Below are positions 1-47,038 of a stretch of DNA of 47,038 nucleotides, in pieces. Under the pieces are notes generated by a model. It saw only the letters and a list, made by a program, of their open reading frames with translations, was not told the DNA's origin and did no database searches. Source of the DNA: a virus; IMG/VR virus record IMGVR_UViG_3300045999_009686, positions 1-47,038 of that record. One strand, 5' to 3'. Position numbers and translations under genes: made by a program. Positions within the stretch are counted from its first letter, which is position 1; each line of letters starts with the position of its first letter.

Positions 1-10
1 AGGAATCCAC

Positions 11-916
11 ATGTCTTTTGCAACACTCAAGCGTAACTCATCCAACTCATTTGATAAGCTAACCCAAGAAATCGAAAAAATGTCTAGCACAGAAGGTGGT
101 GCAGACGAAAGGTTCTGGAAGCCTGAGATGGACAAGTCAGGCAATGGCTACGCTGTCATTCGTTTCCTCCCAGCTCCAGAAGGTGAAGACGTACCCTGGG
201 CGAAGGTATGGAGCCATGCTTTCCAAGGTCCTGGTGGCTGGTATATTGAAAACTCTCTAACTACTCTCAACAAAAAAGATCCTGTAGGTGATCTCAATCG
301 TCAGCTCTGGAACACTGGTAGTGATAAAGATAAAGAAGTTGCTCGCAAACAAAAGCGTAAGCTAACCTATTACACTAATATCTATGTCGTAAAGGATCCT
401 GCTCACCCAGAAAACGAAGGTAAAGTATTCCTTTACAAGTTTGGCAAGAAGATCTTTGATAAGATCACCGAAGCTATGCAACCTGCATTTGCAGATGAGC
501 AAGCTATCAATCCATTTGACTTCTGGACTGGTGCAGACTTCAAAATCAAGCTTCGCAAAGTAGAAGGTTACTGGAACTATGACAAGTCTGAGTTTTCTAC
601 TCCTGGTACTCTAGGTGATTTTGATGATGCTAAGCTAGAGCAAATTTATTCAAAGGCTCATAGTCTAACTCAATTCTCTGCAGATGATAACTTCAAAACT
701 TATGAAGAACTAGCTAAGCGTTTAAACGATGTTCTAAACTCAAAGCCAGTTCAACGAATTGATCGTGAAACTTACGAAGACGAAGAGCAGAACGTAATTG
801 AAACCGTTGCTTCTTTTGCTTCTACTTCTACTCCATCCTTTGCTTCACGTTCTACTAGCAATGATGATGAAGATGATACCCTCAGTTACTTCGCTCGACT
901 AGCTGAAGAAGATTGA
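11..916 (+). CDS. 32: gp32 single-stranded DNA-binding protein
   Basis: T4-type ssDNA-binding protein that coats single-stranded DNA during replication, recombination and repair. The central OB-fold region is recognisable by stretches such as YAVIRFLPAPEGE, GGWYIENS, TNIYVVKDPAHPENEGKVF and YKFGKKIFDKI, which parallel T4 gp32. The N-terminus carries the basic LKRNSSN stretch expected for cooperative binding. The C-terminus is the usual acidic tail (NDDEDDTLSYFARLAEED) that contacts partner proteins. At 301 aa it is the normal length. Oddity: there is not a single cysteine, so the zinc-binding Cys/His cluster of T4 gp32 is missing and the equivalent loop reads TTLNKKDPVGDLNRQ. An AGGA Shine-Dalgarno sequence at 1-4 supports the ATG at 11. 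A strong hairpin follows the stop codon. Confidence 0.95.
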   Translation: MSFATLKRNSSNSFDKLTQEIEKMSSTEGGADERFWKPEMDKSGNGYAVIRFLPAPEGEDVPWAKVWSHAFQGPGGWYIENSLTTLNKKDPVGDLNRQLWNTGSDKDKEVARKQKRKLTYYTNIYVVKDPAHPENEGKVFLYKFGKKIFDKITEAMQPAFADEQAINPFDFWTGADFKIKLRKVEGYWNYDKSEFSTPGTLGDFDDAKLEQIYSKAHSLTQFSADDNFKTYEELAKRLNDVLNSKPVQRIDRETYEDEEQNVIETVASFASTSTPSFASRSTSNDDEDDTLSYFARLAEED

Positions 917-923
917 TAATATT

Positions 924-950
924 AAAGGAGGCTTAAAGCCTCCTTTTTTT
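924..950 (+). terminator. Rho-independent terminator between convergent gp32 and gp53
   Basis: A 9-bp perfect stem (AAAGGAGGC at 924-932, GCCTCCTTT at 938-946) with a 5-nt loop, followed by a run of T. It lies 8 nt after the gp32 stop codon. The minus-strand gp53 stop codon touches its right edge. Because the left arm begins with A residues it can also terminate leftward transcription, although the U tract on that side is weaker. Confidence 0.9.
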
Positions 951-1602
951 ATATAGAAGTTTCGGGAAATCTAATACCAGCAGAATCAATCTTGTATTCA
1001 GTATCATATGCAAACAGAGATGCAATCTCTTCTTCCATCGTGGTTAAGAATTGTGGTCTAATTAAAAATATTTCCTTTTTATTTTCATTCTCTCTATATT
1101 CAAACTCTCTATTGGTAATTGGAGTCATTACTTGAGATCCGGATTTCAATGAGCCAGTTGAAGTAGTGAATGTATATGATGGATAATAGCCAACTACTTC
1201 TTGTGTGGATCTTCCTTCATTATATTCAATAATGATTCCACCTTGTAAAACAAGATTATTTCCTTCATATAATTCTTTAGTTTCCCAAAATTTAATTTTG
1301 TCTTGATTATTACCGTACTTCTTTTCTATAGCTAAATCTAATTCGTAATCTGACACTGGCCAATCATTATTCACATCAATAATGTTATTAAGGATTAGAA
1401 TGGTCCAGTACCAATCAGGAGATCCATATTGTTTATTTGATACTTGCTCTGGAGTCTCACCTTGTTGGATTGTGTATCGAGTAGATGCCACATATAAAGC
1501 GTTTAGGTTATCTCTAAATCTAACTCTACGAAACAGATTTTTAGATAACTTTAACCCACCTTTGTATGGATAATAAAAATTTGGTTGTGAGTTAAAAAAC
1601 AT
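949..1602 (-). CDS. 53: gp53 baseplate wedge subunit
   Basis: Structural component of the T4-type baseplate wedge. The protein is 217 aa, close to the T4 homologue. Residues about 43-75 (YTIQQGETPEQVSNKQYGS then PDWYWTILILNNI) form a LysM-like segment, which is the hallmark of gp53. It is transcribed leftward together with the gene at 1615-2601, with 12 nt between them. A GGAGAG Shine-Dalgarno sequence precedes the ATG at 1602. The gene ends against the terminator shared with gp32. Assigned by the LysM-like motif and by the neighbouring baseplate genes. Confidence 0.85.
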   Translation of the reverse strand: MFFNSQPNFYYPYKGGLKLSKNLFRRVRFRDNLNALYVASTRYTIQQGETPEQVSNKQYGSPDWYWTILILNNIIDVNNDWPVSDYELDLAIEKKYGNNQDKIKFWETKELYEGNNLVLQGGIIIEYNEGRSTQEVVGYYPSYTFTTSTGSLKSGSQVMTPITNREFEYRENENKKEIFLIRPQFLTTMEEEIASLFAYDTEYKIDSAGIRFPETSI

Positions 1603-1614
1603 TGGTACTCTCCA

Positions 1615-2601
1615 TTAATTTCCTTGAAGAACATTATCTGCTGTAACGATTTCTGTTTCTGCAAATGACATTGTAACTTCATACGCAACTGGAGCTGGTC
1701 CACTCAATGCGTTGCCGGCAGTATTGATATGAGTAGCCCATACATTGTCTGGAGTATAATTAACCTGAATGTTCTTTAGAACACATGGTTTAATTTTTGG
1801 GAGTGATTGAATTGCTGTTTCAGTTCCAGCTTGCTTCCAGGTTAAATCAAATATGTTTGGGACAGTTAGCCATCTATCTTCTAATTTACTTATTACTTGA
1901 ATTGGAGAATTTAGTGCATCTTGAACTGGTCCAGTTCCACTATAATTTGGCAATGAATAATATCTGAGAGTTTTAATAATGTTATGAATTCTATTTTGTT
2001 CAGATGCATTTCTAGGAACTAACTTCCAGGAAAAGCTGAATTCTCTCATTGCAATTCCTTTGAATATTTGCTCAACATAAGGATTTAATACCTTTCCTCC
2101 AATACCACTTGTTAATGCTTCTGCAGGTGGGGCTCCTGGAATATTTGAAATTGCTTTCAAAATAAATTCTGGAGTTCCTGCACCCGCCATTTTACTAATC
2201 AATGTTCCAATGTTTCCTGGGTCATTTATTGCGGCGCCAGCTAATATAGGTAGCATTTTACCTAGCATTCCAATATTTTCTGCCGACCAAGATAACTGAT
2301 CATTGTAATTAATATCATTGGGAACTGGTAGTAAAATTTTTGCTAATTTTTTATTTCTTGGTCTAGATCCTAGTGTACTATTTACTGCTTGCCACCTACC
2401 AGTTTGTACTGTATCGCCACTTTGAATATCAGTAATAAATTGTAATGTAGCACTTCCACTAGCATCTTTTGCACTTGCAATAGGTACGTATTCCATTACA
2501 TTAATTTGAAGCATATCAAACATTTCATTTTTATCAGGCCAATATAAATCATCTCTATTGAGTATGTTTTGGGTATATCCTTTATTTACTGTAACGGCCA
2601 T
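1615..2601 (-). CDS. 48: gp48 baseplate tail-tube cap protein
   Basis: 328-aa protein resembling T4 gp48, which caps the baseplate hub and starts tail-tube polymerisation. The C-terminal half carries the most recognisable stretches: MREFSFSWKLVPRNASEQN, IIKTLRYYSLPNY, WLTVPNIFDLTW, LPKIKPCVLKNIQVNYTPDN and PVAYEVTMSFAETEIV. These are the repeating beta-strand features of the tail-tube-like fold. The middle (about residues 105-165) is Gly/Ala rich and may be a flexible insertion. It is the first gene of a leftward two-gene unit and is preceded by a late promoter reading CATAAATA on the minus strand. The gp48 identification is from memory of the cyanophage family. Confidence 0.8.
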   Translation of the reverse strand: MAVTVNKGYTQNILNRDDLYWPDKNEMFDMLQINVMEYVPIASAKDASGSATLQFITDIQSGDTVQTGRWQAVNSTLGSRPRNKKLAKILLPVPNDINYNDQLSWSAENIGMLGKMLPILAGAAINDPGNIGTLISKMAGAGTPEFILKAISNIPGAPPAEALTSGIGGKVLNPYVEQIFKGIAMREFSFSWKLVPRNASEQNRIHNIIKTLRYYSLPNYSGTGPVQDALNSPIQVISKLEDRWLTVPNIFDLTWKQAGTETAIQSLPKIKPCVLKNIQVNYTPDNVWATHINTAGNALSGPAPVAYEVTMSFAETEIVTADNVLQGN

Positions 2602-2606
2602 AAATA
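2599..2606 (+). promoter_or_regulatory. T4-type late promoter (CATAAATA) for gp4 operon
   Basis: CATAAATA on the plus strand, 31 nt before the gp4 start codon. It matches the T4/cyanophage late promoter element (T/C)ATAAATA read by the phage late sigma factor. Its first three bases are the complement of the gp48 start codon on the opposite strand. Confidence 0.7.
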
Positions 2607-2632
2607 TTTTATGATAAGCCTTTTATAATAAG

Positions 2633-2640
2633 TATTTATG
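2633..2640 (-). promoter_or_regulatory. T4-type late promoter (CATAAATA) for gp48-gp53 operon
   Basis: Reading the minus strand, CATAAATA runs from 2640 to 2633, 31 nt before the gp48 ATG. It is the mirror image of the plus-strand element at 2599-2606. Its first three bases are the complement of the gp4 start codon. Confidence 0.7.
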
Positions 2641-3075
2641 AATACTCTAAAGGGAAAATTTACCCCAACGAATATTCGCAAATATAAAGGAGACTATAGG
2701 AATATAATTTATAGGTCTTCCTGGGAATTAAAGTTTATGAAGTACTGTGATACTAGATCTAATGTATTAGAATGGGCATCAGAAGAATGTGTTATTCCAT
2801 ATAGATCTCCATTAGATAATAAAATTCATAGATACTTTGTTGATTTTTATGCTAAAATTCAAGAAGCTGATGGCACTATCACTAAGTATTTGATTGAAAT
2901 AAAACCCAGTAAACAAACAGTTCCACCAAAGAAACCTCAAAGACAAACTAAAAGTTATATCTATGAAGTGACTGAATACGTTAAGAATCAAGCTAAGTGG
3001 AAAGCTGCCAAAGAATTCTGTGATGATAGAATGTGGAAATTTAAAATTCTCACGGAATCGGAGCTAAAGGTATGA
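2638..3075 (+). CDS. 4: gp4 head completion protein
   Basis: 145-aa homologue of T4 gp4 (150 aa), which acts after DNA packaging to complete the head before tail attachment. It shows a PD-(D/E)xK/TnsA-like nuclease pattern: Glu30 in YRSSWELKFMKYCD, Asp69 in HRYFVDFYAKI, and the E-x-K pair Glu87/Lys89 in YLIEIKPSKQ. A Lys/Pro-rich segment follows. It is the first gene of the rightward operon and overlaps the next gene at ATGA (3072-3075). No strong Shine-Dalgarno sequence precedes the ATG. Confidence 0.85.
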   Translation: MNTLKGKFTPTNIRKYKGDYRNIIYRSSWELKFMKYCDTRSNVLEWASEECVIPYRSPLDNKIHRYFVDFYAKIQEADGTITKYLIEIKPSKQTVPPKKPQRQTKSYIYEVTEYVKNQAKWKAAKEFCDDRMWKFKILTESELKV

Positions 3076-3635
3076 GAAGAGAAGTATCAGCTAGAACAAA
3101 AAATACGTCACCACTTAATATATTTGAACAGGTAGATGAAATAGCAAATAAAAAACGAAAAGGATTTCATGTCCTATCATATAGTTGGTATAAAGATACT
3201 GTTGCTGAAGTTGCTAGAAAGAATGATATTTACAAAACATTAGTTACGCTTGATGAAACTCTCATTCCTTCTGGGGGAAATCTGTATTTGTTTGAGTATA
3301 AAGCAACTTGGGCTAGAAAACTTCCATATTATGATGAGTTTCCTTTAGTGTACATGTTACAGGGTGGGAGGAAATTTTTTGGAGCTAATCTTCACTATTT
3401 AAATTATCCAACACGTTATAAAGTTCTACAGAGTATTATAGATGGACGACCAACAATTCCTAAGCAGTGCTTTCATAATTATGTTTATGAAGGTCTTGAT
3501 ACACCACTATTTAAAATAAATAGTGACGACTGGATGAAATCTATTTTTCTACCACTTGAAAGTTTTGTAAGTAGACAAGCAGGTTCATATAAGCAAGTTA
3601 GTAAATCCTTTGTCTGGGGAGACAGCCGTAAATGA
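3072..3635 (+). CDS. conserved phage protein of unknown function (187 aa)
   Basis: I do not assign a function. The protein has conserved-looking aromatic blocks: LPYYDEFPLVYML (84-96), FFGANLHYL (102-110) and, near the C-terminus, DWMKSIFLPLESF followed by KSFVWGDSRK. I recall a similar 'YD.FPLV...FFG.NLHYL' pattern from hypothetical proteins of other T4-like phages. It overlaps gp4 upstream (ATGA) and the tube-like protein downstream (ATGA at 3632-3635), so it is translationally coupled between a head-completion gene and a tail-tube/baseplate gene. This position suggests a virion assembly role. No signal peptide or membrane segment is visible. Confidence 0.75.
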   Translation: MRREVSARTKNTSPLNIFEQVDEIANKKRKGFHVLSYSWYKDTVAEVARKNDIYKTLVTLDETLIPSGGNLYLFEYKATWARKLPYYDEFPLVYMLQGGRKFFGANLHYLNYPTRYKVLQSIIDGRPTIPKQCFHNYVYEGLDTPLFKINSDDWMKSIFLPLESFVSRQAGSYKQVSKSFVWGDSRK

Positions 3636-4465
3636 GCATCAATACTACTCCTACAAATTTTAAAGAGTTCAAAGGTTTTGTACAAAAGCATGGCTTTTCA
3701 TTAAGTAACTTTTATGATGTGCAATTTTATCTTAGTAATGATTCTAGTAACTCTCAACTATTAAAAAATATATTTAATCTTGGGATGTCTGGTAATCCAA
3801 ATAATACCAGTGCGTCTTTTATGGAAGGACTTTTAAGATTGTATGCGGATGAATGTTCTATTCCTGGATACTCAATTTCAACTGGAGATTATAGAATAAC
3901 CAATACTCCATCAATGAAATATGCATACGGTATAGTAAACAATGAAATCACAATATCATTTATTTTAGATGCAGATGCTGAGATCAGAAGAATATTTGAT
4001 GCCTGGGGTAATTATATTTACGGTAGTGTTTCATTGGCAGGAGGAGTTGTATCAAATACTAATTTGAATTTTACTACTAAAATAGATCTTGGAAGAACTA
4101 GATATCGTGATGATTATGTAACAGATATTGTTGTGGCTAAATTGGAAAGACATAGAAGCAGTAAGAAAAATACTAGACCACGAGTTACTAATATTGATTC
4201 ACAACGTAACTTCTATGATAACAAACAAATTATACCAGATTATAATGGACCACTTCTTCCTGGATTTGGAAAACCATTTTACACATATTCAGTTAGGCTG
4301 AGGAATTGTTTTCCTACCACTATCTCTTCAATTCCATTGTCCAGTGGATCTTCTCAGTTAGTTAGAGTGCAGGTAACATTTGAATATGAACTTGCAGTGC
4401 CATCATCTCAAACTGCAGGTGGAAGTGTTCTGGAAGCATCAAACTGGTTACAGATAACTAACTAA
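3632..4465 (+). CDS. 54: gp54-like baseplate tail-tube initiator
   Basis: 277-aa protein with tail-tube-family features: LLRLYADECSIPGYSISTG, then YRITNTPSMKYAYGIV, followed by an alternating beta-strand pattern (EITISFILDAD, FDAWGNYIYG) and a C-terminal RVQVTFEYELAVP strand. These resemble T4 gp19/gp54, which polymerise or initiate the tube on the baseplate. The neighbourhood (gp48 and gp53 nearby, gp26 downstream) and the length fit gp54, which docks on gp48, better than the shorter major tube protein gp19. The exact paralogue is inferred. Confidence 0.6.
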   Translation: MSINTTPTNFKEFKGFVQKHGFSLSNFYDVQFYLSNDSSNSQLLKNIFNLGMSGNPNNTSASFMEGLLRLYADECSIPGYSISTGDYRITNTPSMKYAYGIVNNEITISFILDADAEIRRIFDAWGNYIYGSVSLAGGVVSNTNLNFTTKIDLGRTRYRDDYVTDIVVAKLERHRSSKKNTRPRVTNIDSQRNFYDNKQIIPDYNGPLLPGFGKPFYTYSVRLRNCFPTTISSIPLSSGSSQLVRVQVTFEYELAVPSSQTAGGSVLEASNWLQITN

Positions 4466-4466
4466 C

Positions 4467-4474
4467 CTAAATAA
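4467..4474 (+). promoter_or_regulatory. possible late promoter variant (CTAAATAA) before gp26
   Basis: CTAAATAA lies just after the gp54-like stop codon and 26 nt before the gp26 ATG. The same octamer precedes the genes at 42488 and 46931 at 20-21 nt, so it is probably a variant of the late element rather than chance AT-rich sequence. Confidence 0.4.
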
Positions 4475-4500
4475 ATTGAGATTATGTTATAGTATACACT

Positions 4501-5211
4501 ATGCCTTTACCTAAAATTGTAACTCCGACGTATGAATTGCGTTTACCATCAACTGATCAATTAATTAAATATAGACCATTTCTAGTAAAAGAAGAAAAAG
4601 TTCTTCTGATGGCGATGGAATCTGAAGATGAATCTCAGATGATTAATGCAGTGAAAACCATCCTAAGAAATTGCATTAACTCTAAAATTAAAGTTGATGA
4701 CCTAGCAGTATTTGATATCGAATATTTGTTCCTCAATATTCGTGCTAAGTCTGTGGGAGAACAAATCGAACTCAACATCACTTGCCCAGATGATGGGGAA
4801 ACTACAGTTCCACTAGAGATTAATGTTGAGGATATTCAGATTCAAAAGTCTGAAGATCATTCTAGAATTATTTCATTGAATGATACTATTTCTGTTGTAA
4901 TGAAATACCCTAGTATGGAAATGTTTGTTAAGTCAAACTTTACAGCTAGTGTAAAAACTGAAGACGTATTTGAGATTGCTGCATCTTGCATTGAACAAGT
5001 TGTAGAAGGGGAAGATGTTTATGAAACCAAGAGTTTCTCTAAAAAAGAAATTAACGATTTCCTTGATAGCTTAGATACTGCACAGTTTTTACTGATTCAA
5101 AAATTCTTTGAGACTATGCCAAAGCTATCTCATACAGTTAAGGTTACTAACCCAGTAACAAATGTAGAAAGTGATGTGGTACTAGAAGGTCTTGCAGCTT
5201 TTTTCGCATAG
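4501..5211 (+). CDS. 26: gp26 baseplate hub / tail assembly chaperone-like protein
   Basis: 236-aa member of the T4 gp26 baseplate family. Recognisable parts are the N-terminal YELRLPSTDQLIKYRPFLVK, the EEKVLLMAMESEDE stretch, and the central beta domain VGEQIELNITCPDDGETT. It lies directly upstream of the tape-measure-like genes, the place occupied in other tailed phages by tail assembly chaperones such as lambda gpG. The last codons contain a -1 slippery heptamer at 5199-5205, just before the TAG at 5209-5211. A fraction of ribosomes is therefore predicted to continue into the gp51-like frame and make a fusion of about 297 aa (235 + 62). No clear Shine-Dalgarno sequence precedes the ATG. 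Confidence 0.85.
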   Translation: MPLPKIVTPTYELRLPSTDQLIKYRPFLVKEEKVLLMAMESEDESQMINAVKTILRNCINSKIKVDDLAVFDIEYLFLNIRAKSVGEQIELNITCPDDGETTVPLEINVEDIQIQKSEDHSRIISLNDTISVVMKYPSMEMFVKSNFTASVKTEDVFEIAASCIEQVVEGEDVYETKSFSKKEINDFLDSLDTAQFLLIQKFFETMPKLSHTVKVTNPVTNVESDVVLEGLAAFFA

Positions 5212-5232
5212 CCCTAGCGCACGAATCGCTAG
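5184..5232 (+). promoter_or_regulatory. programmed -1 ribosomal frameshift signal joining gp26 to gp51
   Basis: Three elements occur in the correct order. A Shine-Dalgarno-like AGAAGG sits at 5184-5189, 9 nt before the slip site. The heptamer T TTT TTC at 5199-5205 is in the X XXY YYZ phase relative to gp26 (0-frame codons TTT TTC). A perfect 6-bp hairpin CTAGCG/CGCTAG (5214-5219 with 5227-5232, 7-nt loop) starts after an 8-nt spacer. Slipping back one base at 5205 joins gp26 residue 235 to the gp51-like frame. This is the classic bacterial -1 layout (dnaX, lambda G/T). Confidence 0.8.
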
Positions 5233-5393
5233 AAAATTACTTTAGAATTAATTTTATATTACTTCAACATCATAAGTGGTCTCTTTCCGAAATTGAATGT
5301 ATGTTACCATGGGAAAGAGAAATTTATGTTCAGATGTTAGTTGACTATATTGAAGAGGAAAATAATAGAAACAGAACAACAACATCGTTGTAG
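5205..5393 (+). CDS. 51: gp51-like C-terminal extension made by -1 frameshift from gp26
   Basis: 62 sense codons in the -1 frame relative to gp26, ending at TAG 5391-5393 just before the next gene at 5398. The frame opens only at 5175, after a TGA at 5172-5174, and has no ATG or GTG ahead of the conserved part. The first internal ATG is near 5301 and would leave only 30 residues. The peptide contains ALAHESLENYFR, LLQHHKWSLSEIECMLPWER and EREIYVQMLVDYIEEEN. Its 'MLPWEREIY..ML' pattern resembles gp51/T-like tail chaperone extensions. In T4 gp51 is a separate assembly factor; here it is most simply made only as a gp26-gp51 fusion. Initiation at the ATA that overlaps the gp26 stop codon is the less likely alternative. 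Confidence 0.75.
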   Translation, partial: RIALAHESLENYFRINFILLQHHKWSLSEIECMLPWEREIYVQMLVDYIEEENNRNRTTTSL

Positions 5394-5397
5394 TTAA

Positions 5398-8058
5398 ATG
5401 CCAGCCAGACAAACTCAGACATCATTTAGATCATTTTCTGAGTCACTCAGATCTAGAAGACTATCTCCAGTAAATCCATCTGCGATTACTGGAGGGAGAG
5501 TGTCTGGCGCAAATATTACAAAGAAAGAAGTAGAAGAATTCGGCCAGGTCAGAAAAATCCTTGGTGGATTATTAGCATTAGAGAAAAGATATTATCAATT
5601 TTTAGGGGATAGGATTCTACATTTTGCTAAAGAAGACGAAAGAAATAAATTAAAGCAAGAAGAGTCTGAGCAAGAAAAGAAAAAGAAACTAGGAAAGGAT
5701 AAAGAAAAGAACCCTGTTTTAGAAAAAGCAAAGTCTGATCTATCAATGATCGGAGGATTCTTCAAAAATCTTCTGAAGTTTTTCGTTGGGTATAAAGTTC
5801 TTGAGTGGGCATCCAAAAAAGAAAACATAAGCAAAATTCAAGACTTTGCCAATCTATTCATAACGTTATTTAAATTCATTAGTGCAGTCACCAACTTTGG
5901 TGTTGATGTATTAATGAAAACTCTTACGGTTACTTCTAAAGTAATCAATGGAGTCTTTGATTTCATAGGAAAGGTAGCAGAATTTTTCAGCTTTAGTTGG
6001 CTGGGCGGTGGAGTAGAATGGCTATTATCCACCATTGAAAATGCTACTTCTGTTATTGCAAGTATTCCAAATGCAATTACATTAGCAGTAAAATTCATGA
6101 CTGATTTGATTCCAAATTTCCTGGAATCAGTTTTAACCCAAGGACTATTTGGTAGCCAGAAAGAACTAGAAGGTCAGGCTGATCAAGCAGTAGAAGCAAA
6201 GAAACCAGCAGAACCACAGACTCCATCAACAGAATCTGATACTGGTAAAAAAGATCTAGGAGAAAAGGCAAAAGAATCACTTTCTAATATTGGAAAGAAC
6301 ATCCTGAAGACTCTGTTCCCAGGGATGGATGTTGCTGCGAATATTGGAGCCAAGATTGGTGGTTCTATTAAATCATTATTCAGTGGACCTAAAACTCAAG
6401 AGTCTCTTCCTAAGTTAGCTAAGGGTGGTATCGTAACTAAACCAACTGAAGCGATTGTTGGTGAGGCAGGACCAGAAGCAATTCTTCCACTGGATAAATT
6501 GGGATCATTTGGTATTGATGGCTTCAAGGCATCTACCAATAAGATGATTCCTAAATTCATGAAGCTATTGACTTTACCATTTAATATTGTTGGTGCAGGA
6601 ATCGTAGCATTAATTTCATCTGCAGTATCTAAAATTCCTGGTGTAGGACAATTTATACTTCCACTGATTTCTAATATTGCATCTAGCTTTGGTTTGCCTG
6701 CAGGATTGGTTGCGGGAATGAGTAATTTTGTAGGTGGTGTTACATCTGCAATTTCTGGAGGACTTGGCAATGTAGCTGAATTATTTGGGAAGAATGAAGT
6801 CAATATACGTCAGCAGAAAGGAGAAGAGTTTTCTCCAACCAATGATACTTCAGTTAAAGGATTACTTGGAAACATTCTTGGTGCTCTGATCAGCAAGCAA
6901 AAGAAAGCTGCCACCACACCTGGAACCACGCCTCCTCCACCCCCTTCCACCCCACCAGCCCCATCTGGAACCCCTTCTAGTGGCACTTCAGGGAGCACTC
7001 CTCCAGCTACTAAGCCGAGTTCCATATTCACGTATCCAACTCAAGGAGAGGGTGGTGTTCCTGGGCAAGGCGGTGGAGATAAAATTCCTGCATTGTTAGA
7101 ACCTCAAGAGTATGTCCTGAATCGAAATGCTGTCAAGGGAATGGGTGGTCCAAAAGTATTAGATGCTATTAACTATGGAATGTATCCAAGATTTGGTAGT
7201 GGTGGTCCAAATGTTTCAACTAAAAAGTTTTTAAAGCTTGGTGGTGGATGGGCTCCTGTACCAGAAGATTCTTCTGGTGTATCGTTAGGCAGAGGAATGA
7301 GTTCACGACATGGCGGAACAGATATTCCAATGCCAGTAGGAACTCCGCTACTTGCACCTTTCGATGGAATGGTGAAAGAAACCGGAAAGAATCCTGATGG
7401 GTGGGGAAATTTCATGGTATTAAAAAGTTCCAATGGAGTTTATTCTCTGTTTGGACATGTAAGTGATTATTCTAAAAAGCAAGGTGAACAAATTAAAGCG
7501 GGTGAACAAGTTGCATTAAGTGGGCATCGACATGGAGGAGGAAGAAGTAGTGGACCACATTTACATTGGGAAATTGGTAGTTCTTGGAATGGAACTATTG
7601 GTGGAAAGATAGATCCAATTAGTTGGTCCTCTGGCAAAGCTATTCCATCTGTAAGTGGAAAAACATCATCCAGAACTAATACAGACTCTCCTGATGATTC
7701 CACAGAATCTACACCAACATTTACTGCTGAGATGGGAGCCAAAGCTGCTGAGCAGTTGGGCAAACTATTCCAGATGTTAAATGGTCCTGCACCCACTACA
7801 GTCCCAGAAGTTACCACTCCGCAGACTCCTAAAATAACAACTGCAGTTTCTGGAAACTCCCAAAATCTACAGAGAGTTCAGAGAGAAAATCTAAAAGTTC
7901 AGGCTCAAGCTAAACAGCAAACTAAAGCTGGTGGTAATGTAATAACTCTAGGCGAGCCAAATAAAACTATTACAGAATCAAGATCTCAACCAATGACATC
8001 TACATTAGGAGGCACAACTCCACCGAATTCATTAATCAATTATCCATTAGCACCATAA
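5398..8058 (+). CDS. tape-measure-like tail protein 1 with M23 peptidase domain
   Basis: 886-aa tail protein. The order of regions is: a basic N-terminus; a charged coiled stretch (about 80-110); a hydrophobic segment LLKFFVGYKVLEWASKKENI (about 125-143); further hydrophobic helices; the tape-measure signature GGIVTKPTEAIVGEAGPEA (about 343-361); a proline-rich linker (about 506-545); and a second tape-measure-type motif GGGDKIPALLEPQEYVLN (about 558). A zinc metallopeptidase M23 domain follows, with the HxxxD motif at His638/Asp642, a GH in LFGHVS, and HxH at 721-723 in SGPHLHWEI. It probably spans the tail tube and opens peptidoglycan at injection. It follows gp26/gp51 and is paralogous to the next gene. 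In T4 this position corresponds to gp29, but the sequence similarity is not obvious to me. Confidence 0.8.
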   Translation: MPARQTQTSFRSFSESLRSRRLSPVNPSAITGGRVSGANITKKEVEEFGQVRKILGGLLALEKRYYQFLGDRILHFAKEDERNKLKQEESEQEKKKKLGKDKEKNPVLEKAKSDLSMIGGFFKNLLKFFVGYKVLEWASKKENISKIQDFANLFITLFKFISAVTNFGVDVLMKTLTVTSKVINGVFDFIGKVAEFFSFSWLGGGVEWLLSTIENATSVIASIPNAITLAVKFMTDLIPNFLESVLTQGLFGSQKELEGQADQAVEAKKPAEPQTPSTESDTGKKDLGEKAKESLSNIGKNILKTLFPGMDVAANIGAKIGGSIKSLFSGPKTQESLPKLAKGGIVTKPTEAIVGEAGPEAILPLDKLGSFGIDGFKASTNKMIPKFMKLLTLPFNIVGAGIVALISSAVSKIPGVGQFILPLISNIASSFGLPAGLVAGMSNFVGGVTSAISGGLGNVAELFGKNEVNIRQQKGEEFSPTNDTSVKGLLGNILGALISKQKKAATTPGTTPPPPPSTPPAPSGTPSSGTSGSTPPATKPSSIFTYPTQGEGGVPGQGGGDKIPALLEPQEYVLNRNAVKGMGGPKVLDAINYGMYPRFGSGGPNVSTKKFLKLGGGWAPVPEDSSGVSLGRGMSSRHGGTDIPMPVGTPLLAPFDGMVKETGKNPDGWGNFMVLKSSNGVYSLFGHVSDYSKKQGEQIKAGEQVALSGHRHGGGRSSGPHLHWEIGSSWNGTIGGKIDPISWSSGKAIPSVSGKTSSRTNTDSPDDSTESTPTFTAEMGAKAAEQLGKLFQMLNGPAPTTVPEVTTPQTPKITTAVSGNSQNLQRVQRENLKVQAQAKQQTKAGGNVITLGEPNKTITESRSQPMTSTLGGTTPPNSLINYPLAP

Positions 8059-8059
8059 A

Positions 8060-11038
8060 ATGGAAAACTTAACACCAGTTAGACCAGCTTCCATTATAGG
8101 TAATAGTCGTCTAAGAGAAATCAAGACGATAAAGGGTATTGCACAAGATTTAGTAAAGCAGAAAAAACAGAATTTTGAATTGGAAAAAAAATTCTTCAAA
8201 ATTCAAAAGGATACTATTGATAGAAATAAATTAAGAGACAAAGAAAGACTTCAGGAAGCAAAGAAACCAAAAAGAAAAGCTGGATTTGTTCGTGAAGAAC
8301 TTAAAGATAAGTCTATAAAACTATTTGATTTGTTCAAGTTCTTTGTAGGATATAAAGTATTACAGTGGATGTCTCGCAAAGAGAATATTGAATCTATTGG
8401 CGAAATCGCCAAAGCCATGAAAAATATTTTTAAGATTATAGATCATCTTGCTGGTATTGGAGTTGAAGGAGTTCTTGGTGGACTTCATAGTGTTCTATTT
8501 GGAAGCAACTTTTTAGAAAGATTTTTCGGAATATTTAAACTCATAGGTGGCTTTTTCATTATCAGGAGACTATTGTTTCCAGGTAAAATACTTAAAGACA
8601 TTACTTGGATATTAAAGAATAGAAAGTCTATTGGTAAAGTATTCCAAGCATTAGGATCTGGAAAACTTAAAGAAGCTCTTGGAAGACTATTTAAACTATT
8701 AACTCCAAATTTATATGTTGTATATACCAGAGGATTGACTGCAGGAGTTAAGCGAGTAATTCTTAAAGTATTTGGAAAGAATACTTTAAAACTCCTGACT
8801 AAGGTAGCTTCTAAAATTGGATTCAGAAGTGCAAAAGAGTTTGTAAAAAATACTGCAAAAAATATTGCCAAGCCTTTAACTAGAATACCTTTCATTGGAC
8901 CTATACTTGGCTTTGGATTAAATCTAATTTTTGGTGATCCACTAGACAAGGCTGCAGTCAAAGCAATTGGTGCTGGGATTGGAGCATGGCTAGGTGGTAT
9001 TGTAATGGGCGCATTGGGAAGCATCGTTCCTGTTGCAGGAACTGCAGCTGGTGCTGGACTTGGTGCATTTGTTGGTGGATTTATTGGAGACTGGGTTGGT
9101 GATAAATTATACGGATTCTTTAAAGGATTCACCGCACCTAAAGAACCTGCACTTGCTGTTGGTGGTATTGTAACCAAGCCAACCAGGGCTTTGATTGGTG
9201 AGGCTGGGCCAGAAGCAGTTATTCCGCTACCAAAAATTTATGATAGAACTATATTAAATGCTCCTATGGGTATAGTTGCATCTTCTATGATTGGGGGGAT
9301 AGATGCAGTTATATCTTCATTGGGTCCTGTTGGCTTAACGATTAGACCATATGCATCTAGTTTACTAGCTCCATACAGAAGAGAGTTTGGATCTACCAAC
9401 TATGTGTTCACTTCTAATATTGGAGGTAAGACTACACCTTTAACTACTAAACTTCCAGAGCAAAATGACAACGAGGAAGTTGCTAAAATACTTGGTCTGA
9501 ATAAAACCATTAATTTAATCAAGAAAAAGGAAACTGCAGAAGAGGCTAAAAAAGCCAGATACAATTCTGGGAATAGTGTTCGTGAAATTCTTGGAGATAT
9601 TCTAAACAATATTATCAATCTAGACTTTACTAAAAAGTCTAAAAAGAAAACACGCCCAGGTGATACAACTAGAAATGGGGATATTGGTGAAGTTGGTGGG
9701 GAAGTAGATTTATCTGACGCTGACGATAGAACTTTATTAAAGCAACTAGCACTTGCAGAAGCTGCAGGTGAAGGTGTTGTTGGAATGGCATTGGTTGTCA
9801 ATTCTGTGTTGAATAGAAAGCGAATTTTAGATGGTGGTGCTTCTCCTGGATTATTCCATGCAACTGATAAAACTATTCGTGGAATAATATACGCCAAAGA
9901 CAGTGTTCAATATACTCCAGTTCAAAGTGGCACTATTAACAAGCAGTGGGGTGAAGGATCACTGAACCTTGCAGAGAAAGCTTTGCAAATGGGAATGGAT
10001 AAGTCTAAGTTGAGACAAGCATTGGAAGCTGAAGGAGTTAGTGAAAATAGTATAAAATTTCTAATCAATTCAACTGGATTTAGAAACTATGATGCAGGTG
10101 CAAGCAATGATAGATCTCAGAAGGTTAATGAGACTGTATATAAACGGCACACCTTTAATACTGCGGGTGTCCCTAAGATGCAACAAGGTGGTTTAGTTTC
10201 AAGAGGAGATATTACGAGTAAGTTTGGAAATAAAGAATCATTTAGAAAAAATTCTCATGAAGGAATTGATATTGCATTTCCATCTGGAACTCCTTTATCA
10301 TTTACTTTAGGTGGAAAATTTCTTAAAGTTGCTAGAAGTTCCAGTAAAGAAAGAGAAGCAAATGGTGGCTATGGTCAATACATGGATCTTAAGTTATCCG
10401 ATGGAAAGATTGCCAGACTTGCACACCTAAGCTCTATCCCCAATTGGGTAAAGCAGGGTGGCGATTTCACACCAAATGCAATTGTTGCATTAAGTGGTGG
10501 CGCACCAGGAGCACCTGGCTCTGGTAGATCTGGTGGGCCACATTTACATTTAGAGCAACACACAACTCAAAAAGATTTAGCAGAGACTTTAAATGGTAAG
10601 GTTGATCCATTATCACAAGGTCTATTTGGATTATTGAGGAAAGGTGGTGCCCCTGGAAGTGCAACTAGTGGACCTGCTCAACCTTCACAATCTCCAGCTG
10701 CATCCCCGAATACAGTAAAAGAGTCGGAAGAATCTCAGCAAGAATCGCAACCGCCACCAATTAATTATGATGACATTGCTAAAAATCTAGGAGAATTGTT
10801 CCAGATGTTAACTGGAACTCCAAAGACAAATGGTGCTCAGTTACAAAAAAATAGTATGGATTATGTCCAAGCATTCAAAGACTTCAAGCCAAATCCAGAT
10901 ACATATATTATGATGGGTGGAACTAATATAATTTCAAGTACTACATTGTTGACTCCAATTGAGCAACTAGATTATTCTTCTGGATCATTCTCAAGTATAG
11001 ATAGCGCAACTGCGTTTAAACTCAACACAAGACTCTAA
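8060..11038 (+). CDS. tape-measure-like tail protein 2 with SleB-like and M23 peptidase domains
   Basis: 992-aa paralogue of the preceding gene, starting one base after its stop codon. It shares the FKFFVGYKVLQWMSRKENI segment (about 90-108) and the GGIVTKPTRALIGEAGPEA signature (about 368-386). Between them lies a Gly/Ala-rich hydrophobic stretch (about 300-346) that could insert into membrane. A region at about 555-690 (LKQLALAEAAGEGVVGMALV, VNSVLNRKRI) resembles SleB-type cell-wall hydrolases. A second catalytic domain is M23, with His733/Asp737 in NSHEGIDIAF, a central AH in LAHLSS, and HxH at 828-830 in GGPHLHLEQ. The C-terminus (NLGELFQMLTG) matches the end region of the first paralogue (QLGKLFQMLNG). 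A role as tape measure and penetration enzyme is likely. Its stop codon overlaps the gp27 start (TAATG). Confidence 0.8.
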   Translation: MENLTPVRPASIIGNSRLREIKTIKGIAQDLVKQKKQNFELEKKFFKIQKDTIDRNKLRDKERLQEAKKPKRKAGFVREELKDKSIKLFDLFKFFVGYKVLQWMSRKENIESIGEIAKAMKNIFKIIDHLAGIGVEGVLGGLHSVLFGSNFLERFFGIFKLIGGFFIIRRLLFPGKILKDITWILKNRKSIGKVFQALGSGKLKEALGRLFKLLTPNLYVVYTRGLTAGVKRVILKVFGKNTLKLLTKVASKIGFRSAKEFVKNTAKNIAKPLTRIPFIGPILGFGLNLIFGDPLDKAAVKAIGAGIGAWLGGIVMGALGSIVPVAGTAAGAGLGAFVGGFIGDWVGDKLYGFFKGFTAPKEPALAVGGIVTKPTRALIGEAGPEAVIPLPKIYDRTILNAPMGIVASSMIGGIDAVISSLGPVGLTIRPYASSLLAPYRREFGSTNYVFTSNIGGKTTPLTTKLPEQNDNEEVAKILGLNKTINLIKKKETAEEAKKARYNSGNSVREILGDILNNIINLDFTKKSKKKTRPGDTTRNGDIGEVGGEVDLSDADDRTLLKQLALAEAAGEGVVGMALVVNSVLNRKRILDGGASPGLFHATDKTIRGIIYAKDSVQYTPVQSGTINKQWGEGSLNLAEKALQMGMDKSKLRQALEAEGVSENSIKFLINSTGFRNYDAGASNDRSQKVNETVYKRHTFNTAGVPKMQQGGLVSRGDITSKFGNKESFRKNSHEGIDIAFPSGTPLSFTLGGKFLKVARSSSKEREANGGYGQYMDLKLSDGKIARLAHLSSIPNWVKQGGDFTPNAIVALSGGAPGAPGSGRSGGPHLHLEQHTTQKDLAETLNGKVDPLSQGLFGLLRKGGAPGSATSGPAQPSQSPAASPNTVKESEESQQESQPPPINYDDIAKNLGELFQMLTGTPKTNGAQLQKNSMDYVQAFKDFKPNPDTYIMMGGTNIISSTTLLTPIEQLDYSSGSFSSIDSATAFKLNTRL

Positions 11039-12360
11039 TGAATCAACAATTTGCTGGAGATTTTTCTCTAAAAACAATAAAGTTATATCCACTTACTGCA
11101 GTTAATGGAGATAAACGTCCGTTTATTGACATCAAAGAACTTGTTAAAGAAGTTACTTTTTACCAGAGTATTATATCCACTAGTTTATATTGTGAACTTG
11201 TAGTTAATGATATTGGAGAAAACTTAATCGAAACTCTTCCCCTGATTGGACGAGAAAGAATTGAATTAAATATCTCAACTCCATATGCAAATTATGATTT
11301 GAATTTTTACATTCATAAGATTGATGGTCGAGTAATGCAAGAGAAGAACCAAGTATATGTGGTTCATGCAATAAGTAAAGAAGCTTTAGACAACGAGTAC
11401 ACTAGAATTCGTGAACGAGTAAATGGAAAAAAAGCAGAAGTATTTCTAGAAGAAAAATTAAAAACCATAAGCCAAAAAGAGTTTAAAAAGAATGTAGATG
11501 ATACATTGTATCCTTTTGACATGTATGTTCCCAACTGGAGATTGTTTGATACTGCAATCTGGATGTCTCGCAGAAGTGTTCCAGTAAAAAATAAATCTTC
11601 CGTGGGATATGTATTTTATGAAACCTTTGAGGGATATAATTTTAAATCTCTAGACGTATTATTTGATGCGGGTACATATCCAAATAACAAAACAAAATAT
11701 GCGTTTGTTCAGGGAAATACATCTGCATCCAAGACTGAGTTGAATAACTATAGAATTATGAATTATTCATCTACAAAGGCATTTGATATTTTAGATGACC
11801 TTCGTAATGGTGCATTTGCACATAATGCACTGTACGTAGATATCAACAATCGTAACTTTCAAAATTGGAGTACTAATGCCTCAACATACTGGAAAGATAT
11901 GAGTCATCTTAATAAAATGACTCCATATCAAGATGAAGATTTGTTGAAGCGACCATCTAGATTAATCTATAGACCTACCACAAATTCTACATTTGGTTGG
12001 AAAGATTTATCCAATGAAGAAATTGAAAATTTAAACAACATAGATGAAGTAAATAAAAATTATGAGAAGTCAATTTACAGATATTACTTCTTGGAATATA
12101 ATAAATTAGAAATCGCTGTTCCTGGAGACTTAAAACTTCAACCAGGGTACGTAATCAATGTTTCTATTCCTTCTCCGAAGAGAACTAGCGATAATAAAAT
12201 AAAAGAAGATACTAGATTAAGTGGCAGATATATTGTTCATTCTGTTAAGCATACCATCCTAAATAGAACTGAACTTAGAACTATTGCTACATTAACAAGA
12301 GATTCATTTGGTGGTAATGAAATCAAAAAAACTAATGTACCCAGCGGAGCAACATTCTAA
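11038..12360 (+). CDS. 27: gp27 baseplate hub subunit
   Basis: 440-aa protein in the position of T4 gp27, the trimeric hub to which gp5 binds. The N-terminal region (KTIKLYPLTAVNGDKRPFI, VTFYQSIISTSLYCELVVND, then a GRERIELNIS strand) and the C-terminal part (PGDLKLQPGYVINVSIPSPK, LSGRYIVHSVKHTILN) have the late-control/gpD-like hub pattern of T4 gp27. Both the length and the order (tape measure, gp27, small protein, gp5) agree. The start codon overlaps the previous stop codon, so translation is probably coupled. Confidence 0.85.
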   Translation: MNQQFAGDFSLKTIKLYPLTAVNGDKRPFIDIKELVKEVTFYQSIISTSLYCELVVNDIGENLIETLPLIGRERIELNISTPYANYDLNFYIHKIDGRVMQEKNQVYVVHAISKEALDNEYTRIRERVNGKKAEVFLEEKLKTISQKEFKKNVDDTLYPFDMYVPNWRLFDTAIWMSRRSVPVKNKSSVGYVFYETFEGYNFKSLDVLFDAGTYPNNKTKYAFVQGNTSASKTELNNYRIMNYSSTKAFDILDDLRNGAFAHNALYVDINNRNFQNWSTNASTYWKDMSHLNKMTPYQDEDLLKRPSRLIYRPTTNSTFGWKDLSNEEIENLNNIDEVNKNYEKSIYRYYFLEYNKLEIAVPGDLKLQPGYVINVSIPSPKRTSDNKIKEDTRLSGRYIVHSVKHTILNRTELRTIATLTRDSFGGNEIKKTNVPSGATF

Positions 12361-12576
12361 ATGGAACAAGATATAAATCAACACATCGATCGAAATAAAG
12401 ATCAACTAGAAGATTCAAATACTAGTTCTCAAAGACGTAGATTTTTAGAAAGCGAACTAGAGTCTCTAATTAAATATAAAGAAAATCACCCAACCAAAAC
12501 AAAAGATCCTAGCCCACTAGATCTATTCTGCAACGAAAACCCAGAAGCTCCTGAATGTCGTATATACGAAGTGTAA
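12361..12576 (+). CDS. small hydrophilic protein between gp27 and gp5 (71 aa)
   Basis: A short, highly charged protein of unknown function. It begins directly after the gp27 stop codon and ends 3 nt before gp5, so it is part of the baseplate hub operon. It contains a probable helix (SQRRRFLESELESLIKYKEN, 23-42) and a C-terminal CNENPEAPEC stretch with two cysteines. There is no signal peptide or membrane segment. The tight spacing supports a real gene; a role in hub assembly is only inferred from position. Confidence 0.75.
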   Translation: MEQDINQHIDRNKDQLEDSNTSSQRRRFLESELESLIKYKENHPTKTKDPSPLDLFCNENPEAPECRIYEV

Positions 12577-12579
12577 TAC

Positions 12580-15030
12580 ATGTCAATTAATCCTACATTA
12601 CAAAATTCTGCATTCCTTGGTAATAATGATTTCACTTGGTGGTTAGGCACTGTAGAAAATCCAGATGATCGAGATGCGAAACTAGGTAGAGTTCGTGTAA
12701 AAATTCTTGGCTTTCATGATCCATTTGAGAAGCCAGAGAATTTACCTTGGGCACTCGTTCTTCAACCAACTACTAATGCTGCAGTAAGTGGTATTGGAAA
12801 TGCAGCTAATGCAGGATTAAAAGCAGGTAGTTTTGTGATGGGATTTTTCCTAGACTATCCTGACTGCCAACAGCCCGTAGTAATGGGCTCATTCTATAGT
12901 CAAATCAGACCAATTTTTGGAGACCCAAATACTCCTGCTACTGCTAATACTCCTGGAATTGCAAATACAGTAACTTCAAAAGAATCCAAAACAGGTCAGC
13001 CACAAGATGCCGAGAGAACTAATGATGCAGGTGGACTAGCATCTGATTCCGTTGCAGCTGCTTCTCTTCCTGCATCTCCATCTAATCCATCTGGAAATGT
13101 TGGAGCCACATCTATTGCAGATGGAAAAGATGGCCCTGCAAATACACTTGTAGAAGATATTAAAAGATGTATTGAAGGACTTGGTAATATATTTAAAACT
13201 GGAGTTATATATAATCCAAATGCAACTAATCCAAAATTAACTAGAGATTTATCTATCGAAGAAAATTATATTACAATTAGTAGTGTAGATGCGTTTCCTC
13301 CAATTGGAGTAATTCAAATAGGAAATGAAAAGATTGGATATAATGGAAAGAATGAAAAGTCTTTAGTCAATGTAAAAAGAGGACTACAAGGAACAACACC
13401 AATTGCACATTCTTCAGGTGCATCTATTAGATATATTAAGAAGACTGATACTCCAATTGAAATCTATGGTAAGTTTACAAATAAAGTTGTAGATTTAAAA
13501 AGTGCCGTAGATAGATGTATTCAAGTAATTAGAAATTTAGTTTGGTATATTGTCAACAAAGTTAAGTCTTGGTTGATGGCGGAAGTTACCAGAATTTTAA
13601 ATGATATTGGGCTAGGAGCAAGTAGCCCCATTCCATATTTTGTAAAAACTCTTACTGAAGTTGTTGTTCAAGTTCTGAAAACTATTTCATGTACAATTGA
13701 TGAAGCATTAGTTGATGCATTGATGAGTGGAATTGAAGGGTTTATTAAAGATTTTGTTGAGAATATGGCTAATGATTTGTTGGAAATGGCAGATAATTAT
13801 ATTCAATTTGCAGAGAATTGTATTAATGATATATTTGGATCTATCTTTGAACTCATAGCAGTCGGAACTGAAATTGCAAGTGCTATTCAAGGAATTATAT
13901 CTTTGATTCAAAGTGTTGGGAAAATAGGTGAGATGGGTGCATTGTTTGATGACAAGGGATTCGTAAATGCAAATATGTTAAGTAACATAGGAAATATAGT
14001 TGGATTTATTTTAAATTTACTTGGCATTGGATGTAACAGAACTACTGATTCCCCACTGCAAATTGATTGGAATGAATGTGCATTAACTGGAAACAACTGC
14101 AATCCATTTAATTTTAGAGTTACTAATAATATTGCAGGTAAATGGAATCCAGAATATTCAAAAGTTTCTGTTCAAGCTTCTGAGGCAGGTCATATGATTA
14201 TGATGGATGACACTCCATATCATAATAGACTTGTCATTGAAGCTGCTGGTAGCAGAACTGGTTTTCAAGTAGATGATGATGGGAATATTCGTGTCACCAA
14301 TAGTAATAACAAAGTTGAAATTACTTTTGGCAAACAAGAAGTTACTATTATGGGAGATGTACACATCAAGACTAAAGGTAATTATCACTTAAAGGTTGGT
14401 GGGAACTATCATCTAGAAGTAGATGGTCAGTATAATGTATTTGCAAACCGAGAAAGTAAAGTAACTTATAATGGAGAACATGAAACAATTTATAGTAATG
14501 ATGCTAAGTTAAGTGCTGCGAATGGATTGGCTATTGCAGGGTCTAAAATAGGTCTTAGTGCAGGTGGACAGTTAGATATATATGCGCCAACATTTAGTAC
14601 TATTTGCACAGAACAAAATCATCTATTATCTGGATCTTGGAATCTGTTTGCAATGTATGAGAATAAGTATATTGGATTAAATAAATTTTGTTTGGTTGGA
14701 GGAAATAAAATCAATCTTCGTGCAGGAACTAATACCGATATTGGAACTGGGTTATCTAATAAATTCCAGGCAACTGCAGAAAATGTATGGAAGGGCGGAT
14801 TATACAATACTACTATTATGGGAGTCAATAGTCTTACTAGGTTGGGTATTAATAATGATACTACAGTTGGAGCAACATCTAAGAATAGATTGGCGGTTCA
14901 GCTGGAGGCTGTTGGTGGGCCTAATTTCTGTACAGTTGCAGCTCCAGAATCAAGAATAACAGAGGGACCAATACTAGATTTAAGTAGTTCCTTATGCATG
15001 AGAGAAGCTCCAGTCATCTTCGATACATAA
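12580..15030 (+). CDS. 5: gp5-like baseplate hub / tail spike protein without visible lysozyme domain
   Basis: 816-aa central spike protein. The N-terminal OB-fold typical of gp5 is at about 20-115 (WWLGTVENPDDRDAKLGRVR, LPWALVLQP, GSFVMGFFLDYPDCQQPVVM). An extra module at about 225-287 (FPPIGVIQIGNEKIGYNGK, then KRGLQGTTPIAHSSG) looks like a beta domain found in phage structural proteins. The middle has hydrophobic helices. From about 590 the triangular beta-helix appears as short repeats (VHIKTKGNYHLKVGGNYHLE). I see no T4-lysozyme-like domain; the cell-wall hydrolase activity may instead lie in the two tape-measure-like proteins upstream. It probably forms the puncturing needle under the hub. 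Confidence 0.8.
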   Translation: MSINPTLQNSAFLGNNDFTWWLGTVENPDDRDAKLGRVRVKILGFHDPFEKPENLPWALVLQPTTNAAVSGIGNAANAGLKAGSFVMGFFLDYPDCQQPVVMGSFYSQIRPIFGDPNTPATANTPGIANTVTSKESKTGQPQDAERTNDAGGLASDSVAAASLPASPSNPSGNVGATSIADGKDGPANTLVEDIKRCIEGLGNIFKTGVIYNPNATNPKLTRDLSIEENYITISSVDAFPPIGVIQIGNEKIGYNGKNEKSLVNVKRGLQGTTPIAHSSGASIRYIKKTDTPIEIYGKFTNKVVDLKSAVDRCIQVIRNLVWYIVNKVKSWLMAEVTRILNDIGLGASSPIPYFVKTLTEVVVQVLKTISCTIDEALVDALMSGIEGFIKDFVENMANDLLEMADNYIQFAENCINDIFGSIFELIAVGTEIASAIQGIISLIQSVGKIGEMGALFDDKGFVNANMLSNIGNIVGFILNLLGIGCNRTTDSPLQIDWNECALTGNNCNPFNFRVTNNIAGKWNPEYSKVSVQASEAGHMIMMDDTPYHNRLVIEAAGSRTGFQVDDDGNIRVTNSNNKVEITFGKQEVTIMGDVHIKTKGNYHLKVGGNYHLEVDGQYNVFANRESKVTYNGEHETIYSNDAKLSAANGLAIAGSKIGLSAGGQLDIYAPTFSTICTEQNHLLSGSWNLFAMYENKYIGLNKFCLVGGNKINLRAGTNTDIGTGLSNKFQATAENVWKGGLYNTTIMGVNSLTRLGINNDTTVGATSKNRLAVQLEAVGGPNFCTVAAPESRITEGPILDLSSSLCMREAPVIFDT

Positions 15031-15042
15031 TAGGGAGGGGGG

Positions 15043-15071
15043 TTGACAAGCCCCTGGTAGCGTGCTATACT
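15043..15071 (+). promoter_or_regulatory. strong sigma70-type promoter
   Basis: Consensus -35 TTGACA at 15043-15048 and TATACT at 15066-15071, separated by exactly 17 bp. This is a host-type (early) promoter directly after the late gp5 gene. The predicted start near 15078 gives a leader of only about 15 nt before the small ORF. GGGG at 15039-15042 and CCCC at 15051-15054 could form an imperfect hairpin over the -35 box. Confidence 0.75.
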
Positions 15072-15093
15072 ATGTGGGTACTGAGAGATGCCT

Positions 15094-15279
15094 ATGAACA
15101 TTCGGGATAATTCAACTCTGAATCGGGTCGAGGTTGATATGCTGTCTAGGACTATCCATTTACATGGAGACGACGGAGAGTATATGAAAGTAGATGATTC
15201 GGATTCGGATCAATTCACAAACATGTGTACATTCATCAATGAAACTCTACCAGTGGATATGATCACATATACGTACTAA
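15094..15279 (+). CDS. small acidic protein of unknown function (about 61 aa)
   Basis: A small acidic ORF with stretches VDMLSRTIHLHGDDGEYMKV and DDSDSDQFTNMCTFINETLP. I recognise no domain. An in-frame ATG at 15088 would give 63 aa. The ATG at 15094 is preferred because the GAGAG at 15083-15087 then lies 6 nt upstream, a normal Shine-Dalgarno spacing, whereas it would touch the ATG at 15088. It is driven by the sigma70-type promoter at 15043-15071, which suggests early expression unlike the flanking virion genes. Confidence 0.65.
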   Translation: MNIRDNSTLNRVEVDMLSRTIHLHGDDGEYMKVDDSDSDQFTNMCTFINETLPVDMITYTY

Positions 15280-15309
15280 AATCAACTTTTAGTTACTAAA
15301 TACCCGAAA

Positions 15310-15329
15310 AAAAATCTCCCAAGATTTTT
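15310..15329 (+). terminator. possible weak terminator hairpin
   Basis: A perfect 8-bp inverted repeat (AAAAATCT at 15310-15317, AGATTTTT at 15322-15329) with a CCCA loop, 31 nt after the small ORF. The stem is A/T-rich and its 3' arm ends in five T residues, so it may terminate weakly or serve as a processing site before the tRNAs. Confidence 0.4.
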
Positions 15330-15346
15330 GACTTGTAGGGTTTTTT

Positions 15347-15419
15347 GCTCCTTTAGCAATCTGGTGAATGCAGCGAACTCATAATTCGCCTGAGGCGTGT
15401 TCGATCCACGCAAGGAGCA
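15347..15419 (+). tRNA. tRNA with anticodon CAU (Met, or Ile2 if lysidine-modified)
   Basis: 73-nt cloverleaf. Acceptor GCTCCTT pairs with AAGGAGC (15412-15418), discriminator A15419. Anticodon arm GCGAA/TTCGC (15373-15377, 15385-15389) has loop CTCATAA and anticodon CAT at 15380-15382. The T-arm GCGTG/CACGC has loop TTCGATC. CCA is not encoded. The acceptor has C4-G69 and C5-G68 pairs, which I remember as features favoured by the lysidine enzyme TilS, so it could be tRNA-Ile2 reading AUA rather than an elongator Met tRNA. No dedicated promoter is seen; readthrough from 15043 is likely. Confidence 0.9.
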
Positions 15420-15420
15420 C

Positions 15421-15449
15421 TTGACAATCTGAGCAACTTCTGCTATGAT
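15421..15449 (+). promoter_or_regulatory. sigma70-type promoter for tRNA-Leu
   Basis: TTGACA (15421-15426) and TATGAT (15444-15449) with a 17-bp spacer, squeezed between the two tRNAs. The predicted start near 15456 is only a few bases before the mature 5' end of tRNA-Leu at 15459. Confidence 0.75.
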
Positions 15450-15458
15450 TGTCGCATA

Positions 15459-15532
15459 GCCCGAGTGACCCAGCGGAATGAGGTTCTCGACTTAAAATCG
15501 AGCAGTCGTGGGTTCAAATCCCACCTCGGGTA
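15459..15532 (+). tRNA. tRNA-Leu (anticodon UAA), short variable region
   Basis: Acceptor GCCCGAG pairs with CTCGGGT (one G-T pair), discriminator A15532, no encoded CCA. The anticodon stem CTCGA/TCGAG encloses loop CTTAAAA with anticodon TAA, which reads UUA. The T-arm is GTGGG/CCCAC with loop TTCAAAT. The D stem appears to have only three pairs (ACC/GGT). Oddity: only five bases (CAGTC) lie between the anticodon and T stems, whereas bacterial leucine tRNAs normally carry a long variable arm. UUA leucine codons are common in this AT-rich phage. Confidence 0.85.
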
Positions 15533-15549
15533 TTTTTACGGTAAACTAA

Positions 15550-15557
15550 TATAAATA
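15550..15557 (+). promoter_or_regulatory. T4-type late promoter (TATAAATA) before HNH gene
   Basis: Exact TATAAATA, 23 nt before the ATG at 15581. It matches the T4 late consensus without mismatch. Confidence 0.7.
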
Positions 15558-15580
15558 ACTATCAGTTACTGCTTACCGTT

Positions 15581-16042
15581 ATGCCAAAATCTAGAACCTA
15601 CACAGATGAAGATTTCATTAAAGCTGTAGAAGGGAGTGGTAGTTTGCGTCAAGTTCTTCAAAAACTCTCCTTGAGAGAAGCTGGAGGAAATTATCAGTGC
15701 GCTAAAGATAGAATTAAAAAACTAAATTTAGACACTTCTCATTTTCATGGTATGGGATGGAATAAAGGAAAAAAACTTCCTCCAAAACAACCAATTGAAT
15801 CTTATCTTGTAGATGGAAAACTTGTTCAATCAAATAATTTAAAAAAACGTATCATAAATGAAGGATTGAAAGAACATAAATGTGAAGAATGTGATATTAC
15901 TCATTGGAATGGTAAAATTGCTCCGATAGAATTAGATCATATAAATGGAGATCGGTATGATAATCGTTTAGAAAATCTTCGTATATTATGCCCCAATTGC
16001 CATGCCCAAACTCCTACATACAGAGGAAAAAACAAGTCATAA
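15581..16042 (+). CDS. HNH endonuclease (free-standing homing-type)
   Basis: 153-aa HNH nuclease. The N-terminal part (DFIKAVEGSGSLRQVLQKLS, REAGGNYQCAKDRIKKL, DTSHFHGMGWNKGKK) is a DNA-recognition region common in phage HNH proteins. The catalytic domain has a zinc pair C101-x2-C104, the H120 and N129 of LDHINGDRYDNRLENLR, and a second pair C137/C140 followed by H141. All key residues are present, so it is probably active. It sits next to two tRNAs and speD in an island between virion genes, as expected for a free-standing homing endonuclease that spreads itself and flanking DNA. Confidence 0.9.
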   Translation: MPKSRTYTDEDFIKAVEGSGSLRQVLQKLSLREAGGNYQCAKDRIKKLNLDTSHFHGMGWNKGKKLPPKQPIESYLVDGKLVQSNNLKKRIINEGLKEHKCEECDITHWNGKIAPIELDHINGDRYDNRLENLRILCPNCHAQTPTYRGKNKS

Positions 16043-16045
16043 ATA
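16038..16045 (+). promoter_or_regulatory. T4-type late promoter (CATAAATA) before speD
   Basis: CATAAATA overlapping the HNH stop codon, 25 nt before the TTG start of speD. It has the same sequence as the paired elements at 2599 and 2633. Confidence 0.6.
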
Positions 16046-16070
16046 AGTTATCGTTAATACAAGTACAGAC

Positions 16071-16406
16071 TTGAAAAATTTAGGAAAGCATTGTGTCGCA
16101 GAACTCTATGGATGCGATCACACCATTCTCGATAATGAGAAAATTTTAAAAGAACTCATACGAGAGTCTATTGATATTGCTGGCGCAACGTTATTGAATA
16201 TTTGCTCTCATAAATTTGACCCACAAGGAGTTACTATAGTAGCTTTATTATCAGAAAGCCATATTTCAATTCATACTTGGCCAGAATCTGGTAGCTCCGC
16301 ATTAGATGTATTTACATGCGGAGATTCTAAACCAGATTTAGCACTTTTGCACATCATAAATTTTCTAAAGCCTACAGAATATAACATGAACTGTTTTGAC
16401 AGGTAA
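16071..16406 (+). CDS. speD: S-adenosylmethionine decarboxylase proenzyme
   Basis: 111-aa SpeD of the short prokaryotic class, the enzyme that makes decarboxylated SAM for spermidine synthesis. The signature SESHISIHTWPE is intact. With the TTG at 16071 as start codon, the self-cleaving serine that becomes the pyruvoyl group is Ser63, the general acid/base is His68 and the catalytic cysteine is Cys83. These are the positions I remember for the Thermotoga enzyme, which supports this start. No nearby ATG would retain the N-terminal KHCVAELYGCD. speD is a known auxiliary metabolic gene of T4-like cyanophages and probably sustains polyamine levels during infection. Confidence 0.93.
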   Translation: MKNLGKHCVAELYGCDHTILDNEKILKELIRESIDIAGATLLNICSHKFDPQGVTIVALLSESHISIHTWPESGSSALDVFTCGDSKPDLALLHIINFLKPTEYNMNCFDR

Positions 16407-16411
16407 ACGTG

Positions 16412-16419
16412 TATAAATA
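16412..16419 (+). promoter_or_regulatory. T4-type late promoter (TATAAATA) before the giant fibre gene
   Basis: Exact TATAAATA, 32 nt before the ATG at 16452. It probably drives the 13.7-kb structural gene. Confidence 0.7.
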
Positions 16420-16451
16420 AATCTAGTTTTAAAGCCCCTCTAGGTAATCAT

Positions 16452-19400
16452 ATGGCTCTAACTAGAATTACATCTGGTGGTATTGCGGAAGGCGTTGTAA
16501 TAAAGTTTGATCAAAATAATAGCCCAACAGCTCCAGCTATTGGATTTGAAGGTGTAGGTAATACTGGAACTGGTATTTACAGCCCAGCAAATAATGAATT
16601 AGCTATTTCTACAGATGGTCAAACACGATTGACCTTTAAACCTGATGGTAAAATCATTGCAGGGAATGGAACTATTCTAGGTGGAACAAACCCAGACTTT
16701 GAGAATGCAGAGAATATCACTCTTTATGTAAACCAGTCTGACAAAAATGCTACCGACCTAGAAGATAATGATGGTGGTAATTTAAATAGACCATTCAAAA
16801 CTATTGAAAGAGCATTACTAGAGGCAGCAAAGAGAAGTTATAAACCAAACCCAACTGCGATTTCCGTAAGTACATTAGAAGTTGGTAAAGCATATACTAT
16901 TGTAAACGCAGGCAATACTGATTTTGTTTCTATTGGTGCATCGTCTAATACTGCTGGTGTATCTTTCATTGCTACCGCACAAGGAAATGGAACTGGTACA
17001 GTAGTTCTAAGCAATGATAAGTTTGAGGCATTTACCATTATGGTTCTGCCTGGTCAATATGAAATTGACAACAGACCTGGATATGATATTACTACCAACC
17101 CGCTATCTGCAGGAACTGCTGTTGCAATTGATGCAGAGCCATTTAGATTTAACCCAAGAAATGGTGGCGTTATTGTACCTAGAGGTACTTCAATTGTTGG
17201 TTATGATCTCAGAAAAACTGTTATCAGACCTAAGTATGTTCCTTCACCATTTTCAATTGATGGAAGCATAACCAGTGATGGATATATTCTGTACCATACC
17301 ATGTATGATGGTGCAAATATGGTTGAAAAGAATCGTGGTTATATTCAAGAGCAAACTAAATTATATCTTCAAGGAAATCAAGCTGGATATAATGGTTTAA
17401 ATGATGCTCAAAAGAATCTATGTATTCGTGATATTGGCTATTTTATTGATGCTATTGTTAAAGATTTAAGGCAAGGTGGCAACGAGAATACCTTCAATAA
17501 TGCAGAATATTATATTGATGGTAATGGCTACAGAACACAATTCTTGAAGTCTGGTGATAGTGATTTATCTCAAGAAGTTGCAGCTACAGTAGCCGCATTT
17601 AATCATGCGATTAGCATTATGAGATTTATTACAAAATCTTATAATGATAGTAGCATTACATATTCAGAAATTACTTCTGGCAAAACTATCAACAGAACTA
17701 CATTCTCTGCAGGAAATGGATATGTTTCCGATGGAGATTGTTCTGCTGTAGTTAATGCTGTAGCAACTTTAGGTGCTATTGCTACTGGAATTCTCAACAA
17801 TCCAGATGATTACACTAGAGAAGCAGTTACAGTAACTCTTGTTGGTGGCGGAACTGCAACTGTAAAGCTCAGAAAAACTCAAGGAGTATTTAATCAAACC
17901 TCAATCTTTAAGGTAACTGGTGGTTGCTACTTCTGGCAGATGACCTTCAAGGATGCTGTTGCAACATCATCAAAGCCAATTTATAATGGAGCTTCATTTG
18001 ATTCAAATGGAATTCCAACATTCAGCACTACCACTGATTCAAAATATTCTCACCATAGAGTTGTTGCATTTACATATGCGGATCAAAGAACAACTGATGG
18101 TGAACTAGATCAGTACTATAAAAAAATTGATGCATGGCAGGGAAGACCAGATACATCTCAAGTAAGACCAGAAGAATATACTATCGTTGGTGATGGAAGT
18201 AAGAATAGCACTATTGATACTGTTAATTCTTGCTCACCATACATTTTTAACTGTTCACTACGTTCTGTCTTTGGTATGTGCGGTATGCATACTGATGGCA
18301 GTAAGGTTGCAGAAAACAGCTTCAAGTCCATGGTTGTTGCACAGTTCACTGGTATTTCTCTACAAAAAGATAGAAGTGTATTCATTCAACCTAAAGATTT
18401 ACAAGGAGATACTAACGTAACTCCATCTCCAAACACAACCACATTATATAATGATGATGATGAATCTACTACTGCAAAACCTCCAGTATTTGCAGATCCA
18501 GACGCAGAATATAAGCCAGAATGCAGACACTTCCACATCAAAGCATCCAATGGTGGATTCATTCAGGTAGTTTCTGTGTTCGCAGTTGGATATGCTGATC
18601 AATTCCTTGCAGAAACTGGTGGTGATATGTCTATCACCAACTCCAACTCTAACTTTGGTCAGATTTCACTTCGTGCAAAAGGTTCCCAGTTTAATTCCTT
18701 TGCTCCAGCATCACAAGGTAGAATCACTGCAGTAGTTCCACCTAAAGGAATCTCACCAACTCTCAATGATGTAAGTTTCTATAATATTAATGCTGGTCCA
18801 ACTTGGGGTCCAAGTACATTCGCAACAAGTGAAGAATTAACTCCAGCAGTATTAAGTGCTCTTGCAGGTTTCACTAACTCAAAATATTTTAGTCTATATC
18901 TTGAAACTGGTGCAACTAATGAAGATAGTATTCCAGAATTAATTGTTACTAGTACAGATAAAGTTACCGGCAATAAAGTAACAAAACGATTCCTAAGTTA
19001 TGGAACTTCAAATCAATACTCACTTTTCCGTGATTATTATCAAGTTACTGGAATTTCTCCAGAATCATCTAGGTATATTAACTTAGAATTAGAAAGTTCT
19101 ACTGGTGGTGAACCTAGTAAATTTAGAGCAAAGGTAAAGATATTCGATCCAACTGATATTCCAGATGAAGATAATCCAAAAGTTAATAATGTTCCAACAA
19201 CAAAGAATGCAGAAAGAGTTGGATATTTCTGGGATAATAATGGAGTATATTTAAAACTAGATTATACTGATGCAGATACTAGAAAATTCCTAACTGATTT
19301 TATCTTTTCATTCAATGAAGAAAAATCATTTGATTTTGTAACTAAATTTAATCCTGGTGATGGTTCAGCTACAACTGCACTTGAAGAAGTAACTAGAAAA

Positions 19401-22400
19401 CTTTTAAGATATAAGACTGGATTCCCATCAACTTTAACAATTAAAAAATACTTAGATACTAGAACATCTGCACCTTCAGAACTATTATGGAAGCTTGAAT
19501 ATACTATTCCAAAATACTTAAGTAGTAATGCAATTCCAAAGGCACCAGAGAAAAGATTTATTATCAAAGGAACTAGAGCAGGTAATGGTGAAGATGGAAT
19601 TCCATACTCAGACTATAGATTTATGGTATGGGATGTTCAAGAAGTTACTTCTTGGGAAAAAGATGTTAGAGATGGTGTATATTATCTAACTGTTATTAGA
19701 TGTGACGTAAATAAGTTTGCTGATTCTTCCGCAAATTCACCGTCTACCATCGAAAGGAGACCTACTGGAATTGATGCTCCTGGAACTGGAACTACTACAA
19801 CATCATTTAGTTCTACATTTATTGAAGAAGTTAATAACTTTGATAAAGATACTAAACTATTCACAAATATAAATTATCTATATCCTTCTGTAAATGAAGA
19901 AGGTCCAGATTATGATACTAGAAGAGTTTGGAATTTCCCACAAGCAGATTCTCGTGTATTACTTGAAAATATTGGCCAGGGAAATAGAATTAAAGATATC
20001 TCTGTTCCAAACTTTAAGAGTTTTAGAACAACTGATTCTACTACTCCATTTAAAGATATTCCATCTTTATATTCAGTTACTGCAGAATCTGTTCATAGAT
20101 TAGTTCAAGCACTAGATCTAAGATATATCACATCTTCTAATACTATGGCCACTACAGGTGGTGGCCCAGATAACTCTGGTAGAGTATTCATTGCCCCAGT
20201 TGCACCATGGGATTCTAGAACTTCTCAGTCTGCATTGGGGTATACTTCAAGTTCAACTTCTTTTAATGTATATTCTAGTTCAATTAGATTTGGTAGAGGT
20301 CCTGCAGGATCAATAGTTACCGAAGCATCAAAAATTACAGAGTATAATAATTTTGGTGTTAACTTGGATGCTGCGGATAGAAGAATTATCGTTACTTCTC
20401 CTGGCTATGTTGTAAATTCCAATACTATACAAGCTAGTAGTGATGCCAATCAAACTGGACTGACTTATGCTCCATTATTACCACTTTATAGACCTTCTAT
20501 TCTCCGTGCATCTTCACACACTTGGGAATATATTGGTCTTGGTTCTGGTAACTATTCAACTGGCTTCCCAAATCTACAAACAAGAGTTCTTAAAATCTAT
20601 GAGCAGTTTATTGCTCAGGGCTATGAAAATTCTGGTGGATTTATTGCATCATCTGGTACAAACTCTGCTGGTGATTTCTATATTGGAAACCAAATCATTC
20701 AAGCTGGTGGTACTTCTACAGTAACACTAAACGTACCAAAGCTTCGCAAATCATCAGAATCTAATTATCTAGATATTGACAATATTGAAAACCGTATCTC
20801 AAATGCAGTTGTCAATGTTACCGATACTGCTGATGGCTCTGGGGCAAATGCAAATCAGAGTGCATTGAAAGAACTATCCAACTTCTTCAACATTGCAAAG
20901 CTAACCGTTAGCGACAAAGCAAATATCAATAACTTGATCATTGGAGAAAGACTATTCATTGACAGAGCTGAAATTAATAATTCTGCATTCTTCCCAGAAG
21001 GTAATACTAATGCATATGGTTTCGTAAAAGCTGCTAAACCTGAAAAAACTGGTTTTATTTCAACTGATACTAACGATAAACTATATGTTTCTCCTAAGTA
21101 CCTTGATGCATGGAGAGTAAAGAGGCAACTCATTTCTGCTCAAGCAGTTACACTTGATAACAACAGAGTTTATGTTCAACCATATCTACAAAACTCTGTC
21201 GATTCATATAAATCAGTAAATGGAAAGAAAGTAGCTGATGCAATTACATTTACAAATACTGTAGTAAATGATGTTACTTGGTCAACTAGTTCAGTAATTA
21301 AACTAGCATTCACTGAAAGTTCTGGTATTCCTTCTTATGGTAAAATTGATATCGAAATGAATTTAATCGGTCTAACTGTTACCGATTTTTATGTTGATGG
21401 ATCGGGAAATAAAATTTACTTCAATCCTGTTATTAATATCCCACTTCAATATCAAGAAATTGATTATACTGATAATACAGCTGTAATTTCAAATTATCAA
21501 AATGGAATTGCATTACCTACATATCTAAGAAGTTATTGTGGCAATGGAACTTATACTTCCATAATTAAAAACTATCCATCTATCATTGCTACTGGTGGAA
21601 ATTTTGGAACAGATGCATCTGAGGGAGATATTAAATATCTAACCGCAAAACTTGCAAGTAACTTCACCAACAATAATGATATTAACGTATTAAATACTTC
21701 AACATATAAAGATCTGCAGGTTACTATGACTGCAGATGAATATCAACAATGGCCAAATAGAGGTTGCATTTCATTAAGAGAAGCTCCTAAAGGAGGAACA
21801 TATAAAATTGCTACATTTGCATATTACAAAACTGGACACAATAGTGGAACTAATGTTGCAACATTTAAACTAACTAAAAACGTTGGAGAAGGAACTAATA
21901 CTGCTGGAACTAGCGCCCAATTTACAACTGACTACGAAAATAATTATCCAGGAATTGCATCTAAAAATGTATTCTTCTTTGGATGTAGTACTCAGGTCTA
22001 TTCTTCTGATAGATGGGCAGCCGAATCTCCATTCATTCCACCTCTAGATCCAACAAAGGGTGTAGTAGAGGAAGTTAATATTGAAGATGCAATTCTGTAC
22101 ACTAGCCCACAAAAATCTCTTCCAGTTGCAGTAACTCTTGATCAAGATTGGTTTGATAAGAATTTACCTAATCCATATAGCTCTAAAGCTCTTGGTGTTA
22201 ATATTCAAGAAAGAAGAGCAGTTAAGAAATTTAGCCCTCTATTCTCATTCTCCCAGGCAAAGCAGTGGGCAGAAAACTCTGGATTTACTTCTGCTGATGA
22301 ACTAGAACTTCTTATGAAGCCTGGTTATTACAAACTAGATGGAACTCAGTTCCCATGCTCTGTTAAAATTAATGGTACTGGAGTTGCAAATAGCAGTGTA

Positions 22401-25400
22401 TTTGCTGGTAAAGAGCGTACTCGTACATCTGCAGGTAGAATGGGTGGATACCTAGAAGATACTGTCCGAAGAGGAGATAGCATTTATCTTTATCGCTCTC
22501 CCGAGTTTTACACACAATGGGGATTTGGAAATGATGCAATGTATGTAAATGTGAGTGGAGGACTTGGTGCAAATGGCTCATTTAATGTTAATAATGTACA
22601 TTTCCTTGGATTAAATGAAGCGATTACCAAGAGTGAAATTCCTGACTCCATTTATACCTCCAATCCGGTTCTTCAAAATGCCAGAAGAGTAGTAAGAAGA
22701 GCATATTATATTAAAGGAAAAATTAAATCAACTCCATCATTGAATACCATCAACAGCACTGGAGTTGACGGTGCAATTGAAGTGATTGCAAATGTTTCTA
22801 CTGGAACTGGAGTAAACGCTTTACTAGTACCAAGTGTCAATAGTATAGATATTGTAAATGATATTGCAGATAATGCAAATTATTATGAATTAAACTCTGC
22901 TACTATTTCAAATAGTCGTTATTTAGTAGTAGTACTGAAGCAAAGTGACTTTACTGCGGAACAATTTGACCGCATGAGAAAATATATCATTCCAGGTACA
23001 ACCATGTATTGGTTGGCAGAGAATGGTAAAGTAATTAAACTATCAGATGAAGCTACTGTTGAAAATCTATCCAAGTCTACTAAAGTTCTAAGTGTCAGAA
23101 GAAAGAACGCTGGTCTCAATACAGAAGAAATTCAGGTATTAATTTCAGTATATCGCACTGCAGGTGGCAATAATGGCAATAATGCAAGTTATACTAATCC
23201 CGTAGAAGATTTAGATCTAGAAGGATATACATCTGGAAAGAGAAAACTAGTCTTCCTCAATGAAGATGGAGCAGAATTTACCACACTTGCATACAACTGG
23301 GCACTTGAAACTAGAAGGCAGTTCCTTCCAAAAGGATTCATGCATGAAGGTGGTTATCAGTCAGCAATTATTAAAACAGTAGTTTCTGGTGGAGCTAGTG
23401 GAACTAAAACAATTACATTAGACAATGTTGAATCAATTTTAACAGGGGACAAAATTGTAGCTTTAGATTCTGCTGGCAACAATTTAATTCCAGTTGGAAC
23501 AAGAGTAGAGACTATTGTAGGAAATGTAATTACATTAACTGATAACATTACCACAAGCATCCCTGCTCAATCATTTGTATCATTTACACAGTTTAATATT
23601 TTTGGTGATGAGATTACTAAGTATGATATTCCTGAAATTTATGGTATCATACGTGGTTCTGAAGAAGGATACATTTCACTTATAATTGATAGAAATCCAA
23701 ACTATGAAGTTGATAATTCCATTCAACCTTATCCATATGGTGCTGGTTCATTCTCAGAATATCCAACTCAATTAATTCAATTAAAAACAACACCAACTTC
23801 AACTACAACTAATTATGGTGCAGCTGAAGATGTTGCTATTGCTACAAACAGAAAGAAAGCTCTTCCATTGAGACGAAATGGTTTCACTGAAACTAGATAT
23901 CTTGTTCTTGATATTGCTCCTAGAGAATTTGGCGCTATCCCTGCAGGAAATGCATCAAATCCAAACGCAGCTACATCTATTGATTCATTTATTGAGAATG
24001 CTGGAATTTCTAAGACTATTCTAACTCAGTTTGCAAACTATGATAACACCACTCTGCAATTTGGTGGTGGTATTGGTAAAGGATTTGTACAGCCAACTAT
24101 AAACTTTAATAATATTACTATTGCTGCTAATGCTGAGTTTACAATTGGAAGTAATGATATTCAAAGTGCAATTAATACTGCATTGAATTCTGCAGGAAGC
24201 CTCACAAATACTAGAAGTTACAATGATAGGCTATTTGCATCTTTAGTATCTAATGGAGGAACTTCATCTAATGTTGCGTTGTATGCAACTATTAATGTTA
24301 GCACTGGAGCTATTACTTCAGTTATGGCGTATAGACTTAACAGTACTCAACAAACTACCATTAATGGTTCATTTAGAATTCAGATTAATGATGGTAGAGG
24401 ATTTATTCTTTCTCCTACAGGAAGAACTGTATCATTATCAGATAACCAACTATCTGCTGACGACTTTAAAGTTGTTGCAAAGCAAAATCTTCTATCTGCA
24501 ATTGCTACTACTCCAGATACTACAGGTGGTGGATCATCTCCATATCTAGATTATGTTAGAAAGAGAACAACTGGTCCTGGAGCAAATGTAGATGATGATG
24601 CACTAACTGCTAGAGGTAAAAAGATATTTCTATCTTGGCCATATGCATATAGAGCACTCAGAAGAAGATTCCCATCTGCAGGATTCCCTGTCAATGGTAA
24701 CTATCAGAGCAGCCTAATTACCGTAAATGCAATTCCAGGATCTGGGTTCACATTAAACCTAACTGGGGTTACAATTGGTGCTCAATCTCCTGCTTCTGAA
24801 GCTGCAAATACATTTGGTGGAGGATATCGTGGAGGACTGATCAAGTGTAGAGGTTCTAAACTAACCCTAAATGGAACTAGATTTAGAGGAAATCTATCTC
24901 TTGATTGGACTGGATTGTTTAGTGGCAATTCATCTAGAGTTGGAGGTAGCTTCATTGCTGGGCACTCTATTGAGATGTTCCAGATGGAAGATCAGAATGA
25001 ATTTACTCAAATGGGTGGAGATTTACCTGCATATGCAATTGCTACTTCTCCACAAGATGAAGAATTTAGAACTCTATCAGAATATAATCCACAATCAAAT
25101 ATTTACCTAGAGCCATCTAAGGATCCATATGGTAGATTATCCGATGGTGATGCTAGAACATTCCCAATTAATACACTACAAGCTATTAGAAGATTTAATA
25201 AGTCTTCTCAGGGTGTAGTTCCTTGGACTGGAGAAAGTGAAATTCCTAAAGGAGGATTACTGACAAAAGTTGCATTGAATGAAAGATATCAAACTCCTAA
25301 TAAAATTTATTATGATGCTCCAAACGGAACTCCAACTGGAAATCATATTCCTACTGCATCTGGAAATAGTTCTGCTGTATTATTAAGATGGAATGATGGC

Positions 25401-28400
25401 ACTACAACCATCACTTCTAGTTCTCAATTGTCAATGCCTACATCTGTAGTTTCATATGCACAATTAGAACCTAAGACATTATCATTCTTCTATGCAAACA
25501 ATGAAGCAGGTGAAGATATTATTAGAAATATCTTCGTTGGTAGGAATGCAAGTAAATTTGTTAAATTTGATAACATTGAAACTACTTACGCAACAGCAAC
25601 TAAAGTTATTACCACTGGGGATACATTCTTTATCAATTCTAGTACTGGAGCTGTAACTAGAGCTGGAGCTGGACAATCAGGAGATTATAAGTTTGTAAAA
25701 ATTACATATTCCGGATCTTTCTCTGCACTATCTAAAGTTAATTCAACAAAGATTGATATTAATGTTAACTATCTAAGTTCAATTAGATATAACTATGTTG
25801 CAACTGCAACTTCACGTTATCAAAAGACTATTGTAGGAACTAACTCAAGATTAATTCTTTCCCAAGATGATAACGTTATTAGATACTCTGAGCCAGCTAA
25901 CTTAGCAATCTCTAATATTGATTCTACATTTACAGTAGCAAATGCTAGCAGATCCACAATTTATGAATTGAGAAATGTCACAAGACCTTCTGCAACATCT
26001 GGTAAAGTTGTATTGTCTACAAATAGCAGTGGAAAATTAACCAGCCTAGATATCATTTCTATTGGTAGTGGACATCTCAAGAATGATGTATTTGAAATTT
26101 ATAGTGGAGCTACAAAAATCTCTAATACATTTACAATGACAGTTAGAGATAATTACAATGAAGAATTACTTGAACTATTTGAAAATGGTGAATTTAAAGT
26201 CATTCTTCCTAACAATTGCTTTATTGTAAATAGTGTAGAAAATCCAACTATTGCTTCAAATCTAAAATCTCAGATACTAAAATCTAAGTCTATATTTAAG
26301 CCTGGTGGATATATTTTATATAATAACATTTATTACAAGATCGCTGTTAATAATCCTACAACTAACAGTCCATACATAGGTGTATACAAATATATCAATG
26401 AAACTAACACCTCTGATATTAGAGCAGATATTGTAGTGATGTTAGAAGATTCTGAGTATTCTCCAACATATCCAAGCAATACAAGATTTGATGTCTTTGA
26501 TTATGACAATATCCTAGATTATTGGCCTGCAACAGGAAGAATTGTAATTGGTAATCGTGAAACATGTGACTTCACAAAGGCCGGAAATTCATCAGATCCT
26601 AAGGGATATGAGCTTCGTCTAACAAGAAGCATGACCAAGTACTGGCCACATTACATTCGTGACTGGGAAGGTCTAGATCCAAACAATTCTTCTGATGCTA
26701 CTGTTACCGTTGATAGTGTTATTCCTACTACACTTACATTAGCAGATCCAGTAGATGTAACTTGTTATGGAATTAAGAGATTCAATGCTACAGGATCTGG
26801 AAATAACATTGAAGGTATTACTTATGGTGGATCATCTACATATGTAACTCCTACTGGAATTGTAGCTAATAAACTTGCTAAAATATCAATTAGTTCTACT
26901 ACTGATGCACAAGGATTACTCGCTGACTTTGAAAAACTTTCAATTGGTCAGACTGTTACTATTCCATATAGAGATATTTCAAAGCCTGCTGTAAGTGGAC
27001 AAGCTGCAACTAACTGGAATGCAGTCGAAATTGTTGTTGGCGATCCTCAAAATACAGCCGCATCTAACATCTCAAGTAATAGAGAAGGTGATAGACGTAT
27101 TAGTGGAAGTATTGCATATAGAACTTCAGGATTTAAAGCTGTATTTTATAAGCATACTTATAATATTCATGCAACTAATACTCAAGATACCTCAATTTAT
27201 CAGTATATCAATCCTCTTGTTTCTGCAAACTTAAGTTCCGCAAGAGATTCTTCTGTTGAGCAACTTCACCCAGGTGGATTTAGGAGATGGGGATATCTCG
27301 GTGCTATAAGTGGATTAAATGCAAATGCTGGCCAAAAAGCTCTCACAATTTCTTCTGCATTCGTAAGAAGTATGCAAAGAATTTCTAGTGCTGCAACATT
27401 TGTAGCTACATTTGATGCAATTGATACCCCAAATGATCCATATGAAAGATTAATGACTGTTTCTGCCCAGCCATCATTTGGAGCAATCACAAAAGGTCAA
27501 CCTTTATACTTAAATTCAAATTATACTAACTTGATTGGTTATGTGGTTGGTATGGATGGAGATGTCCGCTCATTAGATGATGGAACATATGAAGATTCTA
27601 TTAATCTATCTGGAAATGGAGGAATTGGAACCTACAGAGTTCTACTTGTAGAAAATCCACCAGCACTAACTGGAAATGTGACAGTATATGGACAAAAAAA
27701 TTCAACAGATTGGTTATATTATGCTCCAAACAATTGCTGTTGGATAAATAATGTCGATTATAAAGTTGTAAATTCTGATAATACAACAACTGTATATCTA
27801 AACAATAATCTAGTTGATCCTGATGGAGGAAGAAATCCTGGAGATAATCCTCCTGGCGATGGTAGCGCAAGCACACTTTCAATCGCTGCAGGTTCTAATA
27901 TTGTATTCTACTATAGTGGTTATTATGATAATAGTATAATTTTAACTCTAGATAAACCATTGACTAAAGCTATTCCAGAGGGAACGAAATTTAATATTGC
28001 ACCTACACCAGACTATGGTTATAATAATGACTATGGACATCCTGGAAAGGGACAAAATAATTCATTCCTATTCAAGTCAAGAATTCTTGATCTGGAAAAG
28101 GATGGCACAAATGGCAAGATTAATGTTTACCTTGCAGATCCATTCCCAACTGCAAATTGGAACCGAGATTCATCCGGAGCATTACTAGCGGATGGTTCAA
28201 CCACATCAAGTCCAGTTAAAACTTACGGTATGATGTACATTAATCATGGTGGATGGACTTATCCTAAGACTGGTGGTAGTGCATTCCGTGCAAATAATAT
28301 TAAACTTGCTAATGCAAATGCTAGTGATTCAGTATTCTGCACTGAAATTTATCTTCCAAATAGAAGTGGTAGAGTTAGAGCTGGAGATTTACTGTCATAC

Positions 28401-30158
28401 ACTTGGGAAGATATCTACAGAATTCAAGCTACTACTGATCTAACTTGTACAATTACAACAAGCACTGCAAGTAAAGAAATTACTTTAAGTTCTACATCTG
28501 ATGCAAAATTTGCACAGCAGATCATTCTACCTGGATATATCATTTATAGTTCTAGTGGAGTTGAGTTGGGAACTGTTTCTAGTGTAGATGCTACCAAGAT
28601 TTACTTGGTGGAAAATTCCAAGGCTGCTGTTACAACTAATGCTTCATGGAGATACACTTCTACTGGAAGAACATATACATATTCTTCTCAGATCTTTACA
28701 GTGGATCCTCCATCAACCACAAGTAGCAATGAATATTTTGGATATTCAAGATGTACCATCATTGCAAATAATGCCCACATTCTACATAATGGATATAGAG
28801 ATAGCCACAAGCCAAATTGGTATACAATCCAAGATGTGTTTGTAAGCCATAGATTAGGAAACTTTACATTTGATGGTCCTATTGCAAGAAAGTTTGTTTA
28901 CTCTGATACTGGAGTTAAATTAACCTTCGGAGAATATAAAATCTGGTATGAAAGATATCAAAATTATATTAACGCAAATGAAAACTCTACTGGACAGGCA
29001 ATGTCTGGAAGACAAGGTTGGGTTGGAAACTTCGGATTATCTGCATCAGGTCAAAGAACCATTGGTATTCAATTAAATGGTGCATCATCACTACAAAGAG
29101 GTAGACAATATAATAGTTCTATCTGGCTAACTGCAGTTCCAGTTCATGCCAAGTGGGAAAATGCTTCATATTCACCATACATGCTACAATGTAATGTTGG
29201 TTCAACTATTGAAAGTAATTATGCTCCAACCACATTAACTAACTATGATGGTGTTGGATCATTCACATTCTCAGCATTGAATCATACTACATTATCGACA
29301 GGTTCTATCTATGCTTCTCATAATACTGGTGATTATGCTTCATATGGTGGGGAATCTTACGATACTAAGCAGTATCAGTTTATCTCAACCAATACTAGAT
29401 TGAGATATTCTCTACAAAATGGTACAGTATCTGATACTGGTAGTGTTGCAGGTGGTAGTTCTTCAAGACTTGCAGAACAATTGGCTATCAATAATGTTAT
29501 TAACTACAAACCATCACTAAGCACTACTTTTGCACGCCAGAATCAATCACTGTCTATCTCTATAACATCTGGATCATCAACTATTACGGGAACAAACGTA
29601 GCACTCACACTACTTCCAGGTGACGTAGTTTATGCAGATCAATCACCATCTCCATCTAGTTTTGTTGGCGTTGTAAGATCAAAAGGTGCGAATGACAATG
29701 AAGTGATTATTTCTCAAGCTTATACAGGAACTACAATTACAAATGATACAGCTTGGTCATACATTTCTCCACGAGTAATGCACTCAACAACTGCTGGTGC
29801 TGGTGCTGTGGCTGGACAATCACTAGTATTCTCTGGTGACTCTGAAACTGGTGTAACTCCAACTAATGTTGGAACTCTCGGATACAACGTGATTGGAAAC
29901 AACAAGCCAGGATTTAATAGATATAATATAAGATTCAATGTTGATAGAAGAGTATACAACCAGTCAACACTGATAAATACTTTCAACAACTTGAAACCTG
30001 TAGAATCTTTTGATGTAGCAAACAGAGTTATTGATATTAAATTTGGAGATTTATCCACCTACGTATCACCACTATTCAATGTGGAAGTTACAAGATTTAA
30101 TCCAAAAACTCACGTCGAAACATCTATTTCTGTGGTTGGAGATCCCCTACACATTTAA
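16452..30158 (+). CDS. giant virion/tail-fibre protein with pectin-lyase-like beta-helix (4,568 aa)
   Basis: One uninterrupted reading frame of 4,568 codons. The N-terminus (MALTRITSGGIAEGVV) is of the type found on cyanophage fibre proteins. A beta-helix start is seen at about 88-125 (ITLYVNQSDKNATD, NRPFKTIERALLEAA). It is interrupted by an inserted module at about 135-186 (LEVGKAYTIVNAGNTDFVSI), resumes at about 190-264 (MVLPGQYEIDN, GGVIVPRGTSIVGYDLRKTV), and is followed by a helical insertion at about 288-400 (CIRDIGYFIDAIVKDLRQGG). A module with EYIG and GDFYIGN at about 1352-1412 also occurs at the end of the 1,010-aa fibre downstream. Further beta-helix-like parts follow, for example near residue 1931 (SQAKQWAENSGFTSADELEL). 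It is likely a virion adhesin or giant fibre; no enzyme active site was identified. Confidence 0.8.
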   Translation: MALTRITSGGIAEGVVIKFDQNNSPTAPAIGFEGVGNTGTGIYSPANNELAISTDGQTRLTFKPDGKIIAGNGTILGGTNPDFENAENITLYVNQSDKNATDLEDNDGGNLNRPFKTIERALLEAAKRSYKPNPTAISVSTLEVGKAYTIVNAGNTDFVSIGASSNTAGVSFIATAQGNGTGTVVLSNDKFEAFTIMVLPGQYEIDNRPGYDITTNPLSAGTAVAIDAEPFRFNPRNGGVIVPRGTSIVGYDLRKTVIRPKYVPSPFSIDGSITSDGYILYHTMYDGANMVEKNRGYIQEQTKLYLQGNQAGYNGLNDAQKNLCIRDIGYFIDAIVKDLRQGGNENTFNNAEYYIDGNGYRTQFLKSGDSDLSQEVAATVAAFNHAISIMRFITKSYNDSSITYSEITSGKTINRTTFSAGNGYVSDGDCSAVVNAVATLGAIATGILNNPDDYTREAVTVTLVGGGTATVKLRKTQGVFNQTSIFKVTGGCYFWQMTFKDAVATSSKPIYNGASFDSNGIPTFSTTTDSKYSHHRVVAFTYADQRTTDGELDQYYKKIDAWQGRPDTSQVRPEEYTIVGDGSKNSTIDTVNSCSPYIFNCSLRSVFGMCGMHTDGSKVAENSFKSMVVAQFTGISLQKDRSVFIQPKDLQGDTNVTPSPNTTTLYNDDDESTTAKPPVFADPDAEYKPECRHFHIKASNGGFIQVVSVFAVGYADQFLAETGGDMSITNSNSNFGQISLRAKGSQFNSFAPASQGRITAVVPPKGISPTLNDVSFYNINAGPTWGPSTFATSEELTPAVLSALAGFTNSKYFSLYLETGATNEDSIPELIVTSTDKVTGNKVTKRFLSYGTSNQYSLFRDYYQVTGISPESSRYINLELESSTGGEPSKFRAKVKIFDPTDIPDEDNPKVNNVPTTKNAERVGYFWDNNGVYLKLDYTDADTRKFLTDFIFSFNEEKSFDFVTKFNPGDGSATTALEEVTRKLLRYKTGFPSTLTIKKYLDTRTSAPSELLWKLEYTIPKYLSSNAIPKAPEKRFIIKGTRAGNGEDGIPYSDYRFMVWDVQEVTSWEKDVRDGVYYLTVIRCDVNKFADSSANSPSTIERRPTGIDAPGTGTTTTSFSSTFIEEVNNFDKDTKLFTNINYLYPSVNEEGPDYDTRRVWNFPQADSRVLLENIGQGNRIKDISVPNFKSFRTTDSTTPFKDIPSLYSVTAESVHRLVQALDLRYITSSNTMATTGGGPDNSGRVFIAPVAPWDSRTSQSALGYTSSSTSFNVYSSSIRFGRGPAGSIVTEASKITEYNNFGVNLDAADRRIIVTSPGYVVNSNTIQASSDANQTGLTYAPLLPLYRPSILRASSHTWEYIGLGSGNYSTGFPNLQTRVLKIYEQFIAQGYENSGGFIASSGTNSAGDFYIGNQIIQAGGTSTVTLNVPKLRKSSESNYLDIDNIENRISNAVVNVTDTADGSGANANQSALKELSNFFNIAKLTVSDKANINNLIIGERLFIDRAEINNSAFFPEGNTNAYGFVKAAKPEKTGFISTDTNDKLYVSPKYLDAWRVKRQLISAQAVTLDNNRVYVQPYLQNSVDSYKSVNGKKVADAITFTNTVVNDVTWSTSSVIKLAFTESSGIPSYGKIDIEMNLIGLTVTDFYVDGSGNKIYFNPVINIPLQYQEIDYTDNTAVISNYQNGIALPTYLRSYCGNGTYTSIIKNYPSIIATGGNFGTDASEGDIKYLTAKLASNFTNNNDINVLNTSTYKDLQVTMTADEYQQWPNRGCISLREAPKGGTYKIATFAYYKTGHNSGTNVATFKLTKNVGEGTNTAGTSAQFTTDYENNYPGIASKNVFFFGCSTQVYSSDRWAAESPFIPPLDPTKGVVEEVNIEDAILYTSPQKSLPVAVTLDQDWFDKNLPNPYSSKALGVNIQERRAVKKFSPLFSFSQAKQWAENSGFTSADELELLMKPGYYKLDGTQFPCSVKINGTGVANSSVFAGKERTRTSAGRMGGYLEDTVRRGDSIYLYRSPEFYTQWGFGNDAMYVNVSGGLGANGSFNVNNVHFLGLNEAITKSEIPDSIYTSNPVLQNARRVVRRAYYIKGKIKSTPSLNTINSTGVDGAIEVIANVSTGTGVNALLVPSVNSIDIVNDIADNANYYELNSATISNSRYLVVVLKQSDFTAEQFDRMRKYIIPGTTMYWLAENGKVIKLSDEATVENLSKSTKVLSVRRKNAGLNTEEIQVLISVYRTAGGNNGNNASYTNPVEDLDLEGYTSGKRKLVFLNEDGAEFTTLAYNWALETRRQFLPKGFMHEGGYQSAIIKTVVSGGASGTKTITLDNVESILTGDKIVALDSAGNNLIPVGTRVETIVGNVITLTDNITTSIPAQSFVSFTQFNIFGDEITKYDIPEIYGIIRGSEEGYISLIIDRNPNYEVDNSIQPYPYGAGSFSEYPTQLIQLKTTPTSTTTNYGAAEDVAIATNRKKALPLRRNGFTETRYLVLDIAPREFGAIPAGNASNPNAATSIDSFIENAGISKTILTQFANYDNTTLQFGGGIGKGFVQPTINFNNITIAANAEFTIGSNDIQSAINTALNSAGSLTNTRSYNDRLFASLVSNGGTSSNVALYATINVSTGAITSVMAYRLNSTQQTTINGSFRIQINDGRGFILSPTGRTVSLSDNQLSADDFKVVAKQNLLSAIATTPDTTGGGSSPYLDYVRKRTTGPGANVDDDALTARGKKIFLSWPYAYRALRRRFPSAGFPVNGNYQSSLITVNAIPGSGFTLNLTGVTIGAQSPASEAANTFGGGYRGGLIKCRGSKLTLNGTRFRGNLSLDWTGLFSGNSSRVGGSFIAGHSIEMFQMEDQNEFTQMGGDLPAYAIATSPQDEEFRTLSEYNPQSNIYLEPSKDPYGRLSDGDARTFPINTLQAIRRFNKSSQGVVPWTGESEIPKGGLLTKVALNERYQTPNKIYYDAPNGTPTGNHIPTASGNSSAVLLRWNDGTTTITSSSQLSMPTSVVSYAQLEPKTLSFFYANNEAGEDIIRNIFVGRNASKFVKFDNIETTYATATKVITTGDTFFINSSTGAVTRAGAGQSGDYKFVKITYSGSFSALSKVNSTKIDINVNYLSSIRYNYVATATSRYQKTIVGTNSRLILSQDDNVIRYSEPANLAISNIDSTFTVANASRSTIYELRNVTRPSATSGKVVLSTNSSGKLTSLDIISIGSGHLKNDVFEIYSGATKISNTFTMTVRDNYNEELLELFENGEFKVILPNNCFIVNSVENPTIASNLKSQILKSKSIFKPGGYILYNNIYYKIAVNNPTTNSPYIGVYKYINETNTSDIRADIVVMLEDSEYSPTYPSNTRFDVFDYDNILDYWPATGRIVIGNRETCDFTKAGNSSDPKGYELRLTRSMTKYWPHYIRDWEGLDPNNSSDATVTVDSVIPTTLTLADPVDVTCYGIKRFNATGSGNNIEGITYGGSSTYVTPTGIVANKLAKISISSTTDAQGLLADFEKLSIGQTVTIPYRDISKPAVSGQAATNWNAVEIVVGDPQNTAASNISSNREGDRRISGSIAYRTSGFKAVFYKHTYNIHATNTQDTSIYQYINPLVSANLSSARDSSVEQLHPGGFRRWGYLGAISGLNANAGQKALTISSAFVRSMQRISSAATFVATFDAIDTPNDPYERLMTVSAQPSFGAITKGQPLYLNSNYTNLIGYVVGMDGDVRSLDDGTYEDSINLSGNGGIGTYRVLLVENPPALTGNVTVYGQKNSTDWLYYAPNNCCWINNVDYKVVNSDNTTTVYLNNNLVDPDGGRNPGDNPPGDGSASTLSIAAGSNIVFYYSGYYDNSIILTLDKPLTKAIPEGTKFNIAPTPDYGYNNDYGHPGKGQNNSFLFKSRILDLEKDGTNGKINVYLADPFPTANWNRDSSGALLADGSTTSSPVKTYGMMYINHGGWTYPKTGGSAFRANNIKLANANASDSVFCTEIYLPNRSGRVRAGDLLSYTWEDIYRIQATTDLTCTITTSTASKEITLSSTSDAKFAQQIILPGYIIYSSSGVELGTVSSVDATKIYLVENSKAAVTTNASWRYTSTGRTYTYSSQIFTVDPPSTTSSNEYFGYSRCTIIANNAHILHNGYRDSHKPNWYTIQDVFVSHRLGNFTFDGPIARKFVYSDTGVKLTFGEYKIWYERYQNYINANENSTGQAMSGRQGWVGNFGLSASGQRTIGIQLNGASSLQRGRQYNSSIWLTAVPVHAKWENASYSPYMLQCNVGSTIESNYAPTTLTNYDGVGSFTFSALNHTTLSTGSIYASHNTGDYASYGGESYDTKQYQFISTNTRLRYSLQNGTVSDTGSVAGGSSSRLAEQLAINNVINYKPSLSTTFARQNQSLSISITSGSSTITGTNVALTLLPGDVVYADQSPSPSSFVGVVRSKGANDNEVIISQAYTGTTITNDTAWSYISPRVMHSTTAGAGAVAGQSLVFSGDSETGVTPTNVGTLGYNVIGNNKPGFNRYNIRFNVDRRVYNQSTLINTFNNLKPVESFDVANRVIDIKFGDLSTYVSPLFNVEVTRFNPKTHVETSISVVGDPLHI

Positions 30159-30175
30159 TTACCGAAAATTTAACT

Positions 30176-30697
30176 ATGGCTTATTTTTTAACAGATCAAC
30201 AAGAATATGAATTGAATTTATTCTTAGATGAGCAAAACCGAATAGCATATCATAAACAAATGGAATCGGATGAACTTTCAGACGAACTGAAAGAAATCAT
30301 TAAAAAGACTGAAGAAACTGGTAGTCCGATTCCAGCCTTTGATCCAAAGTATGGGTACTATACTGTTTCCTTCACTCCTTGCAATGAAGGAAACCGAATC
30401 TATGCTCATCATCATATCACTAATCAATCTAAGGCAATCTATGATCCTGCAAATAATGTAGAAATTATAGATGATCAAGTTAGTGTTAAGGAACCAGATG
30501 TGCCAGTGAATGAATTGGAAAGTACTCCAGAAGAACCTACTGTATTGGATGATGATTTTGAAGACATTGATAAGATTATAGATTCTATCATTCCAGAAGA
30601 AGATTCTGACATTGATGCAACATCTCAAAAGTTAACTTCTTTGTTTGGACCTCCACCAGATCATATTTTACAAGAGATGCAACTACAATCAGAATAA
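30176..30697 (+). CDS. acidic protein of unknown function (173 aa)
   Basis: Not recognised. The N-terminal third is helical and charged (LTDQQEYELNLFLDEQNRIA), the middle has an aromatic strand region (FDPKYGYYTVSFTPCNEGNR), and the C-terminal half is strongly acidic and probably disordered (VLDDDFEDIDKIIDSIIPEE). It lies 17 nt after the giant fibre gene and before a terminator, so it probably ends that transcription unit. It could be a structural or assembly partner of the giant protein, but only its position suggests this. Confidence 0.7.
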   Translation: MAYFLTDQQEYELNLFLDEQNRIAYHKQMESDELSDELKEIIKKTEETGSPIPAFDPKYGYYTVSFTPCNEGNRIYAHHHITNQSKAIYDPANNVEIIDDQVSVKEPDVPVNELESTPEEPTVLDDDFEDIDKIIDSIIPEEDSDIDATSQKLTSLFGPPPDHILQEMQLQSE

Positions 30698-30700
30698 ATA

Positions 30701-30725
30701 GAAGAGGGATATATATCCCTCTTTT
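30701..30725 (+). terminator. Rho-independent terminator after the giant fibre unit
   Basis: An inverted repeat AAGAGGGATAT/ATATCCCTCTT (30702-30712 with 30713-30723) followed by TT, just after the 173-aa gene. The GC-rich GAGGG/CCCTC core makes it convincing. Confidence 0.75.
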
Positions 30726-30732
30726 CTAATAG

Positions 30733-30739
30733 GTAAATA
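30733..30739 (+). promoter_or_regulatory. possible late promoter variant (GTAAATA)
   Basis: GTAAATA lies between the terminator and the fibre gene, 17 nt before the ATG at 30757. It is weaker than the TATAAATA elements, but the preceding terminator implies that a promoter is needed here. Confidence 0.35.
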
Positions 30740-30756
30740 CCGACAGGACTTGCCAT

Positions 30757-33700
30757 ATGGCTACAAATATTAGGCTTAAATCTAGCTCTCAATCTGGAAA
30801 AGAACCTACACTTTCAGAATTGTCTCTAAGAGAATTGGCAGTTAATACTGCTGATGGCAAATTATTCCTTAGAAAGGGCGATGGAACTGGCACAGATAAA
30901 ATTATAGAGGTAACTGCCCCATTAAAGGCTAGTGAGCCTATGGGACACGAAGATAAGTCTCAAAGTACCATTTCTTTTGACAGTGGAACTAGGGTTTTCA
31001 CGATTCAACCAAGTTCTACCTCATTCAATGTTTGGTGTAAAGGAGTAAAGTATAATATAACTAGTGCTCGCACAGTAACTATTCCAAATACGACTGGACT
31101 ATATTTTATTTACTTTGATGCAGATGGAGTTCTACAATATAGAACTTCATATTTTGATTGGGAGAATGATACTCCAACTGCGTATGTTTATTGGAATTCA
31201 ACTACTGCAACTGCGCCATTTGTGGCAGACGAAAGGCATGGTATTGTTTTAGATTGGCAAACCCACGAATACCTACACAGAACTCGTGGTGCAGTAATTG
31301 CTAATGGATTTTCAATCAGTAATTATATTACCACCGGAACTGGTGCAAACAATTCAGATGCTCAGTTTGATCTCAGCGGTGGTACATTTTTTGATGAAGA
31401 TTTAGAAGTTATAGTTACTCATAGTAATAGTCCGACTGCAAATACATGGCAACAAGATTTGCAAGGTCCAGCTCGAATTCCGGTTTTTTATCAGAGTGGA
31501 AATTCGTGGGTGGTGGATGCTCCTACAGATTATGCTGTAAAGCAAGGAACATCAAGAATTAAGTATAATTTATTGAGTGGGGGAACGTGGTCAACTCCAG
31601 ATGTAGCTACCAATACTCATTATACTACATCTTGGATAATTGCGACAAACAATATCAATTACCCTGTAATTACAATTATGGGGCAGAGTCAATCAAGTTT
31701 AATCAGTGATCAAGAAGAATTAACATTTGCTGATTTAACTTTAAGTGATTTTCCAATTGTAGAATTTAGACCTATTTGGAAAATTATTTGGCAGACAGAT
31801 TCTGGATATGCTAATACTCCAAAAGCAAGAATTGCTGCCGTATTTGATATTAGACAACTTACTTCCACTGGTGGGATTTCTGGAACTACTCCAGTATCTG
31901 ACCATGGATTGCTCAGTGGACTTGGTGATGATGATCATTTACAATATGTGCATGTTAGTGAAAACAGAACTATTACTGCAAATCATACTATTACTGGCAA
32001 TTTAACTTTATCTAGTGGATTAAGAGATAGATTAGGTAATTTAGGTAGTGCTGGACAATTTTTATCATCTACTGGTACAAATATAGAGTGGAAATATCCA
32101 ACTGTTACAAATGTTTTATATGTATCTAAAGATGGTAATGATTCAAATTCTGGAACTAGTTTACAGAATGCTAAAGCTACAATAAAATCTGCATTGTCAG
32201 TTGCATCTGCAGGAACTGTAGTAAAAGTTTCGGCTGGAAATTATATAGAAAATAATCCAGTTATCATTCCAGCACAAGTTAGTGTAGTTGGAGATTCTTT
32301 AAGAGAAGTCAGTGTTAGTCCTCAAAATTCTGGAAATTTATTTTATGTAAACAATGGATCATATGCATCCAATATGTCATTTACATCATCAACATCAAAC
32401 AGCGGAGCAATATTTTCATTTAATCCGTCAGATCCTCCATATATTAATCAGTCTCCATATATTCAAAATTGTACTAATTTTATTTCTGGGTCCACTGGAT
32501 TACTTATTGATGGAGATAATTGCATCGGACAACTTAAGAGTATGGTCGTAGATTCATATACACAATTTAATCAAAATGGAATTGGTGCTAAAATACAAAA
32601 TGATGGATATGCTCAATTGGTATCTATGTTTACAATATGCACAGATAAAGCTATTGAATGTAGAAATGGTGGCGGTTGTGATTTAACTAATTCCAATTCA
32701 TCATTTGGAAATTATGGGTTAATTGCTGATGGAGTTAGTGATTTAAAATATACTGGAAGTGTAACCTCTGCTATTTCTGCGAATACAACAGATAGTATAA
32801 ATGTAGATATTTCTACTCCTACATATAATGTTACCGGGGCATCTTATAATAATTCTACTGGAGAAGTTACAGTTACAATTGGATCTCATTCAATTCAAGT
32901 TGGAATGGATGTAAAAATTGAAAATTTAACTTTTAGTTGTACTTCTGGTGGATCATCCAGTAATCAAGTATTTCCTTCCGGAAATTATGGATATGTATTT
33001 ACGGTAAAATCTGTAACATCTACTTCAATAACTGCAAATGTTGGAAGTTCTACATTGAGTCATACTTATGTATCTGGCGGAACTGTTAAAATTAACAATG
33101 TAAAGCCATATGATGGTCAAGTAGTTACTTTTAATAATACTTTATATTATCAAGTTAACAAAATTACTATTACGAATGGTGGAAATAATTATACAACAGC
33201 ACCAAATATTACAATATCTAGTCCAGCAACTTCTTGGGGAATTGGTGCTCAAGCTATAGCTGAAATTCAAAACGGCCAAATTAAATCTATCGAAGTTATC
33301 TCATCTGGTAGAGGATACACATCCAGTCCCCCAACATTAACATTGTCTGGGGGTGGAGGTTCTGGAGTTACATATTCAGTTGAAATGGCCCCACAATATT
33401 ATGTGATAGATACTACAGAACAACTAAGTTCAAATAATTATAAAATTACTCTTACTGATACAATTCCATTTAGTGTTGCTCAAAATGATTCAATTGAATT
33501 TTATAAACAGACTAGATTATTAGCATCTGGGCATTCATTTGAATATATTGGATCTGGAACTGATATTCAAACTAGTTTACCGTTTAAAGGTGGGGTAAGC
33601 ATTCAAGAAAATGAAGTTGATATGAAAAATGGAGGATTAGTAGTATATACATCTACTGATCAATCCGGAAACTTTAGAATAGGCGATGGAGTTGTAATAA

Positions 33701-33789
33701 ATCAATTAACCGGAACAATAACTGGAAATTCTTACTCTAAGAGTTTATTTTCATCAATAACTCCATTCATTCTAGCTTTAGGAGCGTAA
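30757..33789 (+). CDS. tail-fibre-like protein with pectin-lyase-type beta-helix (1,010 aa)
   Basis: The N-terminus (LSELSLRELAVNTADGKLF, then LRKGDGT) is a common phage fibre attachment motif. A central right-handed beta-helix begins at about 452-545 (VLYVSKDGNDSNSGTSLQ, AGTVVKVSAGNYIENN, VIIPAQVSVVGDSLR). The C-terminal module at about 924-1000 (GHSFEYIGSGTDIQT, VYTSTDQSGNFRIGDG) is also present in the giant protein near residue 1352. It is likely a receptor-binding or structural fibre. It starts a new transcription unit after the terminator at 30701 and is followed closely by two more structural genes. Confidence 0.8.
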   Translation: MATNIRLKSSSQSGKEPTLSELSLRELAVNTADGKLFLRKGDGTGTDKIIEVTAPLKASEPMGHEDKSQSTISFDSGTRVFTIQPSSTSFNVWCKGVKYNITSARTVTIPNTTGLYFIYFDADGVLQYRTSYFDWENDTPTAYVYWNSTTATAPFVADERHGIVLDWQTHEYLHRTRGAVIANGFSISNYITTGTGANNSDAQFDLSGGTFFDEDLEVIVTHSNSPTANTWQQDLQGPARIPVFYQSGNSWVVDAPTDYAVKQGTSRIKYNLLSGGTWSTPDVATNTHYTTSWIIATNNINYPVITIMGQSQSSLISDQEELTFADLTLSDFPIVEFRPIWKIIWQTDSGYANTPKARIAAVFDIRQLTSTGGISGTTPVSDHGLLSGLGDDDHLQYVHVSENRTITANHTITGNLTLSSGLRDRLGNLGSAGQFLSSTGTNIEWKYPTVTNVLYVSKDGNDSNSGTSLQNAKATIKSALSVASAGTVVKVSAGNYIENNPVIIPAQVSVVGDSLREVSVSPQNSGNLFYVNNGSYASNMSFTSSTSNSGAIFSFNPSDPPYINQSPYIQNCTNFISGSTGLLIDGDNCIGQLKSMVVDSYTQFNQNGIGAKIQNDGYAQLVSMFTICTDKAIECRNGGGCDLTNSNSSFGNYGLIADGVSDLKYTGSVTSAISANTTDSINVDISTPTYNVTGASYNNSTGEVTVTIGSHSIQVGMDVKIENLTFSCTSGGSSSNQVFPSGNYGYVFTVKSVTSTSITANVGSSTLSHTYVSGGTVKINNVKPYDGQVVTFNNTLYYQVNKITITNGGNNYTTAPNITISSPATSWGIGAQAIAEIQNGQIKSIEVISSGRGYTSSPPTLTLSGGGGSGVTYSVEMAPQYYVIDTTEQLSSNNYKITLTDTIPFSVAQNDSIEFYKQTRLLASGHSFEYIGSGTDIQTSLPFKGGVSIQENEVDMKNGGLVVYTSTDQSGNFRIGDGVVINQLTGTITGNSYSKSLFSSITPFILALGA

Positions 33790-33795
33790 TTAACA

Positions 33796-34128
33796 ATGGC
33801 ATTAAAAAATAATGTATTTAAAACTATAGCAGAAGTAGTTCCTACTAGCTCTACTTTAATATATACTGCACCTACCGGATATTCGGCTGTTCTTCTATTG
33901 GCACAAGTTGCAAATATTAGCACAACAACATCATATGATGTTACTTTAATTTATACTAGAGGTAGTACAAATACTGAATTATTTAAATCATTTCCAGTTC
34001 CATTTAAAGATACCGTTAATTTATTGCAAGGAAAATTAGTCTTAGAATCTGGAGATAAATTATATTTGTCTGGTAGTAATGGAAGTAATTTGAAATTTGT
34101 AGCATCTGTTTTAGAAACAATTAATTAG
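33796..34128 (+). CDS. small probable structural protein (110 aa)
   Basis: A short beta-rich protein (VVPTSSTLIYTAPTGYSAVL, YDVTLIYTRGSTNTELFKS, LVLESGDKLYLSG) with no cysteines and no membrane segment. It lies 6 nt after one fibre gene and 11 nt before another. The 'LIYTAPTGYSAVLLLAQVAN' pattern is similar to the C-terminal part of the next protein, where VIESIHVTNTF and LKLCN-type strands occur, so it may be a fibre-tip or trimerisation domain encoded separately. The function is inferred only from its position and composition. Confidence 0.65.
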   Translation: MALKNNVFKTIAEVVPTSSTLIYTAPTGYSAVLLLAQVANISTTTSYDVTLIYTRGSTNTELFKSFPVPFKDTVNLLQGKLVLESGDKLYLSGSNGSNLKFVASVLETIN

Positions 34129-34139
34129 TAGTACTTAAA

Positions 34140-37100
34140 ATGGCAAATTATCTTTCAGATAGACTTAAAAAGTTACAGGTTGGTATTTCTGGGTATACCG
34201 ATTCCATTGATGTTGCCAATATTATTGGAAACTCTACTTTTGATGGTTCTGTAGAACTAAAAAAATCTTTAAAAGATAAAGATGGCCAGGTAGGAACTTC
34301 TGGTCAAATTTTAGCATCTAGTGGCACTGGAATACAATGGATATCTGCACCACCAGGAGGAGTTTCAGTATATGAAGAAAATACATTATTAGGAAATTTG
34401 TATGGCACTACAGAAATTAAATTTGTTGGAAATTATATAACTGCAACTTCATCTGGATCAACTGCAACTGTAACTCTTTCAGATTTATCATTAGATAATT
34501 TAACAGATGTTGTTATTTCATCTCCATCCAATAATCAATTATTGAGATATAATAACTCAAATACTAGATGGGAAAACTGGATTCCAAATTTTACTCTAGG
34601 TACTGATACAACTGGAAATTACGTAGCAAATTTAGTTGCTGGCACTGGAGTTACTCTTACTAATGGTACGGCAACTGAGGGAGGAACTCCTACAATATCA
34701 ATCGGACAAAGTGTAGGTACAACTGATAATGTATCATTTAATAATTTAACGGTTGCTGGAACATTAACAGTCAATGGAACTTCAACAGTTATTAATTCAA
34801 CTGTAACTACAATTGATGATCCAATTATTACATTAGGAGGAGATACTGCTCCAACAACTGATGATTCAAAAGATCGTGGAATAGAGTTTAGATGGCATGA
34901 CGGATCAAATGCAAAAATTGGTTTTTTTGGATTTGATGATAGTACAGGATATCTGACATATATTCCAGATGCAACCAATTCAAGTGAAGTTTTTAGTGGT
35001 ACTCTTGGAGACATTCAAGCAACTAATTTTCGTGGTGCATTAGTAGGAAACGCAGATACTGCCACTAAATGGAGTACAAAACGCACATTAACATTAAGTG
35101 GAGATGTATCTGGAACTGCTACTGATATTGATGGATCTGGTAATATAAGTGTTACTTCAACTTTAGCAAGTTCTGGAGTAACTGCTGGAACATATACATC
35201 AGTTACAGTAGACACTAAAGGTAGAGTAACCGCCGGGACTAATCCAACAACTTTAGGTGGCTATGGTATAATAGATGCATTAACTACTTCTTCCACATCT
35301 ACCCAATCTGGTTATTTTGGTGATATTTTCTTGTATGATGATTCAACGCCAAGTCATTATCTACAAATAACAAATAGTGCTAATTTAACGGCAGAAAGGA
35401 CATTAAGTGTTAATGTTAATGATGCAGATAGAACTATATCATTAAGTGGTAATTTAACCATTAGTTCTAATGCTACTGTTTCAGGAAGTAACACAGGGGA
35501 TCAAACTATAGAACTAACTGGTGATGTAACTGGTACTGGTACTGGATCATTTGCTACTACATTATCCAACTCTGGAGTAAGTGCCGGAACATATACATCA
35601 GTTACAGTAGATGCTAAAGGTAGAGTAACAGCAGGGTCAAATCCATCGATAGCACTTACTGATTCACCATCATTTACCACTCTAGTAAATTTAAATAATC
35701 AAGCTGAACTTAGATTTTTAGAAGATACCACTAATGGAACCAATTATGTAGGACTTAAGGCACCGGCAAATATAACTACAAATAGAATTTGGGTTCTTCC
35801 AAATGTAGATGGTACTAATGGCCAAGCTTTAATTACTGATGGAGCTGGAAATTTATCTTGGAATACTTTTGGTGGAGTAGATTTTCTAACTAGTAGCAAT
35901 ACATCAACTCAATCTGGTTATTTTGGTGATATTTTCTTGTATGATGATTCAACGCCAAGTCATTATCTACAAATAACAAATAGTGCTAATTTAACGGCTA
36001 CTAGATCATTGAGTGTCAATGTTAATGATGCAAATAGAACTATCTCCCTTTCTGGAAACTTAACTGTTTCTGCAGATGCTACTGTTTCAGGAAGTAATAC
36101 AGGAGATCAAACTATAACATTAACTGGCGATGTAACTGGGACTGGTACTGGATCATTTGCTACTACATTATCCAACTCTGGAGTCACATCTGGGACATAC
36201 ACATCAGTTACAGTAGATGCTAAAGGTAGAGTAACAGCAGGGACCAATCCTACAAGTACTGGAACAGGAAATGAAGTAAGAGCAGATTCACCATCATTTA
36301 CTACCCTAGTAAATTTAAATAATCAAGCTGAACTTAGATTTTTAGAAGCTTCTGGAAATGGAACCAATTATGTTGGATTTGAAGCTCCAGCAAACATAAC
36401 TACAAACACAATTTGGTTTCTTCCGAATGCAGATGGCACTGCTGGGCAGGCATTAGTTACCAATGGATCTGGAACTTTATCTTGGGCTACCGCTGGTGGT
36501 GGTGGTGCAAGTGGATTTGGAGGTTATAACAATTCAATTACATCATCAGTTTTTGTTTCTGTTACTTCTGGAATTGGCACAACTGTAGCATCTTTGAATG
36601 ATATTACTACTGGTCCAGGTATTGCATATACATTTCCATCGACTGCCGGTAAAAAATATGTAATCGAATCTATACATGTTACCAATACATTTACTAATGA
36701 ATTATATTTTGTAGCAAGACATGACTTTAATGGTGGATCAAATGTTCCATTGGCCCAACGAGTGATTGTTCCATATCAAGGTGCGATGGAATTTTTAGAT
36801 CAACCAATTATCGCAAGTCCATCAGATACTATAAGATTTCAAGCACTTTCTAATGCTTCGCCAACTGCAGTAGGTATTGATGGGGGTTTGGATGCATTTA
36901 TTATCATTTCAGAAAAAAGTGACACTACTTATATTGGAACTGGAGGTATAGTATCAACTGCAACGGGAACTCAAATTTTCCAGGCAACAACAGGGAATGC
37001 AATGTTGCAATCAATTAAACTTTGCAACTATAGTTTAAATACTGATATTGATGCATCTGTTTCTATCTATCGTGGCACTTTGGCATCTGGAGTAAGATTA

Positions 37101-37253
37101 GGATACTTAGCTTTTAATATTACAATTCCAAAAAATAGTGTAATTGAACTATTAGTAAAACCAAAATATCTTGCAACAAATGATTCTATAGTCGCATCAG
37201 CATCTTTAGCAAGCGCATTGGCAGTCACATTATCAGGCAAATATATAGTATGA
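34140..37253 (+). CDS. tail-fibre protein with repeated modules (1,037 aa)
   Basis: A long fibre with typical cyanophage modules: N-terminal LSDRLKKLQVGISGY; LDNLTDVVISSPSNNQLLRY; DDPIITLGGDTAPTTDDSKD; and RGIEFRWHDGSNAKIGFFGF. About 202-residue repeats follow. Each contains TQSGYFGDIFLYDDS, SVNVNDADRTISLSGN-type strands, SGSNTGDQTI, LTGDVTGTGTGSFATTLSNS, TYTSVTVDAKGRVTAG and NNQAELRFLE. The C-terminal about 260 residues are different and may form the receptor-binding tip (TSSVFVSVTSGIGTTVASLN onward). The near-identical repeats are visible at the DNA level, so length variation by recombination is possible. Confidence 0.8.
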   Translation: MANYLSDRLKKLQVGISGYTDSIDVANIIGNSTFDGSVELKKSLKDKDGQVGTSGQILASSGTGIQWISAPPGGVSVYEENTLLGNLYGTTEIKFVGNYITATSSGSTATVTLSDLSLDNLTDVVISSPSNNQLLRYNNSNTRWENWIPNFTLGTDTTGNYVANLVAGTGVTLTNGTATEGGTPTISIGQSVGTTDNVSFNNLTVAGTLTVNGTSTVINSTVTTIDDPIITLGGDTAPTTDDSKDRGIEFRWHDGSNAKIGFFGFDDSTGYLTYIPDATNSSEVFSGTLGDIQATNFRGALVGNADTATKWSTKRTLTLSGDVSGTATDIDGSGNISVTSTLASSGVTAGTYTSVTVDTKGRVTAGTNPTTLGGYGIIDALTTSSTSTQSGYFGDIFLYDDSTPSHYLQITNSANLTAERTLSVNVNDADRTISLSGNLTISSNATVSGSNTGDQTIELTGDVTGTGTGSFATTLSNSGVSAGTYTSVTVDAKGRVTAGSNPSIALTDSPSFTTLVNLNNQAELRFLEDTTNGTNYVGLKAPANITTNRIWVLPNVDGTNGQALITDGAGNLSWNTFGGVDFLTSSNTSTQSGYFGDIFLYDDSTPSHYLQITNSANLTATRSLSVNVNDANRTISLSGNLTVSADATVSGSNTGDQTITLTGDVTGTGTGSFATTLSNSGVTSGTYTSVTVDAKGRVTAGTNPTSTGTGNEVRADSPSFTTLVNLNNQAELRFLEASGNGTNYVGFEAPANITTNTIWFLPNADGTAGQALVTNGSGTLSWATAGGGGASGFGGYNNSITSSVFVSVTSGIGTTVASLNDITTGPGIAYTFPSTAGKKYVIESIHVTNTFTNELYFVARHDFNGGSNVPLAQRVIVPYQGAMEFLDQPIIASPSDTIRFQALSNASPTAVGIDGGLDAFIIISEKSDTTYIGTGGIVSTATGTQIFQATTGNAMLQSIKLCNYSLNTDIDASVSIYRGTLASGVRLGYLAFNITIPKNSVIELLVKPKYLATNDSIVASASLASALAVTLSGKYIV
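35304..35998 (+). repeat. 89-bp exact direct repeat, 606 bp apart, within the fibre gene
   Basis: Bases 35304-35392 and 35910-35998 are identical over 89 bp. The offset of 606 bp is 202 codons, so the reading frame is kept. The identical part encodes QSGYFGDIFLYDDSTPSHYL and what follows. Synonymous sites are also identical, which indicates recent duplication or gene conversion. Confidence 0.9.
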
Positions 37254-37269
37254 GTTTTAAATTATTTGT

Positions 37270-37929
37270 ATGTCTCTTTTAATTGCTATGCCTTGTTATG
37301 GTGGACTTGTCAGTGATAAAACAGCAAAAGGATTATTTAATCTGGGGAAAGAACTGAGAACCGCAAACATTGACCATGGTTTACTTACAATGGCAAATGA
37401 AAGTCTTGTTACTCAAGCAAGATCTAAGATGGTTAATTTTTTTATGAATAATACAGAATATGAAAGAATTTTATTTATTGATGCTGATGTTGGATTTACT
37501 GCGGAAGATGTATTTAATCTTTTAAAGTACGATAAAGATATTATATGTGGAGCTTATCCTATGAAAGGAATTCCACTTAGATATAATTATAATATTACAA
37601 AACCAGAAATAATTGAAGGAGAATTAATACAAATTGAAAATATTGGGTTTGGTTTTGCTATGATTAAAAGAAAAATTTTTGAGGATATTTCTCAAAAATA
37701 TGGTGAAGAATTAAAATACTATCCACCAACTAATAATTCTACTTTCCCACCAACTGAAAAAGAATATAATAATTCATATCATTACTTTCTAGAACTTAAA
37801 AAAGATATGGCATATCTTCCTGAAGATTTTTCATTTTTTGAAAGAGCAAAAAGTGTTGGATACACTGTCTGGTTAAATAGTAATATTAGACTCGCCCACG
37901 TTGGGTCTCACGTTTATCAAGAAGGATAA
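37270..37929 (+). CDS. GT-A type glycosyltransferase-like protein (219 aa)
   Basis: A compact GT-A fold protein. It begins with LLIAMPCYGG, the nucleotide-sugar-binding strand of family-2-like transferases. It has the metal-binding DxD motif Asp71-Ala-Asp73 in ERILFIDADVGF, then DIICGAYPMKG and IGFGFAMIKRKIF, which is a typical acceptor-side pattern, and LAHVGSHVYQEG at the end. It is cytoplasmic, with no membrane segment. It starts 16 nt after a fibre gene and ends 4 nt before the first 12-repeat protein, so the two are probably cotranslated. Donor and acceptor are unknown; modification of the neighbouring virion proteins or of host glycans are both possible. Confidence 0.8.
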   Translation: MSLLIAMPCYGGLVSDKTAKGLFNLGKELRTANIDHGLLTMANESLVTQARSKMVNFFMNNTEYERILFIDADVGFTAEDVFNLLKYDKDIICGAYPMKGIPLRYNYNITKPEIIEGELIQIENIGFGFAMIKRKIFEDISQKYGEELKYYPPTNNSTFPPTEKEYNNSYHYFLELKKDMAYLPEDFSFFERAKSVGYTVWLNSNIRLAHVGSHVYQEG

Positions 37930-37933
37930 TTAA

Positions 37934-39760
37934 ATGGCAACTGGTGTTTTTGGACTTAACAGAGTTTATAAAAATCAATACCAAAATGTAAAAAGTAATA
38001 ATTTTGCAAGTTGGCCTGAGTCTGGCAATTATGGTTACTATGCTTCGGGATCCAATCTTAGCACTGTTTTTGCAAGACTTGATTTTTCCAATGAGACTGT
38101 AAGTGACCCAGGAAAATATTTACCTTCAGGATCTAGGCGTTTTGCAATGGGAGTTTTCAATAATTCATATGGGTATGTTGGTGGTGGAGATACACCACCA
38201 AATTTTATAAACACTAACACCATTACAAGACTTGATTTTTCGACTGAAAATGTAAGTCTTCCTGGAAATAATTTACCATCAGCAGGAACAAACGCAGCTG
38301 GAGTTTCTGGTAAATCATATGGTTATTTTGCTGGAGGCAATTATTCAGGATTTGTCTCTAGTAACATCAGAAGACTTGATTTTTCTAATGAAACTTTTAG
38401 TATCCCGGGACAAAATATACCTTCAGAAAGACACTATATAAGGTCAGTTTTTACTGATTTATATGGTTATCTTGCGGGTGGATTTGATCCAGGATTTGTG
38501 CTAACTAACACTATACCAAGGCTTGATTTTTCTAACGAAACTGTAAGTAGTCCAGGAAAAAATTTACCTTCAGGAAGAAGTAATGTTGGACCAATTTTTA
38601 ACAATTATTTTGGATATTTTGGTGGTGGATATCTCAATGGTCCATACATAAGTAATATTACAAGACTTGATTTCTCAAATGAAACTGTAAGTGACCCAGG
38701 AAACAATTTGCCTGGTGTACGGGGACATATAGCAGGAACTTCAAGTAATACTTATGGATATTTTGGAGGTGGCGGAACTCCTGGATTTGACTCGAATGTA
38801 ATCAATAGACTTGATTTTTCTAGTACAACATTAAATAATCCAGGGAAAAATTTACCTATGATAGTTGTTTCGGCGGTTGGACTTACTGGAGGTAAATCTT
38901 ATACTAAAATGACCAAAACTTATGGGTACTTTGGTGGTGGATACTTTCCAGTATTTGTTAATACAATTTCAAGACTTGATTTTTCAACTGATGGTTTTAG
39001 CAATCCTGGAAAAAATTTACCAACTGTTAGGGGATGGACCGCAGCAGTTTCAAATAATTTTTACGGATACTTTGGTGGTGGAGCTAGTCCATCAATTATC
39101 AATACAATATCAAGACTTGATTTCTCCAATGAAACTGTAAGTGATCCTGGAAAAGATTTACCTTTAGCAAGATATAATTTCGCAGGAACATCAAGTAATT
39201 CTTATGGATATTTTGGTGGTGGGGCTGCCCCAGGAACAGAGATTTGCACAATAACAAGACTTGATTTCTCCAATGAAACTGTAAGTGATCCTGGGAAAAA
39301 TTTATCATCAGCATTACAAAATTCAGTAACAGTCTCAAATAGTTCATATGGATATTTTAGTGGTGGACACTCCACAATATCAAGACTTGATTTTTCCAAT
39401 GAAAATGTAAGTAATCCTGGGAAAAATTTATCATCAGCATTACAAACTATGACAGCAGTTTCAAATAATTCTTATGGATACTTTGGTGGTGGGTATTTAC
39501 CACCATATATTAATACAATTTCTAGACTTGATTTTTCCAATGAGACAGTAAGTAATCCCGGAAAGAATTTACCAGTTGGTGTTAGTAGATTGGGTGGAAC
39601 ATCATCTATGTTTTTTGGATATTTTGCAGGAGGTCAGACTTCACCGACTGTAAGAACTGCCTCTGTCTCAAAGATTGATTTCTCAACCGAAAATATAAGT
39701 GCTTCTCCTAGTTTACCAAGTGCTAGAAATATTTTAACAGGTCTTTCAAACTCAAACTAA
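37934..39760 (+). CDS. 12-repeat putative beta-propeller adhesin A (608 aa)
   Basis: After a short N-terminus ending in NNFASWPESGN, the protein consists of twelve repeats of about 46-50 residues with consensus YGYFGGG...TISRLDFSNETVSDPGKNLP...SNNS. This kelch-like pattern (aromatic-Gly-Gly-Gly strand, then an amphipathic strand) suggests beta-propeller blades. Between repeats 6 and 7 lies an insert GGKSYTKMTKT (residues 319-329), which divides the protein into two halves of six repeats. Ten of twelve repeats have an N-x-S/T triplet in the DFSNETVS loop. There is no signal peptide. It is a paralogue of the proteins at 40592 and 45073 and is probably a virion surface or fibre component. It starts 4 nt after the glycosyltransferase gene. 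Confidence 0.8.
   Translation: MATGVFGLNRVYKNQYQNVKSNNFASWPESGNYGYYASGSNLSTVFARLDFSNETVSDPGKYLPSGSRRFAMGVFNNSYGYVGGGDTPPNFINTNTITRLDFSTENVSLPGNNLPSAGTNAAGVSGKSYGYFAGGNYSGFVSSNIRRLDFSNETFSIPGQNIPSERHYIRSVFTDLYGYLAGGFDPGFVLTNTIPRLDFSNETVSSPGKNLPSGRSNVGPIFNNYFGYFGGGYLNGPYISNITRLDFSNETVSDPGNNLPGVRGHIAGTSSNTYGYFGGGGTPGFDSNVINRLDFSSTTLNNPGKNLPMIVVSAVGLTGGKSYTKMTKTYGYFGGGYFPVFVNTISRLDFSTDGFSNPGKNLPTVRGWTAAVSNNFYGYFGGGASPSIINTISRLDFSNETVSDPGKDLPLARYNFAGTSSNSYGYFGGGAAPGTEICTITRLDFSNETVSDPGKNLSSALQNSVTVSNSSYGYFSGGHSTISRLDFSNENVSNPGKNLSSALQTMTAVSNNSYGYFGGGYLPPYINTISRLDFSNETVSNPGKNLPVGVSRLGGTSSMFFGYFAGGQTSPTVRTASVSKIDFSTENISASPSLPSARNILTGLSNSN
38888..38920 (+). other. conserved mid-protein insert between repeats 6 and 7 (adhesin A)
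   Basis: Encodes GGKSYTKMTKT. It corresponds to GGTSFYRGSKT in the second paralogue and GGASVYRGSKT in the third, in each case exactly between repeats 6 and 7. It is probably the linker between two six-bladed propellers. Confidence 0.7.
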
Positions 39761-39764
39761 TATT

Positions 39765-40592
39765 ATGAAAACTTTTTATTTTATGTCTGGACTTCCACGT
39801 TCAGGTTCTACCTTACTGACAGCATTACTCAATCAAAATCCAGAAGTACATGCATCTACAAACTCTCCACTTTTAGATACAATACACTACACAGAAGAGT
39901 ATCTTTTATATCAATCAGAACAATACAAAGCAACACCAAATCCAGAAGGAGCACATAAGGTCTTATCATCAATACCTGATAACTATTACTTCAATATCCC
40001 ACAAAACATTATCATAGATAAATCTAGAGGTTGGGTTAATGAAATTCAACACATTCAAGATTATATTACAAAAGAACCAAAGATTATATGTCCAGTCAGA
40101 GATATTCAAGATATTATCTCCTCATTTCTAAATCTTGTTTATCATTCAAAAACAACTTCTTTTATTGACGAAGCACTTATTTCTAATGGTATAGAGATTA
40201 ATAATGATAATCGTGCAGACTACCTAATGTCTCCACAAGGGATTATCGGACAATCATATCATGCACTTTCAGAAGCATTTCGTAAAGGTAACAATAAATA
40301 TTTGTTATTAGTTGAATACGATAATCTGGTAAATAAACCACAACAAGAACTTAATCGCATTTATGACTTCTTAGAACTTTCAAAATTTACTCATACTTTT
40401 GAAAATATAAAACCAAAATGTGATGAGAACGACGAAGTTTATGGTTTAGAGAATATGCACACTGTCAGAAATAAGGTTGAAAAAATACATCGTGATAATA
40501 CAAAGTTCTTAAGTGAGTATGTGATTGATAAATATAATTATATGGAGTTCTGGAAATCAAGAACTCAAAGATATTCTATTTTTGGACTCTAA
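39765..40592 (+). CDS. sulfotransferase (PAPS-dependent type, 275 aa)
   Basis: Sulfotransferase-family protein. The 5'-phosphosulfate-binding loop is seen at residues 9-17 (GLPRSGSTL), followed by LTALLNQNPEVHAS. The 3'-phosphate-binding element is Arg112 and Ser119/120 in ICPVRDIQDIISSF. The C-terminal half has YLLLVEYDNLVNKPQQELNR and IYDFLEL, the usual sulfotransferase end. It is cytoplasmic, without a membrane segment. The gene lies 4 nt after adhesin A and its stop codon overlaps the start of adhesin B (TAATG). The cognate acceptor is unknown; sugars or tyrosines on the neighbouring fibre proteins, or host glycans, are candidates. Confidence 0.85.
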   Translation: MKTFYFMSGLPRSGSTLLTALLNQNPEVHASTNSPLLDTIHYTEEYLLYQSEQYKATPNPEGAHKVLSSIPDNYYFNIPQNIIIDKSRGWVNEIQHIQDYITKEPKIICPVRDIQDIISSFLNLVYHSKTTSFIDEALISNGIEINNDNRADYLMSPQGIIGQSYHALSEAFRKGNNKYLLLVEYDNLVNKPQQELNRIYDFLELSKFTHTFENIKPKCDENDEVYGLENMHTVRNKVEKIHRDNTKFLSEYVIDKYNYMEFWKSRTQRYSIFGL

Positions 40593-42463
40593 TGGCAGTA
40601 TTTTCACTCAACGAAGTTAAGGTAGAACAAGTAAAAAATATTGAAAATAATAACTTCATTAGTTGGCCCGAAAGTGCTAGTTATGGATATTTTGGAGGTG
40701 GATATATTGCTGGCACGCCTAGTGTATCATCCAATTTTAATAGACTTGATTTTTTCAATGAAACATTAAGTGCCCCTGGAAGAAATTTACCTTCAGCAAT
40801 ATCAAGAGGTGCAACAGCAACTTCAAATTTATATGGATATTTTGGTGGAGGTAGTTTTGGTTCAGGTGGAGTGTCTGTAGTCACAAGACTTGACTTTTCT
40901 AATGAAACTTTTAGTAGTCCAGGAAAAAATTTATTTCTTGGATCTAGATTACTTGGTGGTGTTTCTAGCATTTCATATGGATATTTTATTGGTGGGTTTA
41001 CTCCAGGTTTTGATAGTACAATACAAAGACTTGATTTCTCTAGTGAAAATGTAAGTAACCCTGGAAAACCTTTGCCTTTTGGAAGGGCAGGGATTGCAAC
41101 TGTGTCAAATAATCTATATGGTTATGTGGGGGGTGGTGCGGTAACAAGTTTAATTGCAAGACTTGATTTTTCGACAGAAAATATAACTACTCCAGTAAAT
41201 AGGTTACCTAATACTAGAGATTCTTTTGGTGGAGTTTCTAGTAAATTATATGGATATTTTGGAGGTGGTTATACTTGGCCACCAGCTTTAGTATATAATA
41301 CTATTACAAGATTGCAGTTTGACACCGAAACCATAAGTAATAATCCTAGCACACTAGCAGGTATTTCTAGAGCATCTCCTTCAACAGTTAACACTGACTC
41401 ATATGGATATTTTGCTGGTGGATTTTTCTCACCTCCATATTCATTTGTAAGTACTATAACTAGACTTGATTTTGGGACAGGAAGTACAACTAATTTAGCT
41501 AACAATCTTCCACAAAATAATCATGGACTATATTCAATGTCTGGTGGGACATCATTTTATCGTGGTTCTAAAACTTATGGATATTTTGCTGGAGGTAATG
41601 ATCCGGTTCCTTCAGCAATTTCTACAATCAATAGACTTGATTTTTCTAATGAAACATTAAGTGACCCCGGAAAAAATCTTCTAGTAAATTGTGGTAACTC
41701 AGCAACGGTAGCATCTAATAATTATGGTTATATATGTGGAGGAAATCGGCCAAGTTTGTTTACTTCTGTAGTGCAAAGACTTGATTTTGTTAATGAAACT
41801 GTAACTATCACTGGAAAAAATTTACCTATGCAAACTGGTAATGTAACAGGGACTTCATCAAGTTCTTATGGATATATAATTGGTGGATATACTGGGGTGA
41901 CACCACCAGTATGGTTTACTTCTTTAATCAGAAGAATAGATTTTTCAACCGAAAATGTAAGTCTTCCGGGAAAAAATTTACCTGGAGTAAGATATTCTGC
42001 GGCAACAGTTGCAAATACATCTTATAGTTATATTTGTGGCGGTGATATTCCTACTGGTAGAACATCTAATGTTTTTAGACTTGACTTTTCTAACGAAACT
42101 GTAAGTAGTCCAGGAAAAAATTTACCACTGGCCGCAACAGGTCAAGGCTCAGTTTCTACTAATTTATATGGTTATATTGCGGGTGGATTTGCACCACCAA
42201 TCAGTACCATTACAAGACTTGATTTTTCCACAGAAAATTTAAGTCTTCCTGGCAAAAATTTCACAATACCAAGATCTAATATAAGAGGAACACTAAGTAG
42301 TTATTATGGATATTTTGCTGGTGGAAGCAATCCACCAACCTCAGCGAACCTCAGCACTATCACAAGAATTGATTTTATCACAGAAAATTTAAATGATCTA
42401 GCAAATAATTTTTCCATAACAAAATTTTCAGTAAATTCACTGGCAAACTCAAACACACACTAA
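40592..42463 (+). CDS. 12-repeat putative beta-propeller adhesin B (623 aa)
   Basis: Same architecture as the proteins at 37934 and 45073. An N-terminus ending in NNFISWPESAS precedes twelve repeats with consensus YGYFGGG...RLDFSNET.S.PGKNLP. The linker GGTSFYRGSKT is at residues 318-328, between repeats 6 and 7. Nine of twelve repeats have an N-x-S/T triplet in the loop. Repeats 5, 6 and 12 are degenerate; 6 and 12 would be the closing blades of the two halves. The start codon overlaps the sulfotransferase stop codon, which strongly suggests coupled translation. The C-terminus ends in ANSNTH, similar to the SNSN ending of the paralogues. Confidence 0.8.
   Translation: MAVFSLNEVKVEQVKNIENNNFISWPESASYGYFGGGYIAGTPSVSSNFNRLDFFNETLSAPGRNLPSAISRGATATSNLYGYFGGGSFGSGGVSVVTRLDFSNETFSSPGKNLFLGSRLLGGVSSISYGYFIGGFTPGFDSTIQRLDFSSENVSNPGKPLPFGRAGIATVSNNLYGYVGGGAVTSLIARLDFSTENITTPVNRLPNTRDSFGGVSSKLYGYFGGGYTWPPALVYNTITRLQFDTETISNNPSTLAGISRASPSTVNTDSYGYFAGGFFSPPYSFVSTITRLDFGTGSTTNLANNLPQNNHGLYSMSGGTSFYRGSKTYGYFAGGNDPVPSAISTINRLDFSNETLSDPGKNLLVNCGNSATVASNNYGYICGGNRPSLFTSVVQRLDFVNETVTITGKNLPMQTGNVTGTSSSSYGYIIGGYTGVTPPVWFTSLIRRIDFSTENVSLPGKNLPGVRYSAATVANTSYSYICGGDIPTGRTSNVFRLDFSNETVSSPGKNLPLAATGQGSVSTNLYGYIAGGFAPPISTITRLDFSTENLSLPGKNFTIPRSNIRGTLSSYYGYFAGGSNPPTSANLSTITRIDFITENLNDLANNFSITKFSVNSLANSNTH
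41543..41575 (+). other. conserved mid-protein insert between repeats 6 and 7 (adhesin B)
   Basis: Encodes GGTSFYRGSKT, residues 318-328, at the same place as in the two paralogues. Confidence 0.7.
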
Positions 42464-42467
42464 ATAA
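42460..42467 (+). promoter_or_regulatory. possible late promoter variant (CTAAATAA)
   Basis: CTAAATAA contains the stop codon of adhesin B and lies 20 nt before the ATG at 42488. The same octamer occurs at 4467 and 46902. Confidence 0.4.
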
Positions 42468-42487
42468 AATACCTACATCATTTTGAT

Positions 42488-44191
42488 ATGAAATCTGGAG
42501 CAACTGAAAGTTCTTTTTATTACCTAAATCAACATTATCAATTTCCAAATAATGTTGAAGTTTCAAGAAGTATAGAAGTCTTAGCACAATCAGATAAACA
42601 ATATAAAATTCTCTGGGCGCATGATAACTGTGACCAACCACAACTCTTAAGACTTCCAGAACTTGTATCGCAGATTGATAAGATTGTCTGCGTATCAAAC
42701 TGGGAAGCAGAGCAATATATCAAATATAAGCGAGCACCGGAAGACAAAATTGTAGTCATTCCAAATGGTGTTGCAGATATTTTCAATCTTAAATCCCCAA
42801 AATCAAAGACAGCAATCTATTTCTCTGGGCCACACAAGGGTATTGTACCACTTCCAAAAATTTGGAGGCAGGTGATTCAAAATCACCCAGATGCAAAGTT
42901 AAAAGTATTTTCTTCTCATAATCTTTATGGAGAACAATACGAACAACACTTTAAGATTCCAGAACACTTAGAGGCAATTGAAGAATTAAAGTCTCTTCCT
43001 GGTGTTGAGTATTCTCCTTGTATTGACCGTGAAACACTACTACCTCATATCCAAGATGCTGCATTCTTCGTACATCCTAATGTCTGGGAAGAGACCTTCT
43101 GCGTGTCTCTAGCAGAGGCAATGGTTTGTGGGTGTTATCCAATTACCAGTGATATAGGAGCATTAAGTGAAATTTCATTCAATCGTGGTAAGTACATTCC
43201 AATGGATGGAAAAAATACTTCGGTTGGTTGGGAGCCATCTCCCAAGTTTATCAATGAATTCGCGCAAGAACTTTCAAGATGTTTTGAGTTTTTTGATAAA
43301 GAACCAGAAACTTTTTATAATGCAACGAAAGAACTTTCTTGTATCACCAAAGAAACTTATGATTGGAAGAAAATTGCAGTAGTATGGAAAAACCTCATTA
43401 ATAATATTCAGTCTCAAACAGTAAGTCGCCCAAAGTATTACTGTATGGTGAATATAAAGTGTTCTGAAAAGTATACTCACCTTGCTTTAGATACATTCTT
43501 CAGAAATAGTATTTTCAATTCAAATGATAAGTTCTTCTTGATTGATAATGATAAAACATTTACTCAAGACTATGAGAATGTAACAATCATTTCAAACTCA
43601 TCACCAAAGTCATTTGCAGAGAATATGAACTTTATTCTCAAACAAGCACTTATCGATGGTGCTGATTTTGTTGGACTGAATAATGATATTGCATTTACAA
43701 AAAATTGGAATCACAATCTTGGTGACTCTAGTAGTATTTCAATTCCATTATGCAATCAACATCTACAGGTTGGTGGACTAAAACCAGAAATGCAACTTGA
43801 AGAGTTTGTTGGAAAAGAAGATCAATTGAATGAGTTAGCACAACATATTACAACAAACAACCAAGATATTCCTACAAATTTAATCAAAGCATTCTATTGT
43901 TTCTATGTTCCTCATGAAGTGAGTTCAAAGGTTGGTCTGCTGGATGAAGAGTTTGGACTTGGTGGTGGAGAAGATATTGATTATACCTTAAGAGCAGAAC
44001 AACTTGGTATTGAAACTAAGTTTAATCGTGGTTCATATCTTCTACATTTTTCTCATAGAACATTAGATCATGAGACAGTAGAAGAAAAAGATAAAAGAAC
44101 AGAACAATTATACCTGCATTTTTGTAAAAAGTGGGGTAAAGAAATTGCAAATTCAAGATTATCTCTTGCAGTAACTCAAAGATATTCTTGA
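42488..44191 (+). CDS. two-domain glycosyltransferase, GT4-like + GT2-like (567 aa)
   Basis: The N-terminal about 310 residues are GT4/GT-B-like: ILWAHDNCDQ, VCVSNWEAEQYIK, KIVVIPNGV, then YFSGPHKGIVPLP and the donor-binding EETFCVSLAEAMVCGCYPI at about 200-218. The C-terminal about 250 residues are GT2/GT-A-like. They have NVTIISNSSPKSFAENMNFI, the DxD-equivalent NND in VGLNNDIAF at about 396-404, and GLGGGEDIDYTLRAEQLG near 488-505, a typical GT2 acceptor/base motif. The N-terminus is shorter than in standalone GT4 enzymes. Such a fusion could add two sugars successively. It lies between two of the 12-repeat proteins, after a possible late promoter. No membrane segment is seen. Confidence 0.8.
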   Translation: MKSGATESSFYYLNQHYQFPNNVEVSRSIEVLAQSDKQYKILWAHDNCDQPQLLRLPELVSQIDKIVCVSNWEAEQYIKYKRAPEDKIVVIPNGVADIFNLKSPKSKTAIYFSGPHKGIVPLPKIWRQVIQNHPDAKLKVFSSHNLYGEQYEQHFKIPEHLEAIEELKSLPGVEYSPCIDRETLLPHIQDAAFFVHPNVWEETFCVSLAEAMVCGCYPITSDIGALSEISFNRGKYIPMDGKNTSVGWEPSPKFINEFAQELSRCFEFFDKEPETFYNATKELSCITKETYDWKKIAVVWKNLINNIQSQTVSRPKYYCMVNIKCSEKYTHLALDTFFRNSIFNSNDKFFLIDNDKTFTQDYENVTIISNSSPKSFAENMNFILKQALIDGADFVGLNNDIAFTKNWNHNLGDSSSISIPLCNQHLQVGGLKPEMQLEEFVGKEDQLNELAQHITTNNQDIPTNLIKAFYCFYVPHEVSSKVGLLDEEFGLGGGEDIDYTLRAEQLGIETKFNRGSYLLHFSHRTLDHETVEEKDKRTEQLYLHFCKKWGKEIANSRLSLAVTQRYS

Positions 44192-44197
44192 TAAATA
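44190..44197 (+). promoter_or_regulatory. possible late promoter (GATAAATA)
   Basis: GATAAATA overlaps the stop codon of the glycosyltransferase and lies 30 nt before the ATG at 44228. It has one mismatch to the T/C-ATAAATA element. Confidence 0.5.
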
Positions 44198-44227
44198 ACA
44201 ATAACACTATTAAAAGATTGAATAAGT

Positions 44228-45067
44228 ATGTCTAACAATTATGAAGCAATTGCACTTGCAACATCTAAAGAAGTTTTAGATGATAGTAATGAGTTTATGT
44301 TAAAAGTTCTTCAAGAGGCAACTCGTTGGGAAGAAAGTGAAACTGAACTTGCACAAGGTCGTTCAGATTTTCAGATTGAGAAGTTTATTATTCACGACAA
44401 TTTCACAATCCCATCAGCATTTAAAGCTGCACTGATTAATCGTAGAAGTGTAGCCGAAGGACTTCTACAACAAGTCATTGAAGCAAAAAGATCCGCAAGA
44501 GAATTTCACTACAAGTGGGATGGAAAAGATAAAACACAACCCATCTGGTGGAAGACACGTCAAGGTGGAGAAGAACTTTCCTGGTATGATGTTGATGAGT
44601 TTCATTTTCATCGTATGCTTGAAGGATTGAACCGTGGTTTTAAAGCAGCGGTTGAAGAACTCGAATGCTTCGACAAACTCATTAATCGTTTGATTGAACT
44701 GAATGGTGGCAAATTGGTTTCAAGAGACCAATATAATGAAGACCAACCAAACTACTGGGAGCGCAGACTTGCAAATCAATCTCTGGATGATTTACTCGCT
44801 GCAAGAACTGGTGTAAATGCTGGTAATATTCGTTCTATGAGAAGAGCAAGTGCTCCTACAGTATTACCTGATGATGTAAATCGCACCAAGGGAAGTTTTG
44901 GAGATCCAAATAATCCTATGGATTTTCTGAATAGTCTTCAGCAAGCAGTTGCTTCTGGTATTGAAGAAATTACAGGTATGGATCAACAACTTCTTCGTGG
45001 TGTTGAAGAGCAAACACAGAAACAAATTCCCGAGTCATTATTTAACCCAGACCTTAGAGTAGAGTAA
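44228..45067 (+). CDS. protein of unknown function in the adhesin/glycosylation cluster (279 aa)
   Basis: Not recognised. It is largely helical: LATSKEVLDDSNEFMLKVLQ, EATRWEESETELAQ, then FKAALINRRSVAEGLLQQVI and a conserved-looking YKWDGKDKTQPIWWKTR with YDVDEFHFHRMLEGL. The C-terminal third is probably flexible and ends in GMDQQLLRGVEEQTQKQ and PESLFNPDLRVE. There is no signal peptide or cysteine cluster, and Trp is rich in the middle. It ends 5 nt before adhesin C, so it is likely cotranscribed with it. It could be an assembly factor, a scaffold, or a virion component. Confidence 0.75.
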   Translation: MSNNYEAIALATSKEVLDDSNEFMLKVLQEATRWEESETELAQGRSDFQIEKFIIHDNFTIPSAFKAALINRRSVAEGLLQQVIEAKRSAREFHYKWDGKDKTQPIWWKTRQGGEELSWYDVDEFHFHRMLEGLNRGFKAAVEELECFDKLINRLIELNGGKLVSRDQYNEDQPNYWERRLANQSLDDLLAARTGVNAGNIRSMRRASAPTVLPDDVNRTKGSFGDPNNPMDFLNSLQQAVASGIEEITGMDQQLLRGVEEQTQKQIPESLFNPDLRVE

Positions 45068-45072
45068 ATCCG

Positions 45073-46905
45073 ATGCCTGTTATAGGAGACACTTTTGGAT
45101 TAAATTCTGTTTATGAAAAACAAGTACAAAATATAGAATCAAATAACCTTGTAAGTTGGCCTGAAAGTGCAACTTATGGATATTTTTGCGGTGGCATTTC
45201 ACCTATATCAACTATCAGCACAATTACAAGACTTGATTTTTTTAGTGAAATTGTAAGTCTTCCTGGAAAAAATTTACCTGTGGCATTTAATAGTACTGGA
45301 ACAGTAAGAAGTATTTCTTTTGGGTATTTTGGTGGAGGCGGAATTGATGGCGGAAGCGTTTCCACCATCACAAGATTTGATTTTTCTAATGAAACTATAA
45401 GTCTTCCAGGAAAGAATTTGCCAATGACATTAGCTAGTCCAGGGATTTCTAGTAAATCCTATGGATACTTTTTTGGCGGAAATGGCCAGCCAACCACAAT
45501 TAGTACAGTCCATAGACTTGATTTTCTCAGTGAAACTATATCTGCTCCTGGAAAAAATCTTCCAGCAACTAGAACTGATGCGGCAACAGTTTCAACTGAT
45601 TTATATGGTTATCTTGCTGGAGGATGGCTAAGCGAACCATCAATTTTTACAGCATATAGTACAATCACAAGATTTGATTTTTCAAATGAAAATATAAGTA
45701 ATCCTGGAAGAAATTTACCTGCGAACATCTATGGTACTCAGGGAATATCTGGAAATTCTTTTGGATATTTTTGTGGTGGATGGAATTTTCCGGCAAGTGG
45801 CAGAATTAGTACAGTCTCAAGACTTGACTTTTCAAATGAAACTTTAAGTGCTCCTGGAAGTAATCTTCCGGAAGCAAGAAATGTTATGACCGCAGTTTCA
45901 AATAGTTCTTTTGGATATATTGGCGGTGGATTTACAACAGGACGTATTAGTACAATAACAAGATTTAATTTATCCAATGAAACTACAAGTAATCTTGCGG
46001 TTAGTTTACCCGAAAGTATAAGTCAATCAATGTCACTTTCCGGTGGAGCATCAGTTTATCGTGGTTCTAAGACTTTTGGATACTTTGCTGGCAGATTTCC
46101 CTCTGTAAATACAATATCAAGACTTGATTTCTCCAATGAAACTGTAAGTAATCCAGGAAAAAATTTGGGAACGGGAACATTTGATTTAGGAGCAGTATCA
46201 AATAATTATTATGGATATTTTGTAGGTGGAAATGGTTTAAGTCTAATACAGAGATTAGATTTCTCTAATGAAACTTTAGGCAATCCTGGAAAAAATTTAC
46301 CAATAATAGCCTGGAGTATGGGTTCAACCTCAAGTAATTCTTATGGTTATTTTGGGGGAGGATACAATCCTTCAACAAGAATTAATACAGTCACAAGACT
46401 TGATTTCTCCAATGAAACTGCAAGTAACTCTGGAAATAATTTATCAACGGTAAGAGGAAATTTAACAGCAACTTCAAACAATTCTTATGGTTACTTTGTT
46501 GGTGGTAATGCTCCGGGATTTTTAAGTACCATCACAAGACTCGATTTCTCAAATGAAACTGTAAGCAATCCTGGAAAAAATTTACCAACAGCAAGACAGA
46601 ATATAGGATCATTTTCAAATAATTCTTATGGATATTTTGGTGGTGGTTATGCTCCCCCTGTGATTAATACAATCACAAGACTTGATTTCTCAAATGAAAC
46701 TGTAAGCAATCCTGGAAAAAATTTACCAACAGCAAGAAATAGCGTAGGAGCAACCTCAAGTAGTTTTTATGGATATTATGGTGGTGGAAATCCAAATATA
46801 AACACCATCACACGACTTGATTTTTCCACAGAAAATGTAAGTGATCCTGGAAATAATTTGCCCGCATCAGGTGGACAGCGTGGTGTAGTTTCAAACTCAA
46901 ACTAA
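45073..46905 (+). CDS. 12-repeat putative beta-propeller adhesin C (610 aa)
   Basis: Third paralogue. The N-terminus ends in NNLVSWPESAT, then twelve repeats of the YGYFGGG...RLDFSNET.S.PGKNLP type. The linker GGASVYRGSKT is at residues 324-334, between repeats 6 and 7, as in the other two. Ten of twelve repeats keep an N-x-S/T triplet in the loop. Repeats 10 and 11 share 54 identical bases, a sign of recent blade duplication or conversion. It is expected to be an extracellular or virion-surface adhesin. Having three related but different copies in one operon may broaden host-receptor recognition. Confidence 0.8.
   Translation: MPVIGDTFGLNSVYEKQVQNIESNNLVSWPESATYGYFCGGISPISTISTITRLDFFSEIVSLPGKNLPVAFNSTGTVRSISFGYFGGGGIDGGSVSTITRFDFSNETISLPGKNLPMTLASPGISSKSYGYFFGGNGQPTTISTVHRLDFLSETISAPGKNLPATRTDAATVSTDLYGYLAGGWLSEPSIFTAYSTITRFDFSNENISNPGRNLPANIYGTQGISGNSFGYFCGGWNFPASGRISTVSRLDFSNETLSAPGSNLPEARNVMTAVSNSSFGYIGGGFTTGRISTITRFNLSNETTSNLAVSLPESISQSMSLSGGASVYRGSKTFGYFAGRFPSVNTISRLDFSNETVSNPGKNLGTGTFDLGAVSNNYYGYFVGGNGLSLIQRLDFSNETLGNPGKNLPIIAWSMGSTSSNSYGYFGGGYNPSTRINTVTRLDFSNETASNSGNNLSTVRGNLTATSNNSYGYFVGGNAPGFLSTITRLDFSNETVSNPGKNLPTARQNIGSFSNNSYGYFGGGYAPPVINTITRLDFSNETVSNPGKNLPTARNSVGATSSSFYGYYGGGNPNINTITRLDFSTENVSDPGNNLPASGGQRGVVSNSN
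46042..46074 (+). other. conserved mid-protein insert between repeats 6 and 7 (adhesin C)
   Basis: Encodes GGASVYRGSKT, residues 324-334, in the same place as in the two paralogues. Confidence 0.7.
46543..46737 (+). repeat. 54-bp exact repeat in adjacent blades of adhesin C
   Basis: Bases 46543-46596 and 46684-46737 are identical over 54 bp, 141 bp (47 codons) apart. They encode DFSNETVSNPGKNLPTAR in repeats 10 and 11. The identity at synonymous positions points to recent duplication or gene conversion. Confidence 0.85.
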
Positions 46906-46909
46906 ATAA
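46902..46909 (+). promoter_or_regulatory. possible late promoter variant (CTAAATAA)
   Basis: CTAAATAA contains the stop codon of adhesin C and is 21 nt before the ATG at 46931, the same arrangement as at 42460. Confidence 0.4.
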
Positions 46910-46930
46910 AATTACATATACAATTCTATT

Positions 46931-47038
46931 ATGAATGATATTCTTGCTAATGTTTTGATTCAACCTAAAGTAGTCACTCCAGAAGGGTTGAAATTTTTAA
47001 CCGATCATATGAAAAAATCTCATAAAGAACAAATGCTC
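46931..47038 (+). CDS. partial gene cut by the window edge
   Basis: An open frame from ATG 46931 to the last base, 36 codons: MNDILANVLIQPKVVTPEG, then LKFLTDHMKKSHKEQML. It continues the operon after adhesin C. Too little is visible to name a function. Confidence 0.6.
   Translation, partial: MNDILANVLIQPKVVTPEGLKFLTDHMKKSHKEQML

Follow-up and report, generated by a model that had tools for sequence, protein, structure and literature searches.

The DNA analysed here is a stretch of 47,038 nucleotides from a T4-like virus (the window), in which a gp26-like gene and a gp51-like reading frame overlap between a tail-tube-like gene and two long ORFs (Table 1). gp26 starts with the ATG at 4501 and ends with the TAG at 5209–5211, its 3' end reading GCT TTT TTC GCA TAG. 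The -1 frame opens at 5175, rather than at 5184 as given in the initial annotation, and extends to the TAG at 5391–5393, which yields a predicted fusion of 297 residues with 62 codons read after the slip; the peptide across the predicted gp26/T junction in the window is VTNPVTNVESDVVLEGLAAFFR. According to the codon list, the gp51-like frame holds no GTG, TTG or ATG before codon 33 after the slip, where its first ATG (5301) is located within the conserved domain. Apart from the opening position, reading of the sequence confirmed base for base what had been described before, that is the gp26 ORF, the phase of the heptamer, the spacing of AGAAGG, the 62-codon frame and its missing start.

Table 1. 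Features of the gp26/gp51 locus and its neighbours, in window coordinates.
Feature	Position	Strand	Details
Upstream tail-tube-like gene	3632..4465	+	phrog_45 tail tube, E=1.5e-31
gp26, predicted short tail assembly chaperone form (G-like)	4501..5211	+	236 codons plus stop
SD-like AGAAGG, possible stimulator	5184..5189	+	9 nt upstream of slip site
Slippery heptamer T TTT TTC	5199..5205	+	X XXY YYZ phase
T-like domain ('gp51'), -1 frame	5205..5393	+	62 codons plus stop
gp26 stop TAG, bypassed by slipping ribosomes (predicted)	5209..5211	+	from sequence
6-bp hairpin CTAGCG-CACGAAT-CGCTAG, possible local stimulator	5214..5232	+	8 nt after heptamer
Long ORF with M23 peptidase domain, candidate tape measure	5398..8058	+	PF01551, E=7e-21
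Second long ORF with M23 domain	8060..11038	+	PF01551, E=1e-7; phrog_2588, E=1.6e-44

The gp26 protein matches PF12322 (E=1e-73; 248 bits as compared to a curated cut-off of 24.5) and phrog_150 (E=7e-82). The T-like domain matches phrog_634, the family of the gp51 'assembly catalyst' (E=9e-26). A weaker match falls at the far end of phrog_150 (profile positions 236–276 of 282, E=4e-4), suggesting that in some members of this family the second domain is fused on. The first of the long downstream ORFs (5398–8058) has partial matches to tape-measure PHROGs, mostly via its peptidase, and its identity as tape measure derives from position only. As two consecutive long ORFs with M23 domains (5398–11038) lie behind the chaperone locus, either could be the tape measure.

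The model of gp26 generated with AF2 has a mean pLDDT of 85.8. VIA-align placed its residues 1–95 closest to 3fgx (Z 7.8, 85 residues aligned, 4.2 Å) and to the HK97 tail assembly chaperone 2ob9 (Z 7.6, 84 aligned, 4.2 Å), with the third-best match at 4.2, whereby Z values just under 8 fall in the range for which the tool warns of common arrangements. The entry title of 3fgx says uncharacterised only; we take it to be a prophage chaperone relative. A Foldseek search of the PDB with the gp26 model returned no significant match, 2ob9 appearing at rank 3 with an E value of 0.74 that is not significant alone, and sequence profiles of gp26 and of the T domain matched nothing in the PDB. As modelled, the N-terminal domain of gp26 appears to resemble the tail assembly chaperone fold. 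For the T domain, the models show three helices (mean pLDDT 81 for the best model, 64–70 for the other four), and Foldseek and VIA-align comparisons with solved structures provided no usable match.

Among window ORFs on either strand with 130 codons or more (n=27, overlapping ones counted), in-phase T6 heptamers occupy 7 of 15,554 positions, and two of the 27 have any X XXY YYZ heptamer within 40 nt of the stop. Conservation across relatives, as described below, is a stronger argument than the rarity of the heptamer within the window. The window contains a second candidate, an A AAA AAC located 13 nt ahead of the stop in ORF 15581–16042. It was taken as chance, because only 13 codons can be read in the -1 frame before it closes and the ORF encodes an HNH endonuclease. 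Genes for tRNA-Met(cat) and tRNA-Leu(taa) (15347–15532) adjoin this endonuclease ORF. Elsewhere, a single ORF of 4,568 codons (16452–30158) makes up 29% of the window, and two ORFs of ~610 codons (37934–39760 and 45073–46905), both matching phrog_19111 of unknown function with E below 1e-160, look like paralogues by sequence.

Conservation of the junction among relatives

To assess the junction beyond the window, we compiled at least 160 viral loci, many of them on the same contigs, together with phages S-BM3 and P-SSM2 and the window itself, the resulting 163 records representing 102 distinct junctions. The second domain lies in the -1 frame behind an in-phase T TTT TTC in all 102. A more distant set was found with gp26 of Sinorhizobium phage phiM12; 78 loci were listed, and after exclusion of four incomplete ones the rest gave 56 distinct junctions, each with the -1 frame and with either T TTT TTC (47) or T TTT TTT (9). 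Phage records examined singly (n=20, S-BM3 and P-SSM2 included) had the T6 heptamer in 19 cases, ending in C, T, A or G; these records were hand-picked from spread listings and are therefore non-random, and since the sequences are related, all counts represent non-independent trials. The heptamer is not built into the result, as the search patterns were peptides located away from it. Viral contigs were also scanned with gp26 of Vibrio phages D483 and D532 and of Aeromonas phage Ahp1, which revealed no relative among the matches listed.

For a combined count, 135 junctions (phiM12 being contained twice, as L165 and L183) were collapsed to 112, which comprise T TTT TTC in 102 cases, T TTT TTT in eight, T TTT TTG in one and no heptamer in one. 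The heptamer status of two loci lacking the FF pair (L179 and L180) was taken from direct reading of the sequence. T4 and CC31 were excluded by design from the sets of 79, 135 and 112 junctions, and Pseudoalteromonas phage XG4 (T TTT TTA) likewise lies outside these sets. Among the three features emphasized by the initial annotation, the heptamer is conserved across relatives (111 of 112), while the hairpin is local and the missing start codon applies in part only (31 of 79). In Pelagibacter phage Mosig (L164, 3297–4192) the heptamer begins 31 nt ahead of the gp26 stop, leaving the short form with a few extra residues, and such an early heptamer was also seen at five distinct junctions of the distant set (L188, L214, L233, L236 and L248).

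The two Phe codons at the slip site, both conserved, follow the order TTT then TTC in 102 of 110 scored junctions, though overall 61% of the Phe codons of these genes are TTT. The codon in front ends in T in all 110 (AGT, TCT, GAT, GCT, AAT, CAT or ACT), while the amino acid it encodes varies between S, D, A, N, H and T; overall, 34% of the alanine and 60% of the serine codons in these genes end in T. When columns were ranked for excess synonymous conservation, the slip-site Phe columns took places two and four among 234. Places one, three and five went to residues 3, 13 and 2 near the gene start, where constraint is expected from initiation. This ranking and the SD analysis used 79 of 167 coding sequences, and we withhold formal P values for the codon tests because relatedness makes them unsafe. 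Its codon usage marks the heptamer as a signal read in decoding rather than a motif of the protein.

Of 78 dereplicated slip-site junctions, 69 carry an SD-like 4-mer in the 20 nt ahead of the slip, in 64 cases at a distance of 8–10 nt, as compared to 17% of in-frame control windows. The motif is partly forced by a conserved Glu-Gly. Its Glu is encoded by GAG in 48 and by GAA, as in the window, in 12 of 79 sequences; GAG makes up 32.5% in the same genes overall, and this excess favours an SD-like GAGG 8–10 nt ahead of the slip.

The initial annotation had also pointed to a perfect 6-bp hairpin, which is present exactly where described and folds, as a 19-mer, at -5.8 kcal/mol; its conservation, however, does not extend to the whole family. 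Considering relatives of the window, the stem is kept in L012 and L025, altered in L003, L007, L009, L014, L015, L017 and L018, and does not form in L013, L019 and L021. More generally, the 45 nt starting 5 nt past the heptamer have a mean folding z, relative to shuffled sequences, of -1.17 across 134 junctions versus -0.40 for control segments, a modest enrichment (rank test P=1.7e-6, uncorrected for kinship); the segment of the window scores -1.97. As the enrichment is modest and the stem confined to some near relatives, we rejected the hairpin as a general stimulator. It is possibly a local extra stimulator in the window, and forms a weak part of the argument for frameshifting.

Other routes to the second product

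A change of frame could also arise during transcription, that is, by slippage of RNA polymerase on the six-T run with addition of a U. The core of the site is indeed a run of six or seven T, and the products would be identical to those of ribosomal slipping. However, C occupies the seventh position at 102 of 112 junctions and thereby holds the run at six, a length below that expected for efficient polymerase slippage. The strict codon phase and the SD-like motif 8–10 nt upstream fit ribosomal slipping instead. We thus regard an origin in transcription as very unlikely.

Alternatively, gp51 could be made as a protein of its own, through coupled translation or reinitiation where gp26 ends. It is shown as such a gene in several public records, the start in P-SSM2 being set 5 nt beyond the first stop-codon base, and an ATG in the -1 frame is found between positions -10 and +24 of the stop in 33 of 135 junctions. 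Yet an SD-like 4-mer at 5–15 nt precedes none of these 33 stop-proximal ATGs, the T run mostly filling its place. Reinitiation is possible at the 28 of 79 junctions that have an ATG in the open frame within 45 nt past the slip, while the remaining 51 have no ATG there, and 31 of 79 have no ATG, GTG or TTG over this distance; the window and its nearest relatives are likewise without a start. Moreover, independent translation of gp51 leaves the T6 heptamer and its synonymous conservation unexplained. As the general explanation it is, in our assessment, very improbable, although reinitiation could coexist with slipping in some relatives.

An observation against frameshifting comes from Vibrio phage D532 (L180, 2977–3890), whose gp26 ends in CTT TTC AAG TAA. 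A relative with a proper gp51 start and no slippery site had been sought as counter-evidence, and D532 is the one found, the other 111 of 112 junctions having the T6 heptamer. It is the only relative examined that lacks this heptamer; its T-like ORF has a TAATG start, and one gp26 copy is present. No long tape-measure-like ORF follows the T-like ORF in the annotated stretch. The arrangement in D532 possibly represents a third way to make the pair.

Finally, that the gp51 frame is a decayed remnant and gp26 alone matters can be given practically no credence: the frame of the window lacks a start codon, but the -1 frame is open for 56–68 codons, with conserved residues, in 79 of 79 dereplicated junctions. 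The three assessments are not mutually exclusive. The reading we prefer, ribosomal slipping from gp26 into the T-like frame, is consistent with the near-invariant heptamer, the frame, the missing starts and the SD-like spacing. Together with the single gene copy described below and the chaperone-resembling fold of the gp26 model, these observations support the original proposal that gp26 and the gp51-like frame constitute a -1 frameshifted G/GT-like pair.

The gp26/gp51 pair of T4-type phages

In T4, genes 26 and 51 are placed back to back, each on a different strand, and thus cannot be joined by a slip. PF12322 aligns with residues 1–201 of T4 gp51 (E=3.9e-52), and phrog_150 with residues 3–248 of 249. 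A T-domain HMM from which T4 and CC31 had been withheld ranked the gp51 C-termini of T4 (E 1.4e-5) first and of CC31 (E 1.9e-5) second among 203 ORFs and found six of six T4-type gp51 C-termini, while the search behind the matching T4-type gp26 genes yielded nothing convincing (best E 0.28). By these profile matches, T4 gp51 is a full gp26-like protein with a C-terminal T domain, encoded by a separate gene. The unification of the T4-type and lambda-type systems, as suggested by the initial annotation, thus holds, with the amendment that T4 gene 51 corresponds to the whole fusion and not to the 62-codon frame alone.

T4 gp26 keeps the GLKEFF motif, encoded with GAG TTC TTT where the slip site would be, and a T6 heptamer is absent from this site in all six T4-type gp26 genes examined. 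A T TTA AAG heptamer was noted in phase in KP15 gp26, 13 nt ahead of the stop. Two PF12322 copies are present in seven of seven T4-type phages (T4, CC31, Melin, RB49, KP15, VP8 and PSTRCR_127; RB49 was used for copy number only, the slip site being read in the other six). One copy was found in 19 of 19 sampled slip-site phage records and in Vibrio phage D532, as well as in nine of nine viral records including the window, which may be fragments; three of the nine share the locus of the window, and the gp26 region of another is identical to that of phiM12. Rather than the T4-type pair of genes, the window and both larger contigs with an identical locus (91,864 and 172,253 bases, records that may again be fragments) have one PF12322 copy each. 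In Klebsiella phage KP15 (L271, 2501–3795) both copies of the gp26 family stand in tandem on one strand with gp51 first, the layout in T4 being divergent; the tandem order is one that a duplication could leave.

Within the Straboviridae, the slip site is present in Schizotequatrovirus, Angelvirus and Ishigurovirus. We consider it fairly probable that the T TTT TTC slip is ancestral for the T4-like assemblage, comprising cyanophages, pelagiphages and rhizobial, Vibrio, Aeromonas, Pseudomonas and Stenotrophomonas phages, and that gene duplication replaced it in the branch of T4, Twarogvirinae and Slopekvirus, where the gp51 copy would have received the T domain in frame and the gp26 copy would have lost the slip site. 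The switch would then have taken place inside the Straboviridae. Genetic work cited in a T4 review places gp26 in the hub itself (PMC3004832), which speaks against a pure chaperone role, as such a role would not predict it.

Proposed mechanism and known systems

Taken together, we hold with high confidence that gp26 and the gp51-like frame form one frameshifted tail assembly chaperone locus that would provide a short and a long form, a reading based directly on sequence, frame, conservation, homology and the single gene copy. We infer ribosomal slipping, its rate and the binding roles, the last by analogy to lambda. Most ribosomes would stop at 5209, generating the short form of 236 residues, whereas a minority would shift into the -1 frame on T TTT TTC, tRNA-Phe pairing anew in the two sites, and continue for 62 codons to produce the 297-residue long form. 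The putative three-helix T domain of the long form may bind the tape measure protein, along which the gp26 part may polymerise in the manner of lambda gpG/gpGT. In T4 and its close relatives, whose gp26 lacks a T6 slip site, gene 51 would supply the long form.

On this interpretation, many T4-like phages would have one frameshifted chaperone locus in place of two 'baseplate hub' genes with separate names, and the frameshift would simply explain the missing or oddly started gp51 in several public records. In the public records examined, the -1 frame is unannotated in some and given a start that may go unused in others. T4 gp51, which is required for assembly and missing from the mature particle, could be read as the long form of the chaperone. 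The phages would thereby provide a natural experiment, the same two products being made via slipping in some relatives and via a duplicated gene in others.

The frameshifted chaperone as such is a known kind, and the reading of T4 gp26/gp51 is very probably published. According to the PRFect paper (PMC10885494), some T4-like phages have two genes in place of the slip, a short one and a longer, fused one, for which it cites Vladimirov et al. 2022. This study (Vladimirov, Gautam and Davidson 2022, Virology 566:9–15) appears, from its mention in PMC10885494 and PMC12846349, to cover the T4-like case. The present analysis adds the junction census, the synonymous-conservation and copy-number tests and the annotation gap in public records.

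In lambda, gpG and gpGT are made by slipping on the heptamer G GGA AAG, and the tail is built with the short and the long form; Xu, Hendrix and Duda (2004) reportedly dealt with this pair and other frameshifted tail assembly chaperones. The locus in the window resembles the lambda system in having two overlapping frames, which in the window precede a candidate tape measure gene, the heptamer just before the first stop, a second frame without its own start and, as predicted, a short and a long form. In contrast to lambda, it uses T TTT TTC with an SD-like motif upstream, and its gp26 is larger (236 codons), the model showing a further beta-rich part after the chaperone-like N-terminal domain. 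With T4 the window has in common the PF12322 family and the T domain, located in T4 at the C-terminus of gp51; T4 differs in having a separate, opposite-strand gene for the long form and two family copies, and in lacking the slip site in gp26. A similar arrangement is described for phage Adele of the Vandenendeviridae, where a conserved -1 slip likewise occurs near the end of the short form, the locus preceding the tape measure gene, albeit in a different phage family and with the motif GTTTTT (PMC12846349).
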